This document shows positions 1 through 64,000 of a stretch of DNA of 64,000 bases, piece by piece (position 1 is the stretch's first letter; each line of letters opens with the position of its first letter). The stretch comes from a virus. A program made the position numbers and the translations under genes. The DNA is taken from positions 1 to 64,000 of the IMG/VR virus record IMGVR_UViG_3300009182_000050. One strand, given 5' to 3'. The notes beneath the pieces were generated by a model, which saw only the letters and a program-made list of their open reading frames with translations, did not search any database and had not been told where the DNA came from.

Positions 1-2265
<2,265 letters not shown>

Positions 2266-2290
2266 TTACTTAAAGAAAAAAGGATAAATT

Positions 2291-3307
2291 ATGGCATCAC
2301 AGTTTCCAGCATCGCCAACTAATGGTCAACAGTTTAGTGTTGGTACAACTCGTTATATTTATAATTCAACCAAAAATCTTTGGGTAGTTGATACTGCAGT
2401 AACTCGCAAGGCTGTAAATTTTTATGTTTTTACTCAATCAGTCTCTTCTTGGCCTATCCCAACTGGAGCAAAAATAATTCAAGTTACTTGTATTGGAGCC
2501 GGCGGAGGTGGCGGCGGTGGCGGTGCTGATTATGATGGCGGAGGCGGTGCTGGTGGAGGAGGCGGTGGTCTTTCCATTGTTACATATAATTTAATTTCTG
2601 GCTACAATGCTACAGCCGTCATCACTATCGGGGCTGGTGGTGCAGGAGGAAGTGGTGGAAATAGTGATTTTCTTGGTTCTTCTGTTAGTGGCTCAGTCGG
2701 CGGTAGTACAACAGTAAAAATTGCATCATCAGGTGATAATGGAACCATATGGGCTGGTGGAGGTAGTGGTGGTCCTGGTGGAACTATAGAAGGAGTTTCT
2801 ACAGGTTCTGGTGGTTTAGGACAACTCACTGGAGGTGCTGGTGGCGGAGGTGGTTCTGGTACTACTGTAGCAACACTTAATGGCAATGATGCACCTCCAT
2901 CATACCGTGGCGGTGCTGGTGGTGGCGGTGGCGGTGCTGGTTTTTATGAAGTGGATAGAATTCAAGCAACATCTGGTGGTGCAGGTGGTTCTAATGATAC
3001 ATTTGGTGTCCCAACCGGGACACCTATGAATACTGCTCCAAGTGTTTTATATAGTACAATTACATATTTAGATACATACTATCCTGCTCTAAAACCTTCA
3101 TCTATTTATGCTCCTGGTGGTGGAGGTAATGGTGCTCTTTATAGTTTGTATGATGCTGGTATGAATGGAGGTACTGGTGGTTTGTATGGTGGTGGCGGCG
3201 GTGGCGGAGCTGGAATAGGTACTCCAGGTGGAGATGGTGCATCTGGTGGCGGTACTGGTGGTAGCGGGGCACAAGGCCTTGTGACAATGACAATTTGGTT
3301 TGAGTGA
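2291..3307 (+). CDS. Glycine-rich tail adhesin-like protein A
   Basis: 338 residues, preceded by AAAAAAGGATAAATT as ribosome site. The N-terminus (FPASPTNGQQFSVG then an aromatic strand and WVVD) is a short domain often seen at the start of phage tail-fibre proteins. The rest is a [14 protein letters not shown]-type glycine-rich domain ending in a hydrophobic strand (LVTMTIWFE). Such polyglycine-rich domains are known in some distal-fibre adhesins, where they pack as a polyglycine II lattice with variable loops; that structural role is inferred here. It is followed after 5 bp by another protein of the same type. Function: host binding or fibre tip. Confidence 0.72.
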   Translation: MASQFPASPTNGQQFSVGTTRYIYNSTKNLWVVDTAVTRKAVNFYVFTQSVSSWPIPTGAKIIQVTCIGAGGGGGGGGADYDGGGGAGGGGGGLSIVTYNLISGYNATAVITIGAGGAGGSGGNSDFLGSSVSGSVGGSTTVKIASSGDNGTIWAGGGSGGPGGTIEGVSTGSGGLGQLTGGAGGGGGSGTTVATLNGNDAPPSYRGGAGGGGGGAGFYEVDRIQATSGGAGGSNDTFGVPTGTPMNTAPSVLYSTITYLDTYYPALKPSSIYAPGGGGNGALYSLYDAGMNGGTGGLYGGGGGGGAGIGTPGGDGASGGGTGGSGAQGLVTMTIWFE

Positions 3308-3312
3308 TTTAG

Positions 3313-5601
3313 ATGCCTACATTTTCAAATAATATAGTTTCAAATATTGAATACTCTAATACGCTAACGCCTACTGGTGTATCTTCTCTTAGTACTAATG
3401 GATACAGTATAGAGATATCTGAAAATGGTAATACCATTGTTGCAGGTGACACTGGCGATAATGAAGGTAGGGGTGCTGTTTATGTTTTTAGTCGTCAAGG
3501 AGTTGGCGGACCTTGGGTGCAGACTCAAAAAATTACTTGGTCGTTGCAGACTATTGGTGGAAACTTTGGTTACTCGGTAGCCTTATCGGGTGATGCAAAT
3601 ACTTTAGTAGTTGGCTCTGTTAGTAACTCAGTTAATGCTGCTCAAGGTAAGGCTCAAGTTTATACTAGAAGTGCTTCTACTGGTTTATATTCAGAGTCTC
3701 AGACTATAACAGTAAGTACTGCATACTCTACTGCAGGTCAAATTGCTTATATTTCTAGTAACGGTTCTACAATATTTTTTGCAAGTCCAAATGAAACTGC
3801 ATCTAGAGGTACAGTTTATGTATACACTAAACCAACTACAACATGGACTTTACAAGGTACAATAATACAAGCAACAAAACCTTTATGGGGTACTGCTCTA
3901 AGTGTTTCTGGTGATGGAAATACAATAGCCGTTTTTAGGGAAGACGATATTGTTACTGTTTATTTTAGAGCAACAACTACTTTTGCTCTCCAAGGAACTT
4001 TACAACCTCCTACACTAGGTTTGAGTGGTTTTTTTGGTTCGGGGTATAACCCAATAAGCATTTCTTATGATGGTAATACGGTAGCAGTAGGTGAGCCTCA
4101 AAATGGAAATGTCTATACTTTTACAAGAAGTGGAAGTGTTTGGACAAGAATAAATACTTATGCAGCCCCTCTACCTTACACAAGTGGTGGTTTTGGTACA
4201 GCAATTGCTGTCTCTTCTGATGGCTCAACTTTATATATTAGAGACTCTTCAGGTCTTAATCCTGGCTATATTACTTCTCTTGATGTCTCTTCCCCGCTTT
4301 ATGTATATAGCACTGCTTCTACAACTTTGCTTTCTACTTTTTATACAACTAAACCAGATTATGATGCTAGTTTTGAAGTTTTCAAATGTTCAGTAAATGG
4401 CGGAAATATTGTAGGTAGTAATGGTTATGATGCTGTTAAAGTTTTTGATACTGGTAAAGCTTTAGATAATAATTTTTACGGTCATAATGGAAGAAACAAT
4501 ACATGGACTGTATCTAGATTTAATGAACTTACTTCTGTAAAAACAGTAAAAGCTAGTTATACTTTAACAACTAGTTTTACTTTTACTATTCCTGTAGGTG
4601 CTAAAGCAATAGATGTTATTTGCATTGGTGGAGGTGGAGGTGGCGGTGGAGGGGCAAGAAATGCTTCACCATACTATGGCGGTGGTTCAGGTGGTAGTGG
4701 AGGTAATGTATCAGAGTATATGTTTTCTGCTGATGCTTTAGGTGGTCCTGGAACTAATATTTTAGTAACCGTAGGTGCTGGTGGTCTTGGAGGTTCAATA
4801 ACTTCTTCAGGTACTACGGCTGCTAATGGTAATAGTGCTAGTAACGGTGGTACTACCAGTTTTGGCTCTTTTCTTAAAGCTGCTGGTGGAAATGCTGGCA
4901 CTTTTGCCTCCTTTAGTGGCGAGCCTCAGTCAACAACACCTCAAACAAATTATACAGGTATGTTTATTGGAAATACTGGTGGTAGTTCAGGGTCAGATGC
5001 AGCATCTTCTTATGCTGGTGCTGGTGCTGGCGGTGGCGGTGGCGGCGGTGTTTCTCCTAATGCTACAAAAGGTTCTATCCCTACTACTATAGATTTAGTA
5101 TCAGTTGCAGGTGCTAATGGAACTAGCAATGGTGCTTCATATACATCTCCTGGTGGTGGGGGTGGAGGTAGTTCTTCATCAGTATCAACTCCTCTTATTG
5201 CTGGTGAAGGTGCTAGTTATGGCGGTGGTGGTGGTGGCGGCGCAGAAGGTGCATCTCTTGGAGCTGGAGGTTCCAATGCTGCATATACTGGAGGAACTCT
5301 TACTGCTTCAACTGATACAGGTTATATAAGAATTGATATTACTGGTGGTACATCTCTTGTTGAAGACTCTAAGAATTATATTGATGTCACAGGTCTTACC
5401 TATACAGGTGCAACAGGCTCTACTACTGGTCCATTTTTAGTTACCAGTGGTACAACCATTGGTGGTACTTTTATAACATATAAAGTACCTACTGGAACTA
5501 CAGCCGTGTCAGGAACTCCTACAGTAGTGTTAACACGAGCTGGCGGTGCTGGCGGTAATGGTGCTGTTGGTATGTGTCATATTACAGTTTGGTATGGGTG
5601 A
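3313..5601 (+). CDS. FG-GAP-like propeller plus glycine-rich adhesin
   Basis: 762 residues in two parts. Residues 20-370 hold about six or seven repeats of the form FGxSVALSGDANTLVVG followed by VYVF or QVYTRSAS, the pattern of FG-GAP-type beta-propeller blades. Residues about 410-762 are a glycine-rich domain opening with [15 protein letters not shown] and ending MCHITVWYG, matching the neighbouring adhesins. The fusion suggests a receptor-binding propeller on a glycine-rich foot, or the reverse. Short spacing on both sides indicates co-transcription with the other fibre genes. Confidence 0.7.
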   Translation: MPTFSNNIVSNIEYSNTLTPTGVSSLSTNGYSIEISENGNTIVAGDTGDNEGRGAVYVFSRQGVGGPWVQTQKITWSLQTIGGNFGYSVALSGDANTLVVGSVSNSVNAAQGKAQVYTRSASTGLYSESQTITVSTAYSTAGQIAYISSNGSTIFFASPNETASRGTVYVYTKPTTTWTLQGTIIQATKPLWGTALSVSGDGNTIAVFREDDIVTVYFRATTTFALQGTLQPPTLGLSGFFGSGYNPISISYDGNTVAVGEPQNGNVYTFTRSGSVWTRINTYAAPLPYTSGGFGTAIAVSSDGSTLYIRDSSGLNPGYITSLDVSSPLYVYSTASTTLLSTFYTTKPDYDASFEVFKCSVNGGNIVGSNGYDAVKVFDTGKALDNNFYGHNGRNNTWTVSRFNELTSVKTVKASYTLTTSFTFTIPVGAKAIDVICIGGGGGGGGGARNASPYYGGGSGGSGGNVSEYMFSADALGGPGTNILVTVGAGGLGGSITSSGTTAANGNSASNGGTTSFGSFLKAAGGNAGTFASFSGEPQSTTPQTNYTGMFIGNTGGSSGSDAASSYAGAGAGGGGGGGVSPNATKGSIPTTIDLVSVAGANGTSNGASYTSPGGGGGGSSSSVSTPLIAGEGASYGGGGGGGAEGASLGAGGSNAAYTGGTLTASTDTGYIRIDITGGTSLVEDSKNYIDVTGLTYTGATGSTTGPFLVTSGTTIGGTFITYKVPTGTTAVSGTPTVVLTRAGGAGGNGAVGMCHITVWYG

Positions 5602-5606
5602 TGTAA

Positions 5607-6428
5607 ATGGCTTTTCCCTCTAGTCCTCTAAATGGTCAGCAATATACAATTGGTAACTCTACTTGGGAGTGGATTTCTGCTCAGGGATGCTGGAATCTTC
5701 TTGATGTAACAAATGTATATTCAACAACTACTCAAGTATTTACAAGTAGTGGTACTTGGAATATACCGTCAAATGCAAGTATGGCTCATATAACTTTAAT
5801 TGGAGGCGGTTCAGGTGGCCGTCCAGGTACCACTATCAATGCTACTTCAGGAAGTGGAGGTGATGGTGGTGGTGGTGGGGCTCTTACTAATGCACTTATT
5901 GATGTTGCTAATCTTTTAAGTTATATATCTCCTGCTACATCTGTAACCGTAACTATTGGTGTAGGAGGAGTTTCTGCTACAGCAGGTGGAGCTACTATTG
6001 TTGATATATCAAAAGCAGGTGGAGGCATTGCTCCAACAGGTTTTGGTAATTATACTGGTGGTCTTGGTTTGTTTAGAGGTGGTGGCGGTGGTTCAGGTAG
6101 CTCAGTTACTGCAAGTGGTAGTACTGCAGGTAGTGCAGGTGTGACAAGTTACGGTGGGGCAGGTGGTGGCAATGGTGGAAGTGCTAGTAATGCTTCTTTT
6201 AGTGTAAGTGGTGGAGCTGGAGGTGGTAGTCCTGTCTACACGATGGCTACAGGGGATACTTATGCTTCTAATATTCAAAATATGCCAGTTCCAGGAATAG
6301 TTGATAATACTGGAACTCCAAAATTTGGCGCAGGTGGGAATGGTGGTAACTATTCATCTGGAACAAGTACTAGTGGTCAAACAGGAGCAAACGGTGTAGC
6401 TGTTATTAAAGTTTGGTACAATTCTTAG
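5607..6428 (+). CDS. Glycine-rich tail adhesin-like protein B
   Basis: 273 residues, paralogous to the protein at 2291-3307. It has the same N-terminal pattern (FPSSPLNGQQYTIGNSTWEW), a strand motif VFTSSGTWNIPSNA and then a glycine-rich domain beginning ITLIGGGSGG and ending VIKVWYNS. Four consecutive genes carry the same kind of C-terminal domain, which points to gene duplication and specialisation of host-recognition tips. Confidence 0.7.
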   Translation: MAFPSSPLNGQQYTIGNSTWEWISAQGCWNLLDVTNVYSTTTQVFTSSGTWNIPSNASMAHITLIGGGSGGRPGTTINATSGSGGDGGGGGALTNALIDVANLLSYISPATSVTVTIGVGGVSATAGGATIVDISKAGGGIAPTGFGNYTGGLGLFRGGGGGSGSSVTASGSTAGSAGVTSYGGAGGGNGGSASNASFSVSGGAGGGSPVYTMATGDTYASNIQNMPVPGIVDNTGTPKFGAGGNGGNYSSGTSTSGQTGANGVAVIKVWYNS

Positions 6429-6453
6429 TACTACATCTACATAAGGAGAAAAT

Positions 6454-6687
6454 ATGAGTGAAGAAGTAATTACACCAGTTCAAAATCGTTACTTGATTCT
6501 TGATGAAACAAATACAGTAACAAATATTATTGTTTATGATGGAATTGCTGAGTATAACCCTGGTGAGGGTTTTACTTTAGAGCAACACCCAATCAATGAA
6601 GACAACACGCTGCCATTCGTTACAATCGGTTCTGTAAAGAATAGTGATGGTACATTTAGTTATACGGAGCCAGAAGTAGCACCTTAA
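6454..6687 (+). CDS. Small tail-fibre-associated protein
   Basis: 77 residues behind a good AAGGAG site. The sequence begins with a strand-rich segment RYLILDETNTVTNIIVYDG followed by a proline/glutamate-rich part. Short proteins with a 'vIDexNxVtNii.ydG' opening are frequent next to phage tail-fibre genes, where they serve as fibre tips or assembly factors. The family resemblance is by eye; the exact role is unknown. Confidence 0.55.
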   Translation: MSEEVITPVQNRYLILDETNTVTNIIVYDGIAEYNPGEGFTLEQHPINEDNTLPFVTIGSVKNSDGTFSYTEPEVAP

Positions 6688-6719
6688 CTAAGTAAAGTTA
6701 ACAAAGAGACGAGTACAGA

Positions 6720-7769
6720 ATGAAAATTGCTGTTTACACAATTGCGCTAAATGAGGAGCAATTTGTTGAACGCTGGTACACCGCAAATAAAGATGCTGAT
6801 TATCTAGTAATTGCCGATACCGGTTCAACGGATAATACTGTTGAAAAGGCTCGTGAACTAGGAATTATTGTCCACGAAATTCGCATTAAACCGTGGCGTT
6901 TTGATGACGCTAGGAATACTGCACTAGCTCTTGTTCCAGCAGATACTGATGTCTGTGTGTCTGTTGATATGGATGAAGTTCTTTATCCCGGTTGGCGTGA
7001 AGCCCTTGAATCTCAATGGGGAGATGCAAACCACGGTAGATTTCTTTATACATGGAATCACGAAGAAGATGGCAGTGACGGACTTACTTTTTGGTATGAA
7101 AAAATTCACGCTCGTCACGGATACCGTTGGAAGCACCCAGTTCACGAAATTATTCAGCCAGACCGGATTGAAGAAAAGTATGTTGATGTTCACGGGTTTC
7201 GTCTACATCATTTTGCCGACCCAACAAAATCTCGCGGTCAGTATCTAGAACTTCTTGCTCTTTCTGTAAAAGAAGACCCTCACAATGACCGTAACGCTTT
7301 TTACTATGCTCGTGAGTTAATGTTTTACAACCATAATGAAGAAGCAACTAAAGAATTCAAACGCCATTTAGCACTACCTTCTGCTGTATGGAAACCTGAA
7401 CGAGCCGCTGGTATGCGTTATTTGGCTAGAGTTGATGACCCTGAAAACGCTGAGATGTGGTTAAAGATGGCTACAGATGAGTGTCCAGATAATCGTGAAC
7501 CGTGGATTGAACTTGCTCAGCACTACTACCGCAAATCTGACTGGGAGAAATGCCTTCCAGCTGCACAGCGTGCTTTATCTATTGAAGTTCGTGACTACAA
7601 CTACCTTAGTGAGGCTTGGGCTTGGGGCGCGGAACCTCACGACCTTGCTGCAATCTCCTCTTACCACTTAGGTATGAAAGAAGATGCTATTAGATATGGT
7701 GAAAAAGCAGTAGAACTTTCTCCTGAAGATGGAAGACTAGTATCCAATCTTGAATGGTATAAAAAATGA
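6720..7769 (+). CDS. GT2-type glycosyltransferase with TPR-like C-terminus
   Basis: 349 residues. The N-terminal 120 residues are a GT-A fold: IALNEEQFVERWY, then DTGSTDNTVEKA (nucleotide-sugar loop) and VSVDMDEVL as the DxD-like metal site. The C-terminal half holds helical pairs (YYRKSDWEKCLPAAQRALS, YHLGMKEDAIRYGEKAVELSP) typical of tetratricopeptide repeats. It would transfer a sugar from an NDP donor. Its stop overlaps the next start by 4 bp (ATGA), so the two enzymes are probably translated together. Substrate unknown; virion fibre or host wall glycan are both possible. Confidence 0.8.
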   Translation: MKIAVYTIALNEEQFVERWYTANKDADYLVIADTGSTDNTVEKARELGIIVHEIRIKPWRFDDARNTALALVPADTDVCVSVDMDEVLYPGWREALESQWGDANHGRFLYTWNHEEDGSDGLTFWYEKIHARHGYRWKHPVHEIIQPDRIEEKYVDVHGFRLHHFADPTKSRGQYLELLALSVKEDPHNDRNAFYYARELMFYNHNEEATKEFKRHLALPSAVWKPERAAGMRYLARVDDPENAEMWLKMATDECPDNREPWIELAQHYYRKSDWEKCLPAAQRALSIEVRDYNYLSEAWAWGAEPHDLAAISSYHLGMKEDAIRYGEKAVELSPEDGRLVSNLEWYKK

Positions 7770-8488
7770 AAACTATTGCAGCAATACCAACACTTAATGC
7801 AATTGATTGGGTAGCACCTCTTATAGAGCATATTCTTTTATCTGATGAAGTTGATGAAGTATGGATTTATGACAATGGTTGTACTGACTTAACTCCTGAT
7901 TGGGTCCGTCATCGCCGTCTTATTGATAAGCGTCTATTTCTTATTGATTCTAAAGGTATGGGTCTTTACGAGATGTTTAATGATATGGCTAAAAAAGTAG
8001 TAGAAAAATACCCTGATGAGGAAATAAATCTTGCTATTTTGAATAGTGATATTCGTCTTCCAAAAAATGCTATTTCAACAATGTCAAAATTAATGCGTCA
8101 AGGTGGATATGTAATTAGCACTATTGACCCTTCTATCCCATCAATACGCTCTCCACATTTTGAGGACTGGAGTAGTCGTTTATTTCAAAACTACCCTCCA
8201 AAGGTTGAACCTTATGCTGAAGAGTACTCAGTTAGTAGGCCTATTGGATGGGCTATTGTTATTGCAGCTGAGTTCTTTAAGTCTCAACCATATATAGTTC
8301 ATCCAAGTTACCAGTGGTGGTTTGGGGATGATGACTTATTTAGACGCACAATTCAACTTGGTGGAAGAATTTGTATTTCACGAGGAGTGGGGTCAGACCA
8401 CTTTGGTTCTCAAAGTGACCCATACAATCCAAGAAAGCAAGAAATGATTAATAGTGATGTTCATATATACAGAGAGATGTGGGGTTAG
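7766..8488 (+). CDS. Putative glycosyltransferase (GT-A-like)
   Basis: 240 residues. The opening AIPTLNAIDWVAPLIEHIL and WIYDNGCTDLT fit the first two elements of a GT2 fold, LNSDIRLP is the likely DxD equivalent, and WWFGDDDLFRR near residue 190 resembles the acceptor-site acidic motif. Translationally coupled to the upstream glycosyltransferase and followed at once by an NDP-sugar dehydratase. Confidence 0.7.
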   Translation: MKTIAAIPTLNAIDWVAPLIEHILLSDEVDEVWIYDNGCTDLTPDWVRHRRLIDKRLFLIDSKGMGLYEMFNDMAKKVVEKYPDEEINLAILNSDIRLPKNAISTMSKLMRQGGYVISTIDPSIPSIRSPHFEDWSSRLFQNYPPKVEPYAEEYSVSRPIGWAIVIAAEFFKSQPYIVHPSYQWWFGDDDLFRRTIQLGGRICISRGVGSDHFGSQSDPYNPRKQEMINSDVHIYREMWG

Positions 8489-8490
8489 TA

Positions 8491-9519
8491 ATGACTAAAA
8501 GAGTTTTACTTACAGGTGCTAGTGGTTTTGTAGGAAGTCATGTATTTAGACATTTACTTGTTAATACAGATTGGGAACTTGTTTGTCCAGTAACATTTAC
8601 TCATAAAGGTGTTCAAGATAGGATTCGTCTTAATATTGAAGATAATCCTGAGTACCTTGACAGAGTAAAACTAGTTCATATTGATTTAGCATCTCCTATT
8701 AGTTCTGTAACTTCTCACGCTTTTGGTCGTATTGACTATGTTCTTAATCTTGCTAGTGAGAGTCATGTTGACCGTAGCATTGAGGACCCATCACCTTTTA
8801 TCATTAACAATGTACAACTAATATGTTACTTACTTGATTGGGCTCGTAATTCAGAACATTTAGAGAAGTTTATACATATATCTACTGATGAAGTTTATGG
8901 ACCAGCAGAGGCTGGGTACGCTCATCGTGAATGGAAAGACCTTCATCTCCCTAGTAATCCTTACTCAGCATCAAAATCTGCTCAAGAAGATATTTGCTAT
9001 GCATACTGGCGTACATATGATGTTCCAATTATCATTACAAATACAATGAACATCATTGGTGAGATGCAGGACCCAGAAAAATATGTTCCTCTTGTTGTCA
9101 AAAAAATTCTTAGAGATGAAACACTTGAAATTCACGCTTCAATAGCTACTGGTCAAATTGGTAGTAGGTATTATTTGCATGCAAGAAATCAAGCAGATGG
9201 TCTTTTGCATGTACTTAATAATGTTGACCCAGTTAAATATGATGGTGAAGGTAATAATCTTCCAAGACGGTTCCACATTGTTGGTGAAAAAGAACTTAAT
9301 AATCTTCAGATGGCAGAACTTATTGCTGATGAACTTGGTCTACCTTTGAAATATAAATTAATTGATTTCAACAAATCTCGACCTGGACACGACTTACGCT
9401 ACGCGTTAGATGGTTCTCAGATGGCAGAAATTGGTTGGACTCCTCCAATTCCTTTAGAAGAATCTTTAAGAAAAACTGTTCGTTGGATTTATAACAATCA
9501 AGAATGGCTGTCTTTGTAA
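8491..9519 (+). CDS. NDP-glucose 4,6-dehydratase-like SDR (RmlB type)
   Basis: Start chosen at MTKRVLLTGASG because the Rossmann strand follows directly; an in-frame ATG at 8479 lies inside the previous gene. The TGASGFVGSH loop binds NAD, STDEVYG gives the catalytic Thr-Asp-Glu, and YSASK gives Tyr-x3-Lys, the combination diagnostic of extended short-chain dehydrogenases acting on dTDP- or CDP-glucose. The product would be a 4-keto-6-deoxy sugar, the precursor of rhamnose and of C-methylated deoxysugars, consistent with the methyltransferases downstream. Length (342) is normal for the family. Confidence 0.85.
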   Translation: MTKRVLLTGASGFVGSHVFRHLLVNTDWELVCPVTFTHKGVQDRIRLNIEDNPEYLDRVKLVHIDLASPISSVTSHAFGRIDYVLNLASESHVDRSIEDPSPFIINNVQLICYLLDWARNSEHLEKFIHISTDEVYGPAEAGYAHREWKDLHLPSNPYSASKSAQEDICYAYWRTYDVPIIITNTMNIIGEMQDPEKYVPLVVKKILRDETLEIHASIATGQIGSRYYLHARNQADGLLHVLNNVDPVKYDGEGNNLPRRFHIVGEKELNNLQMAELIADELGLPLKYKLIDFNKSRPGHDLRYALDGSQMAEIGWTPPIPLEESLRKTVRWIYNNQEWLSL

Positions 9520-9521
9520 TT

Positions 9522-10334
9522 ATGCTAATGTCCGAGTTAGTTGAGAGACAAAAAACAATATTTGTTCAAGAAGGTTCTGTTAGTAAAACCGGTGAATTCT
9601 CTGGTGACAAAGTTGCTATGTTTGCTACGCATATGGAAAATGGAAGAATGTCTCCATCTGTTATTGCACAGTTGAGTGAGTTTGAGTTAAATAAATGGCC
9701 TGTAGTTGTCATTGACACAAGTCCTGCTGAATATGACTTTGATTGGCCAAAATGGGCTACTGTTATTCGTAGACCAAATGATAATCAAGACTGGGGTAGC
9801 TGGGCTACCGCTTTGAATATTATGCCAGGTCTTTGGGAAGCAAAAACTCTTTTACAGACTAATGATTCTTTAGTTGGTCCTTTTTATCCACTAGGAAGTA
9901 TTCTTAGACTTATGGATGCTGATGATGCTGATTTTGTTGGTTTAGTTGATAACACTCAAATTTCTTATCATTTATCTGCAATGTTTGTTTCTTATTGCAA
10001 TAATTCTATAAATAAAGAACCTTTCAAAACATTTTGGAAAGAATTATCAACTGTTGATACTCAGCCTGACCATATTCTGCAGCACGAAATTAAATTAAGT
10101 ATTGTTGCATTACAGAATAATCTAAAAGTTAAGTCACTATTTACTTGTGAAGATGCTGATGTTGATGTAACTCCACTATATGCAGCACCTAGAAAACTTT
10201 TTGAACTTGGTTGTCCTTTTATGAAGCGTAGAATGGTGCATTGGAATCCTGATACTGTTAAAGATTATGTAGTAAATTATGGGTCAACTGCTATAGAAAT
10301 GATTGACTATGCTTTAAGCGAGAAACTTATTTAA
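9522..10334 (+). CDS. RgpF-like rhamnan synthesis protein
   Basis: About 270 residues; the start is uncertain among ATGs at 9504, 9522 and 9528, with no clear ribosome site. The stretch LLQTNDSLVGPFYPL near residue 113 and the following FVGLVDN resemble the rhamnan synthesis F family, which works on rhamnose-rich wall polysaccharides. The position between a deoxysugar dehydratase and sugar methyltransferases supports this. The match is weaker than for the neighbours. Confidence 0.55.
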   Translation: MLMSELVERQKTIFVQEGSVSKTGEFSGDKVAMFATHMENGRMSPSVIAQLSEFELNKWPVVVIDTSPAEYDFDWPKWATVIRRPNDNQDWGSWATALNIMPGLWEAKTLLQTNDSLVGPFYPLGSILRLMDADDADFVGLVDNTQISYHLSAMFVSYCNNSINKEPFKTFWKELSTVDTQPDHILQHEIKLSIVALQNNLKVKSLFTCEDADVDVTPLYAAPRKLFELGCPFMKRRMVHWNPDTVKDYVVNYGSTAIEMIDYALSEKLI

Positions 10335-10350
10335 TGAAAAGAGTGAAATG

Positions 10351-11631
10351 ATGAATACGGAAAAGACAAATACTTGTATTGCTTGTGGTAAATCTAATAT
10401 AGAAAAAATTCTTGATTTAGGTCATCAAGTACCAGCAAATAACTTGCTTGAAGATAGAGATGACAAAGACTACACACTCTATCCTTTAGGTATTAATGCT
10501 TGCTCGGACTGTAGCCACGGTCAGTTATCATATTTTGTTGAACCAGCAAAGATGTTTAAGCAATACTCTTATGTAAGTTCAACAAGTCAGACTATGAAAT
10601 CTCATATGGAAAAACTTGCAAACTTTGTGTTAAATCTAAAAGGTAATGCAGTTTCAGTACTAGAGATTGGCTCTAATGATGGATTGTTTCTTAAGTCTCT
10701 AAAAGATGCTGGTATTACAAATATTTGTGGTGTAGACCCAGCAGAGAACATTGCATCTAAAGCAAATGAAGAAGGTCTTACAACAATTGTTGGTTTCTGG
10801 CCTGAAGTATCAGATGAGTTTTCATCTTTTGCATTTGATATTGTGATTGGTCAAAATGTGTTTGCTCACACGCCAAACCCATACGAGGCTCTAAAAGAAA
10901 TTAAACGAGTTCTTACTCAAGATGGTTTTGCAGTATTTCAAACATCACAGGCAGATATGATTGCCAATGGTGAATTTGATACTATCTACCACGAGCATTA
11001 CTCATTTTTCTGTGAAGCATCTATGGCTGCTCTTGCAGAACGCGTAGGTCTTCAACTTGTCTACACACACTATGTAGATATCCACGGTGGGTCATCATTG
11101 TATGTTCTTACACACGATTACCTAGACCCTGACATTGTTTCTATTGAGTTATCAGCTATCTCATCTGGACTTATAAATGTTGAGGCTAGAGACGATAGAA
11201 CTGCTCGCGTTCGTAAATACCGGACTGAAGAAGACTGGGAAAAATTTGAAAAGTCTTCTATAGATACAAGTGTTGGTGCTCTAAAAGTAGTTGAAGAGTG
11301 GCTTGATAAAGATAAAAGAATTGTTGCTGTAGGTGCAGCAGCCAAAGCAATAACTTTTTTGCGTGCTGCTCAAATACCGATTGATGCACTACTTGATGAA
11401 TCCCCATTAAAACTAGGTAAGTGGGTAGCCGGTCTTGATACTCAAATTACAGATTTTAAGAATGTAACTGATTCTGACGCATACATAATTGGTGCTTGGA
11501 ATTTTGCTAAAGAGATTGCAGCAAAACTACTACATGCTGGAGCAGACCACGCTGCACCTTGTATGGTTTATTTCCCTGAAGGAGTTACAACAACTCTTGG
11601 ATATCTAGCTCTTAATGGTTTAGATAATTAA
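10351..11631 (+). CDS. Sugar C-methyltransferase (zinc-binding, TylCIII-like)
   Basis: 426 residues. The N-terminus has CIACGKSNIEKILDLG and NACSDCSHGQ, the four-cysteine zinc module of the C-methyltransferase family. VLEIGSNDGLFL near residue 105 is the S-adenosylmethionine motif I, and AVGAAAKAITFL near residue 330 belongs to the C-terminal domain of these enzymes. Known members methylate C-3 of 4-keto-deoxysugars, the product expected from the dehydratase two genes upstream. The tandem ATG at 10348/10351 leaves the exact start open; 10351 has the better spacing to GAGTG. Confidence 0.85.
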   Translation: MNTEKTNTCIACGKSNIEKILDLGHQVPANNLLEDRDDKDYTLYPLGINACSDCSHGQLSYFVEPAKMFKQYSYVSSTSQTMKSHMEKLANFVLNLKGNAVSVLEIGSNDGLFLKSLKDAGITNICGVDPAENIASKANEEGLTTIVGFWPEVSDEFSSFAFDIVIGQNVFAHTPNPYEALKEIKRVLTQDGFAVFQTSQADMIANGEFDTIYHEHYSFFCEASMAALAERVGLQLVYTHYVDIHGGSSLYVLTHDYLDPDIVSIELSAISSGLINVEARDDRTARVRKYRTEEDWEKFEKSSIDTSVGALKVVEEWLDKDKRIVAVGAAAKAITFLRAAQIPIDALLDESPLKLGKWVAGLDTQITDFKNVTDSDAYIIGAWNFAKEIAAKLLHAGADHAAPCMVYFPEGVTTTLGYLALNGLDN

Positions 11632-12323
11632 TGACAAATGTTGAAAACTTTGAAAATTTTTATAAAAAAGTCTCTATTGATTCAAGAATATCATATAAAG
11701 ATTTTTACAAACTAAGAATTCTTAATCAAATAAATTATTCTGATTTATATAAAGATGTTCGTATTCTCAAATTTCCTGAGGACTTGCGTACATATGAACG
11801 TCTTATTGATGACTCTAAGCCAGAGGTAATTATTGAACTTGGTGTTGAGGCTGGAGGTTCTAGTTTATGGTTTGCTGACCGCCTAGATGCTTTATGTGGA
11901 GGTGGTGAAGTTATTGCAGTTGATATTGATATCTCTCAAGTACAGCAGCCAGTTCTTGATGATAAAAGAATTACTCTTATAGAAGGTGATATTTCCTCAC
12001 CTGAAGTAGTTAATAAAGTCAAGAAATTAGTCTCTAATCGTAGAGTAATGATAATTGAAGATGCTGCTCATACATATGATTGCACACTTTCTGCACTTCA
12101 AAATTACTGGGATTTAGTACCTGTAGATGGTTGGTTTATAGTTGAAGATGGGATAGTAGATATTGAATATTTAAGATTCCATCATAAACTTCCTCGTGGT
12201 GTTATTAGTGCATTAGACTATTTTTGTAGTTCACCTGCTGGTAAAAAGTTCTCAAGAAACTCTTTGGCTCCGTATGGAATTACTTCAAATCCTACTGGAT
12301 GGCTTCAAAGGAAGTCTGAATAA
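11631..12323 (+). CDS. CmcI-type O-methyltransferase
   Basis: 230 residues, start overlapping the upstream stop by one base (TAATG). IIELGVEAGGSSLWFADRL is the SAM-binding motif I of the cephalosporin hydroxylase/CmcI family, which also contains rhamnosyl O-methyltransferases; VIAVDID and MIIEDAAHTYD continue the fold with metal-binding acidic residues. The likely job is O-methylation of a deoxysugar made by this cassette. Confidence 0.78.
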   Translation: MTNVENFENFYKKVSIDSRISYKDFYKLRILNQINYSDLYKDVRILKFPEDLRTYERLIDDSKPEVIIELGVEAGGSSLWFADRLDALCGGGEVIAVDIDISQVQQPVLDDKRITLIEGDISSPEVVNKVKKLVSNRRVMIIEDAAHTYDCTLSALQNYWDLVPVDGWFIVEDGIVDIEYLRFHHKLPRGVISALDYFCSSPAGKKFSRNSLAPYGITSNPTGWLQRKSE

Positions 12324-12374
12324 AGATGTATACTTATAAAAACGCATACGCTATGACTTTAAGGAGTGAAGACC

Positions 12375-12848
12375 GTGTACGAAGTTAAAGACGGCTCTAG
12401 AACTCTTCAATTTAATGGTCGCCTATTAGGTAAATCTTCTTCTTGGAGACGAGGCTCTACTCGCTGGATTGAGTTTGAACTTTATCAAACAGAAAATGGT
12501 TCTTATGTACTTTCAAGAATTGGTGTTTCTCTCGTTTATCATGGTTCTGTTTGCCCTCTTGTAAAGCGTTATGGATTAGTTGAAGTATCACCTAAAGATG
12601 TATCAAAAGATTCAATCCCTTGTGAAGAGTGTGGACCTATCCGCTCAGAACTTCCAGTTGTATTTCCAGAAAGAAATCGTACTTGGGCACAAGTATCTGA
12701 TGACCCAGATGCTGTACTTGAAGCTTTATATAAGTATGATGATGGTGGTGCTCGCTATCTAACAAAAGTTGCTCAGAGGCTTCTTGAGGAAGCATCTAAA
12801 CAAGACTCAAGGATTGAGTCGGTGTATAGGGTAGAGATAATCCCATAA
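12375..12848 (+). CDS. Conserved phage protein of unknown function
   Basis: 157 residues. GTG at 12375 is preferred because AAGGAG (12361-12366) sits 8 bases upstream; the GTG at 12366 would overlap that site. The protein has an N-terminal strand-rich segment (RTLQFNGRLLG), one CEEC motif near residue 80 with a further cysteine upstream, and a C-terminal YKYDDGGARYLTKVAQRLLEEA helix. I do not recognise the family. It closes the glycan cassette and precedes the polymerase. Confidence 0.55.
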   Translation: MYEVKDGSRTLQFNGRLLGKSSSWRRGSTRWIEFELYQTENGSYVLSRIGVSLVYHGSVCPLVKRYGLVEVSPKDVSKDSIPCEECGPIRSELPVVFPERNRTWAQVSDDPDAVLEALYKYDDGGARYLTKVAQRLLEEASKQDSRIESVYRVEIIP

Positions 12849-12869
12849 ATTAGTAAGGAAATGACAAAA

Positions 12870-14705
12870 ATGACAGAACGACAGACACATGATTTATCAG
12901 AAGTAAAACTACATTTAGTTGATTCTGTAGAAAAAGCAAGTGAGTTTTTGACTTGGCTAAGCCAGAGACGACCTTATGGTGCTGTTTCCGTTGATATTGA
13001 AACTGGTGAACTTCCCGGCGGAGAACGTAATGACGCACTATCTCCTTGGCACGGACAGATTCGCTTGGCTCAAATTGGTGATGGTGAGCAGGGTTGGTCT
13101 ATTCCTTGGGAAGATTGGTCTGGTGTTTTTTATCAGGCTATGGATAAATTTTCTGGTCCTATTGTGTGCCACAATATTGCTTTTGAAGCAAAATGGTTTG
13201 CTGTTAAATCTAAGTGGCAACTACCTTGGCATCAAGCTCACGACACAATGATTATGGCTCAGATTATTGACCCACTTGGTTCAGGTGCTCTTAAGCGGTT
13301 AGCCTCTAGATATATTGACCCTCGTGCTGTGGCACTTCAAGAAACTTTAGGTACATCTCTGGCTATTAATGGATGGACTTGGGGGACTGTTCCTACAAAC
13401 TTTGAACCTTACTGGTCATACGGTGCTCTTGATACTGTTCTTACAATGCGTATCTGGGAGCAGTTTTATGGACAATGTGGTCCAGAGGGTTCATACAATC
13501 GTGCTTACGAAATTGAGATGGCTGCTAGAAAGATTGTCACTCGTATGGAAATCAATGGTGCTCGTGTAGACCTTGACTACTCTCGTCGCAAATACGATGA
13601 ACTAGTAAACTACACAGAGTCAGTAAAAGAGTGGGCTAAGGGTGCTTATGGTGGAGCATCTATTACTAGTAATGTTCAACTAGTCAGACTCTTTGAGTCT
13701 TTAGGTGCAGAGATTACCGAGTTCACGCCTACAGGACAAAAATCTGCAACTAAAGACCAATTAAAACTTCTTACTATTACAGGTAATGATGAAGTAAAAA
13801 ATCTTGCTGAAGTAGTTTTGAAACAGCGTAAAGCTGACAAACTTGCTAGTAGTTATTTCTCAAACTTTATTAGTAAAAATGTAAATGGTTTTGTTCATCC
13901 ATCTGTTAAAACAATGGGTGCTCGTACCGGTCGTATGTCAATTACTGACCCAGCGTTGCAGACTCTTCCAAAGGGTGATGATGTAGTTCGTACTGCGTTC
14001 TTACCTAAAGATGATGACCATGTAATTATTACTTCTGACCTTGACCAAGTTGAGTTCCGTATGTTTGCTTCGTTGTCTCAGGACCCAAACTTGATTCAAC
14101 TATTCCATCGTGCTGATGCAACTGGCTCTGACCCATTTACTGAAATTGGCCGTGAGGTTTATCAAGAACCTGAAATGACTAGGTCTGATAAACGACGTAA
14201 TCTTATTAAGGGCGTTGTTTACGGTCGTCTTTACGGTGCTGGTGTAGCAAAGCAAGCCCTCACTGCTGGTGTTCCTGAGTCTCAGATGCGTGCAGTTTCC
14301 GATTCGTTTGACCGTAACTATCCAGGAATGATTTCTTTTCAAAAGAAAATTGAAGATATTGGTATGCGTCGTCTTCGTGGTGAAGGTCAGGGCTATGTAC
14401 ACACTTGGACTGGTCGTCGTCTTCCTTGTGATGATGACCGTACTTATACGCTCGTTAACTATTTAATTCAGGGTGGTGCTGCTGAGGTATTTAAGTCAAA
14501 CTTAATCAAACTTGACCAAGCAGACCTAACTGAGCTTTTGATTGTGCCTGTGCACGATGAAATTGTTCTTAACTGTCCTCGTGACCAAGTTGCAGAAGTT
14601 ATGAAGACTGTTCAGGAATGTATGACAACAACCGAAGGATGGTCAGTGCCTCTTACATCAGGTATTGATGGTCCACTAGAGACTTGGGGAGATAAATACC
14701 GCTAA
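12870..14705 (+). CDS. DNA polymerase I-like, family A, with 3'-5' exonuclease
   Basis: 611 residues from ATG 12870, which lies about 10 bases after AAGGA; the ATG at 12861 is too close to that site. Proofreading domain: VDIETGELPGG (~35), CHNIAFEAKWF (~100) and YGALDTVLTM. Polymerase domain: ARTGRMSI, motif A SDLDQVEFRMFA (~390), motif B RRNLIKGVVYGRLYG (~440) and motif C VHDEIVLN (~560). There is no N-terminal 5' nuclease domain, as usual for phage family A replicases. Motif A carries Glu after QV, the ribonucleotide gate. It is the probable replicative polymerase and overlaps the next gene by one base. Confidence 0.93.
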   Translation: MTERQTHDLSEVKLHLVDSVEKASEFLTWLSQRRPYGAVSVDIETGELPGGERNDALSPWHGQIRLAQIGDGEQGWSIPWEDWSGVFYQAMDKFSGPIVCHNIAFEAKWFAVKSKWQLPWHQAHDTMIMAQIIDPLGSGALKRLASRYIDPRAVALQETLGTSLAINGWTWGTVPTNFEPYWSYGALDTVLTMRIWEQFYGQCGPEGSYNRAYEIEMAARKIVTRMEINGARVDLDYSRRKYDELVNYTESVKEWAKGAYGGASITSNVQLVRLFESLGAEITEFTPTGQKSATKDQLKLLTITGNDEVKNLAEVVLKQRKADKLASSYFSNFISKNVNGFVHPSVKTMGARTGRMSITDPALQTLPKGDDVVRTAFLPKDDDHVIITSDLDQVEFRMFASLSQDPNLIQLFHRADATGSDPFTEIGREVYQEPEMTRSDKRRNLIKGVVYGRLYGAGVAKQALTAGVPESQMRAVSDSFDRNYPGMISFQKKIEDIGMRRLRGEGQGYVHTWTGRRLPCDDDRTYTLVNYLIQGGAAEVFKSNLIKLDQADLTELLIVPVHDEIVLNCPRDQVAEVMKTVQECMTTTEGWSVPLTSGIDGPLETWGDKYR

Positions 14706-15160
14706 TGAGTAAATATGTTTTGTCCGTAGACCCTGGTAAAGCAACTGGAGTTGCTTTAGTTAGTTTTGAAAAAGGCTCTGAGCCAGAAATTATCTATTCT
14801 GGTGAAGTTCAGCCAGATGAGTTTGCCATAGTTGTCAGAGATTTAATGACTAACTATCAAATAAAAGAGATAGTGTGTGAAAAGTTTACAATAAATGCTC
14901 AAACTGTTAGAAATTCTCAGGCTCCGTACTCTTTAGAGCAAATTGGGGTTCTAAAACAGATTATGCAGGACTTTGAGTTTGATAGAGAGTCAATTATCTG
15001 GCAATTACCTGTTGATGCTAAGAAAATGTTTCCAAATGAAGCTCTTAAAACCTTAAAATTATGGCATAAAGGTGGAGAAGGGCACGCAAATGATGCTCTG
15101 AGGCACGCTTTACTACGACTTGTTAAGACTGGCTGGATACCTAGACAACTTCTACAATAA
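14705..15160 (+). CDS. RuvC-like Holliday junction nuclease
   Basis: 151 residues. The RNase H fold is marked by LSVDPGKATGVAL (first Asp), IVCEKFTI (Glu) and HANDALRHALLRL (last Asp), the RuvC pattern. Small RuvC-like nucleases resolve recombination intermediates before packaging. The start overlaps the polymerase stop (TAATG), so the pair is translationally coupled. Confidence 0.82.
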   Translation: MSKYVLSVDPGKATGVALVSFEKGSEPEIIYSGEVQPDEFAIVVRDLMTNYQIKEIVCEKFTINAQTVRNSQAPYSLEQIGVLKQIMQDFEFDRESIIWQLPVDAKKMFPNEALKTLKLWHKGGEGHANDALRHALLRLVKTGWIPRQLLQ

Positions 15161-15211
15161 AAGATACTATTTGAAAAAACTTGTACTAATTAAAATGTGT
15201 GATAGTATCTT
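15161..15211 (+). promoter_or_regulatory. Promoter overlapped by 10-bp inverted repeat
   Basis: TTGTAC (15181-15186), 16 bp, TAGTAT (15203-15208) is a plausible promoter for the helicase gene. The arms AAGATACTAT (15161-15170) and ATAGTATCTT (15202-15211) form a perfect inverted repeat, the right arm covering the -10 box, as an operator would. The same 10-mer occurs at 46479-46488. Confidence 0.5.
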
Positions 15212-15245
15212 TGCACAGACGAAATGACATAGAAGAGAGAAGTAA

Positions 15246-17051
15246 ATGGCTGTAATAGCAAAGCTGGACTTAGACGGTATTCATATCCGTTTAGATGTTG
15301 AGTATCGTTACAAAGAATTATGTAAAAGCATCCCTGGCTCTGCTTGGTCTACTGCTGACCAAGTGTGGCGTTTACCACTAAGCTGGTCTACTTGTTTAGC
15401 ACTTCGCTCAACATTTAGAGATGACCTTGTGATTTCTGAAGACCTTTCTGAATGGGCTATGAATCAACTTACAACTCGTATTGCTCCAGCAAATGAACTA
15501 CGAGATTTAGAAGAATTTATTGACTCAAATAATGAAGATTTGTTTCCTCATCAGCGTGCTGGTGTAAAATTTTTAGCAACTGCAAAGCGTGCTTTACTTG
15601 CTGATGAACCAGGTCTTGGTAAGACTGCTCAGGCTATCCGTGCACTTAAGGAACTTCAAGAACAGGGTGAAGATGTATTTCCTGCTCTTATTGTTTGTCC
15701 AAATACTTTGAAAAAGAACTGGGCTCGTGAGTTTGGTCGCTGGTGGCCTAGTGTTACCTGTCAAGTTATTAAGGGTACATCTACACAGCGTCGTAAGCAG
15801 TTTGATACTCAGGCAGATGTATATGTAATCAACTGGGAATCACTTCGTACTCACTCACGACTTGCTCCTTACGGTTCTGTTGCTCTTGCACGTTGCACAG
15901 AGTGTGGTGGGCACGATAGCAAGGTAACTTTAACTAGGTGTGAAGTTCACAAGCGTGAACTCAACGGTATTGATTTTAAGTCTGTAGTAGCGGATGAAAT
16001 TCATCGCTCTAAGGACCCTAAATCAAAGCAGACTCGTGCTTTGTGGTCAGCAACTGGAAATGCAAAGATTCGTTTTGCTCTTACAGGAACTCCTGTAGCC
16101 AACAATGTGGTTGATATGTGGTCTATTCTTCACTGGCTTTCTCCAGAGGATTGGCCATCAAAGACAAAATGGATTGACCGGATGGTTGACACTATGCTTA
16201 ATGCTTTTGGTGGTCTTATGGTTCTTGGTGTAAAGCCTCATATGGAAGAAGAGTTCCAAAAAACAATCAGTCACCATATGCGTCGTATGCTCAAGGCTCG
16301 TGTACTTCCTTGGTTGCCTCCGGTAATCAATGAGCGTCGTGATATTGAAATGTCTACAAAACAGAAAAAAGCTTACGAGCAGATGCGTGACCATATGATT
16401 GCAGAACTAGAGTCTGGAGATGCATTATCTGCTCCTAGCGTTTTGACTCAGACTATTCGTCTACTTCAATTTGCTAGTTCATATGCAGATATTGTTGTTG
16501 ACGAAAAGACTGGTGAACCACGAGCAGTTTTGTCAGAGCCTTCTTGTAAGGTTGACTCACTTATGGACGATATTAAAAATGGTGACTTTGGAGACGACTC
16601 TGTAGCCGTCTGTGCTGTGTCACGTCAGTTGATTGAACTTCTAAGTGCTGCTCTTACAAAGGCTGGAATCTCTCACGGTTTAATCACCGGTGCTCAGTCT
16701 GAAGAAGAGCGTCAAGATGCTATTGATGATTTTCAATCTGGTGTAAATAAGTGGATTCTTTTCACTGCTCAGGCTGGTGGTGTTGGTGTAACTCTTACAG
16801 CAGCTCGCCGTTTGATTATGCTCCAGCGTCCGTGGTCACTTGTTGACCATAAGCAAGCCCTTGACCGCGTACATCGTATTGGTTCAGAGATTCACGATTC
16901 TGTCATCATTAGCGACTATGTTACAGAAGGAACTATTGAAGAACGAGTTCTTCAAGTTCTAGAAACCAAGGCTGATAACTTTGAGCAAATCGTTCACGAC
17001 CGTGTGAGATTACTTGATTTGCTAAAAGAAGATAAAGCAGGTAAGTTGTGA
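15246..17051 (+). CDS. SNF2-family DNA helicase/translocase
   Basis: 601 residues. After a small N-terminal domain (PGSAWSTADQVWRLPLSW, like the annealing-helicase modules of SMARCAL1-type proteins) comes a SNF2 core: LLADEPGLGKTAQAIRAL (motif I, ~119), VICPNTLKKNW-like Ia segment, VVADEIHRSKD (DExH, ~249), ALTGTPVANN (III) and VHRIGSEIHD (VI) after AQAGGVGVTLT. Phage members work in replication fork remodelling or recombination. A CTEC...C cysteine set near residues 215-235 is an unusual insert. Confidence 0.88.
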   Translation: MAVIAKLDLDGIHIRLDVEYRYKELCKSIPGSAWSTADQVWRLPLSWSTCLALRSTFRDDLVISEDLSEWAMNQLTTRIAPANELRDLEEFIDSNNEDLFPHQRAGVKFLATAKRALLADEPGLGKTAQAIRALKELQEQGEDVFPALIVCPNTLKKNWAREFGRWWPSVTCQVIKGTSTQRRKQFDTQADVYVINWESLRTHSRLAPYGSVALARCTECGGHDSKVTLTRCEVHKRELNGIDFKSVVADEIHRSKDPKSKQTRALWSATGNAKIRFALTGTPVANNVVDMWSILHWLSPEDWPSKTKWIDRMVDTMLNAFGGLMVLGVKPHMEEEFQKTISHHMRRMLKARVLPWLPPVINERRDIEMSTKQKKAYEQMRDHMIAELESGDALSAPSVLTQTIRLLQFASSYADIVVDEKTGEPRAVLSEPSCKVDSLMDDIKNGDFGDDSVAVCAVSRQLIELLSAALTKAGISHGLITGAQSEEERQDAIDDFQSGVNKWILFTAQAGGVGVTLTAARRLIMLQRPWSLVDHKQALDRVHRIGSEIHDSVIISDYVTEGTIEERVLQVLETKADNFEQIVHDRVRLLDLLKEDKAGKL

Positions 17052-17087
17052 TACAGAAAGAAATGACATACAAGGACGGAATGATAA

Positions 17088-18020
17088 ATGTCTAAAGTTA
17101 TTCGACTCTCCAACTCGGAGATTCAAACATTCAAAGACTGTCGTCGCCGGTGGTGGTTTACCTACTACCGTCGTCTAAAACCACGCTCACAGGATATGAC
17201 TGGTGCTCTTGCATTAGGTACACGAATCCACGCTGCACTTGACGACCACTATGCAAATGGAACTCCACTGCTTCAAGCTCATTCAAAACTAGTTGAGGTT
17301 GACCGCAATCTTTTGGTTGCTGATTTCCGCGATACTTTTGAACTTGATAGTGAAGCAGAACTTGGTCACATTATGCTTGAGGGTTACGAGCAGTGGGTTG
17401 AAGAAGAAGGTATTGATGCTGAACTAGAATTCATCTCTAGTGAAGAAACAATCATTGCTCCACTATTCAACGGTGAAGTTGAACTTCAAGGAAAGCTTGA
17501 TATGCGAGTTCGTCGTAAGTCAGACGGTGTTCGTATGTTCCGTGACTTCAAAACTGTTGGTGGCTCGTTATCTGAGTTCTCCAGCCTTGCACATATGAAT
17601 GAGCAAGTACTAACCTATATGCTTCTGGAATCAACCCAGAATAAAGAGGGAGAGCGTTCCGATGGAGGCATCTTTACGATGCTAAAAAAGGTAAAGCGCA
17701 CTGCTTCTGCACGACCTCCGTTCTATGACCAGATTGAAGTACGACACAATGTGTTTGCACTTCGCTCATTCTGGAATCGTATTCACGGAACAATCACAGA
17801 CCTGATGAGAGTGCGTACTGCACTTGATGAAGGTACTGACCACACATTTGTTGCTTACCCAAAACCAAGCCGCGAGTGTAAATGGAAATGCCAGTTCTTC
17901 TCTATCTGTCCATTGTTTGATGATGGCAGTAGTGCAGAGCAAGCAATCAGTGAACTATTCATAGAGGGAGACCCCTATGCATATTACGAAAACGAAAATG
18001 ACAAGAAAGGACTGGAATAA
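17088..18020 (+). CDS. Cas4/RecB-like PD-(D/E)XK exonuclease
   Basis: 310 residues. SNSEIQTFKDCRRRWWF opens the fold, GTRIHAALDDH is the helical His motif, LQGKLDMRV and FRDFKTVGG give the Asp and D-x-K of the catalytic site, and ECKWKCQFFSICPLF supplies three more cysteines that with C19 could bind a 4Fe-4S cluster as in Cas4 and AddB. The gene lies between a SNF2 helicase and a Sak4-like ATPase, so a role in recombination-dependent replication is likely, not CRISPR: no array or other cas gene is present. Confidence 0.85.
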   Translation: MSKVIRLSNSEIQTFKDCRRRWWFTYYRRLKPRSQDMTGALALGTRIHAALDDHYANGTPLLQAHSKLVEVDRNLLVADFRDTFELDSEAELGHIMLEGYEQWVEEEGIDAELEFISSEETIIAPLFNGEVELQGKLDMRVRRKSDGVRMFRDFKTVGGSLSEFSSLAHMNEQVLTYMLLESTQNKEGERSDGGIFTMLKKVKRTASARPPFYDQIEVRHNVFALRSFWNRIHGTITDLMRVRTALDEGTDHTFVAYPKPSRECKWKCQFFSICPLFDDGSSAEQAISELFIEGDPYAYYENENDKKGLE

Positions 18021-18022
18021 CT

Positions 18023-18805
18023 ATGAGTGACATTCAGCGTTCATTAACAGTTATGGTCTACGGTGAATCAAAGGTTGGAAAGTCCACCTTTGCAGTTACC
18101 TCCCCATATCCACGTCTTATGCTTGATGTTGAGGGTGGACATCGTTTCCTCCCAATCGTCGTCAAGTACTGGGACCCACTACGCGAAGAACCACCTGTCG
18201 CAGATGGAACTTGGGACACTTGTGTCGTCCAGGTTCGTAACTATGATGATGTCATAAAGGCATACCAGTGGCTTCAGAGCGGTAAGCACCAGTTCAAGAG
18301 TTTGATTATTGATTCAATCTCAGAACTACAAGTTAAGTGTATGGATTCAATTGCTGGCAGCGAGCAGATGAAAATGCAACAATGGGGCGAACTACTTCGT
18401 CATATGGGTGCACTTCTTCGCGACTTGCGTGACCTCACAATGCACGCAACGAATCCACTAGAAGCAGTAGTCCTAACTGCAATGGCTCGTACCGGGCAGG
18501 ATGGTCGCTACCGTCCTTACCTACAGGGTCAACTTGCAATTCAGGCTCCATACTTCTACGATATTCTCGGTGGTATTACCATTGAGGAAATGCCAAATCC
18601 TGACCCAATGCAACCTCCATACAAAGTTCGTAAGATGTATGTAGAACGCACTGCTCAGTATGAGGCAGGAGAACGAGTCCAAGGTCGCCTTGGAGCAATT
18701 GTTCAACAAGAAAATCTATCCATTGAGCGGATGTTAGACATCATCTTTGGAGAGAAACAATCTGTAGCGACCGCTACCAAAACGACAAATAAGAAAGAAG
18801 GTTAA
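18023..18805 (+). CDS. Sak4-like RecA-fold ATPase (single-strand annealing recombinase)
   Basis: 260 residues. MVYGESKVGKSTFAV is the Walker A loop at residue 11, LMLDVEGG follows and SLIIDSISEL near residue 95 is Walker B, the arrangement of phage nucleotide-binding Sak4 proteins. These are short RecA-core ATPases that anneal single strands with the help of phage SSB, which fits the SSB-like gene 3 bp downstream. Confidence 0.82.
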   Translation: MSDIQRSLTVMVYGESKVGKSTFAVTSPYPRLMLDVEGGHRFLPIVVKYWDPLREEPPVADGTWDTCVVQVRNYDDVIKAYQWLQSGKHQFKSLIIDSISELQVKCMDSIAGSEQMKMQQWGELLRHMGALLRDLRDLTMHATNPLEAVVLTAMARTGQDGRYRPYLQGQLAIQAPYFYDILGGITIEEMPNPDPMQPPYKVRKMYVERTAQYEAGERVQGRLGAIVQQENLSIERMLDIIFGEKQSVATATKTTNKKEG

Positions 18806-18808
18806 GGT

Positions 18809-19339
18809 ATGAGTACCTTAAACTGGGCTGACCTCATCAAAGAGGCTGGCGAAACTGCATCATACGAACCACTACCAGATGGTGATTACGACTTGGTAGT
18901 ACTAGAGGGAGTCGCTAAGCAGACTCAATCAGGAAAAACCATGTTCTCAGTTAAGTCTGAAGTACAAGGTGGTCCTCACAACAAGCGTCTCATTTGGGAT
19001 AACTTGGTTGTAAGTCCAGATAACCCAACAGCCTTGGGTATCTTCCTATCAAAGATGTCTGCTCTTGGTCTTGGCCGTGAGTTCTTTGAACAGGGTCCAA
19101 GCAACGCACAGATTGAGGCCGCTCTTCGTGGTCGCGCTTTCCGTGCACAGGTTGGTAGTCGTGTTTACCAAGGCACAAAGCGTAACGAACTAAAGCGTTA
19201 CTACTCTGCTGCTTCTGCACAGACTGCTACCATTGCTGCTCCTGCTCCTGCAGTTGCTGCGCCAGCACCGGCTCCTGCACCTGCACCTGCCCCAGCACCG
19301 GCTCCTGCACCTGCTGCAGCACCTGCTGCTCCTTTCTAA
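18809..19339 (+). CDS. Probable single-stranded DNA-binding protein
   Basis: 176 residues. Residues 20-135 look like an OB-type domain of the phage SSB-like class (PLPDGDYDLVVLEG, SGKTMFSVKSEV, AFRAQVGSRVYQG). The C-terminal 45 residues are alanine-proline alternation ending AAPF; the final Phe recalls the tip used by SSB proteins to recruit partners, although the usual acidic residues are missing. It sits directly after the Sak4-like gene and before a strong terminator. Assignment rests on context plus fold impression. Confidence 0.68.
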   Translation: MSTLNWADLIKEAGETASYEPLPDGDYDLVVLEGVAKQTQSGKTMFSVKSEVQGGPHNKRLIWDNLVVSPDNPTALGIFLSKMSALGLGREFFEQGPSNAQIEAALRGRAFRAQVGSRVYQGTKRNELKRYYSAASAQTATIAAPAPAVAAPAPAPAPAPAPAPAPAPAAAPAAPF

Positions 19340-19352
19340 GTCTTTGGCTTAG

Positions 19353-19392
19353 TGAGATTGCCTTCCAGCGAAAGTTGGAAGGCTTTCTCATT
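19353..19392 (+). terminator. Rho-independent terminator
   Basis: GCCTTCCA/TGGAAGGC stem with an 8-nt loop, extended below an internal TT/TT loop by TGAGA/TCTCA, ending in TTTCTCATT. It closes the replication operon 18.0-19.3 kb. Confidence 0.8.
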
Positions 19393-19428
19393 AGTCCACA
19401 AATAGTAGAAAGCAAATAGGTTGAAATT

Positions 19429-20454
19429 GTGAAAGTATTACTAACCGGTTGCAGTGCTCCACAATCTTCTCATTCATTAAATGGAAGATTGCCAACATTT
19501 TCTGGACTAATTAGAAATGCTCTTAGTTATGCTGGGCACGATATTACTTGGGAACATCCATCAATATCTATGACTGAAGAGTTTCTAAGCCAGTTTGATG
19601 TAGTTATTGTAGGACTTAGTTCTCCAACTAGTATGTCAGCTTACAGACTTTATGGTGCTTTATCAGTAATTGAAAGGGCTAGAAAAGTTACTAATGTTCG
19701 CTATTTAATTGATGCTCCGGAGCCTCACAAACTTTGGGCAGGTATTAGAGCATTAGTTAATAGTCCAGAAGATTTGATAAAAGACTTCTACTCAAAACGA
19801 CCAGAGTATCAACAGGTTAGTGAGTCTAAAGAATTTTCTAGACTTCACTCTGTATTAGTTGATTTATATGAAAATTCTTGGGAGCGTACTATTGTTCCTG
19901 CTTTTCCTTGGTCTACTAAAACTCATATTACAGAATATATACCTAATATTCTTGAAGATTCTATTGAACTTGTGTGCTTAGATTCTGTTTTATTGACTGC
20001 TATTCCAGATGGTTTATATATGAAAAGTGAAGCAGATTATTGGACTGTCAATCAAGAAACACCGTGGACAAAAAAACTGCAAAAAACATTAATAAATAAT
20101 GTTGAGCCTATGAATGATTCTAAATGGAATAATAACTCTGCTGTACTAGTGAAACTTAACAAATCAATTGGTTCAATTATTACAACTTATAAAAATGGTG
20201 ACCCTTGGTGGTCAGTAAATCTATCTCAGTCTTTGTTTGTTAATACCCCTGTAGTGACTGACTGGAGACATACCGCTTACTTAGGGGAGTCTTGGTCTAT
20301 TCTTGCTCATCAAATTGAAGAACTGTCTATGAATGAAAGAGCATCTCTTGCTATAAATCAAAGAGAACAGTATGTAAAATCAATACCTAATTTTTCGGAC
20401 TCAATAACTGGGGTTTTGTCTGCTGTATTTAATGACTCTTATAGTAAAATTTAA
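19429..20454 (+). CDS. Putative GT-B-type glycosyltransferase
   Basis: 341 residues, GTG start. The opening MKVLLTGCSAPQ is a Rossmann-like strand and turn, FDVVIVGLSSPTSM near residue 62 is a second strand, and the segment SQSLFVNTPVVTDW near residue 267 resembles the donor-site region of GT4-like enzymes. No unequivocal catalytic motif is seen. It stands apart from the sugar cassette, just after a terminator, so it may be independently expressed. An alternative is a structural Rossmann protein of unknown role. Confidence 0.45.
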   Translation: MKVLLTGCSAPQSSHSLNGRLPTFSGLIRNALSYAGHDITWEHPSISMTEEFLSQFDVVIVGLSSPTSMSAYRLYGALSVIERARKVTNVRYLIDAPEPHKLWAGIRALVNSPEDLIKDFYSKRPEYQQVSESKEFSRLHSVLVDLYENSWERTIVPAFPWSTKTHITEYIPNILEDSIELVCLDSVLLTAIPDGLYMKSEADYWTVNQETPWTKKLQKTLINNVEPMNDSKWNNNSAVLVKLNKSIGSIITTYKNGDPWWSVNLSQSLFVNTPVVTDWRHTAYLGESWSILAHQIEELSMNERASLAINQREQYVKSIPNFSDSITGVLSAVFNDSYSKI

Positions 20455-20474
20455 CTAGATTGGATGTACTAAAA

Positions 20475-20900
20475 ATGAAAAATATAGATATGACTTGGGT
20501 TAGGTCTCAACTAGAAAATGCTAAAGTTTCTATCCCTGTTGGTGAATCAGTTCTAGAACTAATTGATACTTGGGCTAAAACAGAACATGCAGATAGTAGT
20601 AGTGACCAAGTCCTAGAGCTATTTTCTAAACTTTGCAAATCAAATTCATTAGTTAGTACTCCAGAAAACGAAGTATGGCAACCAGCAGGTCCGGGCTTTA
20701 TCCGTGTAGGAGATGAAGTACGAGTTATGTCTGATGCTTTTGAAGGAGACCTTGGTCAAATACATAATGGTCGTCGTGGTCGTGTAGTTGCTGTTCGCTA
20801 TGGTGACATTATTATTAAAACAACAGATGGAAAAGAACCAGTTCTTGATGGGTCACATTATTCTCCATATAAGTTAGAAAAACTGGTTACAGTACTATGA
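20475..20900 (+). CDS. Unknown protein with SH3/KOW-like C-terminal domain
   Basis: About 141 residues. ATG 20475 is preferred over the TTG at 20460 because GGA precedes it at normal distance. The C-terminal half has VGDEVRVMSDAFEGDLGQI and GRRGRVVAVRYGD, a small beta-barrel pattern resembling KOW/SH3 domains that bind RNA, DNA or protein. Overlaps the next gene by 4 bp. Confidence 0.5.
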   Translation: MKNIDMTWVRSQLENAKVSIPVGESVLELIDTWAKTEHADSSSDQVLELFSKLCKSNSLVSTPENEVWQPAGPGFIRVGDEVRVMSDAFEGDLGQIHNGRRGRVVAVRYGDIIIKTTDGKEPVLDGSHYSPYKLEKLVTVL

Positions 20901-21112
20901 GTACCATAGTTACTGCTCGTTTTATTGTTTATGGTGATACATATGATGAGTTGGTAACTGCTTCTGAAGACCGTCTTTCAGAATTTTTTGAAGTTAATCT
21001 TGCAGATATTAAAAAAACTTTTAACTACGAACTTGTAGTTACAGAAAATGAAAATATGAGTAGTGAATATAGCTACGAAGCGACTGTAGTAGTAAGGAAA
21101 CGAGATGTCTGA
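20897..21112 (+). CDS. Small conserved phage protein
   Basis: 71 residues, starting inside the previous stop (ATGA). It alternates strands and helices (TARFIVYGDTYDELVTAS, then EYSYEATVVVRKRDV), which suggests a small ferredoxin-like fold. Function unknown. Confidence 0.5.
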   Translation: MSTIVTARFIVYGDTYDELVTASEDRLSEFFEVNLADIKKTFNYELVVTENENMSSEYSYEATVVVRKRDV

Positions 21113-21431
21113 AGAAGTAAATGTTGAGCAAGATGTAACTCCTCGTGTTGCCGCTCTTAGAGAAGCAGCCAGAATTATTTCTGGAGAGCGTAATAAACAG
21201 TATGGTGGTCCTGAAGAAAACTTCACTCGTACTGCTCAAATTTGGACAGCAATTATTGGATATGAATTTACTGCTGAAGATGTGGCAATGATGATGGTTG
21301 GTCTAAAAGTTGCTCGTTATGCTTCTAAGTCTGGATTTCAACCAGATACTTGGATTGACATTGCAGGATATGCAGGTTGCGGTTATGAAGTTGGTAGTGT
21401 AGAAATGACTAAGCAAGATACCAACAAATAA
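21105..21431 (+). CDS. DUF6378-like protein
   Basis: 108 residues. The core ISGERNKQYGGPEENFTRTA followed by AEDVAMMMVGLKVAR matches a small helical domain common in phages of actinobacteria and others, often annotated DUF6378. The invariant His/Asp-like residues suggest a nucleotide-related enzyme, but no activity is established. Overlaps the upstream gene by 8 bp. Confidence 0.65.
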   Translation: MSEEVNVEQDVTPRVAALREAARIISGERNKQYGGPEENFTRTAQIWTAIIGYEFTAEDVAMMMVGLKVARYASKSGFQPDTWIDIAGYAGCGYEVGSVEMTKQDTNK

Positions 21432-21441
21432 AGGAATAACT

Positions 21442-21741
21442 TTGAGCAATGGACTACAAGAGCCTTGGACATTTGAGCAACCTGTTTGTAGAGAAGTTGG
21501 TGGTGAAGCATTTTATGCTGGTGATGAAGATGACCCTCAATCACTAGACACTAATATCTTAAATAATCAACTAGCCAAAAAAATATGTCAGACATGTAGT
21601 CATATTGTTGAGTGTGCTGAGTGGGGTATTCATCACGAAAGATACGGTATATGGGGTGGATTATCGCCTCACGAAATTGTTACTATAAGAAGAAAAAGAA
21701 ACATAATTATGAAAACCGTAACTCTTCCTAGAGTCCTGTAG
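21442..21741 (+). CDS. WhiB-family Fe-S transcription factor 1
   Basis: 99 residues from TTG 21442, six bases after AAGGA. Four cysteines (PVC near 16, then KKICQTC and VEC at 49-58) form the 4Fe-4S site, and GIWGG is the conserved turn that contacts sigma factor. WhiB proteins are limited to actinobacteria and their phages, so this gene points to the host group. Phage WhiB proteins can repress or redirect host transcription. Confidence 0.88.
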   Translation: MSNGLQEPWTFEQPVCREVGGEAFYAGDEDDPQSLDTNILNNQLAKKICQTCSHIVECAEWGIHHERYGIWGGLSPHEIVTIRRKRNIIMKTVTLPRVL

Positions 21742-21743
21742 AA
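21738..21743 (+). promoter_or_regulatory. Extended -10 promoter candidate
   Basis: TCCTGTAGAAT (-10 TAGAAT with upstream TG) occurs here, ahead of the gene at 21778, and again at 22453-22464 ahead of the second WhiB gene. No good -35 is visible at either place. The shared word suggests co-regulation. Confidence 0.4.
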
Positions 21744-21777
21744 TCTAAATAACATTTAACATACAGGAGGTCTAGAA

Positions 21778-22089
21778 ATGGCCGCAAAAGAAGTTGCTAG
21801 ACCTATGCCTGTCTGTGAAAACTGCTTTCTTGAAGAACATACTAAATGGGAGCCAGATAGTATGGATGAAGAAGGTAATGTTTTAATGAGGCTTACTGGT
21901 GTTGATACACCTCTAAGAGCAACCCCTGAATCAGTTGAAACTTGCTCATTATGCGGTGCAATAACTGTAGCTGGAATTTATGAAATGTTTAAGCCATCAG
22001 AAATATATTTTGATGAGAATTCTCAATTAGAAAATAAATTTGAAATGCCTCTAAATGAATTTTATGGTGACTCTGATGAAGGATTCTAG
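21778..22089 (+). CDS. Small zinc-ribbon-like protein
   Basis: 103 residues behind a strong AGGAGG site. PVCENCFLEEH and ETCSLCGAI provide two CxxC pairs about 45 residues apart, a likely zinc site; the tail is acidic. Common in actinophages beside WhiB genes. No enzymatic motif. Confidence 0.6.
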   Translation: MAAKEVARPMPVCENCFLEEHTKWEPDSMDEEGNVLMRLTGVDTPLRATPESVETCSLCGAITVAGIYEMFKPSEIYFDENSQLENKFEMPLNEFYGDSDEGF

Positions 22090-22411
22090 AGTTGGTGAAT
22101 CCCTATGGAACGAATGGGATGGAGATGGCTATACTAATACACTTGTTTCTGGAACAGTTTTCTACACTATTGAACATATTTCAATTGAGAATGAGTTAGT
22201 TCGTAGAGCTCTTGCCTCTAATCTACAAAGAGATGGGGTAGCAGATTCTCTTGGAGATGGTTTTAGAATCCTTGAAAATGCTGTAATTAGTCAAGGTTGG
22301 GCTGGTTATGTTGATTCAGATAATGAGATATCTTCTTGTAGTGAAGTTGGACTTACTGAGTATGGTGACATTGTTGACCAAGTTTTTCCAGTAACTTGGG
22401 TTGAATTTTAG
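22076..22411 (+). CDS. Unknown small protein
   Basis: 111 residues if ATG 22076 is used (an upstream ATG at 22055 lies further inside the previous gene). Mixed helix-strand content (ELVRRALASNLQRDGVADSL, ILENAVISQGWAGYV). Not recognised. Overlaps the preceding gene and ends before a terminator hairpin. Confidence 0.5.
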   Translation: MKDSRVGESLWNEWDGDGYTNTLVSGTVFYTIEHISIENELVRRALASNLQRDGVADSLGDGFRILENAVISQGWAGYVDSDNEISSCSEVGLTEYGDIVDQVFPVTWVEF

Positions 22412-22418
22412 AAATAAT

Positions 22419-22445
22419 ATAGGTGTGTTTTTCACCCTATTTTTA
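22419..22445 (+). terminator. Terminator hairpin
   Basis: ATAGG-TG / CA-CCTAT stem with a T-rich loop, followed by TTTTATAC. It separates the small-gene operon from the second WhiB gene. Confidence 0.55.
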
Positions 22446-22471
22446 TACATCTTTCCTGTAGAATTTATATT

Positions 22472-22963
22472 ATGTGGAAACCTGCTGATAATTTAAGATG
22501 GCAAAAGGATGCTAAATGCGCCGACCCATCTAATAAAAAATCACTTGTATGGTTTTACTCTAAAGATTCTGTAGAAAAAAATAATGCAAAAAATATGTGC
22601 TTCTCTTGTCCTGTCCGTAAAACCTGTCTACAGTGGGCTCTAGAGCACAGAGAGATTTGGGGTATCTGGGGAGGCAAAGATGAGATTGAACTTCGTAGGG
22701 CTTTGTCTGTGGCTTACAATGGTGAAGAAACTCGTCGTAATCGTCCACCAAACTGCCCATACTGCACTGCTCGTCCTAGCAAGTTAGCAACTTCAATTGA
22801 AAAACTTCCGCCCGGTGGACGCTGGACTCGTGCAAAAGTAGTTACTTGTACAGAGTGTGGATTTGCTTGGCGTAGTCGCTCAAGTGCAAATGCTGTTGAA
22901 GCATATAAAGAAGAAAAAGAAAAACGAAAAAGACTTAAGAAGTCAGCTACTAAGGCTGAATAA
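22472..22963 (+). CDS. WhiB-family protein 2 with C-terminal zinc ribbon
   Basis: 163 residues. The WhiB part has C16, CFSCPVRKTC near 43-52 and IWGIWGGKDEIELRRAL. It is followed by a second module, NCPYCTARPSK and VTCTECGFAWRSR, a two-CxxC zinc ribbon not found in standard WhiB proteins, and by a lysine-rich tail. The ATG lies about 8 bases after TAGAAT and lacks a ribosome site, so a leaderless mRNA is likely. Its 3' end overlaps the convergent phosphoesterase by 14 bp. Confidence 0.85.
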   Translation: MWKPADNLRWQKDAKCADPSNKKSLVWFYSKDSVEKNNAKNMCFSCPVRKTCLQWALEHREIWGIWGGKDEIELRRALSVAYNGEETRRNRPPNCPYCTARPSKLATSIEKLPPGGRWTRAKVVTCTECGFAWRSRSSANAVEAYKEEKEKRKRLKKSATKAE

Positions 22964-24152
22964 TACTAATATCTCTTCTTGGATTAAATCCTTCTCCGAC
23001 TGTAAATGTGAGTAGACCAGGTTGACTTTCTAATCCTGCTCTATCACGCCACCAAGGACTGCCGTTATCAGTAGTCGGAGCCTGAAGCCATAGGCGAGAA
23101 CCAATATCAAGTGCTTTGAAGTGATGATAGTGACCTGATACCCAGAGGTCTGCTTGACCTAGTGCTGTCTGACCTGCTGCTTGACCTGATAAATACTTAA
23201 CAACATCTTTACCGCATTGATGTCCGTGAAATAAACCTACAAGAGTTCCGCAGATATTTACTGTAAGAGTCTGATGGTCTTTTTCTGGATAGCGAAACTT
23301 AATATGAGATAGAGCGTCATTCTCAGCGCAAGCATCTTGAACGGCTGATGCAATCTCTACATTCCAACCGTCTGATGGGTCTGCTACAACTTGTCGTGTA
23401 ACTTCATCGTGATTACCATTTACGACTGCAATAATCATTTCTTCACAATGCGGTGCAAAAGTTTTAATTTGTTGCATCAAAAGACGACGAGCAACACGAG
23501 TCTGCTCTGTTTGTCCAAGGTCTGATGCTGCAGGACTTTGAAGACGACCATTTTGAGAAGTGTTACCTTCCACATGGTCTCCAGCGAGAAGAATAGAAAC
23601 CGTTCCTAGACTACGACCAATCTTTTGTAGTTCTTTGTATCGCTGAAACGCTCCATCAGTAACACTTAAAATTTTCTGAATTGAATCTTCAGTTCCTAAA
23701 CCATTGGCTTTTTTACCAATCTGTTGGTCTGATGGAACAATTACAAATGCACCGTCTCCAGTTGCTTGCTTAGAACCTTTAGTTGGTTTCCATTTTTTAA
23801 TTTCATCTACAAGTTGCTCTAAATCAAAATCAGGTCCATCAATCAAATCTGCTGGAACAACTGAAACCTTATAAGCTTCTAGCCAATCTTGATTAAATGT
23901 CTGCCACTTACTTTGACGCACACTTGTTACACGCCAAGCCTTTGGGTCTAAGCCAAAGTCTTTAAGAATTTCGTCTGCATCGGCTGAGTTACCAGCAGGA
24001 CGAGGAGTACTGACAACAAAGCCACCAATATTGTGGTCAATATCCATACGCGCTCTCCACGCTTCTGGGGTTTCATTTGAGCGTCTATCAGAGCCTGTCT
24101 GACCAGGAGATGCTAATTCTTCTAAAACTTTTTTTGAAAAACTCTCTGACAT
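22950..24152 (-). CDS. Calcineurin-like metallophosphoesterase
   Basis: 400 residues on the minus strand. The C-terminal two thirds carry PSDQQIGKK (motif I variant), LLAGDHVEG (GD), VVNGNHDE (GNHD), LFHGHQ and VSGHYHH (final GHxH), the full set of metal ligands. Actinophages often carry this protein beside a short HTH-like gene, as here, sometimes considered an SbcD-like nuclease or a packaging-associated phosphoesterase; the substrate is not known. ATG 24152 overlaps the upstream stop (TGATG). Confidence 0.83.
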   Translation of the reverse strand: MSESFSKKVLEELASPGQTGSDRRSNETPEAWRARMDIDHNIGGFVVSTPRPAGNSADADEILKDFGLDPKAWRVTSVRQSKWQTFNQDWLEAYKVSVVPADLIDGPDFDLEQLVDEIKKWKPTKGSKQATGDGAFVIVPSDQQIGKKANGLGTEDSIQKILSVTDGAFQRYKELQKIGRSLGTVSILLAGDHVEGNTSQNGRLQSPAASDLGQTEQTRVARRLLMQQIKTFAPHCEEMIIAVVNGNHDEVTRQVVADPSDGWNVEIASAVQDACAENDALSHIKFRYPEKDHQTLTVNICGTLVGLFHGHQCGKDVVKYLSGQAAGQTALGQADLWVSGHYHHFKALDIGSRLWLQAPTTDNGSPWWRDRAGLESQPGLLTFTVGEGFNPRRDISIIQP

Positions 24153-24442
24153 CACTGATTACCTAATGCTTCTATACGAGCATTAATTCCTGTGAAGCAC
24201 CGGCATTGCTTACGACGATGAAGTGCTAAAGAAGATTGAGCAATGTCATATCCTTCTGATATGAGTAATTCTTGTATTTGACGATTTGAGAATCTTTTCA
24301 CTTTATCACTTTGTGGAAAAAGAATAAGTTCTAATGTATTTTTATCGTCTTTATCCATAACGGACATTACTTTTGAAACACCGCAAGGCAATCCAAATTG
24401 GGGTGCGCTAAGTTCTGATACTTTTTGTGCCAGTTTTCCCAT
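24152..24442 (-). CDS. Small helix-turn-helix-like protein
   Basis: 96 residues from ATG 24442, seven bases after GGAAGG on the minus strand. The C-terminal part RFSNRQIQELLISEGYDIAQ then SSLALHRRKQC looks like a winged or plain HTH. Coupled to the phosphoesterase downstream, suggesting a two-gene functional unit. Confidence 0.6.
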   Translation of the reverse strand: MGKLAQKVSELSAPQFGLPCGVSKVMSVMDKDDKNTLELILFPQSDKVKRFSNRQIQELLISEGYDIAQSSLALHRRKQCRCFTGINARIEALGNQ

Positions 24443-24568
24443 ATTCAGTCCTTCCATAAAACAAGTCTTGTGACTAGTTATGTAAGAACTTTAGCAGAAA
24501 TATAGTTAAAAATAATGACTATGTTATGGGCGTGTCTAAATATTATAAATATAAAAACTGCTAGAAAA

Positions 24569-24880
24569 CTATGCTTGTTTTCTTGTTCTAGTTCGCTTTA
24601 TTGCGACTGGTTTAGTTAACTCTTGAGCCACTGCTGTAGCCTCTGAGTGAGAGAGTAGGTGGTCTGTCATCGCTTGTCGAACTTCTCTAACATCTTTGTG
24701 GACATCTTCTAAGTGAGCCGTAAGGTGTTTTAGACTACCCTGCACACTGCCAGCAAAGCCATTACTTATTGGTCTAGTATTCTTTTCTGCACGAGAGGCT
24801 TTAACCAATCCATAGGCTGAGACACCAGCAGCTAGAACAGAACCTAAAGCAGCAATCAGTGCTACTGAAGCATCAGACAT
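24569..24880 (-). CDS. Small membrane protein (DUF2746/holin-like)
   Basis: 103 residues with one N-terminal membrane helix (VALIAALGSVLAAGVSAYGLV), a central coiled segment (LTAHLEDVHKDVREVRQAM) and a basic tail KRTRTRKQA. This architecture is typical of a small membrane protein found near lysis genes in actinophages. A holin accessory role is possible but not shown. Confidence 0.55.
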   Translation of the reverse strand: MSDASVALIAALGSVLAAGVSAYGLVKASRAEKNTRPISNGFAGSVQGSLKHLTAHLEDVHKDVREVRQAMTDHLLSHSEATAVAQELTKPVAIKRTRTRKQA

Positions 24881-24957
24881 GATTACTCCTGATAAGATAC
24901 AAAAGTGTATTAAGCAATGTCTTAACTATACCATAGATGACCTAAATACCTTTAGTA

Positions 24958-24985
24958 TTGACTTTGGCTCCCTCTGGTGTATAGT
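24958..24985 (+). promoter_or_regulatory. Sigma-70-type promoter upstream of PrimPol
   Basis: TTGACT (24958-24963), 16 bp, TATAGT (24980-24985). It lies in the divergent interval between the membrane protein gene and the primase-helicase gene and would give a leader of roughly 95 nt. Confidence 0.6.
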
Positions 24986-25086
24986 CTTCATACAAGCCAA
25001 ATTCACCAAATTTTCAAATTCTTTTTCCGAAGGGGTAATGATGCAAGCGACGGTAAAAAGACTAAGTATTATTAATGAAGGTGTCT

Positions 25087-27738
25087 GTGAGTAAGCACGA
25101 AAAAGCAAATCTTGATGGTAGATTTGAAAAAGCGACATCTTGGTATGCCTCACAGGGGTGGAAGATTCTCCCTTGCTACGGCATTGTTGGTGGTCGTTGT
25201 ACTTGTAATGGTTCTCACGCTGAGCCAAAAGATATTGGAAAGCACCCAGCAATTAATGGCTGGCACACAGAAGCATCAAGCGATTTACTAGAAATTCAGC
25301 GTTGGTGGGAACGTGACTCAGAAGCAAATATTGGTGTCTTCTGTCGTCCATCAGGATTTTTTGTAATTGATATTGACCCTCGCTCCGGTGGTCACGATGC
25401 ATTTGAAGAGTTTGAAAAACTAGTTGAGGGTGCTCTTCCTCCAACGGTTGAAGCATTGACCGGTGAGTACACACTTGCTGGTAAAACAATGCGTGGTCGT
25501 CATATTTTTTATCGTTGCGACCCTTCAGAAGACCTTGTTGGGAATCTAAAAGCTGCTGGTATCAAGGGAATTGATATTAAGCACAATGGTTATGTTCTTA
25601 TTGCTCCATCGCGTCACTTTTCTGGTGAAAACTATGAATGGGTGAATGGCAAAGCTCCTTGGGAAACTGAGATGGCTGATGCTCCAGAAGAACTTCTTGC
25701 ATTTCTTCGTAAGAGGACTCGTCGTTCTGCATCAACAAGTACAACTCTTGGAACTATGGACTGGAGTGCTGCCTTTGATGGTGTTGACTTTGGTGCAAAT
25801 AAAGCAGAGATTGAAAAACTTCTTGATGAAGGTATTGATGAAGGTTCTCGCGCTGTTGATATTTATCGCCTTACCTGTTCACTTGCTAATCAATATCCAG
25901 TAGACAAAGAACACGGTCGTCAGGCTCTTGAGACTTTGATGATTCGTTTTAATGCTGAGAAGGTTCGTCCACCTCTTGAACTTGAAGGAACAAACGGTCT
26001 TCTTCACCATGTTCGTCGTGCAATTAAGTATGTTGCAGAAAATCCAAAGTCTGAATTTTTATGGCCTGGCATCTCTGACAAAGAAACTGGATGGGCTAAA
26101 AAATCTACAGAAGAGACTGCTGAAAAGTTTAGGTCAACTACTACTCCTATTCAGCCAATTCTTGGTGTTGCTTATCCAAAAAATATTGATGCTCTTCCAG
26201 GAACTATGGCTGGTGCTATCTCAAAAAGTATTCACGAGGGTGAGTCAATTGCTGAAGCATCATCACTATCTAATCTCAATGTGCCTAAAGACCCTGATGC
26301 AATTCTTGAAGAAGATGGTGGGGAAGTTGGTAAGCGTACTCTTTCTGATACAGGTAATGGTCGTCGCTTTGTAGATACTTTTGGTGAAGCGATTCGCTAT
26401 TCAGAAGGTCTTGGATTTTTTCACTGGTCTGGTGGATATTGGAAGCCCGACATTGAAGGCTTAGAAATGCAGGAACTTGCAAAGCATCTTGCACCGGTTA
26501 TCGCTAGTGAAGTAGTTCACTATGAAGGTGATACTGATAAGCAGTCTGAAGTAATCAAATGGGCGCAACTTTCAAAATCAAATGCTCGTATCAAGTCAGC
26601 AATTGATAACGCAAATTCTGACCGTCGTATTCGTGTTGAAGTTTCTAAGTGGGATTCTGAGCCACATATGCTTGGTGTACTTAATGGTGTAGTTGATTTG
26701 CGTACTGGTGAACTTCTTAAGAATCGTCCAGACCTCTACATCACACGTCGTGCACCTGTTGCTTATACACCGGGACTTAGTAATGTTCGTTGGCAACAAT
26801 TCTTAGACTTTGCTACAGGTGGAGATAAAGAATATCAAGATTGGCTACAAAGAGCAGCAGGATATTCACTTACTGGTTTGAGTAAGTATGACTTGATGTT
26901 TCTTGTATATGGTCCTGCAGGTTCTGGTAAAAATACATTTGTTGAAGCAATTGTTAAATGTCTTGGTACTCAGCAATACGCTTGGCCATTTGACTCAAGT
27001 ATTCTTGCAAGTGGTGATGGAAACGCTAACGGCTCTGATATGTATCACTGGGCTGAACTTCGTGGTCGTCGTCTTGTTTGGGTTGATGAACTTCCAGACT
27101 CAGAGCGTCTAAAAGAAAACTCAGTTAAAAAGTTAACTGGTTCATCTGAAATTTCTGCTCGTTCTCCCGGTGAGCGTCCATTTACATTTGCCTCACAAGC
27201 AAAACTTTGGATTTCTACTAACCACCGTCCAATTATTACTGACGATGCAATGTGGCGACGTATTCGTCCAATTCCATTTACATTTGTACCTGAGAATCCT
27301 GACCCAGACTTAAAAGAATATATCTTTGACCCAGAAGGTGCGCTTCCTGCTGTACTTTCTTGGGCAGTTGAGGGTGCTATCAAGATGCTGAACTCTAGCT
27401 CTCGTGATGCTCTTGGTTGGTGTTCTGTAGTTTCTGAAGCTGCTGAAATTTACCGAAAGACAGAAGACCGTATTGGTATTTTCTTAGATGAAGAAACTAT
27501 TGAGAATGAGGGTGCAACTACCCCTATTAAATCTTTGTACAGTATTTATCGTATTTGGGCTGAAGAACGTGGCGAAAAGCCTATGAGTCAGACTGCTTTC
27601 CAGCGCAAAATGCACGAAAGAAATGTTAATATTGTTGGTATGGGGTCTCAGGCTATTATACACGGCAGGTCACTTAAACCTCGTACAGTTGTTACTGGAG
27701 AAATTGACTGGGGAGCAGCAACTAGATTTGCTAGATAG
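25087..27738 (+). CDS. Bifunctional primase-polymerase / SF3 helicase
   Basis: 883 residues; GTG 25087 is preferred since AAGG lies 5 bases upstream, ATG 25075 being the alternative. Residues 10-210 are an archaeo-eukaryotic-type PrimPol: GKHPAINGW, FFVIDIDPRSGG (catalytic acids, ~95) and GRHIFYRCD, IDIKHNGYVLIAPS. Residues about 380-800 are a D5-like helicase with SLTGLSKYDLM, YGPAGSGKNTFVEAI (Walker A, ~608), RLVWVDELPDS (Walker B, ~665) and the SF3 sensor region ISARSPGERPF...LWISTNHRP. It should prime and unwind DNA for the family A polymerase. Confidence 0.9.
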   Translation: MSKHEKANLDGRFEKATSWYASQGWKILPCYGIVGGRCTCNGSHAEPKDIGKHPAINGWHTEASSDLLEIQRWWERDSEANIGVFCRPSGFFVIDIDPRSGGHDAFEEFEKLVEGALPPTVEALTGEYTLAGKTMRGRHIFYRCDPSEDLVGNLKAAGIKGIDIKHNGYVLIAPSRHFSGENYEWVNGKAPWETEMADAPEELLAFLRKRTRRSASTSTTLGTMDWSAAFDGVDFGANKAEIEKLLDEGIDEGSRAVDIYRLTCSLANQYPVDKEHGRQALETLMIRFNAEKVRPPLELEGTNGLLHHVRRAIKYVAENPKSEFLWPGISDKETGWAKKSTEETAEKFRSTTTPIQPILGVAYPKNIDALPGTMAGAISKSIHEGESIAEASSLSNLNVPKDPDAILEEDGGEVGKRTLSDTGNGRRFVDTFGEAIRYSEGLGFFHWSGGYWKPDIEGLEMQELAKHLAPVIASEVVHYEGDTDKQSEVIKWAQLSKSNARIKSAIDNANSDRRIRVEVSKWDSEPHMLGVLNGVVDLRTGELLKNRPDLYITRRAPVAYTPGLSNVRWQQFLDFATGGDKEYQDWLQRAAGYSLTGLSKYDLMFLVYGPAGSGKNTFVEAIVKCLGTQQYAWPFDSSILASGDGNANGSDMYHWAELRGRRLVWVDELPDSERLKENSVKKLTGSSEISARSPGERPFTFASQAKLWISTNHRPIITDDAMWRRIRPIPFTFVPENPDPDLKEYIFDPEGALPAVLSWAVEGAIKMLNSSSRDALGWCSVVSEAAEIYRKTEDRIGIFLDEETIENEGATTPIKSLYSIYRIWAEERGEKPMSQTAFQRKMHERNVNIVGMGSQAIIHGRSLKPRTVVTGEIDWGAATRFAR

Positions 27739-27798
27739 GGTTTTCTAGAATCAGGTAAAATAGAAAGCAGTATCTTTCTATTCACTAAAGGATTAAAA

Positions 27799-28539
27799 AT
27801 GGCTAACCCGGTAAAAAACCCTAAGATTTCACAACCTTGGGGTCGTCCAAATCCTCGTTATTCGGCTAAGCGTCATACAGGTATTGACTTTGCATGTCCT
27901 ATTGGCACACCTATTTTTGCAGTTGCAAATGGTGTAATTGAAGATGTTATTACAGACACATCTTACGGTAAAGTTGTAATTCTTCGTTGCTCATCTGCTG
28001 AGAAAAAAATTGTACATATTTGGTACTGCCATTTATCACGTCAAGATGTTAAAAAAGGTCAAAAAGTTGAAGAGGGTGCTCAACTAGGTCTTACAGGTAA
28101 TACAGGAAACTCAACTGGTCCGCATCTTCATCTAGAAACTCGCGTTGCACCATTCCGTTACGGTAATGATGTAAGCAATCCATTCTTGGATATTGCAGGA
28201 ATCATTGACCCTAATGCTCCATCAGAGCGCAAGATTGGTCTTTGGAAGAAAACTATTGGTGCTGTAAAACCTGCTTCTTCATCAAAGCCAACAAAAGTTG
28301 TGCATATGTCTGGTCTTGTTTTTGGTGCTACTAATGATGACATTAAGGTTGTTCAGTCTGCACTTGTTGACTTATGCGGTGCAGAAATTAATGCTGATGG
28401 TCATTATGATGACAAAACAAAAGAAGCTTATAAGTTATGGCAACATAAGTTAGGTTTCCACGGTAAAGATGCTGATGGTATTCCAGGCAAGAAGTCTATG
28501 GCTGAACTTGCAAAGCGATATGGATTTAAGTTGGTCTAG
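27799..28539 (+). CDS. M23 metallopeptidase endolysin with peptidoglycan-binding domain
   Basis: 246 residues. RHTGIDFACP and GPHLHLETR give the HxxxD and HxH zinc ligands of the M23 (lysostaphin/LytM) family, preceded by the usual GTPIFAVANGVIE strand. Residues 170-240 resemble a peptidoglycan-binding domain (VVQSALVDLCG, DADGIPGKKSMAELAKRYGF). It would cut peptide cross-bridges of the wall. There is no signal peptide, so release through a holin or from the virion is expected. A TAAAAT -10-like box lies in the 60-bp upstream gap. Confidence 0.87.
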   Translation: MANPVKNPKISQPWGRPNPRYSAKRHTGIDFACPIGTPIFAVANGVIEDVITDTSYGKVVILRCSSAEKKIVHIWYCHLSRQDVKKGQKVEEGAQLGLTGNTGNSTGPHLHLETRVAPFRYGNDVSNPFLDIAGIIDPNAPSERKIGLWKKTIGAVKPASSSKPTKVVHMSGLVFGATNDDIKVVQSALVDLCGAEINADGHYDDKTKEAYKLWQHKLGFHGKDADGIPGKKSMAELAKRYGFKLV

Positions 28540-29954
28540 GGTCTAAAAACCCGACCACCACGTCCACTACTACCGCCACCACGATTACGACCAGTATCAA
28601 TTTTTCTATTGGCATGTGAGTGTGCAGTAATTCTTCCACCAACAAAACCTTGTGGTGGCTTAATAAGGAGAGCAGTAAGTGCATGGACTAGAGCGTCAAC
28701 TCTATCAGGAGATTTACCTTCTCCTGGAATCCATGAGGTCATCTGGTCTTCAAGTTCAGCGAGAAAACCAATATGGTGAACTCGTCCCTGCTCGTAAGCC
28801 AAAACTGTTGGTTCGGCTCTCAAAGCCTTACCGTGCTTTGAGTGAACTTCTAAAACAGTAACACTTGGGTCAATAGCATTAATTGCATTACGCACCAATG
28901 CTCCACCCTGATTAACTTCAGCAATAACTGGACACATCCATTTACGAGCCATCTCTACAACTTTATTTGCCCATACATCTGGTGAACCAAGTACAGAAGC
29001 ATCTTCAAGAATCCATGCCTCACGCTTATAAAGGTCGCGGTCTCCAGTAGATGCACAAACTACAATTCCACACTCATCTCGTGGATTCTCAGCAACAGAT
29101 GGGTCAACACCAATACAACGAAGCGGTGTTCCCATAGGAAATGAAGCGTGACGATTACGCTCAATCATTTCAATAGTCCACAAAGCACCTTCAATATCGT
29201 CAAGCATCTCACCATAAAGTTCTTGAGCTGCCAGACGAGTTCCTTCATAAACACCCATAATGGCATCCATATATGCGGTAGAAAGATTTCCTGCGTTATC
29301 CATTGTGCTTCCACGAGTAATAACTACATTTCCACTTTTCTTTGATTCTTCAATAAGTTGATAAAGTAGTGCTACTCGTTTGGGTGTAGTGGTGACCATA
29401 ATCTTTGGACGAGCACCAAGACGAGTACCAACTCGTAAGTTATCAAATGCAGTCATGCCAGCAGCGTCTGGAGTCTGTCGCCATGCGGCTACCTCGTCTC
29501 CCCAAGCGTGAGTGAATTGTGGTCCACGAAGTGAGTCAGGTTCATCTGCAGTAAAGCAAGTTGCAGTATTTCCATTAGGCCAAGTTAGACGACGCTTAGA
29601 TGGTTCATAATGTGGTTTTTCACTAGGAGGTGAAACATTAATAATTCCTGATTCACCTTCAACAATAACATCGCGCACATCGGCAGCAGTACGAGCAACA
29701 AGGGCAAAACGAAGTTGTCCATTAGTTGTGTACTTTGCCTCTTCACGAACCCACTCGGCAGCAGTACGAGTTTTGCCAGCACCACGACCAGCAATATAAG
29801 CCCAAATATTCCAATCACCTTGAGGTGATTGTTGTTCAGGACGACCCCAAGCCTTCCAGTCCCAAAGAAGATTGTCCATATCCATATCAGCAAGAACAGC
29901 ATTACGCTCTGCTTCTGAAAGCAAAGCAATCTGCTCCATCAAACTCTTGCCCAT
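28536..29954 (-). CDS. Terminase large subunit
   Basis: 472 residues. ATG 29954 is chosen because GAGGAAAT precedes it; the longer frame to 30005 would run through a terminator hairpin. YIAGRGAGKTRTAAEWV is Walker A, THAWGDEVAAW is Walker B, VTTTPKR the coupling motif, and CIGVDPSV...DECGIVV with SPDRVDALVHALTAL the RNase H-like nuclease. It pumps and cuts DNA for packaging. It stands on the minus strand, overlapping the convergent endolysin by 4 bp, and without an adjacent portal gene. Confidence 0.92.
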   Translation of the reverse strand: MGKSLMEQIALLSEAERNAVLADMDMDNLLWDWKAWGRPEQQSPQGDWNIWAYIAGRGAGKTRTAAEWVREEAKYTTNGQLRFALVARTAADVRDVIVEGESGIINVSPPSEKPHYEPSKRRLTWPNGNTATCFTADEPDSLRGPQFTHAWGDEVAAWRQTPDAAGMTAFDNLRVGTRLGARPKIMVTTTPKRVALLYQLIEESKKSGNVVITRGSTMDNAGNLSTAYMDAIMGVYEGTRLAAQELYGEMLDDIEGALWTIEMIERNRHASFPMGTPLRCIGVDPSVAENPRDECGIVVCASTGDRDLYKREAWILEDASVLGSPDVWANKVVEMARKWMCPVIAEVNQGGALVRNAINAIDPSVTVLEVHSKHGKALRAEPTVLAYEQGRVHHIGFLAELEDQMTSWIPGEGKSPDRVDALVHALTALLIKPPQGFVGGRITAHSHANRKIDTGRNRGGGSSGRGGRVFRP

Positions 29955-29963
29955 ATTTCCTCG

Positions 29964-30003
29964 CTTAAAATAAATACCCCCAGTACCAAGTAGTACCGGG
30001 GGC
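29964..30003 (-). terminator. Rho-independent terminator (minus strand)
   Basis: On the minus strand GCCCCCGGTAC, a 6-nt loop, GTACTGGGGG and then TATTTATTTT. It ends transcripts of the 30.0-30.5 kb gene just before the terminase ribosome site. Confidence 0.8.
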
Positions 30004-30017
30004 ATAAGTTTTATTAT

Positions 30018-30473
30018 TTAACTATTGCGCTTCAAACTACTCTGTACTCCATAATACAGGGGAGCAGCTGAACTTAGTCCAAGTTCACGCGCAAGAATTG
30101 AAAGAGAAACACCACTACGGTATTCATCTGCTAGTTGGTCATGGTACTGGTCAATACCAATTTCTTTTGCTTCCTTGACTCGCTGTGCAGCATCAAGATT
30201 CTGTTGCTTTGTTGCTCGTGTCTTTGGCTTAATGCTGGACACTGATACATCTTTCATAACAACTCGGCGGCGCAGTCCTGGGTAAGCAACTTTAAGTGCT
30301 ACAGCAAGTTGTGGAAGACTTCCACCCTTTTCCTGATACTCAACAAGAAGTTCCGTATAGGTACGACTTGCTGTGTGTTCTGGACTATTTTGGCTACGAG
30401 AACCGTAAGCCTTTTTAGCCAATGGCAGGATAGGAGTAATCTTTTCCGTATACTCAACTAAAAGTTCATTCAT
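30018..30473 (-). CDS. Repetitive helix-turn-helix protein
   Basis: 151 residues if ATG 30473 is used; in-frame ATGs at 30512 and 30527 have no ribosome site, while GGAG lies 12 bases before 30473. It contains three similar helix pairs: ELLVEYTEK with LPLAKKAYG, ELLVEYQEKGGSLPQLAVAL, and QLADEYRSGVSLSILARELG. These look like tandem homeodomain-type HTH units. Because it lies directly upstream of the large terminase, a small-terminase or packaging-regulator role is one possibility; a transcription factor is another. Confidence 0.55.
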   Translation of the reverse strand: MNELLVEYTEKITPILPLAKKAYGSRSQNSPEHTASRTYTELLVEYQEKGGSLPQLAVALKVAYPGLRRRVVMKDVSVSSIKPKTRATKQQNLDAAQRVKEAKEIGIDQYHDQLADEYRSGVSLSILARELGLSSAAPLYYGVQSSLKRNS

Positions 30474-30582
30474 AATGTCTTTTTTCTCCAATTTGTCATT
30501 AGCGTGTGTCATAGAACTATGGTACAAGCTATTAATAACTAATGCAAATCAGATAGATATCTAAAGACATCTTCCTGCACTT

Positions 30583-30795
30583 TTATTCGTTATTGTCTTT
30601 AGAATCTTCTTTTTCTAATGGCTCACGAAGGCGTAGCGTGATAAGCCATAAAACTAGAGAAAAGAGGATTGCATAACCCACAATAACTCTGGCTGAACCG
30701 TCAAGCACGCACCAAGCAACAAACATACCTAAAAGTGTCCATGTCTGGTTTAGTGACTCAACGATGATATCTTTAATCCAACGAAGTAGTCTCAT
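30583..30795 (-). CDS. Small two-helix membrane protein
   Basis: 70 residues with two hydrophobic helices (TWTLLGMFVAWCVL and VIVGYAILFSLVLWLITL), a basic N-terminus and a highly charged tail (KEDSKDNNE). This is holin-like in shape. Its start overlaps the stop of the secreted protein upstream by one base. Confidence 0.5.
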   Translation of the reverse strand: MRLLRWIKDIIVESLNQTWTLLGMFVAWCVLDGSARVIVGYAILFSLVLWLITLRLREPLEKEDSKDNNE

Positions 30796-33260
30796 TATAT
30801 TTTCCTTGTCAATAGTGATGCAGTTCCAGCAATAACCTGAGTTACAATTACAGCTGGAATTGCTGCTTGTTGTGCTTTCTTGCGTGTTTCTGGTGTCATA
30901 TCTGCACCAACATTTGCGATAGCAGTAAGTGCTTTACCTGGGTTGGTAAATACTGCTGACAAAATCTCGGAAGGGGCTTCAAAAATTTGTAGAGCGTCAG
31001 CAACATTAGCTGTCAAAACTACGCCATTTTCCAAAGTAATTGGTTGCTCTGGTGGCAAGTCTGAGTAATCCAAGCCGGACTCTGCAAAGACATCAGCAGG
31101 AATTGCTGTATCTGCATAAGCCGTAACAAGAACATCAGAAACTAATTGTTTTTCTTCCTCGGATAACTGACCATCTGCTTGCAAGTTATCAACAAGATTT
31201 GTTACTTCTTCTTGACTAAGATTTCCATCAGATAATAAATTACTAACAATTGCTTGAGTCTCTGCTTGAGTTATAACTCCATCAGATGATGCATTGTCTA
31301 CAAGAACTTGTTGCTCTTGCTGAGAAGAGATAGTAGGCTCAACTGTAGGTTCAACATTAGGAGTTGGTTCAGGTGAAGAAGTTACTACGGGCTTTGGGGA
31401 CGGTTCTGATGATGGGGTTTTGGATGGTTTTGGTTCAGGCTCTTTTGTTGGGGTCACTATGGGCGGTTCTGTTGGTTCTGACGTCGGTGTGGGAGTAGGT
31501 TCAACAGTTGGTTCTACAGTAGGTTCAGGTGTTGGTTCAACAGTTGGAGTTGGTTCAACAGTTGGCTCTACAGTTGGAGTTGGCTCAATAGTTGGGCTAG
31601 GTTCTACAGTTGGGGTTGGGGTTGGCTCTGGTGTTGGTTCAACAGTTGGTTCTGGAGTTGGAGTTGGAGTTGGAGTTGGAGTTGGAGTAGGAGTAGGTTC
31701 AACTACAATACCTAAATCACAAATAGAATCTCCAGAAACTCTTTGACAAGAATTAGTTCCTGGGCCACCATAAAATAAACCATTCTCATCTATGACAAGA
31801 TTAGTGTCGTCTCCTTCACCACCATAAAATGCTGAGTGCCACTGTTGAACAACAATGTCATTCCCAGCACCACCAAAAAAGTAATCTCTAGTTTGTGCAT
31901 CAGAATCTAAAGAATAAACAGTATTATTTTCAGAGTTACCACAAAAAATATCTGGACTATTGCCATAGTTATTACCAAATTCTCTAGAACCTTCAGCCAA
32001 ATTTATATGCCAGTATCCTGAGTAAACTCCTGCTAATAATTGTTCTCTAGTAATTCCTATGATTGAAAGTATTGAATCTGCAGTAAAACTTGGGTCATCA
32101 ATGTTTGCTGCACATTGGTCAATTGTTGGAGGCTCTGCTGGACATTGCTGATTCCACTCAACATATGAACTATCCCAACAATGAACAGGTGGTGGAATTA
32201 CTGGACAAACACCATTCCACGGAACTACATCATTATTCCAACAAATAATATCGGGTGGAGTTGGAGCACACTCTGATTGATAGTGAACTACGGAGTCGTC
32301 CCAGCAAACTACTTGAGGCTCTATAGGACAAGTATCATTCCAAGCAATAGAAGCACCATTCCAGCATTGAATAGGTGGTGGTTCTGGTAAGCAAGTACCA
32401 TTCCAAGAAACAGTAGAACCGTTCCAACATTGAACATCAGGAGGAGTTGGTGGACAAGTTTGATTGTAAGGAATTGTAGAGCCATCCCAGCATTGAATTG
32501 GCTGAGGAATTACTGGACAAGTTTGACTCCAAGTTACCCAAGAACCGTCCCAGCACTGTGTGTCTGGTGGAACTGGTGGGCAGGTCTGATTCCACGCGAC
32601 TGTTGAGCCATCCCAACATTGACCTGCTGGAGGTTCTGCAGGACAGGTTGAAGTAAGAGGAATTACAGAACCATCCCAACAAGATTGCATTTCAATTGGT
32701 CGGCCACCATTAACAGTAAATGCCTCAGAGATGGTAACTACATCTTGCCCAGAAATAAATCTAATACCTCTACGAAGACTACTTGGAAGCCATCCTGTTG
32801 TTTCAATAGTTCCTGACCAAGCTGGTAAACGAGAAGTATCAACAGTCAATGTAATTTTTGTAAAATCACCATTGTTTTGTGGGTATGGACGAACCATCCA
32901 CTCTACACAAAAACCTGTTTCAGTTGCTCCATAACTCAGGTAACCACCAGACCAAGTAACCCAATCCCATCCGGCTAAAGAGATAGAAGGAGTATTTGGA
33001 TAACTACTAAATGTTGCATCAGGTGAACCAAATGTGAGCGTTCCATTTGTAGTTGCGTAGACAGTATCGTAAGAAGTGTCACCAAGATTTATATTTGTAG
33101 GAAGAAATATTTGATGTGCAACATCATCTTCGCCTGTCCAAGAAACTTGGTTGCAAGGCTGAGGGGCTACCGCATTTGCAGGACTCTGAAATGCTAATGG
33201 TAAAACTACCAATAATGCTAAATATGTATAAGCGGTTAAGGCTCTAATAAACTTAGACAA
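30795..33260 (-). CDS. Large secreted, membrane-anchored Cys-repeat protein
   Basis: 821 residues from TTG 33260, behind GGAGGGG. Order: Sec signal peptide ([20 protein letters not shown]); a beta-rich domain to ~190; nine repeats of about 21 residues of the form QCWDGS-x4-WNQTCPPxPP (~190-385), each with two cysteines; a calcium-type GGAGND/GGEGDD segment (~465-510); a 120-residue proline-threonine-glutamate linker; an EF-like helical stretch ([30 protein letters not shown]); and a hydrophobic C-terminus before TRKI. The product should be exported and held at the cell surface. It looks like a phage moron, possibly altering the infected cell's envelope. No LPxTG signal is seen. Confidence 0.75.
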
Positions 33261-33341
33261 AGTAGCCCCTCCAGCAAGGGTATTCGTTCCGTGTGTCAGC
33301 CTGTGTGTCGTCAGACTTATATCACTATTTTACTTTAGTTA

Positions 33342-34019
33342 CTAACTATCTAAGTTATCTATTTGTTTCACATAAGCAATGTATGCGTGTCTAACAGTTG
33401 CTGGATACCATTGCTTTCCTTCGTGTGCAGTAGGTATTCCCTCAGCATTAAGAGCATTAGCAATAAGTTGATAAGACATTCCTAACTGTCTATTTTTATA
33501 GATTCTTTCTCGTACTTCTTTCTCAATATCTGGTGTAGGTCCAAGGTCTATACCCCAAACTTTTCCATTACTTCGTCTATCACGGTGAACATCTTTTTGA
33601 CGTTCAGAAATCATTCCGCGTTCCATCTCCGCCATAGCAGCCATAATGGTAACAACAAAACGACCCTGATGAGTTGCAGTATCAAGACCAAGGTCAAGAA
33701 GAGCCAAACGCCAACCAAACTTATGAGAACGGTCAACAATGCTAAGAAAATCTTTAGTTGAACGCGCCAATCTATCAAGACGTGTGACATAAATTGCCTG
33801 AGCCTTTCCTGCGTCTAGGTCATCTAGCGCATTTCTTAGTACTGGTCGTCCTTGAATACTTTTACCTGAGCGACCTTCTTCTCTTAAAATTACTGGTTCA
33901 TAGTCAGCAGCAAGTGCTGCATACTCCATTTGTTTGACCTGAGCATCAAGACTGATTCCATCATTGACCTGCATCTGTGTTGATACGCGAGCATAGAGGT
34001 AAGCAATTCCGTTAAACAT
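33342..34019 (-). CDS. Serine recombinase (resolvase/invertase size)
   Basis: 225 residues. YARVSTQMQ contains the catalytic serine, EEGRSGKSIQGRP and YVTRLDRLARSTKDF hold the conserved arginines, and MAEMERGMISERQ is the long E helix start. The C-terminal part after residue 160 is a recombinase-type helical domain (MSYQLIANALNAEGIPTAHE, WYPATVRHAY) but too short for a large integrase. It could be a dimer resolvase, an inverting enzyme or a short integrase; no flanking att or hix site was identified. Confidence 0.82.
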   Translation of the reverse strand: MFNGIAYLYARVSTQMQVNDGISLDAQVKQMEYAALAADYEPVILREEGRSGKSIQGRPVLRNALDDLDAGKAQAIYVTRLDRLARSTKDFLSIVDRSHKFGWRLALLDLGLDTATHQGRFVVTIMAAMAEMERGMISERQKDVHRDRRSNGKVWGIDLGPTPDIEKEVRERIYKNRQLGMSYQLIANALNAEGIPTAHEGKQWYPATVRHAYIAYVKQIDNLDS

Positions 34020-34221
34020 TTAAGTTTGTGTATTTCTGAGCATACTTGTAAACAAGGCCAGCTATGAGTATGTCGTCTAGTTGGCCTAGGACTGGGATAA
34101 AGTCTGGGATTAAGTCAATGGGGGATAAGAGGTATATAACTAAAAAAACTACAGCAATCTTTACTTTAAGAGGGGCGTGACTAAAAGTCTCTCTATTAAT
34201 CATTTCTTTGACTTTAAGCAT
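34012..34221 (-). CDS. DUF1232 small membrane protein
   Basis: 69 residues. IYLLSPIDLIPDFIPVLGQL is the signature of the DUF1232/YkvA family, a membrane segment of unknown function found widely in bacteria. Overlaps both neighbours by 8 bp, within a run of minus-strand genes. Confidence 0.8.
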   Translation of the reverse strand: MLKVKEMINRETFSHAPLKVKIAVVFLVIYLLSPIDLIPDFIPVLGQLDDILIAGLVYKYAQKYTNLNV

Positions 34222-34594
34222 TTACTACTCTTTTAATACCTGCGGAAGCAATTAGCTTTGTACATCCAGGGCAAGGTTGACCAGTTATGTAAAGAGTTGC
34301 CCCTAAAAGGTCGCTCCAGGAAGCCCGTAGAAGCGCGTTTGACTCTGCGTGGGTACTCCAACATAGGTCATATTGACCCTTTGCGTGTTCTGAAGTGGAG
34401 TCAAGTGCTCGTGGGCATTGACCTGTCGTACCACAAGAACGCTCATCTCCTGCTGGAGTTCCATTGTATCCTGTTGAAACAATCTTATGGTCTTTAACGA
34501 CTACTGCTCCGTGCTGAGCACGAACGCAATCTCCTCGTAAAGAAACTGCTTTGGCAATTCCTAAGTAGTAGTCATCCCAACTTGGACGATTCAC
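34214..34594 (-). CDS. Deoxycytidylate deaminase
   Basis: 126 residues. STHAESNALLRA carries the zinc-binding His and catalytic Glu, GQPCPGCTKLI the two cysteines, and GYNGTPAG is the substrate loop of dCMP deaminases. The reaction makes dUMP for thymidylate. The C-terminus stops soon after the last core strand, shorter than the 150 or more residues usual in the family. It fits with the ribonucleotide reductase at 40-42 kb. Confidence 0.87.
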   Translation of the reverse strand: MNRPSWDDYYLGIAKAVSLRGDCVRAQHGAVVVKDHKIVSTGYNGTPAGDERSCGTTGQCPRALDSTSEHAKGQYDLCWSTHAESNALLRASWSDLLGATLYITGQPCPGCTKLIASAGIKRVVNA

Positions 34595-34794
34595 TTTGAT
34601 TCAGCAGTAGGTACTGACTTGAGTCCACTTGACTCAACTTCTTTGACTTCAGTTAACTCATCTTCACTAATAAAAAGATTAACTAAACCTTTGAAGCATC
34701 CAATTACTGCAGCAATGCAGAACATAAATACAATAAAAAGTAGGCTGTAGGCAAACATAGTCCAGATAGCATCTACAACAACAGATAAACTCAT
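34591..34794 (-). CDS. Small single-pass membrane protein
   Basis: 67 residues: a long hydrophobic segment (SLLFIVFMFCIAAVIGCF) followed by an acidic cytoplasmic tail. Stop overlaps the deaminase start by 4 bp. Function unknown. Confidence 0.5.
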   Translation of the reverse strand: MSLSVVVDAIWTMFAYSLLFIVFMFCIAAVIGCFKGLVNLFISEDELTEVKEVESSGLKSVPTAESK

Positions 34795-34891
34795 TGATTC
34801 CGCCCTTTCTAAGGCAATATAACATATAGACTTAAACTTAAGTGTATACGATAATTATGCCATAAAGCAAGCAAAACGCCCAATTAGAGCC

Positions 34892-34900
34892 TGTGGATAA
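34892..34900 (-). promoter_or_regulatory. DnaA box
   Basis: TGTGGATAA on the plus strand (TTATCCACA on the minus) is a perfect DnaA box, embedded in the 14-mer CTGTGGATAACTTT. The same 14-mer occurs twice in the 46.3-46.7 kb origin-like region. Confidence 0.55.
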
Positions 34901-34928
34901 CTTTTGACATTTTCCGGGCCTTAAAGCA

Positions 34929-34977
34929 TTGCATCACAATGCAACAAAAGGGGGTAAAAAGTTGCATTGTGGTGCAA
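34929..34977. promoter_or_regulatory. Pair of palindromic operator-like sites
   Basis: TTGCATcacaATGCAA (34929-34944) is a perfect 6-bp palindrome with a 4-bp centre; TTGCATtgtgGTGCAA (34962-34977) repeats it with one change. Together they also make a 17-bp inverted repeat. Such paired palindromes are typical repressor operators. They lie in the 277-bp gap before the 34.6-34.8 kb gene (minus strand), next to a DnaA box. Confidence 0.55.
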
Positions 34978-35014
34978 CGCTACCAATTTCACAGGTTCTA
35001 CGCTACCAATAGCA

Positions 35015-35060
35015 CAAAAAGAACCGCCCCTCTACCGTAAGGATGAAGAGGGACGGTCTC
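35015..35060 (-). terminator. Terminator of the CHAP endolysin gene
   Basis: Minus strand: CCGTCCCTCT, a 13-nt loop, AGAGGGGCGG and TTCTTTTT. A 10-bp stem with one mismatch. Confidence 0.8.
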
Positions 35061-35071
35061 TTATGTCGGAA

Positions 35072-35809
35072 CTACTTGACGAGTGCTGCCCACGATTTAG
35101 GGCCAATGATGCCATCAGCGTTGCCGAACTTTGGATTTGCCTTTTGCCAAGCAACAACAGCCTTCTTGGTCACAGGACCATAAACGCCATCTGCCTTAAG
35201 CCCAAGAGCAGTTTGAATCAACTTAATATGTGCGCCCGACTCACCTGGGTCAATCGTCTCGCCGGGATAGTCTTTAGGACCTGGAGCCTTTTCAACCTTA
35301 GTAGCGATAGCAACGCCAAACTTAGGGCGACCAAAACCAACAATGCTGATATCAACGCCTTTCTTATTAGCCTTGAATCCCCGAACCTTTTTCTGAACCA
35401 TTCCACCATTACGCTGGTCACCAACGCGACCGGCAGTGTTGCCTTCAATGGTAGTTACAGTTCCGTCATTGTTATCCTTCACAACAATGCCAACATGCGA
35501 GATTCCAGTGAAACCATCTTCAGGGAAATCAAAATATACAATGTCACCCGGCTGGGGCTTAGCAACATCTGCATCTTCCCAAGACTTTGCTTTCTTAAAA
35601 GCGTCAGCACCTGCTGGAGTGTAAACAGTATTAGGAACTTTTACACCTGCCTGATTAGCGCACCACATAACAAAACTTCCACACCAAGGCTGGTAGTTAG
35701 CCTTTGTGAAAGCACCGTAGCGTGTTTGGTTTTCCTTTGGACCTTCAACGGTTCCAATTTCTTTTGTAGCAACTTCAATAAGTCGAGTTGCTGTACCTTG
35801 CTCTGCCAT
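35072..35809 (-). CDS. CHAP amidase/endopeptidase with peptidoglycan-binding domain
   Basis: 245 residues. YQPWCGSFVMWC gives the catalytic cysteine and GISHVGIVV the histidine of a CHAP/NlpC-type hydrolase; KPQPGDIVYFDF precedes the His as usual. Residues 180-245 form a PG_binding_1 domain (SGAHIKLIQTALGLKADGVY, GPVTKKAVVAWQK). No signal peptide. It is a second peptidoglycan hydrolase besides the M23 protein. Single-gene transcription unit with its own terminator. Confidence 0.88.
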   Translation of the reverse strand: MAEQGTATRLIEVATKEIGTVEGPKENQTRYGAFTKANYQPWCGSFVMWCANQAGVKVPNTVYTPAGADAFKKAKSWEDADVAKPQPGDIVYFDFPEDGFTGISHVGIVVKDNNDGTVTTIEGNTAGRVGDQRNGGMVQKKVRGFKANKKGVDISIVGFGRPKFGVAIATKVEKAPGPKDYPGETIDPGESGAHIKLIQTALGLKADGVYGPVTKKAVVAWQKANPKFGNADGIIGPKSWAALVK

Positions 35810-35883
35810 AAGACCTCTTCTTTGACTTCTTTGATTGATAAAACAATTTTATCTAATAATGAAAAAGGCTATTTTGAACATAG

Positions 35884-35911
35884 AAAAACCCCCCTAGAAA
35901 ACTAGAGGGGC
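35884..35911 (-). terminator. Rho-independent terminator (minus strand)
   Basis: Minus strand GCCCCTCTAG, TTTT loop, CTAGGGGGG then TTTTTC. Ends the GH130-like gene transcript. Confidence 0.82.
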
Positions 35912-35930
35912 TTTATTATAAATCTAAAAC

Positions 35931-37049
35931 CTAATTTTCCGGGCCTTCTAGGTCTATAAACGGAACCCCTTTAGGTTCCCGAAGATTAGCCAGAATGTTT
36001 TTGAGGGGAAGGGATGCGATGTGGGAGGAGGAGTCAAGTGCCCCGAAGGAAACAAGAACCTTTCCATCTTTGATTGCTAGGCCGGCCGCAAACTCAATGG
36101 ATTTATTAAGGAAGTTAAACATCTCGGAGACTTTAATAACTTGACCTTTTTCATTGAACTGAATAAATCGGTGAACATATCTGCGACGGATTAGAGTCTC
36201 TTTTGTTAAAGATGCAAAACGAATTGTTTCAGTAGTTACAGTCTGATGAATGATTGCAAGCATTGTCCCATTATCAAGACCAATAACCTGTGAGCCACCT
36301 CTAATGGGTAAGTCATAGCCACCAATGGTTTTAAGTTCTTGGCCTTCAAGGTTGAAAGTCTTAGAGCAACTATAAATATAATCAAATGACACATCATCTG
36401 AATTAGTCAGACTTGGACGGTTAACTGGCATCCAGTTCTTTTCAACAGTTCCGTGATGGATTGGTGACTCAATTACAGTCATAGTTCCACCAACAGGTTT
36501 ACCACTAGATATATCAAGAGTTAAGTTACACATCTTAGCTACTGGAATTTTGTCAAACTCAAAAATGTTTGCGCTAATACGCAAAGTCTTCCCATCGTGG
36601 TAAAGGCGACCATCTTCAATTCCACGGAAAAGTTTAATACCAGTCTCTTCCTCAAACTTAGCGTAAGTACCTGACAAATCTACTTCTTGCATATTGCTAA
36701 TAGTTAAAGTTGTTGGATTTAACTTTGCAATAAACATCTTATTTTGGAATAGCTTTTCGCTACCTAATTGAGCATTGATATAAGCATTGACATACCACTC
36801 AGATGGTTCATCATAAGAATCAGCAGTAGTGAGTTCTTCTCCAAGAGGTGTTTGCCACTCTGGTCTATGGTCTTTTAGAACAGCATTTGCAGAGCGAAAC
36901 AATACAAGATAACCGTGCTCTTCTGTATAACATACAGAAGGGTTAAAAGCAGACCATACTGGTTCATCGCAGAAGCGAGCAATCTGCTTTATTTTTGCTC
37001 CCAGCAAATCTACAATCGTAGGAATGTTTTTTGGGTAATCTACTGTCAT
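35931..37049 (-). CDS. GH130-like five-bladed propeller protein
   Basis: 372 residues. AFNPSVCYTEEHGYLVLFRS, RGIEDGRLYHDGK (matching the ED-x-R region of GH130), VEKNWMPVN, and EFAAGLAIKDGKVLVSFGALD occur in the order expected for beta-mannoside phosphorylase-like propellers. These act on mannosides, but a phage member standing alone may instead modify or bind surface glycans. It has its own terminator. Confidence 0.68.
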   Translation of the reverse strand: MTVDYPKNIPTIVDLLGAKIKQIARFCDEPVWSAFNPSVCYTEEHGYLVLFRSANAVLKDHRPEWQTPLGEELTTADSYDEPSEWYVNAYINAQLGSEKLFQNKMFIAKLNPTTLTISNMQEVDLSGTYAKFEEETGIKLFRGIEDGRLYHDGKTLRISANIFEFDKIPVAKMCNLTLDISSGKPVGGTMTVIESPIHHGTVEKNWMPVNRPSLTNSDDVSFDYIYSCSKTFNLEGQELKTIGGYDLPIRGGSQVIGLDNGTMLAIIHQTVTTETIRFASLTKETLIRRRYVHRFIQFNEKGQVIKVSEMFNFLNKSIEFAAGLAIKDGKVLVSFGALDSSSHIASLPLKNILANLREPKGVPFIDLEGPEN

Positions 37050-37132
37050 AAAAGAACAGTAACATAACTAAGTTGTATTCTTATAAACAAACACGATTTT
37101 GATTTTGTCACCCTCTATGATAGGATTGATTT

Positions 37133-37420
37133 ATGGGACGTAAAAAGAAAGAACTTAATAATGTTCAATCAGCGCATCCGACATGGGTAGTATCTGATAA
37201 AATTCAAATCAACGGAAGAACCGTTACAGTAGGGACAGAACTATCTATCCGTGGAGAATCTGGAAGATTCCGATTCATTAAACACGTCAGGACTCCAGAC
37301 AGCGAATGGGTAGATGTTATTGGTGGAAAGAAAAACTACGAAATGTGGCGGTCTTTTGCTATGGAAAACATAAAAACAGTTCACCGACTGAATCGGACTA
37401 AACAGAATTCTGAGAGTTAA
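37133..37420 (+). CDS. Small basic conserved phage protein
   Basis: 95 residues. Starts MGRKKKELNN and continues with a compact beta-rich segment (GRTVTVGTELSIRGESGRFR, FIKHVRTPDSEWVDVIGG), suggesting a small barrel able to bind nucleic acid. It lies on the plus strand within a minus-strand block together with the next gene. Upstream CTATGATAG resembles a -10 box. Confidence 0.55.
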   Translation: MGRKKKELNNVQSAHPTWVVSDKIQINGRTVTVGTELSIRGESGRFRFIKHVRTPDSEWVDVIGGKKNYEMWRSFAMENIKTVHRLNRTKQNSES

Positions 37421-37421
37421 G

Positions 37422-37928
37422 ATGACACCTCAAGAGACTTTACTAGCCACCGCTAGAGAAGAAATTGGCTATACCTCTGGAGACAATAGCGATAACAAGT
37501 ATGGTAAATGGTATGGGTTAAATAATCAGCCCTACTCAGCAATGTTTGTGTCTTGGTGCTTTGCCAAGTATGGGTTGAGTTCTGCAGTAAACGCCACAAC
37601 TGAAAAAGGATTCTCTTCACCCAAGAGTGGCTATGAGTGGTTTAAGAATAATAATAGATTAGTAGAAAAGGCTCAGCCAGGAGATTTAGTATTCCTTGCC
37701 TTTAACTCATTACACCCAAACCATATTGGAATTGTAGAGAAAGTTCTTTATACCAAGTTTATGGGGTTCAAAGTTCCTTGCGCTATCAAAACAATTGAAG
37801 CAAATGTTTGTAAGCCGCTGGGTAGAGCTGAAGGTGTCTTCACTCGTGTACGTCATTTAGGTGAAGATACACACATCATTGGAATTGCTCGACCGGAGTG
37901 GGAACCTAAGCCCCTATCGGAGAACTAG
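37422..37928 (+). CDS. CHAP-like protein lacking the usual catalytic cysteine
   Basis: 168 residues with the frame of a CHAP amidase: REEIGYTSGDNSDNKYGKWY at the start, AQPGDLVFLAF and PNHIGIVEKV with the expected His, and HIIGIARPEW at the end. Where the active-site Cys should be (compare PWCGSFVMW in the 35.1 kb endolysin) the sequence reads PYSAMFVSWCF: the Cys is Ser, and the nearest Cys is seven residues later. It may be an inactive binding version or use another nucleophile. It overlaps the convergent DUF3039 gene by 4 bp. Confidence 0.65.
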   Translation: MTPQETLLATAREEIGYTSGDNSDNKYGKWYGLNNQPYSAMFVSWCFAKYGLSSAVNATTEKGFSSPKSGYEWFKNNNRLVEKAQPGDLVFLAFNSLHPNHIGIVEKVLYTKFMGFKVPCAIKTIEANVCKPLGRAEGVFTRVRHLGEDTHIIGIARPEWEPKPLSEN

Positions 37929-38164
37929 TCTTCTAGTAAAGTCTCGTATATGTCCTTGCACTCTGGACAAGTCTGATAGTTTTCTGGATTGCGAGATGGA
38001 ACCCAAATCTTTCCACAAAGAGCCATAATAGGAGTTCCGTTGATTAGTGCTTCAGTAATCTCATCTTTAGGAGCGTAGTGAGCAAACATATCGTGGTCAC
38101 CATTATCGGTGTTGATATGAGTTTCTGTATCTAATTGGATACCTGAACCAAGTAAGGGTTTCAA
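37925..38164 (-). CDS. DUF3039-like zinc protein
   Basis: 79 residues from TTG 38164, whose codon overlaps the previous stop (TTGA). HYAPKDEITEALINGTPIMA followed by LCGKIWVPSRNP and TCPECKDIYE matches the actinobacterial DUF3039 family, with one Cys plus CxxC. Function unknown; supports the actinobacterial host. Confidence 0.75.
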   Translation of the reverse strand: MKPLLGSGIQLDTETHINTDNGDHDMFAHYAPKDEITEALINGTPIMALCGKIWVPSRNPENYQTCPECKDIYETLLED

Positions 38165-38832
38165 AAGTTATGTCCTAACACTATTGGAATATGTTGATAA
38201 GAAAATCTCTTACACATATCTTCATAAATAATACCATCTGCTTCTTCTTTAGTAGAATACCAGAATCCAACTTCTTTCCAGATATCTTTATGAGCCACTA
38301 GTTGCATTGCATCAATGCCCCCACCTGCAGCAGTACCTCCACGGATTGGAGGGTTACCTGTCCAAGGACTATCCATAGCGTAAATTGGTTGACTGAGAGG
38401 CCATATCTTCCAATGATAAATTTGAAAGATTATTATATTCTTTTCAAACTCATCTATGGCATCACTAATTATTTGAAAAGCTTCAGGTAAAAATTCGTTA
38501 TCTATATTGTGTTGAATATAGTAGTCACCAAGATTATTTTCATATGCATAACGCATAGCGTAATCAGAAGATGTATGTCCCCAAACTCCGTGATGCTCTG
38601 GAGTATTTATAATATAAGGTTCTATACCTAGTTCTTTGAAGTCAATGCCTTCTTCTTCATAAGTCTTTTCTTTTGGACCGTCATGGCAGATAACAACATT
38701 AAAATCTTTGAAAGTTTGATTACCTAAAGAAGCAAGACCTCTACGGATACTTGTAGAAGTTATCTCATTTGAATTATGTTCTCTAGGGACATGATATTCA
38801 TAGTCTTTAGAAATCACACAAAAGCGAGTCAC
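38161..38832 (-). CDS. Putative GT2-like glycosyltransferase
   Basis: 223 residues. TSIRRGLASLGNQTFKDFNVVI is the first fold element, and DYYIQHNIDNEFLPEA replaces the DxD region; GGTAAGGGIDAMQLVA and ADGIIYEDMCKRF follow. The weak DxD leaves activity open. Part of a tightly coupled minus-strand operon with the two genes upstream. Confidence 0.6.
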   Translation of the reverse strand: MTRFCVISKDYEYHVPREHNSNEITSTSIRRGLASLGNQTFKDFNVVICHDGPKEKTYEEEGIDFKELGIEPYIINTPEHHGVWGHTSSDYAMRYAYENNLGDYYIQHNIDNEFLPEAFQIISDAIDEFEKNIIIFQIYHWKIWPLSQPIYAMDSPWTGNPPIRGGTAAGGGIDAMQLVAHKDIWKEVGFWYSTKEEADGIIYEDMCKRFSYQHIPIVLGHNF

Positions 38833-39023
38833 TAGACTCCAAACTCTTTTCTTCGTTCATTAGCGTAGAACCCACCAGCACGGAAAGTAACTGGAGTAGA
38901 TTCAAAAACGCGCTTAAGTTCCGCGTCACACTCTGGGCACTTAAAAACCTGCTGGTCTTCGTGAATTGAACGAACCTCTATATAGGTATGTCCGTTCTCA
39001 CAGATGAATTCATAACTAGGCAT
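38832..39023 (-). CDS. FmdB-type zinc-ribbon protein
   Basis: 63 residues from ATG 39023. MPSYEFICENGHTYIEVRS and FKCPECDAELKRVF form the regulatory zinc ribbon of the FmdB family. Longer in-frame extensions upstream lie inside the PP-loop gene and are not used. Overlaps that gene by 8 bp. Confidence 0.8.
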   Translation of the reverse strand: MPSYEFICENGHTYIEVRSIHEDQQVFKCPECDAELKRVFESTPVTFRAGGFYANERRKEFGV

Positions 39024-39867
39024 CAAGATTCTCCTCTGCTTTTGCTTTCTCAATCTCTTCGTCAATATCGCCATAATCAACAAAGCAGTTACATCCACCA
39101 ATATCAAACTCGTCAACAGTCGCTGGATTCTCTTGATTACGAATACGAAGTTCCTCAAGAGATAAATTCTTTTTAACACCCTTGACTTGTTCTTTTAATA
39201 TAGTCACATCTTTACCCAAGAACTCTTGAATCTCTTTTTCTTTTGCTTCCCATACTGCGTAACGCTCTGGCATAATCTGCAAAAGTTGTTTGAACTGACC
39301 TTGACCTGCACGCACGCAACCACCACCGCAATTGTTGTGTGAAAACCCTAAGTCATACAAGCGAGGAGTTTCAATACCTTCACTTTGGGCCCACTCAATT
39401 AATTGCTTCTTGTCAAGAAAAGGAGCATCAGTCAACGGTGCTTTTGCTGTGTAAGGAAGATAGTTATTGACAATAGCCGGTAGACGGTGAGTCTCTGACC
39501 AGTCAATACCTACATAAACAATAGTTTCCTCTGGTGGACAATTCTCCACAAGCCATTTACGCGCTGGCTTCTGCTTCAACTCGTGAGAGCACGAAGCTAA
39601 ACGAGAGTTCCCAAGGAAACGCTTATCCTTGAAAACTTGCCAGATGTCACGACCATCACGGAGTATTACAAGAGTTCCGCCAACATTCTTGGCAGCATCT
39701 TCAATGAAACGATAAGTATCCTCATCTTCGCCAACATGAGGGTCGTCAGTAAAACCCTTGACATCGCTAAATAGTAGATACAAATCTTTAGTCCCATACT
39801 GCTCAGCAACTCGCTTGGCACAAGCCCAAGAGCCAATACCACCGCTAAACATAACGACGTGTTTCAT
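39016..39867 (-). CDS. PAPS-reductase-family PP-loop ATP pyrophosphatase
   Basis: 283 residues. MFSGGIGSWACAKR is the PP-loop (SGGxxS), followed by LLFSDVKGF, ASCSHELKQKP, IDWSETHR and a CGGGC cluster with a further CNC near the C-terminus. The fold is shared by PAPS reductases, DndC-type phosphorothioation proteins and tRNA thiolases, which adenylate a substrate before sulfur chemistry. Phage homologues are common and their substrate is generally unknown. It lies directly after the ribonucleotide reductase gene. Confidence 0.8.
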   Translation of the reverse strand: MKHVVMFSGGIGSWACAKRVAEQYGTKDLYLLFSDVKGFTDDPHVGEDEDTYRFIEDAAKNVGGTLVILRDGRDIWQVFKDKRFLGNSRLASCSHELKQKPARKWLVENCPPEETIVYVGIDWSETHRLPAIVNNYLPYTAKAPLTDAPFLDKKQLIEWAQSEGIETPRLYDLGFSHNNCGGGCVRAGQGQFKQLLQIMPERYAVWEAKEKEIQEFLGKDVTILKEQVKGVKKNLSLEELRIRNQENPATVDEFDIGGCNCFVDYGDIDEEIEKAKAEENLDA

Positions 39868-39877
39868 TGTTTGTCCT

Positions 39878-41938
39878 TTATTTGTCTTTTGTATTCTCAG
39901 TGATTAGTTTAATCTCACAAGCGTCAGTTGTGCAATACGCCTCACCAATAGCATCGGCTGCCATACCTGCATAAACACCTGAGAAATCAATTGGGAACAA
40001 CTTAAGTTCGCCCTCTTCACGGTACTCATCTTCGGTAATCTGCGTGTAAGGCATCTGAGGATAAGTGAAGTTGCCAGACGGTAGAAATGAGACCGTCTTC
40101 AACTGACCGTCATACATATGAAGAACAGTACCAACGTGCTCTGCTTCAGTCTCTGGGTCAAATGAGATTGTCACGGATACAGAGTTGTCTGACCAATAAC
40201 GCTGTGCAGTCGCTGCAAGTGACATCTTCTCAAAGATTGTTACATCGCGTTCTGCACGCTCTGCATCAGACTTGATTGGGAAGAATACTACTGAGGTAGT
40301 ATCTGGAGATTCACTGGCTGGTTCAACTCGGTAGTTCGCCATTTTGAAAAGTGGGAGCATAGGGTCAGAATTTGCAAAGCGTATTGCTCGGTTGAAGAAC
40401 TTTCCACCTGGTGTCCAATGAACGCCGGGCGATTCACCAGCAAGGATTGATACTGTTCCTGAAGGCTTAACGGTTGTTGTCTTGATTGATTCACGAATAC
40501 CTAACCACTCTGAGTAAGTACTGTCGTATGACTGAACTGTATTGTATCCGGCATCCATCCACTCACGAAGAATTGGAAGACCATTAATGTCAGCAAAATT
40601 TGCTACGCCAGACATAGAAGTTCCGATGCGACGGTTGCGTTGCATAATTGCGTTTGTTTGTTCCCAGTGGGTTGGAAGAAGAGTTACAGTCTTAGCGTAG
40701 AGATAAGCAAACTTTAGAGTGCGCTTGTAGTCTTCAACACTCTCGTGACGATTGAGATAAGTCTCAACCAGTGTGCACATTTCGTAAGACTCTAGTGACT
40801 GCTCAGCACAAGGGTTGTATCCCATAATGCGATGGTCTTTGTTATTCTCTGGGTCAGCAAGACGACCATACTTCTTAGAGATATCCATCCAGATAACGCC
40901 CGGCTCACCGTTGCGAGCAATACCATCAACAATGTTTGACAAGTCCTTGCCAACTTCAACAGCAACAGAATTGTTTGACATCCAACCCCAGCCCGGAGCC
41001 TCTGCATCATATGAGTTGCGCTCAGGGAATACTTCAGCGTTCTTCAGGTTAAGGAAGTCTGGGTCATCAATAGAACCAATTAAGAGTTCTGCAGAGCGAC
41101 GAACATTTCCAGATACGACACATACACCAATGAGATTACCAATATCAGCAATATCCCTTTTCGTAACAAGTTCACCAGCACGCCCCTTGAATAGTTTGCG
41201 AATGTAATTATGTAGACGCTCAAGTGGAGCGTGACCTGCAGCCGTTCCACCAAAGGTAGCAATAGGTTCACCCTCTGGACGAATCGCTGAGTAATCAAAT
41301 TCGTAAGTTGATTGCTCTGACTTTAGGTAAGAGTTAATAAGTGCAACGGTTGATTCAACCCAACCCTCACGAGTATCTGGGATAGCAAAAACTTCTACAT
41401 CAGCCTTAGGTGCGTAGATAGTGAATTCCTTTTCAGCACCTTTATCATCAAAGCCCACACCAACACCAAGCATTGACGCTTCCATCAAGAAAGCAAATGG
41501 GGCCGCTGGATTGTTCTTGTTCATCTCAAGTGTAGAAACAAAAGCACAGTTCTGAAGAGCAGCTGAGTTCTTTTGAACATTGACAATAGGAGTTCCCATA
41601 ACCCAGAGTCCACGACCGGGAGGAGTCCACTTCAGATTGAACAGACGGTCAAATGCTTCCTTAGCAGAAGCGGAAGCCTTAGCATCAGACCACGGAAGAC
41701 GGTTTGTCTTGCAGTGCTCTTTCTGAAGTGAGTACATACCATTGATGACTCGCTCACAAACATCTACCCAAGTTTCTTTAGTTCCATCTTCCTTCTTGCG
41801 TGAGTAAGTACGCAGGAAAGTAATCTCACCTACAGAGTTTCCAGCAGCGTCACGATAACCAAACGGTGCTTTCTTATCCTTGTAGGAAGCAACAAATTCT
41901 TCGTTGAGACGGAAAGCAAACTGGACAGAAGTAGACAT
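39878..41938 (-). CDS. nrdJ: Adenosylcobalamin-dependent ribonucleoside-triphosphate reductase (class II)
   Basis: 686 residues, the length of the monomeric Lactobacillus-type enzyme. PPGRGLWVMGT, NCAFVSTLEM (first active-site Cys), VVSGNVRRSAELLIG, NPCAEQSLES (radical Cys and Glu), TVKPSGTVSILAGESPGVH and the C-terminal CTTDACEIK pair that re-reduces the active site are all present. It converts NTPs to dNTPs using vitamin B12, without oxygen dependence. No B12 riboswitch is visible in the 217-bp upstream gap. Confidence 0.93.
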   Translation of the reverse strand: MSTSVQFAFRLNEEFVASYKDKKAPFGYRDAAGNSVGEITFLRTYSRKKEDGTKETWVDVCERVINGMYSLQKEHCKTNRLPWSDAKASASAKEAFDRLFNLKWTPPGRGLWVMGTPIVNVQKNSAALQNCAFVSTLEMNKNNPAAPFAFLMEASMLGVGVGFDDKGAEKEFTIYAPKADVEVFAIPDTREGWVESTVALINSYLKSEQSTYEFDYSAIRPEGEPIATFGGTAAGHAPLERLHNYIRKLFKGRAGELVTKRDIADIGNLIGVCVVSGNVRRSAELLIGSIDDPDFLNLKNAEVFPERNSYDAEAPGWGWMSNNSVAVEVGKDLSNIVDGIARNGEPGVIWMDISKKYGRLADPENNKDHRIMGYNPCAEQSLESYEMCTLVETYLNRHESVEDYKRTLKFAYLYAKTVTLLPTHWEQTNAIMQRNRRIGTSMSGVANFADINGLPILREWMDAGYNTVQSYDSTYSEWLGIRESIKTTTVKPSGTVSILAGESPGVHWTPGGKFFNRAIRFANSDPMLPLFKMANYRVEPASESPDTTSVVFFPIKSDAERAERDVTIFEKMSLAATAQRYWSDNSVSVTISFDPETEAEHVGTVLHMYDGQLKTVSFLPSGNFTYPQMPYTQITEDEYREEGELKLFPIDFSGVYAGMAADAIGEAYCTTDACEIKLITENTKDK

Positions 41939-42155
41939 AAATTAATCCCTAAAAGTTGATTGGTATTTAGAACAGAACTCAAATACTAGCACTTCATACC
42001 TTAGGGGTATTTGATTGGAGTAGCAAGTACTACTTTACTTTTTATATTTTTGTCCATAAAACTAAGAACTAACAACATCAGTATTTGCTTAGGTACTTAA
42101 AACAAACTGTTCTAATTTATTAAGCATATTTTCTTTGTAGCAAATACTGTCTAAC
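41939..42155 (-). promoter_or_regulatory. Leader region of nrdJ
   Basis: This 217-bp AT-rich gap repeats the word CAAATACT/AGTATTTG four times in both orientations (near 41983, 42021, 42080 and 42144). No clear sigma-70 promoter, NrdR box or riboswitch core is recognised. The repeats may be regulator sites. Confidence 0.35.
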
Positions 42156-42389
42156 TTACTGAGAATCTCTAACACTTTTTCGCAAGTAAATACGTTCCTT
42201 ATCTATGCGTTCAATCTCTGCAAGAATGACATCTTTATCTAAACCAGTGTCGCGAATAATCTCTTTCAAAAAACTATCTTGAAGACTGTGAACTATGCTC
42301 GCATAAAATCCAACAGACATATAGCTTTGCAAAGAAAGATAAGCGTGGACAATACCTAAAGAATATTCGTTAAGGATTTCACTAGACAT
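42156..42389 (-). CDS. Small helical protein of unknown function
   Basis: 77 residues from ATG 42389, eight bases after GGAG. Mainly helical (EILNEYSLGIVHAYLSLQSY, DKDVILAEIERIDKERIYL). Not recognised. Last gene of the small-protein operon. Confidence 0.5.
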   Translation of the reverse strand: MSSEILNEYSLGIVHAYLSLQSYMSVGFYASIVHSLQDSFLKEIIRDTGLDKDVILAEIERIDKERIYLRKSVRDSQ

Positions 42390-42394
42390 AGATA

Positions 42395-42820
42395 CTAAAA
42401 ATCTCCTGGCTGAACTTGAAGACACTTCAAGCCAATCTCTCGCCACATATCTACAACTTGATTACGGTCATCAAAAACACAAAGCACATCATAAAGAGGT
42501 TCAATAAAGCGTTCATAAATCTCACGCTTAACAATTGAATCTTCACGAAAATCTTTAGAGCCTCGCATAAAAAGTTTTACATAAGGAGGACAGTGAAGAC
42601 GAAGCCACTCGCTGGTGACATCTTGCGAATCATCATTGCGACCGGACACAATGAGAATCTTGTAGCCCTGAAGCCATAAACATTTAATAACTTCAATCAC
42701 TGCTGTATCTGCTGCATCTGTATGAGCCTTCTCATACTCAAACCAGTCACGGTCTACGCGGTGAGCAACCGTGCCATCAATATCAACAATGATTGCTTTT
42801 TCTCTCTTCACGATTCCCAC
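42395..42820 (-). CDS. HAD phosphatase (polynucleotide 3'-phosphatase type)
   Basis: 141 residues from GTG 42820 (GTG 42811 is possible). AIIVDIDGTVAHRV is the HAD nucleophile motif, ILIVSGRNDDSQ motif II and VFDDRNQVVDMW motif IV. The arrangement matches the phosphatase domain of phage polynucleotide kinases, without a kinase domain. It may repair 3' ends of RNA or DNA. Confidence 0.8.
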   Translation of the reverse strand: MGIVKREKAIIVDIDGTVAHRVDRDWFEYEKAHTDAADTAVIEVIKCLWLQGYKILIVSGRNDDSQDVTSEWLRLHCPPYVKLFMRGSKDFREDSIVKREIYERFIEPLYDVLCVFDDRNQVVDMWREIGLKCLQVQPGDF

Positions 42821-42903
42821 TCACATTTCTTACAGCCATCGCCATACGCTTTGTTATGTTCACAATACCAAAGTGGTTCATCGTCTAAAACTTCAGTGCT
42901 CAT
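42808..42903 (-). CDS. 31-residue Cys/His mini-protein
   Basis: ATG 42903 lies seven bases after AGGAG on the minus strand. The product has WYCEHNKAYGDGCKKCEWES, three Cys and one His in a zinc-knuckle arrangement. It overlaps the phosphatase start by 13 bp. Confidence 0.55.
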   Translation of the reverse strand: MSTEVLDDEPLWYCEHNKAYGDGCKKCEWES

Positions 42904-42905
42904 CT

Positions 42906-43322
42906 TTATTCTCCTGATGCGTAACTAAACCAAGCGTCAATAAACTCTTGGAAAGTTCTACCTTTAATATCTTGCGTAGGACCTGACTCAGTTAAAAGTT
43001 CGTAGTAGTAAACCTGCCTTGTGCTGGTGTCACCATAACCAAGAATAACCGTAAAGTCTTCCTTACAGCCTAAAGCTGCTAGTGCTTTCATCTGACCGGA
43101 TAGACGATTAACTTTTGGAACATCTCCCTGACCATCCCAGTGCTTCATCTCCACAACAAGAAAATGACTCCTACGCTCAGCAAAGAAAGGAGTGAACCCA
43201 TCCATATCTGACATAGTGCATTTGTTGCCCCAGTTCTCAGTGAAGCCCCACTCATCCCATAACCAGGTGTTACGAAGATGAGCGTTCATATCTCGCATAT
43301 AGTGTGTATCGTCATTTGTCAT
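42906..43322 (-). CDS. Putative PD-(D/E)XK-type nuclease
   Basis: 138 residues. SDMDGFTPFFAERRSHFLVV leads into VEMKHWDG: an Asp followed by E-x-K on a strand, the catalytic core of small PD-(D/E)XK nucleases such as VRR-NUC proteins. Followed by YGDTSTRQVYYYEL. The assignment is motif-based only. Confidence 0.5.
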   Translation of the reverse strand: MTNDDTHYMRDMNAHLRNTWLWDEWGFTENWGNKCTMSDMDGFTPFFAERRSHFLVVEMKHWDGQGDVPKVNRLSGQMKALAALGCKEDFTVILGYGDTSTRQVYYYELLTESGPTQDIKGRTFQEFIDAWFSYASGE

Positions 43323-43542
43323 TTGTTTTTATCTTTCTTCTCCACTGTCTAAATGATTTAATATAAACAATTGAATATGCAACTGCCATAAAAATAAAAC
43401 CATACTGCTTGGTCACTATTGAATAGACAATCCAGATGCACTCATTTACTAAGAGGACAAGCCAACCCCAAACGGTCTGTCTACCGACAAAAAAGATTCC
43501 AGTTACACCAATGATGCCTAGTACATAAGACCAATATGTCAT
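43312..43542 (-). CDS. Small multi-pass membrane protein (PnuC-like fragment)
   Basis: 76 residues with three hydrophobic segments (YVLGIIGVTGIFFVG, GWLVLLVNECIWIVYSIV, FIFMAVAYSIVYIKSF) and a basic tail. The N-E-x-x-W pattern resembles a half-size PnuC-type transporter. Overlaps both neighbours. Confidence 0.5.
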   Translation of the reverse strand: MTYWSYVLGIIGVTGIFFVGRQTVWGWLVLLVNECIWIVYSIVTKQYGFIFMAVAYSIVYIKSFRQWRRKIKTNDK

Positions 43543-43646
43543 TGCTTTTTCTTTTTATTATTTAAGTAGTTAACTAGATTCACAATAGAATTCAATGCAA
43601 CAAAAAATAAAATAAGTACCTCTGTGACGGTTGATGCTAGTTTCAT
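43539..43646 (-). CDS. 35-residue membrane mini-protein
   Basis: ATG 43646 follows AAGGATAAAA. One membrane helix (VTEVLILFFVALNSIVNLV) and a C-terminal NNKKKKQ. Overlaps the next gene by 4 bp (ATGA) and the previous one by 4 bp. Confidence 0.55.
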   Translation of the reverse strand: MKLASTVTEVLILFFVALNSIVNLVNYLNNKKKKQ

Positions 43647-43777
43647 TTTTTATCCTTCTTATTTTTGTGTTCTCTATAGTCTTCCCAAACCATAATAGTC
43701 ATAGAGATAAACAAGCAAGCATAAGCAATCGCTAAACCTGCACAGATAATCCCGCCAAGAATATTGTCCCAAGTCAT
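43643..43777 (-). CDS. 44-residue membrane mini-protein
   Basis: One long hydrophobic helix (ILGGIICAGLAIAYACLFIS) followed by a charged HKNKKDKK tail. Linked by ATGA overlaps to both neighbours, so probably translated by reinitiation. Confidence 0.55.
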   Translation of the reverse strand: MTWDNILGGIICAGLAIAYACLFISMTIMVWEDYREHKNKKDKK

Positions 43778-44004
43778 CTTGGAAAATTCTTTAACGCGTT
43801 TTCGTTGACTTCTGCCCACCACTTTTTAATAGCTTTTCTTGTTCTCCAGTTAGAGATAAAAGATTTCATCCAGTTAGATTCCCATCTGTCATACTGCTCT
43901 TGATTCATTGAGTCTGCTTGCTTCTGTCCAAGAGGACAACTTCTACACCGAATTGCGTAAGCCTTACCGTGAATACAAAACCAAAGTTCTGGGTCTTTAA
44001 TCAT
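43774..44004 (-). CDS. Small Cys-containing protein
   Basis: 76 residues. ELWFCIHGKAYAIRCRSCPL holds three Cys and a His; the rest is a tryptophan- and lysine-rich helical part. Part of the coupled mini-gene operon. Confidence 0.5.
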   Translation of the reverse strand: MIKDPELWFCIHGKAYAIRCRSCPLGQKQADSMNQEQYDRWESNWMKSFISNWRTRKAIKKWWAEVNENALKNFPR

Positions 44005-44252
44005 CAGTCACCAAAATCAAACTGTAAAGTTTCAGGAATATCTAAAGTTTCCTCTATATAGATACCATCTACAATCTTTCGGGTATCACAAGGAAACTGA
44101 GCATTGTGTTCAGGATTCTTGGGGTCACGACAAATAATGCACCAATCATAAAACTGCTGATGCATCTCTCGGATTTTTTGAATAATCTCTTCATTCTTTT
44201 GAGCTTTGTAAATATCAAGCCACTTCTTTGTATAGTCTGGAGGCAGAGTCAT
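44004..44252 (-). CDS. Small zinc-knuckle-like protein
   Basis: 82 residues. A helical start (IIQKIREMHQQFYDWC) and CIICRDPKNPEHNAQFPC, a CxxC...H...C set. Similar in layout to the protein at 44564-44776 (helix, then Cys cluster containing FPC/YPC), so the two may be paralogues. Confidence 0.5.
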   Translation of the reverse strand: MTLPPDYTKKWLDIYKAQKNEEIIQKIREMHQQFYDWCIICRDPKNPEHNAQFPCDTRKIVDGIYIEETLDIPETLQFDFGD

Positions 44253-44407
44253 TTTTTATCCTTACCCCTACTTTTTTGTTTATCTTCAACAAATCTAGTA
44301 CAACTACAATCAAAACAGTTTGCCATCATTAAAAGATGTTGAGATTCCGGATGGCCGCAGTCGCAGGGTAGGTCTGGAAGTTTTGAGTTAGAAGTTTTAC
44401 GCTTCAC
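44249..44407 (-). CDS. 52-residue zinc-finger mini-protein
   Basis: GTG 44407 lies seven bases after AGAGG. LPCDCGHPESQH and ANCFDCSC form a six-Cys/two-His cluster; the tail is lysine-rich. ATGA overlap with the next gene. Confidence 0.55.
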   Translation of the reverse strand: MKRKTSNSKLPDLPCDCGHPESQHLLMMANCFDCSCTRFVEDKQKSRGKDKK

Positions 44408-44567
44408 TAGATTCCTCTTCTAGTAAAAAGTCAGTCCACTCTGGGATATAACTTTCAATCAATATTCCTAGTTCATTACAATTGTCGTGCTTGGTGCAAG
44501 AGTTTAAGTCAATAACTTTATCTAGTATGTTTCCAACAATTCGTTCTCTAATCTCATTGTTGGTCAT
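44397..44567 (-). CDS. 56-residue acidic mini-protein
   Basis: Starts in an ATGA overlap with the gene upstream. Helical first part (NEIRERIVGNILDKVI), CTKHDNC, then an acidic tail. Similar short proteins follow one another here. Confidence 0.5.
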   Translation of the reverse strand: MTNNEIRERIVGNILDKVIDLNSCTKHDNCNELGILIESYIPEWTDFLLEEESSEA

Positions 44568-44776
44568 TGCTCATCGTCTAACGCTTCAATAGTTGGGCAC
44601 GGATAAATGTGGTCACATCCTACACAGTCACCTGTGTCTGGGTATTCGTAATGCAACTCACGCACTCGCTCAATGGCTTCAGTCTTTTGCTTGTTTAGTT
44701 CTATATAGTGAACAGCAGTTGCGTTCCAGTCAACTTCACCAACATCAATAGTTTCAATTTTTTTCGGTGTCGTCAT
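44564..44776 (-). CDS. Small Cys-cluster protein
   Basis: 70 residues. Helix NKQKTEAIERVRELHYEY followed by DCVGCDHIYPCPT. See 44004-44252 for a likely paralogue. Overlaps the upstream gene by 23 bp. Confidence 0.5.
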   Translation of the reverse strand: MTTPKKIETIDVGEVDWNATAVHYIELNKQKTEAIERVRELHYEYPDTGDCVGCDHIYPCPTIEALDDEQ

Positions 44777-44942
44777 TTAGAATCCTAGAAACTTCCTCTG
44801 CCGAAATAAGGTGCTGGTTAACTACAGGGTCACGCTCAATAGAACGCTTAACTAAATCCTTGAGACGCGCAATGGTCTTTTCAAACTTATCAATCTGCTT
44901 GAGATAGTAAGTTTCGGTAGCGTACTTCTTTCTCTCAGTCAT
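44754..44942 (-). CDS. Small coiled-coil protein
   Basis: 62 residues, predominantly a charged helix (YYLKQIDKFEKTIARLKDLV). ATGA overlap with the XRE regulator gene upstream. Function unknown. Confidence 0.48.
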   Translation of the reverse strand: MTERKKYATETYYLKQIDKFEKTIARLKDLVKRSIERDPVVNQHLISAEEVSRILNDDTEKN

Positions 44943-45223
44943 ACTTGAACAGACCCTTCCTTCTCTATGAGTTCGCTTAGTTCTAATTCTAAGGACTTGT
45001 CCATACTAAAGGCTGTAGCAACAAGCAACTCTGAGACAGAGATGTTAAGAGCTCGACAAATGTTCTCCAGCAACTCTGAAGAAACTTCTTTAAGCCCTCG
45101 CTCAACTTCGCTGAGATAACCAAGAGACATAAAGGAATTCTTTGCAATCACGCGCATAGTGCGATTATTCTTATCTCGCTCTGCACGGATTGCCTGACCT
45201 AAAGCTTCTCTAAGTAATGTCAT
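44939..45223 (-). CDS. XRE-family transcriptional regulator
   Basis: 94 residues. LGQAIRAERDKNNRTMRVIA, then FMSLGYLSEVERGLKEVS and LLENICRALNISVSELL form a five-helix Cro/C1-type DNA-binding domain like those of ClgR/Rv-type actinobacterial regulators. It is at the promoter end of the minus-strand operon and might control it or the divergent gene at 45503. Confidence 0.8.
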   Translation of the reverse strand: MTLLREALGQAIRAERDKNNRTMRVIAKNSFMSLGYLSEVERGLKEVSSELLENICRALNISVSELLVATAFSMDKSLELELSELIEKEGSVQV

Positions 45224-45441
45224 TGTGTAGGTGGTTCCTGTCTAGTTCGGTAAATATCTGTTAGAGAATCAACAACTGCGTAAGTTGCTTCAAAAAAATC
45301 TGCTGTTGTGACTGCCAAATCAGATGGGTGATGCTTCTGAGATTTATCATTCTTGTATCGCTGTCTAAAGAAAGCCTCGTGTGCTTTGTTCACAAAAGAA
45401 ATGTACTCATCAATTGTCATATAAACATCTGGTTTTCTCAT
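45220..45441 (-). CDS. Unknown small protein
   Basis: 73 residues, helical (YISFVNKAHEAFFRQRY, ADFFEATYAVVDSLTDIY). First gene of the leftward operon; its stop overlaps the XRE start by 4 bp. Not recognised. Confidence 0.5.
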   Translation of the reverse strand: MRKPDVYMTIDEYISFVNKAHEAFFRQRYKNDKSQKHHPSDLAVTTADFFEATYAVVDSLTDIYRTRQEPPTQ

Positions 45442-45466
45442 ATCTGTATGTTAGATGATTGTGTCG

Positions 45467-45496
45467 TTGCTTGCAAGTATCGGGGTGGGGTATTGT
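45467..45496 (+). promoter_or_regulatory. Promoter giving a leaderless mRNA
   Basis: TTGCTT (45467-45472), 18 bp, TATTGT (45491-45496); the ATG at 45503 is seven bases further on, at the expected start of transcription. There is no ribosome site. Confidence 0.5.
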
Positions 45497-45502
45497 TTGA
45501 AT

Positions 45503-46270
45503 ATGAATGAAATTAATAAAAATGAAACAGTTTGTGTGTCTTGGTGTCACCACGGTCAAGTGGATGCCTTCTTTGCTCACTCTATGATAGACCTTATCCG
45601 GACAAGAAGTGAGAAGATTAAAAACTTCCACGATATTCTAGGAACTGGTCTTCTAGCCAAAAGTCGTAATATCTTGGTTAACTCTTTTTTGGAGAATACG
45701 GAAGATGACTGGCTGCTTCTTGTGGACTCTGATGAATATATAACGGTAGATGCTTTTGACAAGCTTATGTCAGTGGCAGATAAAGATAAGTATCGTATTA
45801 TATCAGGTTTGTGTTTTTCTGCAAGTCCTGCTACGGATGGGGCTTTGATGCCAACTCCTACGCCAACAATTTATATTATAGATGAAGAGCAGGGATTCCT
45901 GGTTCCATATCTGGACTACCCTAAAAATAGCCTTGTGGAGATTGATTCAGCAGGAACAGGCTGTTTGCTTATACATCGCAGTGTTTTAGAGGAAATGCGG
46001 AAAGAATATAGCGGTGCAACTGGTGATAAGTGGTGCTGGTTCCAAGACGGTCCAGTTGAGGATAATGGTGTCGTGGAGTGGATATCTGAAGACCTTATGT
46101 TCTGCCGCAGGGTAAAAGGTATTGGAGTGAAGATTTTTGCCCATACAGGTGCACTTTTCCCACATCACAAGGACTTTTGGCTACTTGAGTCGCATTATGA
46201 CAGTTGGTATGCAGATACTAAGGCTACCCTGCTTAATCGTAGAGAACGCAGAAAAAAGTCTAAATCTTGA
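45503..46270 (+). CDS. Putative glycosyltransferase (GT-A type)
   Basis: 255 residues. CVSWCHHGQVDAFFAHSMID opens the fold; GLLAKSRNILVNSFLENTED and LLLVDSDEYIT give the donor site with a DSD metal motif; EIDSAGTGCLLIHRSVLEEM is the conserved acceptor-side strand of GT2-like phage enzymes; WISEDLMFCRRV carries the acidic catalytic residue. Start 45503 is chosen over 45455 on promoter spacing. Confidence 0.75.
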   Translation: MNEINKNETVCVSWCHHGQVDAFFAHSMIDLIRTRSEKIKNFHDILGTGLLAKSRNILVNSFLENTEDDWLLLVDSDEYITVDAFDKLMSVADKDKYRIISGLCFSASPATDGALMPTPTPTIYIIDEEQGFLVPYLDYPKNSLVEIDSAGTGCLLIHRSVLEEMRKEYSGATGDKWCWFQDGPVEDNGVVEWISEDLMFCRRVKGIGVKIFAHTGALFPHHKDFWLLESHYDSWYADTKATLLNRRERRKKSKS

Positions 46271-46321
46271 GTTTAACTAGTTAGTTATACTAGGGAAAAG
46301 ATAATAATTCCCTGAAGACTG

Positions 46322-46350
46322 GCCGGCTGGAAACAGCTGGCTTTTCTTTT
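46322..46350 (+). terminator. Rho-independent terminator
   Basis: GCCGGCTG, GAAA tetraloop, CAGCTGGC and TTTTCTTTT. Ends the 45.5 kb gene. Confidence 0.85.
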
Positions 46351-46353
46351 GCC

Positions 46354-46362
46354 TGTGGATAA
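46354..46362 (-). promoter_or_regulatory. DnaA box
   Basis: TGTGGATAA, perfect match to TTATCCACA on the minus strand, inside CTGTGGATAACTTT. Confidence 0.55.
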
Positions 46363-46368
46363 CTTTTT

Positions 46369-46470
46369 GGGGTTGGAGGATTTTGGGGGGTTATAGGGGG
46401 TAGATTGGGGGGTTGGAAATCAGTTTTCTGGGGTCAGAGGAGGGGGTGCTAGACGTGGTAGAAGAGGGGG
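46369..46470 (+). other. G-run cluster (possible G-quadruplex)
   Basis: Seven runs of four to six G at 46369, 46385, 46396, 46407, 46430, 46442 and 46466, all on the plus strand. Three consecutive runs have loops of 5-6 nt; the fourth needs a longer loop, so the quadruplex would be non-canonical. Confidence 0.5.
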
Positions 46471-46537
46471 TAAATTGAAAGATACTATCGGGAAAAATGT
46501 AGTTGCGATGAAAAAAATTGGATAGTAAGACTATAAA

Positions 46538-46645
46538 AACTATATATGCATATTGCATATACTACTTTATTTCTACTACGCGCGTACGCGCACGCGTATG
46601 GGGTACTGAAAAAGTTAGTTGGATATGCAATATGCATATATAGTT
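46538..46645. repeat. 23-bp perfect inverted repeat with palindromic GC core
   Basis: Left arm 46538-46560 and right arm 46623-46645 are exact reverse complements (centred words TATATGCATATTGCATAT). The 62-bp spacer contains CGCGCGTACGCGCACGCGT, alternating purine-pyrimidine with a perfect 12-bp palindrome. With a 2-nt bulge the pairing extends further outward by CTATAA/TTATAG. Capable of a large cruciform. Confidence 0.85.
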
Positions 46646-46686
46646 TATAGTTTGCTAAGGTATATAGTTTGTGCTAGGATGTTGGC

Positions 46687-46695
46687 TGTGGATAA
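46687..46695 (-). promoter_or_regulatory. DnaA box
   Basis: Second TGTGGATAA of the region, again in the context CTGTGGATAACTTT. Confidence 0.55.
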
Positions 46696-46719
46696 CTTTA
46701 AGAAGAAAAGGTTGGAAGT

Positions 46720-46905
46720 ATGAGTGCGATGAAGCGTGAGCTTGAAGACAGGGCTGAACAATTACTTGGATATTTATTTCCGAAAGAGGAACGAGACAAG
46801 TGGACCTTGGAAGAACAGATGACTTGGGCTGGGTACGCACGAAGTGCAGCAGGAGAAATTATTGAAGCAGAAATTAAATCAGACAGAAAAAAGAAAGGAC
46901 TCTAA
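46720..46905 (+). CDS. Unknown small helical protein
   Basis: 61 residues, ATG preceded by GGAAGT. Charged helices (MKRELEDRAEQLLGYLF, AAGEIIEAEIKSDRKKKG). First rightward gene after the origin-like region. Not recognised. Confidence 0.5.
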   Translation: MSAMKRELEDRAEQLLGYLFPKEERDKWTLEEQMTWAGYARSAAGEIIEAEIKSDRKKKGL

Positions 46906-46906
46906 A

Positions 46907-47125
46907 TTGAATTTGGGATTGGAGTTGGTGCTATTGCTTGGAATCTTTTTAGCAGGTTTTGCTGGAAGTTTGCTCGCGATACTTGGATACACGAGTTACC
47001 AGAAAAGAAAGCAACTGAAAGTTGCAATGAATCTCTATAAAGAACTTAGAGAAAAGATAGATACCGAAATTAGTTTTGCTGAATTAGCAGAGCAACTACG
47101 AAAGGAAGGTTTTGGAAATGACTGA
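46907..47125 (+). CDS. Small single-pass membrane protein
   Basis: 72 residues from TTG 46907, seven bases after AAAGGA and one base after the previous stop. One membrane helix (LVLLLGIFLAGFAGSLLAIL) then a cytoplasmic helix. An upstream ATG in the same frame (46844) would overlap the previous gene heavily. Confidence 0.5.
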   Translation: MNLGLELVLLLGIFLAGFAGSLLAILGYTSYQKRKQLKVAMNLYKELREKIDTEISFAELAEQLRKEGFGND

Positions 47126-47594
47126 AACTAATAACGCATCGCGTGATGCTTTAGCAGCACTTGGACTAACCGTTGAGGAAGTTCAAGAAGTTGATGGGAC
47201 ACTACGACAGCAAAAGTTTGGGACAGATAGACGAGTTTGTTTATGTGGACACGGAGCACCGAAGCATACGGAAGTTGCTGGGCGTTCAATGTGTAAACCA
47301 TCACGATACGCCTGTCCTTGCAAGAACCTACGACCGGTACTAGAAGCCGAAGATGTAAGACCGTTTCTGTGCCGGACAGTCGGTGGTGGAGCGATGCACG
47401 CTTTGGTTCGTGGAATCAGTTCGCTCGCAGTTCGTGGAAAAAGTTCGCATTGGATTATTGAGTTGAAGTGCGATAGATGTCAGGGAACAGACGAAGTTGT
47501 CGTACCAGTTCCTGTAACCGAACACGGTAAAGCAACTACCTACGCAACTGGGTTTGATGCTCTGTTATGTCAGACTTGCCGAGAGGAAGTCTAA
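47118..47594 (+). CDS. Zinc-finger protein with two Cys clusters
   Basis: 158 residues. RVCLCGHGAPKH with MCKPSRYACPCKNLRP forms one Cys/His cluster; LKCDRCQGTDEVV and LLCQTCREEV form a ribbon at the C-terminus. Start ATG 47118, with an in-frame TTG six bases upstream. Likely a nucleic-acid- or protein-binding factor. Confidence 0.6.
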   Translation: MTETNNASRDALAALGLTVEEVQEVDGTLRQQKFGTDRRVCLCGHGAPKHTEVAGRSMCKPSRYACPCKNLRPVLEAEDVRPFLCRTVGGGAMHALVRGISSLAVRGKSSHWIIELKCDRCQGTDEVVVPVPVTEHGKATTYATGFDALLCQTCREEV

Positions 47595-47596
47595 CA

Positions 47597-47728
47597 ATGA
47601 GATGCATCATTTGTGATGCTATTGTCTACGATGAGTTTATGTTGATAGATGGAATGGATGACAAGCCAATCTGTCTCAACTGTGATGATGAAGAAACAAT
47701 CTCACTTTGGAAGGAGGAAAGAAACTAA
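47597..47728 (+). CDS. 43-residue zinc-ribbon mini-protein
   Basis: MRCIICDAIVYDEF and KPICLNCDDEET hold two CxxC pairs. ATG 47597 comes two bases after the previous stop, and its own stop overlaps the next ATG (TAATG). Confidence 0.6.
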   Translation: MRCIICDAIVYDEFMLIDGMDDKPICLNCDDEETISLWKEERN

Positions 47729-47847
47729 TGTGGGAGTTTTTAGTTGGGCTGTCTATGGGAACAATTTTTGGATTTCTTATCTACGCTTTAGTCAACTCTG
47801 ATGAGTTAGATAAACTAGACCGTCCGTCCGACACGCGCAAAAAGTAA
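47728..47847 (+). CDS. 39-residue membrane mini-protein
   Basis: One hydrophobic helix (FLVGLSMGTIFGFLIYALV) followed by a charged tail ending TRKK. Good GGAGG site inside the preceding gene. Confidence 0.55.
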   Translation: MWEFLVGLSMGTIFGFLIYALVNSDELDKLDRPSDTRKK

Positions 47848-47936
47848 TTTCTGGAAACAGTTTTTCAGCAAGTTTCTCTATAATAGTTTTGTTTTTTAAG
47901 AATCCTTTTCCTGCACGAAAAAAGAGATTTTTGTTT

Positions 47937-48062
47937 ATGAAAGGCCGAAAAGGTACGCCTGTCTCTCCACGCGCCGTTTTTTCGTCCAAACTTTTTGGTA
48001 ATATCCTTTGGTATATCGGAACTTCAGGTTCTGACTTGACAAAGGATAAAAAATATGTATGA
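47937..48062 (+). CDS. Possible 41-residue basic peptide
   Basis: A frame from ATG 47937 to TGA 48062 starts MKGRKGTPVSPRAVF and overlaps the holin start by 8 bp (ATGTATGA), as coupled lysis genes often do. The ribosome site is weak, so this is doubtful. Confidence 0.3.
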   Translation: MKGRKGTPVSPRAVFSSKLFGNILWYIGTSGSDLTKDKKYV

Positions 48063-48435
48063 TACAAAATTCCTGACGGCCGTCGCTGAACGAGCTATCA
48101 AGACATTTGCACAGACTCTCTTAGCAACCATCGGAGCTGATTCTGCTGGCGTGCTAGATGCAACAACCGTAGATGCAGCCAAAGTTGCTGCAGGTGCGAC
48201 CCTTCTCTCAATCTTGACCAGTTTCGCTTCTAGCGCAACCGGTCGCTCAGGTCCATCACTTGCCAGCGAAACAACCGACCCGGATGTGGAATTTATTCTT
48301 CCAACTCCTGTAACGGCATCAACGGCCTCTAAGACCACAACCAATGCGGCCAGCACAAAGGCAACCGTAAAGGTTACTCCTGCTAAGAATCCAACGGCCA
48401 AGAAGAAGCCAGCGGCTAAGAAAACTGAGCAATAG
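48055..48435 (+). CDS. r1t-type holin
   Basis: 126 residues. The first 60 (FLTAVAERAIKTFAQTLLAT, ATTVDAAKVAAGATLLSILT) match the r1t-holin family common in actinophages: two amphipathic or membrane helices with a short turn. The remainder is Ala/Thr/Lys-rich, ending AAKKTEQ. RBS AAGGA lies 9 bases before the ATG. It would open the membrane for the M23 and CHAP lysins, though those are 13-20 kb away. Confidence 0.75.
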   Translation: MYDTKFLTAVAERAIKTFAQTLLATIGADSAGVLDATTVDAAKVAAGATLLSILTSFASSATGRSGPSLASETTDPDVEFILPTPVTASTASKTTTNAASTKATVKVTPAKNPTAKKKPAAKKTEQ

Positions 48436-48456
48436 CAAGGAAAAAAATTCCAACGG

Positions 48457-48488
48457 GGTCGGATAGTTGAATCTTCAGCTATCCGGCC
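48457..48488 (+). terminator. Long hairpin after the holin gene
   Basis: GGTCGGATAG and CTATCCGGCC pair over 10 bp (one G-U) around TTGAATCTTCAG, which can extend the stem by TGAA/TTCA. No T-run follows, so it may be a processing or protein-binding hairpin instead of a true terminator. Confidence 0.5.
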
Positions 48489-48595
48489 TGGTTCTAGATA
48501 ATATAACTTCCCATCTCCCTCCTGGCGGCTAGCTAGAAAACAACGGCCAGCTCTTACAGTGAGTGGGAAAAAAATTCCGAGAGGGGTAACGGCCA

Positions 48596-49561
48596 GTGTC
48601 AGAGCTTGAAAATTTTTTTCCTCCTGAGAAGCCAGCAGAAGACCCAACCGACGGCGAGCCTCGTGTAGATGCTCCTTATGACCGGCGGCCTGACTTATCG
48701 GAACTTGGTATCATAGAACACGAACGGGGCGTGTGCGAAGACACATTTGACAACCGGGCCACATTGCGGCGTGCCAAATTGAACTGGGACCCAGTGTATG
48801 ACCAGTCCGGAGGGGCAACGGGTCTTATTGCGGCGAGGTCCCAAGAGTCATCCGTTGAGCGACGGTTGCTCAGTTTAGCTGAAAAGAAGCCGCTGCTAAC
48901 GGACCCAAAAAATAATAACTCAGATTTCCTAACCGGTCTTGACCTTCTGGTTGATGACGCGGCGTGCAAGATTGTCCCACCGTGGGTGTTGGGCTCAACT
49001 CGTGCTTGGCAGCTGGAACAAAATAACGGTGGTCCGGCCAGCCCTAACCGCCAACCTGCTGGCCTGCCTCATCGGTGCCGCATTATGAAATCAGACGGCC
49101 TGCGTTGCCAGTTGTGGTCATCGGGTCGCATCAAGGATGACGGCCTGTGTCGTGTGCATTTGAAGACGGTTCGTAAACCGGGTGAGGATGTTGAACGGGC
49201 AAGACGCAAACTCATCCAAGCTGCACCGTACGCTGTAGATGTTCTTGAAGAATTAATGGAAACGGCTGAGTCTGAACCGGTGCGTCTGAAGGCGAGCACC
49301 GAGATTCTTGACCGTGCCGGCGTGCGTGCTGGTATGGATTTGAGCGTGGACATTGAAGTTAACGATGCACGGCCTCCGCATGTAATTGTGGCGGAACGGT
49401 TGCAACGGCTTGCTGCTGGAGCTGCAAACATTGCCGCTCAGTTGGAAGCAACAAATAATATTATAGATGCCGAAGTTGTTGAGAGCAGCGGCGAGCCAGT
49501 ACAGGAAAAAAATTCTGAGGAACCAACGGATGCTCAGTCGGATGAGAGCGGCGAGCGATGA
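48596..49561 (+). CDS. Putative terminase small subunit-like protein
   Basis: 321 residues, GTG start 12 bases after GAGGGG. The centre has CRIMKSDGLRCQLW and DDGLCRVHL, a Cys/His set. The segment AAPYAVDVLEELMETAESEP followed by VRLKASTEILDRAGV resembles the C-terminal helical segment of actinophage small terminases. Terminase large is 19 kb away on the other strand, so the role is tentative. The coding DNA is full of the CGGC-type and A-tract words described in the findings. Confidence 0.5.
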   Translation: MSELENFFPPEKPAEDPTDGEPRVDAPYDRRPDLSELGIIEHERGVCEDTFDNRATLRRAKLNWDPVYDQSGGATGLIAARSQESSVERRLLSLAEKKPLLTDPKNNNSDFLTGLDLLVDDAACKIVPPWVLGSTRAWQLEQNNGGPASPNRQPAGLPHRCRIMKSDGLRCQLWSSGRIKDDGLCRVHLKTVRKPGEDVERARRKLIQAAPYAVDVLEELMETAESEPVRLKASTEILDRAGVRAGMDLSVDIEVNDARPPHVIVAERLQRLAAGAANIAAQLEATNNIIDAEVVESSGEPVQEKNSEEPTDAQSDESGER

Positions 49562-49722
49562 CAACGGAAAATATAATAGCAGCGGCGAGCAAGCTAGCCG
49601 ATGAGCTAACTGGTGACATTGAACTCGCGAAGAACCGGGAAGACCACATCCGAGTAACGGCGAGGGCTAACGCAGCTAGGGAACTGGTTAATCTTTTAAC
49701 GGCCAGCGGCGTGCAGGCCTGA
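49558..49722 (+). CDS. 54-residue helical protein
   Basis: ATGA overlap with the gene upstream. Amphipathic helices (NIIAAASKLADELTGDI, HIRVTARANAARELVNLL). Likely co-translated partner. Function unknown. Confidence 0.5.
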   Translation: MTTENIIAAASKLADELTGDIELAKNREDHIRVTARANAARELVNLLTASGVQA

Positions 49723-49814
49723 CCCCCCAGAAATTTTTTTCCTAACGGCCAGCTCCTGCAGCTCCGGAGAAAAACCTGCAGCAAGAAAAAATAATAACGG
49801 CGTGCACTGAAGGC

Positions 49815-49843
49815 TTGACAAACGAAGCCAACCGTGCTAACGT
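49815..49843 (+). promoter_or_regulatory. Consensus promoter of a short transcript
   Basis: TTGACA (49815-49820), 17 bp, TAACGT (49838-49843); expected start near 49850. Confidence 0.65.
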
Positions 49844-49849
49844 ATGTAA

Positions 49850-49933
49850 CGAGTGCTGGTGGGGAAGCTGGTACTCAACCGATGAACCTCAGGGTTTCGC
49901 TTAACGGCGAGAGGCCTGGGGTTTTTCGTTTTT
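49850..49933 (+). ncRNA. Candidate small RNA
   Basis: A promoter and a Rho-independent terminator enclose about 84 nt with no convincing gene. The 3' end folds as CCTCAGG/CCTGGGG with an inner TCGC/GCGA hairpin and TTTTTCGTTTTT. A 17-codon frame exists inside but has no ribosome site. Confidence 0.5.
49887..49933 (+). terminator. Rho-independent terminator of the small RNA
   Basis: Seven-base-pair outer stem (CCTCAGG/CCTGGGG, one G-U), inner TCGC/GCGA stem, then TTTTTCGTTTTT. Confidence 0.75.
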
Positions 49934-50006
49934 AACTGGGACTGGGGAGGTAGCTCGCCTGGCGGATGTACAAATTATAATTTCCGCTTTCCCAGGCACT
50001 GGAAAC

Positions 50007-50054
50007 TTGAACAGCTTTTGAACAGCTTTTGATTTGAAACGGTTGAAACGGTTG
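50007..50054 (+). repeat. Tandem 11-bp and 9-bp iterons
   Basis: TTGAACAGCTT occurs twice in direct succession (50007-50028), followed by TTGA, then TTGAAACGG twice (50034-50051). The remaining part of the 49723-50193 gap is A-tract words and a T/C-rich stretch without gene signals. Confidence 0.6.
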
Positions 50055-50193
50055 TCTACCGGGGAAGATGACCAAGTTATTATCTTTTCCCGAAAAACCC
50101 CTTAGGGACATAAAACTCAGATTTGCAAAATCTTTTTCAAACTTTTTTCAAAAACTTTCAAAAAATGTCAGACCCCTGTGTAACAATGTATTT

Positions 50194-50433
50194 ATGACAC
50201 ATTCACAGAACGACCCAGACACAACCGCAAACTATCTAGGCTTGATGCTGATGATGGGATTCCCAGCAACTTCGCTGCAGAAGTTCGGGAATGAAATTGA
50301 GATTCCAGATGGTGCTATTGAAGACCGGCTTCTGGAAATTGCAAAGCTTCGGAACAACCTTCCAGAAGTTGTTGACCCTGATACCGGACTCAATGCTGAA
50401 GTCATTGATTTGTTCACAAAGCGTCCGATTTGA
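50194..50433 (+). CDS. Small phage protein, possibly leaderless
   Basis: 79 residues from ATG 50194; the longer frame to 50068 has no typical protein features. GLMLMMGFPATSLQKFGNEI and DGAIEDRLLEIAKLRNNLP are helical; VVDPDTGLNAEVIDLF follows. No ribosome site; TAACAAT lies about 12 bases upstream. Confidence 0.55.
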   Translation: MTHSQNDPDTTANYLGLMLMMGFPATSLQKFGNEIEIPDGAIEDRLLEIAKLRNNLPEVVDPDTGLNAEVIDLFTKRPI

Positions 50434-50458
50434 CACGAGGCCTGAAAGGGCGTAAACT
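50430..50458 (+). promoter_or_regulatory. Consensus promoter
   Basis: TTGACA (50430-50435), 17 bp, TAAACT (50453-50458), beginning in the last codon of the gene upstream. Drives the 50-residue zinc protein. Confidence 0.7.
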
Positions 50459-50490
50459 CCATCATAGATTCATTACGAAGGGAGAATCAC

Positions 50491-50643
50491 ATGCGTAATT
50501 GCGACATTTGCAAAGACCGCGAATCAAAGTACGATGCTCGTACGATTTGGGGTCCTTGGGCTTATGTGTGCGAGAACTGCTTCAAGCAGTACACACATAA
50601 CAAAGTTGAACTCGGTTTTGCTACCAAGTTGACAGCGGCGTAA
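50491..50643 (+). CDS. 50-residue zinc-ribbon protein
   Basis: MRNCDICKDRESKY and AYVCENCFKQYTH hold two CxxC pairs 21 residues apart, a classic zinc ribbon. The ribosome site AAGGGAG is the strong type used throughout the right-hand block. The 3' end of the gene contains the -35 box of the next promoter. Confidence 0.7.
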   Translation: MRNCDICKDRESKYDARTIWGPWAYVCENCFKQYTHNKVELGFATKLTAA

Positions 50644-50657
50644 GACCCGTGTATAAC
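50629..50657 (+). promoter_or_regulatory. Consensus promoter of the pseudoknot leader
   Basis: TTGACA (50629-50634), 17 bp, TATAAC (50652-50657); expected start near 50664. Confidence 0.75.
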
Positions 50658-50663
50658 TGAATA

Positions 50664-50925
50664 ACAACATTCTATCCCTAGATTATTTTGGACATTTAGG
50701 GCTAGATAACCGCACAGGCCTGAGGGTTTTGCCTTACTCCTCCCTCAGACTTTTGGGAGTGCGTTGTCCCGGCACTCGCGAACACGGGACACTTAAGTTT
50801 CCTAACTCAAAAGGTTAGGATTTCGCAAGCATCAAAGGAACGGTTCTGGAGATGCGAGGCTTGGTGGGTTGCTCCGCCACCTGCGAACACGGAGCATTTC
50901 AAACTACAGAAGGAAAAAAACTACA
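50664..50925 (+). ncRNA. Structured 5' leader with two tandem H-type pseudoknots
   Basis: About 262 nt between a strong promoter and the XRE gene. Pseudoknot 1 (50757-50791): GAGTGC/GCACTC interleaved with TGTCCCG/CGGGACA. Pseudoknot 2 (50863-50896): GGTGG/CCACC interleaved with TGCTCCG/CGGAGCA. Loops are the same (GT and GCGAACA) while both stems differ by compensating changes. Between and before them are hairpins TGAGGG/CCCTCA (50721-50747), CCTAAC/GTTAGG (50801-50819) and GCATC/GATGC (50829-50855). The ribosome site AGAAGGA follows at 50907. Likely a regulatory RNA; class not recognised. Confidence 0.7.
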
Positions 50926-51147
50926 GTGACAAAACAACTGACCGGCATGCCGTGGCTTCGCCAGCGCATGACCACACTGAAATACACATCACTAGAGCAA
51001 GTAGCTGTTGACATGGGAATCAACCGTGGCAACCTGTACCGGTACTTCGCGTTAGAGACGCGGCCAAGTATCGCGATGCTTCCGGTGATGACAGAAGTTC
51101 TCGGCGTGAAGACGGACGAGATGCTACGCGTACTGGAAGTCAAGTAA
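50926..51147 (+). CDS. Cro/XRE-type small DNA-binding protein
   Basis: 73 residues from GTG 50926, 12 bases after AAGGA. LRQRMTTLKYTSLEQVAVDM, GINRGNLYRYFALETRP and MLPVMTEVLGVKTDEMLRVL form a five-helix Cro-like domain. It may be a Cro-like regulator for the right-hand block or for lysogeny. Its mRNA has the unusual pseudoknot leader. One-base overlap with the next gene. Confidence 0.78.
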   Translation: MTKQLTGMPWLRQRMTTLKYTSLEQVAVDMGINRGNLYRYFALETRPSIAMLPVMTEVLGVKTDEMLRVLEVK

Positions 51148-51335
51148 TGGAATACCTAATCGGTTCTATTATTTTGATAGTCGGCCTGATTGGATACTCC
51201 ATCTGGTGGGACTTGTACAAATCACGGCGTGTACTTATCCCAATCATCTTCAATCAGAAGAAGTATGAACGGATACAGAACGGCCTGGATAAGCACATTG
51301 AAGCGATGTGGGAACTAGCTGGAGGAAAAAAATAG
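51147..51335 (+). CDS. Small single-pass membrane protein
   Basis: 62 residues. N-terminal membrane helix (LIGSIILIVGLIGYSIWW) with a basic cytoplasmic part. Coupled to the XRE gene upstream (TAATG). Confidence 0.55.
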   Translation: MEYLIGSIILIVGLIGYSIWWDLYKSRRVLIPIIFNQKKYERIQNGLDKHIEAMWELAGGKK

Positions 51336-51544
51336 TGACGGACATCTTTCAGAGATTTGTCGCAGACATCTCTAACGAATACGGTTACTTCTGCGAAGAA
51401 GAAGGTAACACGGTGTCAATCTACAAATCGGCTCAATCCGTTGAAACCGGTGCTCAGAAGATTGGCAATTACAAAGACACAAAGACATCAACCAAGTGGG
51501 CTAAAGCAGCTATCTCATTGATTGCAGAGATTGCAGCAGCCTAG
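51335..51544 (+). CDS. Unknown small protein
   Basis: 69 residues from GTG 51335, nine bases after GGAGG. Sequence FQRFVADISNEYGYFCEEEG and an Ala-rich C-terminal helix (AKAAISLIAEIAAA). Not recognised. Confidence 0.5.
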   Translation: MTDIFQRFVADISNEYGYFCEEEGNTVSIYKSAQSVETGAQKIGNYKDTKTSTKWAKAAISLIAEIAAA

Positions 51545-51557
51545 CAAGAAAAAATAA

Positions 51558-51607
51558 ATCCCCCTTCAAGCTGGTGCAAAGATGCCAGCAAGGGGGATTT
51601 TCTTTTT
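51558..51607 (+). terminator. Rho-independent terminator
   Basis: ATCCCCCTT...AAGGGGGAT with an inner GCTGG/CCAGC helix, then TTTTCTTTTT. Ends the XRE operon. Confidence 0.85.
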
Positions 51608-51725
51608 GCTAGGTCCGGGAAAAAAATTTTTGATACCTCGTGCGGCCGGCCAACTCAGCTGCCCCCGGACCAGAAAAGATAATTTCGGTTCTCGTCATCT
51701 CCGGCGATTGACGACACGCTACGAT

Positions 51726-51755
51726 TTGACAAAAAAGAAATAATAGACATAGAAT
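51726..51755 (+). promoter_or_regulatory. Early-type promoter
   Basis: TTGACA (51726-51731), 18 bp, TAGAAT (51750-51755), then TGTAAG at the expected start. Confidence 0.75.
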
Positions 51756-51794
51756 CAGTTTTGTAAGTCCAACACCTACACAAGGGAGATACCA

Positions 51795-51995
51795 GTGAAC
51801 TGGAATCAGTTTCTAAATGCAGTACGCGAGAGTTACAACTTCTGGGAAGATGAAGAAACTCTCACCAAGTTACAAGATGCTTTCTACAACACAGAGAAAG
51901 ATGTTGAGAACGAAGGCAACGAAGAACTTGACCAAGATGGTTGGTGGGAGATTGCAATCATCAACATCGAGCAACTCGGATTTGAGGTGAAGTAG
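51795..51995 (+). CDS. Unknown acidic small protein
   Basis: 66 residues, GTG start behind CAAGGGAGAT. Very acidic (FWEDEETLTKLQDAF, DVENEGNEELDQDG). Small acidic proteins of this kind are frequent in early phage regions as host-protein inhibitors; nothing specific can be claimed. Confidence 0.6.
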   Translation: MNWNQFLNAVRESYNFWEDEETLTKLQDAFYNTEKDVENEGNEELDQDGWWEIAIINIEQLGFEVK

Positions 51996-51997
51996 AG

Positions 51998-52525
51998 ATG
52001 CCAAACTGGGTCTACAACTCGTTACTCATAGAAGGTGACGAAGACACGATTGACAAACTTCGTGCGACTCTCAAACAGCCTCACGACTTAGTAGATGGTG
52101 GTACTCCATACAAAGTGGACCAACCAATCTCATTTCATAACATCGTGCCGCTACCTTCAGAAGAACTAACCACGATTGACCAGCACACAGCGTGGGGAAC
52201 AAAATGGGACGCTTGTTATCCAGAAGAAAGTGATGCTGATGATGTCACACAACTCGTCTACACTTTCCAGACTGCGTGGTCTGTTCCTACTCCGGTGATG
52301 TACGCACTCGCAACTCAATGGCCGACTCTGGACATCTTTCTTGACTTTGAAGAAGAGACAGGTTGGTTCGGAGAACTTCAATTCAAAGGTGGAGTTATGG
52401 TCAAGGAAAGCTTCATCGAACCTGTCTGCCATCAAGACTATGTTGATGGTGACAGAGTGTGTCAATGCGAGAATGACGAAGCACGATACGAAGACTGTCC
52501 AAACTACGAAGACCCTGAAGACTAA
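51998..52525 (+). CDS. YubB/DUF1281-like ferredoxin-fold protein
   Basis: 175 residues. The opening MPNWVYNSLLIEGDEDTIDK and IVPLPSEE are the hallmark of the DUF1281/YubB ferredoxin-like family found on plasmids and phages. The C-terminus adds a CHQDYVDGDRVCQC...C segment, a possible metal site. Function of the family unknown. Confidence 0.72.
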   Translation: MPNWVYNSLLIEGDEDTIDKLRATLKQPHDLVDGGTPYKVDQPISFHNIVPLPSEELTTIDQHTAWGTKWDACYPEESDADDVTQLVYTFQTAWSVPTPVMYALATQWPTLDIFLDFEEETGWFGELQFKGGVMVKESFIEPVCHQDYVDGDRVCQCENDEARYEDCPNYEDPED

Positions 52526-52552
52526 GGACGACACGCGGTTTTCTAGATGGAT

Positions 52553-52581
52553 TTGACATTGGAATAATAAGTCGCTAATGT
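52553..52581 (+). promoter_or_regulatory. Early-type promoter (class with TAATAAGTC spacer)
   Basis: TTGACA, 17 bp, TAATGT, followed by CTGTTATGTAAGAC. Nearly the same sequence recurs at 58240 and 58764. It lies in tandem with the next promoter. Confidence 0.78.
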
Positions 52582-52631
52582 CTGTTATGTAAGACAAAAT
52601 AACTGAATAAAGATTCTCTAGCAGATACGAT

Positions 52632-52660
52632 TTGAAAATGTCATAGAGTGATGCTAGAGT
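52632..52660 (+). promoter_or_regulatory. Early-type promoter (class with TCATAGA spacer)
   Basis: TTGAAA, 3 bp, TCATAGA, 7 bp, TAGAGT. Second promoter of the tandem pair for the 52.7 kb gene. Confidence 0.7.
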
Positions 52661-52718
52661 GTGAATACTTCATTAGAAGGTCTACTGAAGTAAGACACCT
52701 ACAAAGGGGTGATGCGGT

Positions 52719-53060
52719 GTGAGTACCGCAACTGTAAGCAAGACCAAGACCACGACAGCAGTCGTCTTGGAGTCCAATACCATTGCACTTGATGGTACGA
52801 ATCTCGCTGAGCTTATCGCTACGCTCAACGACACCAAAGATGCACTCAAGGTGCTAGAAGCACAAGAGAAGGCAACTCGCTCTGCAATTCTAGATTTGAT
52901 GCAGGGTGCTGAAGAAGCCACCATTGGTGGAGTCGTTCAGGTCAAGGCAGTAGAGCAGACTCGCTCTGGCATTGACAGCAAGATGCTCAAGGAAGTTTTC
53001 CCTGAAGCAGCCTCTGCTTGTGCGACCAGCACGACCTACACGACTCTGCGAGTCAAGTAA
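52719..53060 (+). CDS. Small alpha-helical phage protein
   Basis: 113 residues, GTG start. Coiled helix NDTKDALKVLEAQEKATRSA then a beta segment (EATIGGVVQVKAVEQTRSGI) and DSKMLKEVFPEAASACATST. This combination resembles the C-terminal 'DxKaLkeefPe' region found with YqaJ-type phage recombination proteins. It precedes the MoxR/VWA genes, each under its own promoter. Confidence 0.58.
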   Translation: MSTATVSKTKTTTAVVLESNTIALDGTNLAELIATLNDTKDALKVLEAQEKATRSAILDLMQGAEEATIGGVVQVKAVEQTRSGIDSKMLKEVFPEAASACATSTTYTTLRVK

Positions 53061-53072
53061 GTTCTCGTCAAG

Positions 53073-53105
53073 TCGGGGGGTGCGACACACCATCTCACTC
53101 CCCGA
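53073..53105 (+). terminator. Terminator hairpin next to promoter
   Basis: TCGGGG/CCCCGA stem with an inner GGTG-CGACA-CACC hairpin, immediately before the next -35 box. No T-run. Confidence 0.6.
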
Positions 53106-53106
53106 T

Positions 53107-53135
53107 TTGACACCATTCTAGAAGTAATGTACCTT
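53107..53135 (+). promoter_or_regulatory. Early-type promoter
   Basis: TTGACA, 17 bp, TACCTT, then TAGAGATGTAAGAC. Confidence 0.72.
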
Positions 53136-53190
53136 TAGAGATGTAAGACAGTAAGACACCAAAACGACACCTACACAAGGGAGAAATAAA

Positions 53191-53652
53191 GTGAGCACAG
53201 CATCACTCGTAGCACCGGCTACAAAAGAAGTTCAGGGTTGCGCGTTCTACGCGGAATTCACGAACGCTGCTGGTGACATCTATCAGATGTTCATCACGCC
53301 AGATGGTATCAACGAAGAGGGAGACTTCGTAGTCTCTCATGTATTCAAGCGTCGCTTGACTGCCGAAGCTCAGAAGAAGCAGTGGAGAACTACGGTTCTT
53401 TCAGCGATGCTGGTGGACGAAAATGGAATGAGCACAGAAGAACATCGCTTGACTCGTCTCAACAACATCAAAGACACATTGAATCGTCTCAACTTGCGTT
53501 TCACGCTCGTGGGTGAACCATTCTTTGTTGAAGTATCAAAAACAGACTTGAGTGAAATCGCTCAAGGTAAGACACCAATCAAAGTAATCTATCGAATTGG
53601 ACAGACTCGCAAAGGCTTAGGCTTTGACGAGATGTTCGCAGAAGCCAAGTAA
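53191..53652 (+). CDS. Unknown protein upstream of the MoxR ATPase
   Basis: 153 residues, GTG start behind AAGGGAGA. Beta-rich (GCAFYAEFTNAAGDIYQMFI, VVSHVFKRRLTAEAQKKQ). 14 bp before the AAA ATPase gene, so co-transcribed with it and a candidate partner or substrate adaptor. Family not recognised. Confidence 0.58.
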   Translation: MSTASLVAPATKEVQGCAFYAEFTNAAGDIYQMFITPDGINEEGDFVVSHVFKRRLTAEAQKKQWRTTVLSAMLVDENGMSTEEHRLTRLNNIKDTLNRLNLRFTLVGEPFFVEVSKTDLSEIAQGKTPIKVIYRIGQTRKGLGFDEMFAEAK

Positions 53653-53666
53653 GGGAGAAAATCATA

Positions 53667-54713
53667 ATGGCTACTATCAAAGACACATACGCAATCATAG
53701 GCACGACTTTCGCATCTCGTCTTGACGAGTTTATGGCTCAATCAACTGTCGTTGATGCTGCACTTCGCATCAACTCAATGGTGACTCCACAGGGTCGCTA
53801 CACGAAGCGAGCACCACGCACCACGAAGCCAAAGAGCACGACACCAGCAGTTGATGTTGATGTAGTTTCTGCGACTTCTGTAATCGCAAGTGAAGATAAC
53901 ATCTTTACTCGTCCTAATGGCTCTGCCTATCACGCACGCAAGTGGGGTGAACATCAAGATGTCGCAACTCTTCGCAAAGCTCGTGAAGCAACTGCGATGG
54001 TGATGTCAGGTGTTGTAGGTTCGCCTATGTTCGCACTTCTCTATGGTGCGCCGGGAACTGGCAAGACTGCTCTCGTTGAGGGTGCGTTTGGTGAAGTCAA
54101 TCTTGTAATGGGAACTGGCGACACAGAAGTCTCTGACTTCATTGGTGGTTATGTTCAGACTCCATCAGGTGGCTTTGAGTGGATTGATGGTCCACTACTA
54201 AAGGCCGCAGAAAATGGTGAAGTTATCTTCATTGACGAGATTGGTCTCATTGACCCAAAGGTCTTGTCTGTTGTTTATGGAGCGATGGACGGTCGCAAGG
54301 AAATCGTAGTAACTGCGAATCCGGAGCGCGGAGCAGTCGCTATCAAAGAAGGTTTCTATGTTGTAGCAGCGACTAACCCTAACGCTCCCGGCGTTCGACT
54401 TTCGGAAGCATTACTATCTCGCTTTACTATTCAAGCAGAGATGGCAACTGACTGGTCACTTGCTCGCACTCTACATGTTCCAACTGCGATTGTGACTTGC
54501 GCTCAAAACTTGAGCAAGAAGCAAAGTTCAGGTGAAGTTAGTTGGTCTCCACAGATGCGTGAGTTGCTCGCGTTCCGCGACATCGCAGGTGTCTTTGGTA
54601 ACACATTCGCTGTATCAAACCTACTCGCCTCTGCACCAGAGATGGACCGACCTGTTGTGTCTGATGTCCTGTCTCGCGTGTTCGGTAGCGAGTGCAAGCC
54701 AGCGAGAATCTAA
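53667..54713 (+). CDS. MoxR/CobS-like AAA+ ATPase
   Basis: 348 residues. FALLYGAPGTGKTALVEGAF is Walker A, EVIFIDEIGLIDPKVL is Walker B, VVAATNPNAPGVRLSEALL is sensor 1, followed by an Arg finger region SRFTIQ. The MoxR branch (including CobS) works with VWA proteins in metal insertion and protein remodelling, and such a protein is encoded next. The 100-residue N-terminus is basic and low-complexity. Confidence 0.85.
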   Translation: MATIKDTYAIIGTTFASRLDEFMAQSTVVDAALRINSMVTPQGRYTKRAPRTTKPKSTTPAVDVDVVSATSVIASEDNIFTRPNGSAYHARKWGEHQDVATLRKAREATAMVMSGVVGSPMFALLYGAPGTGKTALVEGAFGEVNLVMGTGDTEVSDFIGGYVQTPSGGFEWIDGPLLKAAENGEVIFIDEIGLIDPKVLSVVYGAMDGRKEIVVTANPERGAVAIKEGFYVVAATNPNAPGVRLSEALLSRFTIQAEMATDWSLARTLHVPTAIVTCAQNLSKKQSSGEVSWSPQMRELLAFRDIAGVFGNTFAVSNLLASAPEMDRPVVSDVLSRVFGSECKPARI

Positions 54714-54733
54714 CTCCCTTTAGGTTCTCGCTA

Positions 54734-54775
54734 GGGTGGGGTTGAGTCGCACTTGGTGTCGCGACTCCCCCACCC
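54734..54775 (+). terminator. Terminator hairpin next to promoter
   Basis: GGGTGGGG and CCCACCC outer stem with GAGTCGC/GCGACTC inside. The following promoter starts 11 bp later. Confidence 0.6.
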
Positions 54776-54785
54776 ACCACTCAAC

Positions 54786-54814
54786 TTGACACCATCATAG
54801 AACTACTGTAACTT
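54786..54814 (+). promoter_or_regulatory. Early-type promoter (TCATAGA spacer)
   Basis: TTGACA, CCA, TCATAGA, 7 bp, TAACTT. Confidence 0.75.
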
Positions 54815-54854
54815 TGGTCTTAGACACACAGACCCTTTTAGGGAAGGACAAGAA

Positions 54855-56633
54855 ATGGCACATCTAGACACAGCAACAACAGAGCAAGGAACTCGTCACA
54901 ATGAGTGGCTCACAGTTGGAGCACAGATTGGACAGCTCGTCAATGAGGCAGCAGGTCGCTACGACCTTGTAGGTCTTGCAGGACCTGTCGCCGGTAGTGG
55001 AGCACCAGCGTGTTTCAAGCCAGCGATTGCGGAAGTTGAAGTGAACACCACAGTCGCGTTCGGCGCAGGTACAACACCAGAGATGATTGGTGACATCAAC
55101 CTACGCGAAACTCAATACGAGTTTCCAAAAGCAACTGGAGCAATTCTTCACGAAGCTTTTCACGCAAGATTCTCTGCTTGGGAACTTGTAGATGCTCAAG
55201 CAGTTCTCAAAGCAGACGAGTACGAAGCACTCGTGCTACTTGAAGAGACTCGCATTGAGAAGCAGGGTCTTGACCTTGACTACAAGAATCGCGTGTTCTT
55301 GCGTGCATCAGCACTTGAGATTGCACTAGGTGACATTGAGGCCGCCAAAGAAGCAAGTAGTGTTTCACAACTTGCACAGTTGGTTGGTCTGATTCACGGA
55401 CGAGTGCTCGCCGGTATTCTTGAATTTGACGAAGTTGAAGAAGTCATAACATCTGTGAACTCCGCACTTGGTGAAGACATCGTTCGCCAACTCTCAACTA
55501 TCTTGCGTAAGTTTCAATCACACTACAACAATTCAGATTTGACTGATGTCTACCCACTAGCAATCGAATGGGCACGAATCGTTCGCGAAGCAAAAGAAGA
55601 GCGTGGCGAAACTGATGGTGGTTCAGGTTCAGGTGCAGGTGCTGGAGAGATTGCAGAGATTCTTGAGAAGTTAGCAGAAGCAGCTGATGGAGTTTCTATC
55701 AAGAACTATGGCGAACTTTGTGACCAGCAAGAAAGCGAAGAGTGGGAGCAAGAAGTCAAAGAGCGTGCATCAGCATCTAAAGAACAGCACGAGCACGCAA
55801 GCGAAGCAGCAGAAGTATTTGGTAAAGGTACAGGACCTGCACCAGAGTCTTCAACAACAAGTCACCTGATTGAAACTCGCAAGCCTACAAGTAGCGAGCG
55901 TTCGGCAGCAGTTGTGGTTGCTCGTATGCTTGAGAAAGCAAAGTATCGTGAGCGCGATGCGATTGAGATTACCAGCGTACTTCCTCCCGGTCGTCTTCGC
56001 ACAAAGGCTCTCGTCCAGCAAGCAGCACTTCGCGACAAGGGCATACACAAACCTGTTGAAGCTTTCCGCAAGACTGTACGCAAGCACACAGACGACCCAA
56101 CTCTTTCTGTTGGTGTCTTGGTAGACATCTCTGGCTCAATGAACTCTGCGATGAACCCAATGGCAGTTACAGCGTGGGTAATGAGCGAAGCAGTAAAGCG
56201 TGTTCAAGGTCGCGCATCTATGGTCTACTTTGGTCAAGATGTATTTCCAACTCTCAAAGCCGGACAAAGCCTTGATGATGTGAATGTGTATTCCGCGACA
56301 GATGGCACAGAGAAGTTTGACAAAGCGTTCAAGGCTCTTGATGGCTCTCTCAACCTGCTACACGGAAATGGAGCACGATTGCTAGTTGTCGTCTCTGATG
56401 GCTGCTTTACAGGTAAAGAAGTCAAAGCGACACGCAAGTGGATTGCTAGATGTGAGCAAGCCGGAGTTGCGGTATTGTGGATACCGTTCGATGGTGGCTA
56501 TCACGCACGGAAACTCTTGAGCGACTCAAAGGTGAAACCTTTAGTCGGAGTGAGTGACCCTGTTGAGGCCGCCACAGAAATCGGGCAAGCGTGCGCTAAG
56601 GCTCTTACTCAAGCAGGTGCTCGCAACTCATAA
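54855..56633 (+). CDS. Metallopeptidase-like plus VWA domain protein (CobT/DUF2201-like)
   Basis: 592 residues. ATGAILHEAFHARFSAWEL near residue 98 contains HExxH, a zinc-peptidase motif, with LLEETRIEKQ downstream as possible third ligand. An acidic, Gly/Ser-rich linker spans about 240-330. LSVGVLVDISGSMNSA near residue 425 is the VWA MIDAS (DxSxS), with TDGTEKFDKAF and VVVSDGCFTG completing it. The layout matches DUF2201-type metallopeptidase-VWA proteins that pair with MoxR ATPases. Phage-borne pairs are known but their targets are not. Confidence 0.8.
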   Translation: MAHLDTATTEQGTRHNEWLTVGAQIGQLVNEAAGRYDLVGLAGPVAGSGAPACFKPAIAEVEVNTTVAFGAGTTPEMIGDINLRETQYEFPKATGAILHEAFHARFSAWELVDAQAVLKADEYEALVLLEETRIEKQGLDLDYKNRVFLRASALEIALGDIEAAKEASSVSQLAQLVGLIHGRVLAGILEFDEVEEVITSVNSALGEDIVRQLSTILRKFQSHYNNSDLTDVYPLAIEWARIVREAKEERGETDGGSGSGAGAGEIAEILEKLAEAADGVSIKNYGELCDQQESEEWEQEVKERASASKEQHEHASEAAEVFGKGTGPAPESSTTSHLIETRKPTSSERSAAVVVARMLEKAKYRERDAIEITSVLPPGRLRTKALVQQAALRDKGIHKPVEAFRKTVRKHTDDPTLSVGVLVDISGSMNSAMNPMAVTAWVMSEAVKRVQGRASMVYFGQDVFPTLKAGQSLDDVNVYSATDGTEKFDKAFKALDGSLNLLHGNGARLLVVVSDGCFTGKEVKATRKWIARCEQAGVAVLWIPFDGGYHARKLLSDSKVKPLVGVSDPVEAATEIGQACAKALTQAGARNS

Positions 56634-56703
56634 CTGAATAACACAGACCCTTGTCGTCGGGTATCGTCCTTCCAGCGTGTGTCAGCCTTACGACAAGTTT
56701 TGG

Positions 56704-56735
56704 AAAAGCCTCTGCCAATCGGTGGGGGCTTTTTC
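56704..56735 (+). terminator. Rho-independent terminator
   Basis: AAAAGCC/GGCTTTT stem with CC/GG inner pairs, ending TTTTTC. Closes the VWA gene. Confidence 0.75.
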
Positions 56736-56755
56736 TTTGGTCGGCGTGTTGTGAT

Positions 56756-56786
56756 TTGACAAGATGTCAGGGGGAGCGTGTATGAT
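56756..56786 (+). promoter_or_regulatory. Promoter
   Basis: TTGACA, 19 bp, TATGAT with an upstream TG. RNA start expected near ACATAACACC. Confidence 0.62.
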
Positions 56787-56815
56787 AGGTACATAACACC
56801 TACAAGGGAGAAATT

Positions 56816-57115
56816 ATGAAAAGACTTACAAAAGAATACGCAATCGTATTTGACGGCGACCGCTCAAACATTGTTCTATCGGACGGCGTGGAAGCGTATG
56901 TGACGGCGTACTTCTCGGAGCTGATTGACGATAGTCGCGCACGGTTGGTATCTTTTGACCGGAGCGAGATGACGGCGGTCTACTCATACGAACCAGCAGA
57001 CTGCTTGGCGTGCTGTGAGACCGATGAAGACAACGGCGAGGACATCTGTACGAAGCACCAAGAGACGGTAGAACTTGAGTACCGGTCCGTTGATGTATGG
57101 ACGGCGGTCTCATAA
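56816..57115 (+). CDS. Unknown small protein
   Basis: 99 residues behind AAGGGAGAAATT. Beta-rich start (KEYAIVFDGDRSNIVLSDGV) and CLACCETDEDNGEDIC near the C-terminus, a Cys-rich acidic segment. Its DNA contains seven GACGGCG-type words. Not recognised. Confidence 0.58.
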   Translation: MKRLTKEYAIVFDGDRSNIVLSDGVEAYVTAYFSELIDDSRARLVSFDRSEMTAVYSYEPADCLACCETDEDNGEDICTKHQETVELEYRSVDVWTAVS

Positions 57116-57760
57116 CGGGACGGCTCTCGACTGGCGGTAAGAAGAGCAGGAAAAAAACTTGACGGCCAGCTTCTGAAGCAGTGGGGAAGTAAAACATAGG
57201 GCAACTGGTCCTACCGAATACGACCGGAAAATTGATTAGACGGCGAGAACCCAGACGAACGGTGTCTGGGTTTCTTTGTGTCCGGACCCAGATGACGGCG
57301 TGCTGTGTAGGAAAAAAACTTTGCGGCGTGCTTGTATGTAGCACTGAAGATGACGGAGTGCTAACGGGTGGGAAAAGATAAGTTCTAGATGCTGGGACTG
57401 AAGACCGGATTGCCGGGTAGTTACCGGGTAACTAGCTGCTCTAGCTGGTGGGGAAAAAATAATAAGCGGCTGAAGACTGGGTCGTCAGCTCCCAGGCGCA
57501 GCCGAAGAAAAGATAAGTTCCAGATGCTGATGACGCGCAGCTGGAAGATGGCCAAAAATTTTTTTCCCGTAGCTCGCAGCCGAAGCTTCGCCGCTTAGGA
57601 AAAGATAATTTCCCCGGTTCCCGGTTCCCAGGCAGCTCCGGATTTTCCAGCTGGTCAGGAAAAAAATTATGCGCCGCACAATCCAGATGCCAGCTGAGCT
57701 GACCAGGCCGATTTTTAATTTTATTTTGCGTTATCAAATTGTTATCAAAATAATCTCATT
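57116..57760. repeat. Non-coding array of A-rich and CGGC/CAGCTGG words
   Basis: No believable gene in 727 bp (57116-57842). A-rich words occur at 57149, 57310, 57371, 57449, 57506, 57549 (reverse), 57598 and 57657, in two forms: GGAAAAAAAYTT and GAAAAGATAAnTTC. Between them lie GACGGCGTGC/GACGGCCAGC words (57163, 57240, 57295, 57322, 57351) and CAGCTGG, CCGGGTA and CCCAGGC-type words. Spacing of the last five A-rich words is 40-80 bp. Confidence 0.7.
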
Positions 57761-57765
57761 TGGAT

Positions 57766-57794
57766 TTGCTTTTATCATAGAGGTACGCTATGTT
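57766..57794 (+). promoter_or_regulatory. Early-type promoter (TCATAGA spacer)
   Basis: TTGCTT, TTA, TCATAGA, 7 bp, TATGTT, then TAGTTTTGTAAG. Confidence 0.75.
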
Positions 57795-57842
57795 TAGTTT
57801 TGTAAGTAAAACACTTACGACACCTAACAAGGGAGAAATGAA

Positions 57843-58196
57843 ATGGGTCAATACCATTCACTTGTCAATGTAGACAAGAAAGAAATTGTCAATCCACACC
57901 TACTAGGTATGGGCGCAAAGCAATACGAACACACAGGGTTCATTGGTTCACTATCTGATGTTCTCTACACGCTCGTCACAACATCACCTGCTCGTGGTGG
58001 TGGCGACTACCCATTTACAGAAATTGCTGGTCGCTGGGTAGGCGACAGAGTTCTTGTAGTTGGCGACTACACAGAGGCAACAGATTTTCCAGAGTTCCCC
58101 AATCTGGCTGCTGAAACTCATAGTAGCGAAAGCCCCTTCACAGACATCTCCGAGATGTGTAATAAGGCGATGGAAGCAGTTCGGGCAAAATACTAA
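57843..58196 (+). CDS. Conserved phage protein (MGQYHxxVN type)
   Basis: 117 residues behind AAGGGAGAAATGAA. The opening MGQYHSLVNVDKKEIVNPHL and LGMGAKQYE recur in many actinophage and plasmid proteins of unknown function. Then GGDYPFTEIAGRWVGDRVLV. No catalytic motif is assigned. Confidence 0.7.
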   Translation: MGQYHSLVNVDKKEIVNPHLLGMGAKQYEHTGFIGSLSDVLYTLVTTSPARGGGDYPFTEIAGRWVGDRVLVVGDYTEATDFPEFPNLAAETHSSESPFTDISEMCNKAMEAVRAKY

Positions 58197-58201
58197 TCAG
58201 G

Positions 58202-58238
58202 TCGGGGAAGCCTTGCGACACGCAGGGTTTCCCCCCGA
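58202..58238 (+). terminator. Terminator with GCG-ACA-CGC apex
   Basis: TCGGGGAA...TTCCCC(C)CGA stem rising to TGCG-ACA-CGCA, one bulged C. The -35 of the next promoter starts two bases after it. Confidence 0.7.
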
Positions 58239-58239
58239 T

Positions 58240-58268
58240 TTGACAATGGAATAATAAGTCACTAATGT
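58240..58268 (+). promoter_or_regulatory. Early-type promoter
   Basis: TTGACA, 17 bp with TAATAAGTC, TAATGT, TTGTTATGTAAGA. Confidence 0.78.
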
Positions 58269-58310
58269 TTGTTATGTAAGATGAAGACACCAACAACAAG
58301 GGAGAAAAAC

Positions 58311-58724
58311 ATGTCAAAGACATTTGAGCAAGTTTGGGAAGATGTAAGAGCAGAGCTTGACGAAGCAAAGGGAATTGCTTTTGATGGTTGCCACAAGATT
58401 TACATTTTGATGGACCACGCACAGGTTCACGAGATGGCCGGCTATGGCTACGGAATTGACGACACACACCTAATCACAGAACAAAGTATGACCCCTGCGG
58501 AAATGCTGGTCACAATCAAGAAGTGGTACGAAGATTCTTGTGGTCTTGAGTTTGTCCAGTCAGTAGCAACTGTTGAGGGCGACCCTAACAAGGGGTTTGA
58601 CAACATAATCCCACAGGGATACAGAGAAGAGTTCTGCCAACTATGTGGCGAGTTCGGTGCTAACTACGATGGAACTTGTGACGAGTGCGCCGAAGAACAC
58701 GACCAAGACGAAGACGACGAATAA
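58311..58724 (+). CDS. Unknown protein with C-terminal zinc motif
   Basis: 137 residues from ATG 58311 (the longer frame from 58269 covers the leader). CHKIYILMDHAQVHEMAGYG suggests an alpha-beta core; FCQLCGEFGANYDGTCDEC is a four-Cys zinc site before an acidic tail. Not recognised. Confidence 0.62.
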   Translation: MSKTFEQVWEDVRAELDEAKGIAFDGCHKIYILMDHAQVHEMAGYGYGIDDTHLITEQSMTPAEMLVTIKKWYEDSCGLEFVQSVATVEGDPNKGFDNIIPQGYREEFCQLCGEFGANYDGTCDECAEEHDQDEDDE

Positions 58725-58731
58725 ATTGTTC

Positions 58732-58756
58732 GGGGGTCGGCGACACGCTGACCCCC
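58732..58756 (+). terminator. Terminator with GCG-ACA-CGC apex
   Basis: GGGGGTCGGCG-ACA-CGCTGACCCCC: 11 pairs (one G-U) and a triloop; followed seven bases later by the next -35. Confidence 0.75.
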
Positions 58757-58763
58757 ACTCAAT

Positions 58764-58792
58764 TTGACAAGGAAACAATAAGTCAGTAATGT
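58764..58792 (+). promoter_or_regulatory. Early-type promoter
   Basis: TTGACA, 17 bp with CAATAAGTC, TAATGT, TTCTTATGTAAGAC. Confidence 0.78.
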
Positions 58793-58833
58793 TTCTTATG
58801 TAAGACAAAATGACACAAACAAGGGAGAACAAA

Positions 58834-59088
58834 ATGTCAGACACAATCGTAAACAGCGACACACGAGCTACTGCTCGCTACACGCTGGTACAAGCAATCC
58901 TAGAAGCCGACAATCGGGAAATAATTCTAGGTGCGCTAACTCAACTTGGCTACGAGTACGCAGTCACAGTTCAGGTTCGAGCAGAACAAAACGACAAAGA
59001 AAGCGCGGTGCGCTGGGCGCACGCTGCCAACGAAATTGGCACAATCTTGGCTTGCGCTGCCTACAACCTAGAAGACGAAGGGAACTAA
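58834..59088 (+). CDS. Unknown small helical protein
   Basis: 84 residues, ATG 58834 after AAGGGAG. Helical (YTLVQAILEADNREIILGAL, AVRWAHAANEIGTILACAAY). Leads a string of closely spaced genes to 60.25 kb. Function unknown. Confidence 0.6.
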   Translation: MSDTIVNSDTRATARYTLVQAILEADNREIILGALTQLGYEYAVTVQVRAEQNDKESAVRWAHAANEIGTILACAAYNLEDEGN

Positions 59089-59092
59089 AGAA

Positions 59093-59365
59093 ATGACAAA
59101 TGACAATTTTGCGGAAGAAGACCTACGCGCTCTACCAGATACCGTGCCAGATTATGTGGCACAACTGTTTGACCTGTCCGAGCAGATGCTACGCGCTGAG
59201 ATGACAGGTTGGGCGGTAGAGGTGCGAGTAATCGCAAACTGCCTTGCTGAAGGCTTAGGGCTTTTTGAGTACGCAACTGACAATAATGCGGTGCTTGACT
59301 CCGTGTATGTCAATGGTGACTTGATTGACTATGACAAAAACGGTAATCCGTTGGAAGCAGACTAA
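59093..59365 (+). CDS. Unknown small protein
   Basis: 90 residues, four bases after the previous stop. Helix YVAQLFDLSEQMLRAEMTGW then a beta part (VLDSVYVNGDLIDYDKNGN). Not recognised. Confidence 0.58.
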   Translation: MTNDNFAEEDLRALPDTVPDYVAQLFDLSEQMLRAEMTGWAVEVRVIANCLAEGLGLFEYATDNNAVLDSVYVNGDLIDYDKNGNPLEAD

Positions 59366-59375
59366 GGGGATAATG

Positions 59376-59597
59376 ATGGAAAAAAATCTTCCAGAGCGCA
59401 TAAATGTGATGAAAGTTATTTCGTATGATGTTCAGAACATTATGGAAAGTATTGTTGCTATGAATAGCGACAGAGATTTTGACAGCATAACTTTAGAAGA
59501 AGTTATGGAACAGGTTGAGGCGTGGGTTCAAGAAGATTTCCCTGCCGACAGAATAAAGGATTTGATTATCCAAGACCAAGACGGAGAGGACATCTAA
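59376..59597 (+). CDS. Unknown small helical protein
   Basis: 73 residues; ATG 59376 has the best spacing to AAGGGG, ATG 59373 being next. Acidic helical protein (LEEVMEQVEAWVQEDFPADR). Stop overlaps the next start (TAATG). Confidence 0.58.
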   Translation: MEKNLPERINVMKVISYDVQNIMESIVAMNSDRDFDSITLEEVMEQVEAWVQEDFPADRIKDLIIQDQDGEDI

Positions 59598-59833
59598 TGC
59601 CATACACAATCACAGCAGTAAGCGATGAAGGGCGAGTAGCTTTGGGAGGCCCGAAGAAGGGCGAACCGGTTGAGCATCGCTGGGAAAAAAACTTTGATAC
59701 CTTAGCCGAAGCGATTGAGGAATACGGCAAGTTCGTAGACCACGGTTTCGCTGCTTGGGAACGAGTCATAAGCATCATTGACACGCACGGCGAGGTTCTT
59801 GCCAGCAAGACGCTCGTAACACCGACAGATTGA
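59597..59833 (+). CDS. Unknown small protein
   Basis: 78 residues from ATG 59597. VALGGPKKGEPVEHRWEKNF and IEEYGKFVDHGFAAWERVIS suggest a small alpha-beta domain. The codons for WEKNF contain the GGGAAAAAAACTTT word common in this block. Confidence 0.58.
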   Translation: MPYTITAVSDEGRVALGGPKKGEPVEHRWEKNFDTLAEAIEEYGKFVDHGFAAWERVISIIDTHGEVLASKTLVTPTD

Positions 59834-59839
59834 TGCGGT

Positions 59840-60253
59840 ATGGCTACGCTACTGATTTCGTGGAACAAACATAATGAGCCGGTGACGGAGGCTACTGATG
59901 CTGCTTTCTATCGCGTCTACGGACACGACTTGGTAGGCACGGTCTTCTTGGACGGTGTGGAGTACGCGCACATTTATTGTGACGGCGAGATGCGGTTGTA
60001 TCCAGCAGAAGACAATCCAGAACAGCAAGTGCTACGCGATTGTCTTGACCTAGCTGATGTTGGGATTTTGACTGACAAGCAACTCTTTGATGCGGTGGAA
60101 AAAAATTTATGGACCTGGGACATGAACCCCTGGTTTGATTTCTATTTAGCTGACGGAACGCATCTGGACATTGTGTGCGACACCATTGACGAGGCGGTTT
60201 CGGTCGCAGAGTTTATGGCAAATCAAGACGGCTCGGAAGAGGAAGAAATTTGA
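59840..60253 (+). CDS. Unknown acidic protein
   Basis: 137 residues. TLLISWNKHNEPVTEATDAA, YAHIYCDGEMRLYPAEDNP and FDFYLADGTHLDIVCDTIDE; acidic C-terminus EEEEI. Not recognised. Confidence 0.58.
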   Translation: MATLLISWNKHNEPVTEATDAAFYRVYGHDLVGTVFLDGVEYAHIYCDGEMRLYPAEDNPEQQVLRDCLDLADVGILTDKQLFDAVEKNLWTWDMNPWFDFYLADGTHLDIVCDTIDEAVSVAEFMANQDGSEEEEI

Positions 60254-60288
60254 TAACGAAATTGTTATCAAAATAATCTAGTTTCGGG

Positions 60289-60317
60289 TTGCGTCTGTCA
60301 TAGATGTATGCTAGATT
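60289..60317 (+). promoter_or_regulatory. Early-type promoter (TCATAGA spacer)
   Basis: TTGCGT, CTG, TCATAGA, 7 bp, TAGATT; transcription is expected to begin at about 60324-60325, the first base of the structured leader. Confidence 0.75.
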
Positions 60318-60324
60318 ATTTCTT

Positions 60325-60427
60325 GTAAGGTGGTGAGAGTCACTCTCTAAGCTAGGCGGAGCAAGTGCCGAACAGATACCTGCTAAGACAGAGGTCAGAC
60401 TTCCGAAGTCCACCGCGGCCACCTTAC
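60325..60427 (+). ncRNA. Four-way-junction structured 5' leader
   Basis: Closing stem GTAAGGTGG (60325-60333) with CCACCTTAC (60419-60427), perfect 9 bp. Inside are arm A GAGAG-TCA-CTCTC (60335-60347), a middle arm AGCUAGG/CCUGCU with one bulge enclosing CGG-AGCAAGUG-CCG (60350-60384), and arm B GACTT-CCG-AAGTC (60398-60410). It precedes the gene at 60451 by 23 nt, which hold the AAGGGAG site. Could be a riboswitch, a protein-binding autoregulatory element or a stability element; no known class fits. Confidence 0.65.
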
Positions 60428-60450
60428 ACTTACAACAAAGGGAGAAATAC

Positions 60451-60927
60451 ATGCACATTGGACACATCTTGTTAGTTGAGGCAGAGAGCCTTGACGAAGC
60501 AAAAGCAGAGGTGAACCACCGGCTAGACGAAGGATACTTTCGCTGGTCAGACTGGTCAGAAATCGGCGGTCGCTACATTGACTTTTATGTAGACGGCGAC
60601 TCGCTACGGTACTCAGATAATCCTGAAAAGGCAGAGCAAGCGATTGCGACAGCCGAAGGTTTCCGTGAGGAGTGCTTAGAGCGTTACATTGACAGATGCG
60701 TAAAGGCTGGCATCACCATTGAGGGGCTTGATGTACCGAAGGATACAAAACAATCGTTTGATGTGTACCCGCTTTACAAGGCGGCACAGATTGCGACAGG
60801 GCTGAACTGCGAAGAAACTTATGTCTACGACATAACTTACTCAAGTCAAGAACTTGACGACTTCCGCAAGCGAGTTGCGGATAATCCAGAGAACCAATAC
60901 CTAATCGTGGTGGACTTTCACCACTAA
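60451..60927 (+). CDS. Conserved phage protein (WSEIGGRY type)
   Basis: 158 residues. HILLVEAESLDEAKAEVNHR and SDWSEIGGRYIDFYVDGD match a family frequent in phages; the C-terminal part has CEETYVYDITYSSQELDDF and YLIVVDFHH. Function unknown. Expression seems to depend on the structured leader upstream. Confidence 0.65.
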   Translation: MHIGHILLVEAESLDEAKAEVNHRLDEGYFRWSDWSEIGGRYIDFYVDGDSLRYSDNPEKAEQAIATAEGFREECLERYIDRCVKAGITIEGLDVPKDTKQSFDVYPLYKAAQIATGLNCEETYVYDITYSSQELDDFRKRVADNPENQYLIVVDFHH

Positions 60928-60942
60928 AACTCCCAGCGAATT

Positions 60943-60971
60943 GGGGTCGGGCATCAGCTCGGCCCCTTTTT
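60943..60971 (+). terminator. Rho-independent terminator
   Basis: GGGGTCGGGC-ATCA-GCTCGGCCCC (10 pairs, two G-U) followed by TTTTT. Confidence 0.85.
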
Positions 60972-60973
60972 GT

Positions 60974-61003
60974 TTGCGCCGGTCAGCTGGCTGCTGGTAT
61001 GAT
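60974..61003 (+). promoter_or_regulatory. Promoter
   Basis: TTGCGC, 18 bp, TATGAT. Followed by GGAAAAAAATTATG. Confidence 0.55.
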
Positions 61004-61036
61004 GATGCTAGGAAAAAAATTATGGAGGTGTATCTC

Positions 61037-61192
61037 GTGCCGAAGAAGAAGAAGCCGCTTGACAAACTTGTCCGGTCGCGGGGAAACTATGTTCTCAACC
61101 AAAAATCATTTGTGTTTCTGGACCGGAGGACACGGAGAAATCGTGATAAAAGTTCCCAGCAGCGACACGCAATAAAAGAAAGTTCTGAATAA
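61037..61192 (+). CDS. 51-residue highly basic protein
   Basis: GTG 61037 is chosen because GGAGG lies at normal distance upstream; ATG 61022 precedes that site. PKKKKPLDKLVRSRGNYVL and LDRRTRRNRDKSS: about one third Lys/Arg, suggesting nucleic-acid binding. Confidence 0.55.
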   Translation: MPKKKKPLDKLVRSRGNYVLNQKSFVFLDRRTRRNRDKSSQQRHAIKESSE

Positions 61193-61194
61193 TT

Positions 61195-61223
61195 AGGTAT
61201 TTGTCATAGACCTATGCTAAAGT
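61195..61223 (+). promoter_or_regulatory. Promoter candidate with TCATAGA but poor -35
   Basis: AGGTAT at -35, TTG, TCATAGA, 7 bp, TAAAGT. The spacer word sits exactly as in the other class members although the -35 is not consensus. Confidence 0.55.
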
Positions 61224-61252
61224 ATCTACATAAGGGAAAAAGGAGAAACCCC

Positions 61253-61486
61253 ATGAAGTGGAAAACAGTACGAAGCGTAGTAGACAACAAGGTACGCGGT
61301 TATGACAGCGTGGACTTAGTTGATGGTCGCTCAATCTCAATCAGTCGGTGGAACACCAAGTTGTACCCAGATTGCTGGTCGGTTCATCACCCACGCATTG
61401 AGGCGCACAAATTGGACAACAATCGGGCTTTCTTTAGCACTCTTGCTAAGGCAAAAGAGTTCGCAGAAACTCTCGTCCGGTCCTAG
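61253..61486 (+). CDS. Unknown small protein
   Basis: 77 residues from ATG 61253 behind AGGAG. RSVVDNKVRGYDSVDLVDGR, ISISRWNTKLYPDCWSVHHP, then a helix AKAKEFAETL. Not recognised. Confidence 0.58.
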   Translation: MKWKTVRSVVDNKVRGYDSVDLVDGRSISISRWNTKLYPDCWSVHHPRIEAHKLDNNRAFFSTLAKAKEFAETLVRS

Positions 61487-61507
61487 AAAAATAAATACCA
61501 AATAGAC

Positions 61508-61536
61508 TTGACACGGCTCTATGATACGATTAGTAT
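61508..61536 (+). promoter_or_regulatory. Early-type promoter
   Basis: TTGACA, 17 bp, TAGTAT, then CGTAGATGTAAGAC. Confidence 0.78.
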
Positions 61537-61577
61537 CGTAGATGTAAGACAAACACACAAACAAAAGGGAGAAAGAA

Positions 61578-61751
61578 ATGACAAACACAATCACAATCAA
61601 GTTTGCGGCAGACCGGGTTCTGACTCAACAAGAGATTGACAATCTTGCTAACGCTCTTTACGCACAGGTACAAGAGCCAGCAGATGAGTTCGGTGATGAT
61701 GAAACTTACACCACCAGCGACATCGAGATTGACTTAGAGGTGGAGGCATAA
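61578..61751 (+). CDS. 57-residue acidic protein
   Basis: ATG behind AAAAGGGAGAAAG. TITIKFAADRVLTQQEIDNL then an acidic tail (IEIDLEVEA). First of a chain of very short overlapping genes. Function unknown. Confidence 0.6.
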   Translation: MTNTITIKFAADRVLTQQEIDNLANALYAQVQEPADEFGDDETYTTSDIEIDLEVEA

Positions 61752-61912
61752 TGAGTCGTGACTTGATAGTAAAAGGAAATGGTGCTTGTTGCGCCAACTG
61801 CGGCAAGTCTAAAGTTAGTCCGTTTGTTCTACTTGGCTACAAGGTTTGGGCTTGCGACTCAACTTGCGGTAGAGATGCGGTACACAAAACAATCTACGGA
61901 GCGAGAGTGTGA
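61751..61912 (+). CDS. 53-residue zinc-binding protein
   Basis: GACCANCGKSKVS and WACDSTCGRDAVH form a treble-clef-like Cys set. Start overlaps the previous stop (TAATG) and the stop overlaps the next start (TGATG). Confidence 0.6.
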   Translation: MSRDLIVKGNGACCANCGKSKVSPFVLLGYKVWACDSTCGRDAVHKTIYGARV

Positions 61913-62112
61913 TGAACAAAATTGAGATACCGGTCGGCACGACTTGCGAAAGTTGTGACGAGGTAGATGCCACAGTTGTAGATGACCATAGCGGTTGGCT
62001 ATTAGCATCTTTTTACTGCGCGGATTGCGTGGAAAAAAGGCAAGATGCTTATGACCCAACACCTAGTTCGTATAGCATCATTGTTGAGAACGAATACGGA
62101 AGGGTGTTCTAA
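61912..62112 (+). CDS. Small Cys-pair protein
   Basis: 66 residues. GTTCESCDEVDATVVDD and SFYCADCVEKRQDAY: two CxxC pairs 26 residues apart. Coupled on both sides (TAATG). Confidence 0.6.
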   Translation: MNKIEIPVGTTCESCDEVDATVVDDHSGWLLASFYCADCVEKRQDAYDPTPSSYSIIVENEYGRVF

Positions 62113-62210
62113 TGAGGTGTCCTAAATGCGGTACTGAGCCGCACACGCCGGTACAAATACAACGCAAGGGCATGTGCCGCTGGTGCGAAGAAGAGGTAGC
62201 AGCGAAATGA
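62112..62210 (+). CDS. 32-residue zinc-ribbon mini-protein
   Basis: MRCPKCGTEPHTP and GMCRWCEEEV: two CxxC pairs in 32 residues. ATGA overlap with the next gene. Confidence 0.55.
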   Translation: MRCPKCGTEPHTPVQIQRKGMCRWCEEEVAAK

Positions 62211-62542
62211 GTTGGGAAAAAAATTTTAGTGATGTGCAGCCAGAAGATGTTGGTTCGGTCCTGGTTGCGGCTTCGGAAACAAATAAATACCAGCTCGGCG
62301 TTGATGCGGTAGAACTGGCGATAAAACACGGCTATGACATTGTTCTTGATGTGTGGAATCAAGACAAGCCAACCTTTCTTGCCGGACACGCCACACCTGA
62401 GATGCTTGATGACCTAAGCGTTGTTGTTGATTTCGCAATCCAATACCTTGAGGAAAAGTTGCCAGATGGTTTTTACCTTGATGCGGATACAAAAACAGGA
62501 ATAGTTTTGCGACACGCCGACCACGATTTGACATTGGAATAG
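62207..62542 (+). CDS. Unknown protein
   Basis: 111 residues from ATG 62207. DVGSVLVAASETNKYQLGVD and DLSVVVDFAIQYLEEKLPDG. The last ten codons (RHADHDLTLE) read through a GCGACACGC word and the -35 of the next promoter. Confidence 0.6.
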   Translation: MSWEKNFSDVQPEDVGSVLVAASETNKYQLGVDAVELAIKHGYDIVLDVWNQDKPTFLAGHATPEMLDDLSVVVDFAIQYLEEKLPDGFYLDADTKTGIVLRHADHDLTLE

Positions 62543-62556
62543 AAATAAGCAATAAT
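62528..62556 (+). promoter_or_regulatory. Early-type promoter overlapping gene end
   Basis: TTGACA, 17 bp, AATAAT. The first 14 bases equal those of the 52553 promoter (TTGACATTGGAATA). Confidence 0.68.
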
Positions 62557-62585
62557 GGTGTTATCACAAAGGGAGAGGTGAGAAA

Positions 62586-62732
62586 ATGAACACAGTTTCA
62601 TGCACTAAGTGCGCTAAAGAGATTGACCGTTTAGAGGTCTTTCCGAAGGGCGTATGCCTAGACTGTCACGCAGAAACCTTCGTAATGCCAACAGCAGACG
62701 AATTGGTTGCTATGTGGGGTGGCAAGGCGTAA
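62586..62732 (+). CDS. 48-residue zinc-binding protein
   Basis: ATG 62586 behind AAAGGGAGAGG. VSCTKCAKEIDRLE and GVCLDCHAETF give CxxC twice plus His. Function unknown. Confidence 0.6.
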   Translation: MNTVSCTKCAKEIDRLEVFPKGVCLDCHAETFVMPTADELVAMWGGKA

Positions 62733-62813
62733 TTAAGATGTTGGGGGTGGGGCGAAAGTCTCACCCCCTACAAAAAAACCAAAATGACAAAATGACAAAA
62801 GGAGAAATGCCAG

Positions 62814-63224
62814 ATGGCAAATTACTACGGCGTTACACGCAGCAATTATTTTGCGGTGAAGAATGAAGAAGAGTTCCGTGCGGAGATTGCGAATCTTCCG
62901 GTGGAGCTGATTGAGGCAAAAGAAGAAGGAAAAAAAGTTTTCGGATTCATTGACTCAGACTCAGATGGCGGCGGAGACATCTTCTCTCGCTGGAATGAAG
63001 AGACAGAAACACACGAAGAGGTTGATTGGGAGGCGTTCTTCCAAAAGCATCTCGCAGATGATTGGGTTGCCATCATTGTTTCTTCTGGCGCAGAAAAGCA
63101 CCGATACATAAATGGTTTTGCGGTTGCTTACAACAACAAGGGCGAGAGTCGTTCGGTTGGTGTTGAGGACATCTACAGACTTTCTGAAGATTTAGGTTCT
63201 CGCCGGACTCACGCAAGTTATTAA
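62814..63224 (+). CDS. Unknown protein
   Basis: 136 residues, ATG behind AAAGGAGAAATGCCAG. YYGVTRSNYFAVKNEEEFRA, FGFIDSDSDGGGDIFSRWNE and ADDWVAIIVSSGAEKHRYIN form an alpha-beta protein with an acidic loop DSDSDGGGD, possibly metal-binding. Similar proteins are seen in phages and plasmids without function. Confidence 0.62.
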   Translation: MANYYGVTRSNYFAVKNEEEFRAEIANLPVELIEAKEEGKKVFGFIDSDSDGGGDIFSRWNEETETHEEVDWEAFFQKHLADDWVAIIVSSGAEKHRYINGFAVAYNNKGESRSVGVEDIYRLSEDLGSRRTHASY

Positions 63225-63250
63225 AAAATAATAATTCAGGAGGGGTGGAC

Positions 63251-63280
63251 TTGACAGTCTGCCCCTTCTGGGTTTATCAT
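63251..63280 (+). promoter_or_regulatory. Promoter
   Basis: TTGACA, 18 bp, TATCAT; TCATAGA here overlaps the -10. Confidence 0.68.
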
Positions 63281-63311
63281 AGAGGTATCAGCTCAAACAA
63301 AGGAGAAAACA

Positions 63312-63656
63312 ATGAGCAAGCAAGGGACAGCACTAATTTTAACCTCGATGATGCGGTCAGAAGAAAAGACATTCACCATTGGTGATTCATACCAGATGAT
63401 ACGAGATGCCGTTGATGGGTACATTGAGTGCGTACATCTACCATCTATTGGCGTTGACATGTGGTGTAACGAAGAAGGAAAACTTATCGGTCTTCCACAA
63501 AATGATTTCGCATCTTTATTCTTCCAAAAAGAATACGGCGTATTTGATTCCGTGCGTGGAGATGTTATCTTCACTGGTGGAGTAGACAAAGAAGGCGAAA
63601 CTCTTGGGCTTACGGACACACAACTTGATGAACTAAAGAAACGGTTGGGGGTGTAA
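63312..63656 (+). CDS. DUF3846-like protein
   Basis: 114 residues. YQMIRDAVDGYIECVHLPSI, VDMWCNEEGKLIGLPQNDFA and SVRGDVIFTGGVDKEGETLG follow the order of the DUF3846 family found in phages and mobile elements. Function unknown. ATGA-type overlap with the next gene. Confidence 0.75.
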   Translation: MSKQGTALILTSMMRSEEKTFTIGDSYQMIRDAVDGYIECVHLPSIGVDMWCNEEGKLIGLPQNDFASLFFQKEYGVFDSVRGDVIFTGGVDKEGETLGLTDTQLDELKKRLGV

Positions 63657-63658
63657 TG

Positions 63659-63910
63659 ATGAGGGACATTGAGCTCCGCCTGAGCGCGGAAAAAAAGTCA
63701 TCTAGATGGGAACTCCAGGTGTATGACCCCAATGTCGCGCATCAGATTGGGCAGCAGGAAAAAAAGTTTGATAGTGTCGGCCACGCGGAAGTTTGGCTGG
63801 AAGTTTTCTCCAGCAGCAGCATTAAAGTTATGGACCTTGGAGCATCTACCGTTCTTCGTGCGCTTGCTCCGGCTGAAGACTTCAACCTTGAGAAAATACT
63901 TGCTGGATAA
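63659..63910 (+). CDS. Unknown small protein
   Basis: 83 residues; ATG 63659 follows directly after ATG 63656. DIELRLSAEKKSSRWELQVY and SVGHAEVWLEVFSSSSIKVM. The DNA has two GGAAAAAAAGT words. Not recognised. Confidence 0.58.
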   Translation: MRDIELRLSAEKKSSRWELQVYDPNVAHQIGQQEKKFDSVGHAEVWLEVFSSSSIKVMDLGASTVLRALAPAEDFNLEKILAG

Positions 63911-63912
63911 AC

Positions 63913-63941
63913 TTGACACAAGCATCATAGAGGCGTATTAT
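63913..63941 (+). promoter_or_regulatory. Early-type promoter
   Basis: TTGACA, 17 bp including TCATAGA, TATTAT. Confidence 0.72.
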
Positions 63942-63980
63942 TTACTTATCGCAACAAGGCGATACTGAAGGGAGACTCAC

Positions 63981-64000
63981 ATGAGTGAGATTCAGACTGC
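63981..64000 (+). CDS. Start of a gene cut by the window end
   Basis: ATG 63981 lies seven bases after AAGGGAG and opens MSEIQT before the window ends. The strong ribosome site and the promoter at 63913 support a real gene. Confidence 0.6.

What the first reader, a model, noticed from the sequence alone, without database searches (positions are those of the whole stretch)
46296..46720. Origin-like region with DnaA boxes, cruciform and G-runs
The switch from leftward to rightward transcription coincides with a non-coding 424-bp region holding two perfect DnaA boxes in an identical 14-mer, a 23-bp perfect inverted repeat around an alternating CG palindrome, TATAGTTT repeats and seven G-runs. 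Phages with family A polymerase and PrimPol usually need a defined origin. A third copy of the 14-mer is at 34891-34904.
Basis: partly seen in the sequence, partly recalled or inferred. Interest (0 to 1): 0.7.

Follow-up and report, generated by a model that had tools for sequence, protein, structure and literature searches.

The report
Phage origin with alternating CG core
A 450-base gap between genes in a freshwater actinobacterial virus looks like the place where its DNA copying starts, and its core, shared with many unrelated viruses, keeps a strict alternation of base types (the pattern that lets DNA flip to its left-handed form) even though the letters themselves change.

Summary
The noncoding region 46271-46719 has the genome's only long alternating pyrimidine-purine tract (24 nt, 46577-46600), its only strong inverted repeat (24-bp perfect arms around that tract), its densest cluster of G-runs, and two perfect DnaA boxes. 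The strand switch is 0.85 kb to its left (45441/45455). Comparison supports 'origin'. About 30 syntenic relatives, including complete phage DSL-LC01, keep a Y-R tract inside a pair of arms; arm sequences turn over, but each left arm matches its own right arm. In unrelated high-GC prophages the same core and arms lie 50-70 bp downstream of a D5_N (SF3) primase-helicase gene, and the window phage encodes a Prim-Pol/D5 helicase. That is the layout of the annotated Sfi21 and A2 origins and of pRN1. The new part: in D5 relatives found by protein, 46 of 49 carry a >=16-nt alternating tract. It diverges as fast as its flanks but almost only by transitions (71:4, versus 197:158 in flanks). Selection therefore seems to act on Y-R alternation (Z-DNA or flexible YR steps), not on sequence or self-complementarity. 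DnaA boxes are conserved only in a subclade. Nothing was tested at the bench.

The parts
46537..46560 (.). Left arm of the inverted repeat (AAACTATATATGCATATTGCATAT); extended imperfect arm 46534-46566; holds an inverted iteron AAACTATATA
   Evidence: arms in 18 relatives match their own partner (mean 17.3) far better than another's (4.3)
46577..46600 (+). Alternating pyrimidine-purine core TACGCGCGTACGCGCACGCGTATG (24 nt, Z-prone)
   Evidence: only tract >=15 nt in the 72-kb record, 0 of 50 shuffles reach it; pattern kept in relatives
46623..46646 (.). Right arm of the inverted repeat (ATATGCAATATGCATATATAGTTT); extended imperfect arm 46617-46649
46637..46670 (+). Direct iteron-like repeats TATATAGTTT (46637-46646), TATAGTTT (46646-46653), TATATAGTTT (46661-46670); presumed initiator-binding sites
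   Evidence: similar repeats outside the arms in relatives, e.g. ACATATAGTTTT x3 in L020, GCAGTTTT x2 in L247
46353..46366 (-). DnaA-box 14-mer, perfect TTATCCACA at 46354-46362
   Evidence: a box at -190 to -246 from the core in this subclade only
46686..46699 (-). DnaA-box 14-mer, perfect TTATCCACA at 46687-46695
   Evidence: a box at +97 to +112 in the same subclade
46369..46470 (+). Seven G>=4 runs (could form a G-quadruplex); role unknown
   Evidence: densest G-run stretch in the record; weakly and irregularly present in relatives
46483..46527 (.). Short outer inverted repeat TACTATC/GATAGTA (46483-46489/46521-46527), kept as TTACTATC/GATAGTAA in L013 and changed to TTACTAGT/ACTAGTAA in L007
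   Evidence: read from sequence
46321..46342 (+). Terminator-like hairpin ending the upstream glycosyltransferase gene
   Evidence: 1 found, 0.1 expected
25075..27738 (+). Prim-Pol / D5_N / DUF5906 SF3 primase-helicase with Pox_D5 C-terminal domain: candidate initiator acting on the element
   Evidence: 69% identical to the DSL-LC01 primase/helicase
12861..14705 (+). Family A DNA polymerase of the same replication system
46720..46905 (+). First small gene to the right of the element (61 aa, no family match)
34891..34904 (+). Third copy of the 14-mer; no alternating tract or strong arms there, so probably not a second origin

Best explanation
The element is the phage's replication origin, used by its own Prim-Pol/D5 (SF3) primase-helicase. 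Proposed steps: (1) the helicase's C-terminal DNA-binding domain binds the iterons, which are arranged as two inverted arms; (2) two helicase rings assemble facing each other across the 36-38 bp (in most relatives) between the inner arms; (3) the alternating Y-R core is the opening site, where negative supercoiling or helicase torque turns it left-handed (or simply unstacks the flexible YR steps) and the B-Z junctions expose bases so the rings can load on single strands; (4) the Prim-Pol primes and the phage's family A polymerase extends in both directions. In the window's subclade host DnaA may assist through the two flanking boxes. Shown here: the anatomy, its rarity, its conservation across phages, its link with D5 helicases, and a substitution pattern in the core that preserves alternation. 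Inferred: origin function, who binds what, Z-form, bidirectionality.
For: Uniqueness in the genome. Same core and arms 50-70 bp downstream of a D5_N/DUF5906 gene in unrelated high-GC phages: 19 of 102 distinct contexts of the core word have a D5 gene within 350 bp. D5 relatives found by protein: 46 of 49 distinct have a >=16-nt alternating tract near the stop codon, with inverted repeats around it; shuffled versions reach >=17 in 6 of 4900. Comparison of tract with flanks: 71 transitions to 4 transversions versus 197 to 158, Fisher p = 3e-12, at nearly equal divergence. Syntenic relatives keep tract plus arms, arms co-vary, and 13 of 20 such records hold D5_N while the 3 whose locus lacks the element do not. 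DSL-LC01 has the element in a 780-bp noncoding gap. Sfi21 has an annotated 'origin of replication' right after its D5-type primase with 18-bp inverted iteron arms; A2 has a rep_origin in the same place; pRN1's stem-loop downstream of its Prim-Pol/SF3 protein is required for replication and works when moved (PMC4234260). BPP-1, named in that paper, has arms around CATACGTGTACATG.
Against: No replication was measured. In this phage and DSL-LC01 the element is about 16-19 kb from the D5 gene, so the link rests on the high-GC relatives. Sfi21, pRN1 and Enkosi have inverted repeats but no long alternating tract, so the core is not a general requirement of D5 origins. A few syntenic relatives (L233, L245, L254, L255, L257) have only 9-12 nt of alternation and L020/L241 have none in the core. 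A transition-rich mutation bias at CpG could mimic selection for alternation.
Confidence: 0.78

Rival explanations
1. Cruciform or hairpin origin: the long arms extrude, and the hairpin (as DNA or RNA) is what the initiator or primase recognises, as proposed for pRN1.
For: Predicted single-strand fold of 46520-46670 is -34.8 kcal/mol, z = -7.6 against shuffles; arms co-vary in relatives.
Against: The core's self-complementarity is no higher than alternation alone gives (22 low-GC tracts 6.2 vs 5.9; 31 high-GC tracts 6.1 vs 6.6). Direct iterons outside the arms fit protein sites better. Co-variation of arms is equally expected for dyad binding sites.
Confidence: 0.25
2. DnaA-driven origin: host DnaA binds the two boxes and opens the region; the phage helicase only takes over later.
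For: Perfect boxes are about 30-fold enriched within 350 bp of the element in relatives, with same orientation and similar spacing in a subclade.
Against: About 20 relatives and DSL-LC01 have the element but no such box pair; those with boxes are one subclade.
Confidence: 0.12
3. Regulatory region (operator or supercoil-sensing promoter) for the rightward genes, not an origin.
For: It precedes a rightward gene block; the identical core word lies 11-16 bp upstream of gyrB in 22 Akkermansia-type contigs, where a supercoiling sensor in expression is plausible.
Against: No sigma70-like promoter found (0, expected 1.7), though other promoter types are not covered. In high-GC phages it lies right behind the D5 gene, at the site of the annotated Sfi21 and A2 origins.
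Confidence: 0.1
4. Site for recombination or DNA ends (serine-recombinase attP, telomere-resolution site, partition site).
For: The core contains TACGCGCGTA, which resembles the centre of the N15-type telomere site (recalled, not tested); the phage has a serine recombinase (33342-34019).
Against: No ResT/TelK domain in the record; the recombinase gene is 13 kb away; high-GC copies sit beside D5 genes.
Confidence: 0.04

Closest known systems
Streptococcus phage Sfi21 origin (NC_000872 34487-34784, annotated 302-bp origin)
   Same: Noncoding gap right after a D5-type primase gene; 18-bp inverted arms made of iterons (CTTTAGTTACTTAGTTAC / GTAACTAAGTAACTAAAG) around a core
   Different: Core is AT-rich with at most 9 nt alternation; here the core is a CG-rich 24-nt alternating tract, and the element is far from the helicase gene
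Lactobacillus phage A2 rep_origin (AJ251789 32208-32717)
   Same: Directly downstream of a D5_N-type primase; ACGGGAGGAT iterons in both orientations around a core
   Different: AT-rich core with two 11-nt alternating pieces
pRN1 origin (ORF904 Prim-Pol/SF3 protein; PMC4234260)
   Same: Same kind of initiator; inverted-repeat element required for replication; sequence changes while structure is kept; works when displaced from the gene
   Different: No alternating tract; long A/T-rich loop; plasmid of an archaeon
Bordetella phage BPP-1 region behind bbp29 (stem-loop described for its near-identical relative BIP-1 in PMC4234260)
   Same: Inverted arms TTGCCTCGTTTGCCTCGTTTCT / AGAAACGAGGCAAACGAGGCAA around an alternating CATACGTGTACATG
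   Different: Shorter tract, unrelated arms; the published text does not mention Z-DNA
Phage AcaML1 and L096/L099/L104-like (pro)phages
   Same: Same core type and inverted arms behind the D5 gene
   Different: Adjacent to the helicase gene; mostly high GC; arms unrelated

Membership tests
Prim-Pol/D5 (SF3) phage-plasmid origin | Replicon encodes a primase/Prim-Pol fused to a D5_N SF3 helicase | tested here: met
   window 25075-27738: Prim-Pol, D5_N, DUF5906, Pox_D5
Prim-Pol/D5 (SF3) phage-plasmid origin | Noncoding inverted arms or iterons around a core | tested here: met
   only such repeat in the record
Prim-Pol/D5 (SF3) phage-plasmid origin | Located directly downstream of the initiator gene (usual, not strictly defining) | tested here: not met
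   about 19 kb away here and about 16 kb in DSL-LC01. The pRN1 stem-loop works when displaced (PMC4234260)
Prim-Pol/D5 (SF3) phage-plasmid origin | Region is needed and sufficient in cis for replication | not testable with these tools
   needs a mini-replicon assay
DnaA-dependent oriC-type origin | Cluster of DnaA boxes conserved across the family | tested here: not met
   two boxes only; a box pair in one subclade of about 26 relatives
DnaA-dependent oriC-type origin | AT-rich unwinding element next to the boxes | tested here: inconclusive
   arms are AT-rich but the centre is CG-rich
Z-DNA element | Alternating Y-R tract beyond chance, with substitutions that preserve alternation | tested here: met
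Z-DNA element | Left-handed form in the cell | not testable with these tools
   needs chemical probing or antibody/Z-alpha binding
Protelomerase telomere site | ResT/TelK protelomerase encoded | tested here: not met
   PF16684 absent from the record
Described structured RNA | Match at Rfam gathering score | tested here: not met
   none; weak microRNA-hairpin matches far below gathering

The most novel reading that the evidence does not exclude
A widespread class of phage replication origins has a DNA opening element built not of AT-rich DNA but of a left-handed (Z-forming) alternating tract, kept by selection on DNA shape across actinobacterial and proteobacterial phages, and sensed or triggered by a D5-type helicase.
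Probability: 0.42. Interest if true: 0.88.

Novelty: new variant of a known kind. Interest (0 to 1): 0.74.

Why it matters
Origins are usually found by AT-richness and iterons. Here the constant feature is a pattern of purines and pyrimidines, which sequence searches miss. It gives a simple rule for finding origins in many uncultured phages that carry D5 helicases, including those where the origin is far from the helicase gene. If the tract does form Z-DNA, it would be a clear, testable case of left-handed DNA with a selected job in replication, a long-open question.

Tried and rejected
Direct DNA similarity of the region to phage records: none. Rfam: nothing real. tRNA: none. Protelomerase: none. 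Promoter scan: none. Self-complementary core: not above alternation-preserving shuffles. A first transition/transversion count was circular, because tracts were chosen by alternation in both sequences; it was replaced, where only one partner defines the tract. G-runs as a conserved part: irregular in relatives. A second origin at the third 14-mer (34891): no tract or strong arms found. Many of the 102 core contexts (for example L188, L190, L192) look like chance CG-rich repeats and were not used as evidence. Literature searches returned no paper with the core word and, from the titles and abstracts listed, none that ties Z-DNA to phage origins; subscription journals are not held, so this is weak evidence of novelty.

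Full report
What was checked. The region 46271-46719 is noncoding, between a rightward glycosyltransferase gene that ends at 46270 (terminator-like hairpin 46321-46342) and a rightward small gene that starts at 46720. All named features are there: the 14-mer three times, seven G-runs, TATAGTTT repeats and a long inverted repeat. Two details differ. The strand switch is at 45441/45455, 0.85 kb to the left of the region, and the perfect arms are 24 bp, not 23. Across the whole 72171-bp record the inverted repeat is the only one that scores 16 or more (20 shuffles reach at most 13). The tract TACGCGCGTACGCGCACGCGTATG is the only alternating pyrimidine-purine run of 15 nt or more (50 shuffles reach at most 20). 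The two coincide.

Relatives of this phage. RNR, glycosyltransferase and neighbour-protein searches brought in many related freshwater phage contigs. Next to the homologue of the 47112-47594 gene, nearly all carry an alternating tract between inverted arms: 32 of 36 loci examined, by my reading of the table (some loci are near-duplicates of one another), with a combined score well above most of 57 control stretches, whose maximum was 25. The exceptions are L241 (= L020), L258, L261 and L262. Five others (L233, L245, L254, L255, L257) have only 9-12 nt of alternation. The letters differ widely (L214 CATACGCGCGTATGCGTGCGC, L224 ATACGTGCATACACATACGTATG, L231 GTATACGCGTATACGCGTACGCATACG) but alternation persists. 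The spacing between inner arms is 36-38 nt in most (L007, L110, L214, L215, L233, L242, L247). Arms differ between phages, yet each left arm matches its own right arm (mean 17.3) and not another phage's (4.3, 306 comparisons). The complete phage DSL-LC01, whose D5 protein is 69% identical to the window's, has the same element at about 18130-18215 in a 780-bp noncoding gap between leftward and rightward genes.

Link with a helicase. Scanning for the core word found unrelated high-GC phages and prophages in which the core, again between inverted arms of unrelated sequence, follows a D5_N/DUF5906 helicase gene by 50-70 bp. Because those were chosen by the core, I then sampled relatives of their D5 protein by protein search. 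46 of 49 distinct loci have an alternating tract of 16 nt or more within 190 bp of the stop codon, with inverted repeats around it. The sample is limited to D5 proteins about 75-96% identical to L096. The window phage encodes the same helicase type with a Prim-Pol domain. Of 20 syntenic records, 13 contain D5_N; the three whose locus lacks the element (L258, L261, L262) all lack it, although several records are partial.

What is selected in the core. Taking each D5 relative with its nearest neighbour, and defining the tract in one partner only, the tract shows 71 transitions and 4 transversions while its flanks show 197 and 158 (p = 3e-12), at nearly equal divergence (7.6% and 8.9%). A transition keeps a purine a purine, so alternation survives. 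Palindromy of the tracts is no higher than in shuffles that keep alternation, so a hairpin of the core is not what is kept. The simplest property left is Y-R alternation: Z-form propensity or a run of flexible YR steps. A mutational bias at CpG remains a possible contributor.

DnaA boxes and G-runs. Perfect DnaA boxes are 0.33 per kb within 350 bp of the element and 0.011 per kb elsewhere, but this comes from one subclade (the window, L214, L215, L013/L238, L110), where boxes sit at -190 to -246 and +97 to +112 in the same orientation. About 20 other relatives and DSL-LC01 lack them. They are best read as an accessory host contact. G-runs are not regularly conserved.

Known relatives of the idea. 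In Sfi21 the depositors annotate a 302-bp origin right after the D5-type primase, with 18-bp inverted iteron arms around an AT-rich core. A2 has a rep_origin at the same place. The pRN1 stem-loop after its Prim-Pol/SF3 gene is essential, works when displaced, and changes in sequence while keeping structure; the authors proposed the same for phage BIP-1 and its near-identical relatives (PMC4234260). In BPP-1 the arms enclose a 14-nt alternating piece. So the class is known, and the long alternating core kept as a pattern is the new variant. pRN1, Sfi21 and Enkosi lack it.

Mechanism. Most likely the D5 protein binds the inverted iterons, two rings form across the core, and the alternating tract opens by a supercoil-driven B-Z change or by unstacking of YR steps, after which Prim-Pol and the family A polymerase start synthesis. 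Only anatomy, association and the substitution pattern are shown; binding, Z-form and initiation are inferred. The circular GC-skew minimum (45445) fits but follows gene direction.

Noticed in passing
Akkermansia-type contigs, e.g. L131:1394-1412, L136:2610, L146:1720 (22 loci): The exact word TACGCGCGTACGCGCGCG lies 11-16 bp upstream of the gyrB start codon in 22 contigs, nearly all labelled Akkermansia or Akkermansiaceae. An alternating tract before a gyrase gene suggests a supercoiling sensor in expression; not explored further.
   Followed up: partly
window 34891-34980: Third copy of the DnaA 14-mer, followed by an imperfect 17-bp inverted repeat TTGCATCACAATGCAAC / GTTGCATTGTGGTGCAA around AAAAGGGGGTAAAAA, in the gap beside the endolysin gene.
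   Followed up: partly
window 53667-56633 with 39878-41938: AAA+ ATPase (match to a PHROG labelled porphyrin biosynthesis) next to a VWA/CoxE-domain protein resembles a CobS/CobT-like metal-insertion pair, in a phage with a B12-dependent ribonucleotide reductase; DSL-LC01 annotates a similar gene as cobalamin biosynthesis.
   Followed up: no
L140 and L150 (Streptomyces contigs), core at 4640 and 3551: Same core word between arms CCCAATTATGAGC / GCTCATAACTGGG, but 348 bp in front of a D5 helicase gene instead of behind it.
   Followed up: no
L254, L255, L257, L233, L020: Relatives whose core keeps only TATACGCGT-like 9-12 nt of alternation, or none (L020), while the arms stay strong; natural variants for testing what the core does.
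   Followed up: no
window 47112-47594: Conserved cysteine-rich protein of unknown family near the element in dozens of freshwater actinophage contigs; a useful marker for finding the origin.
   Followed up: partly
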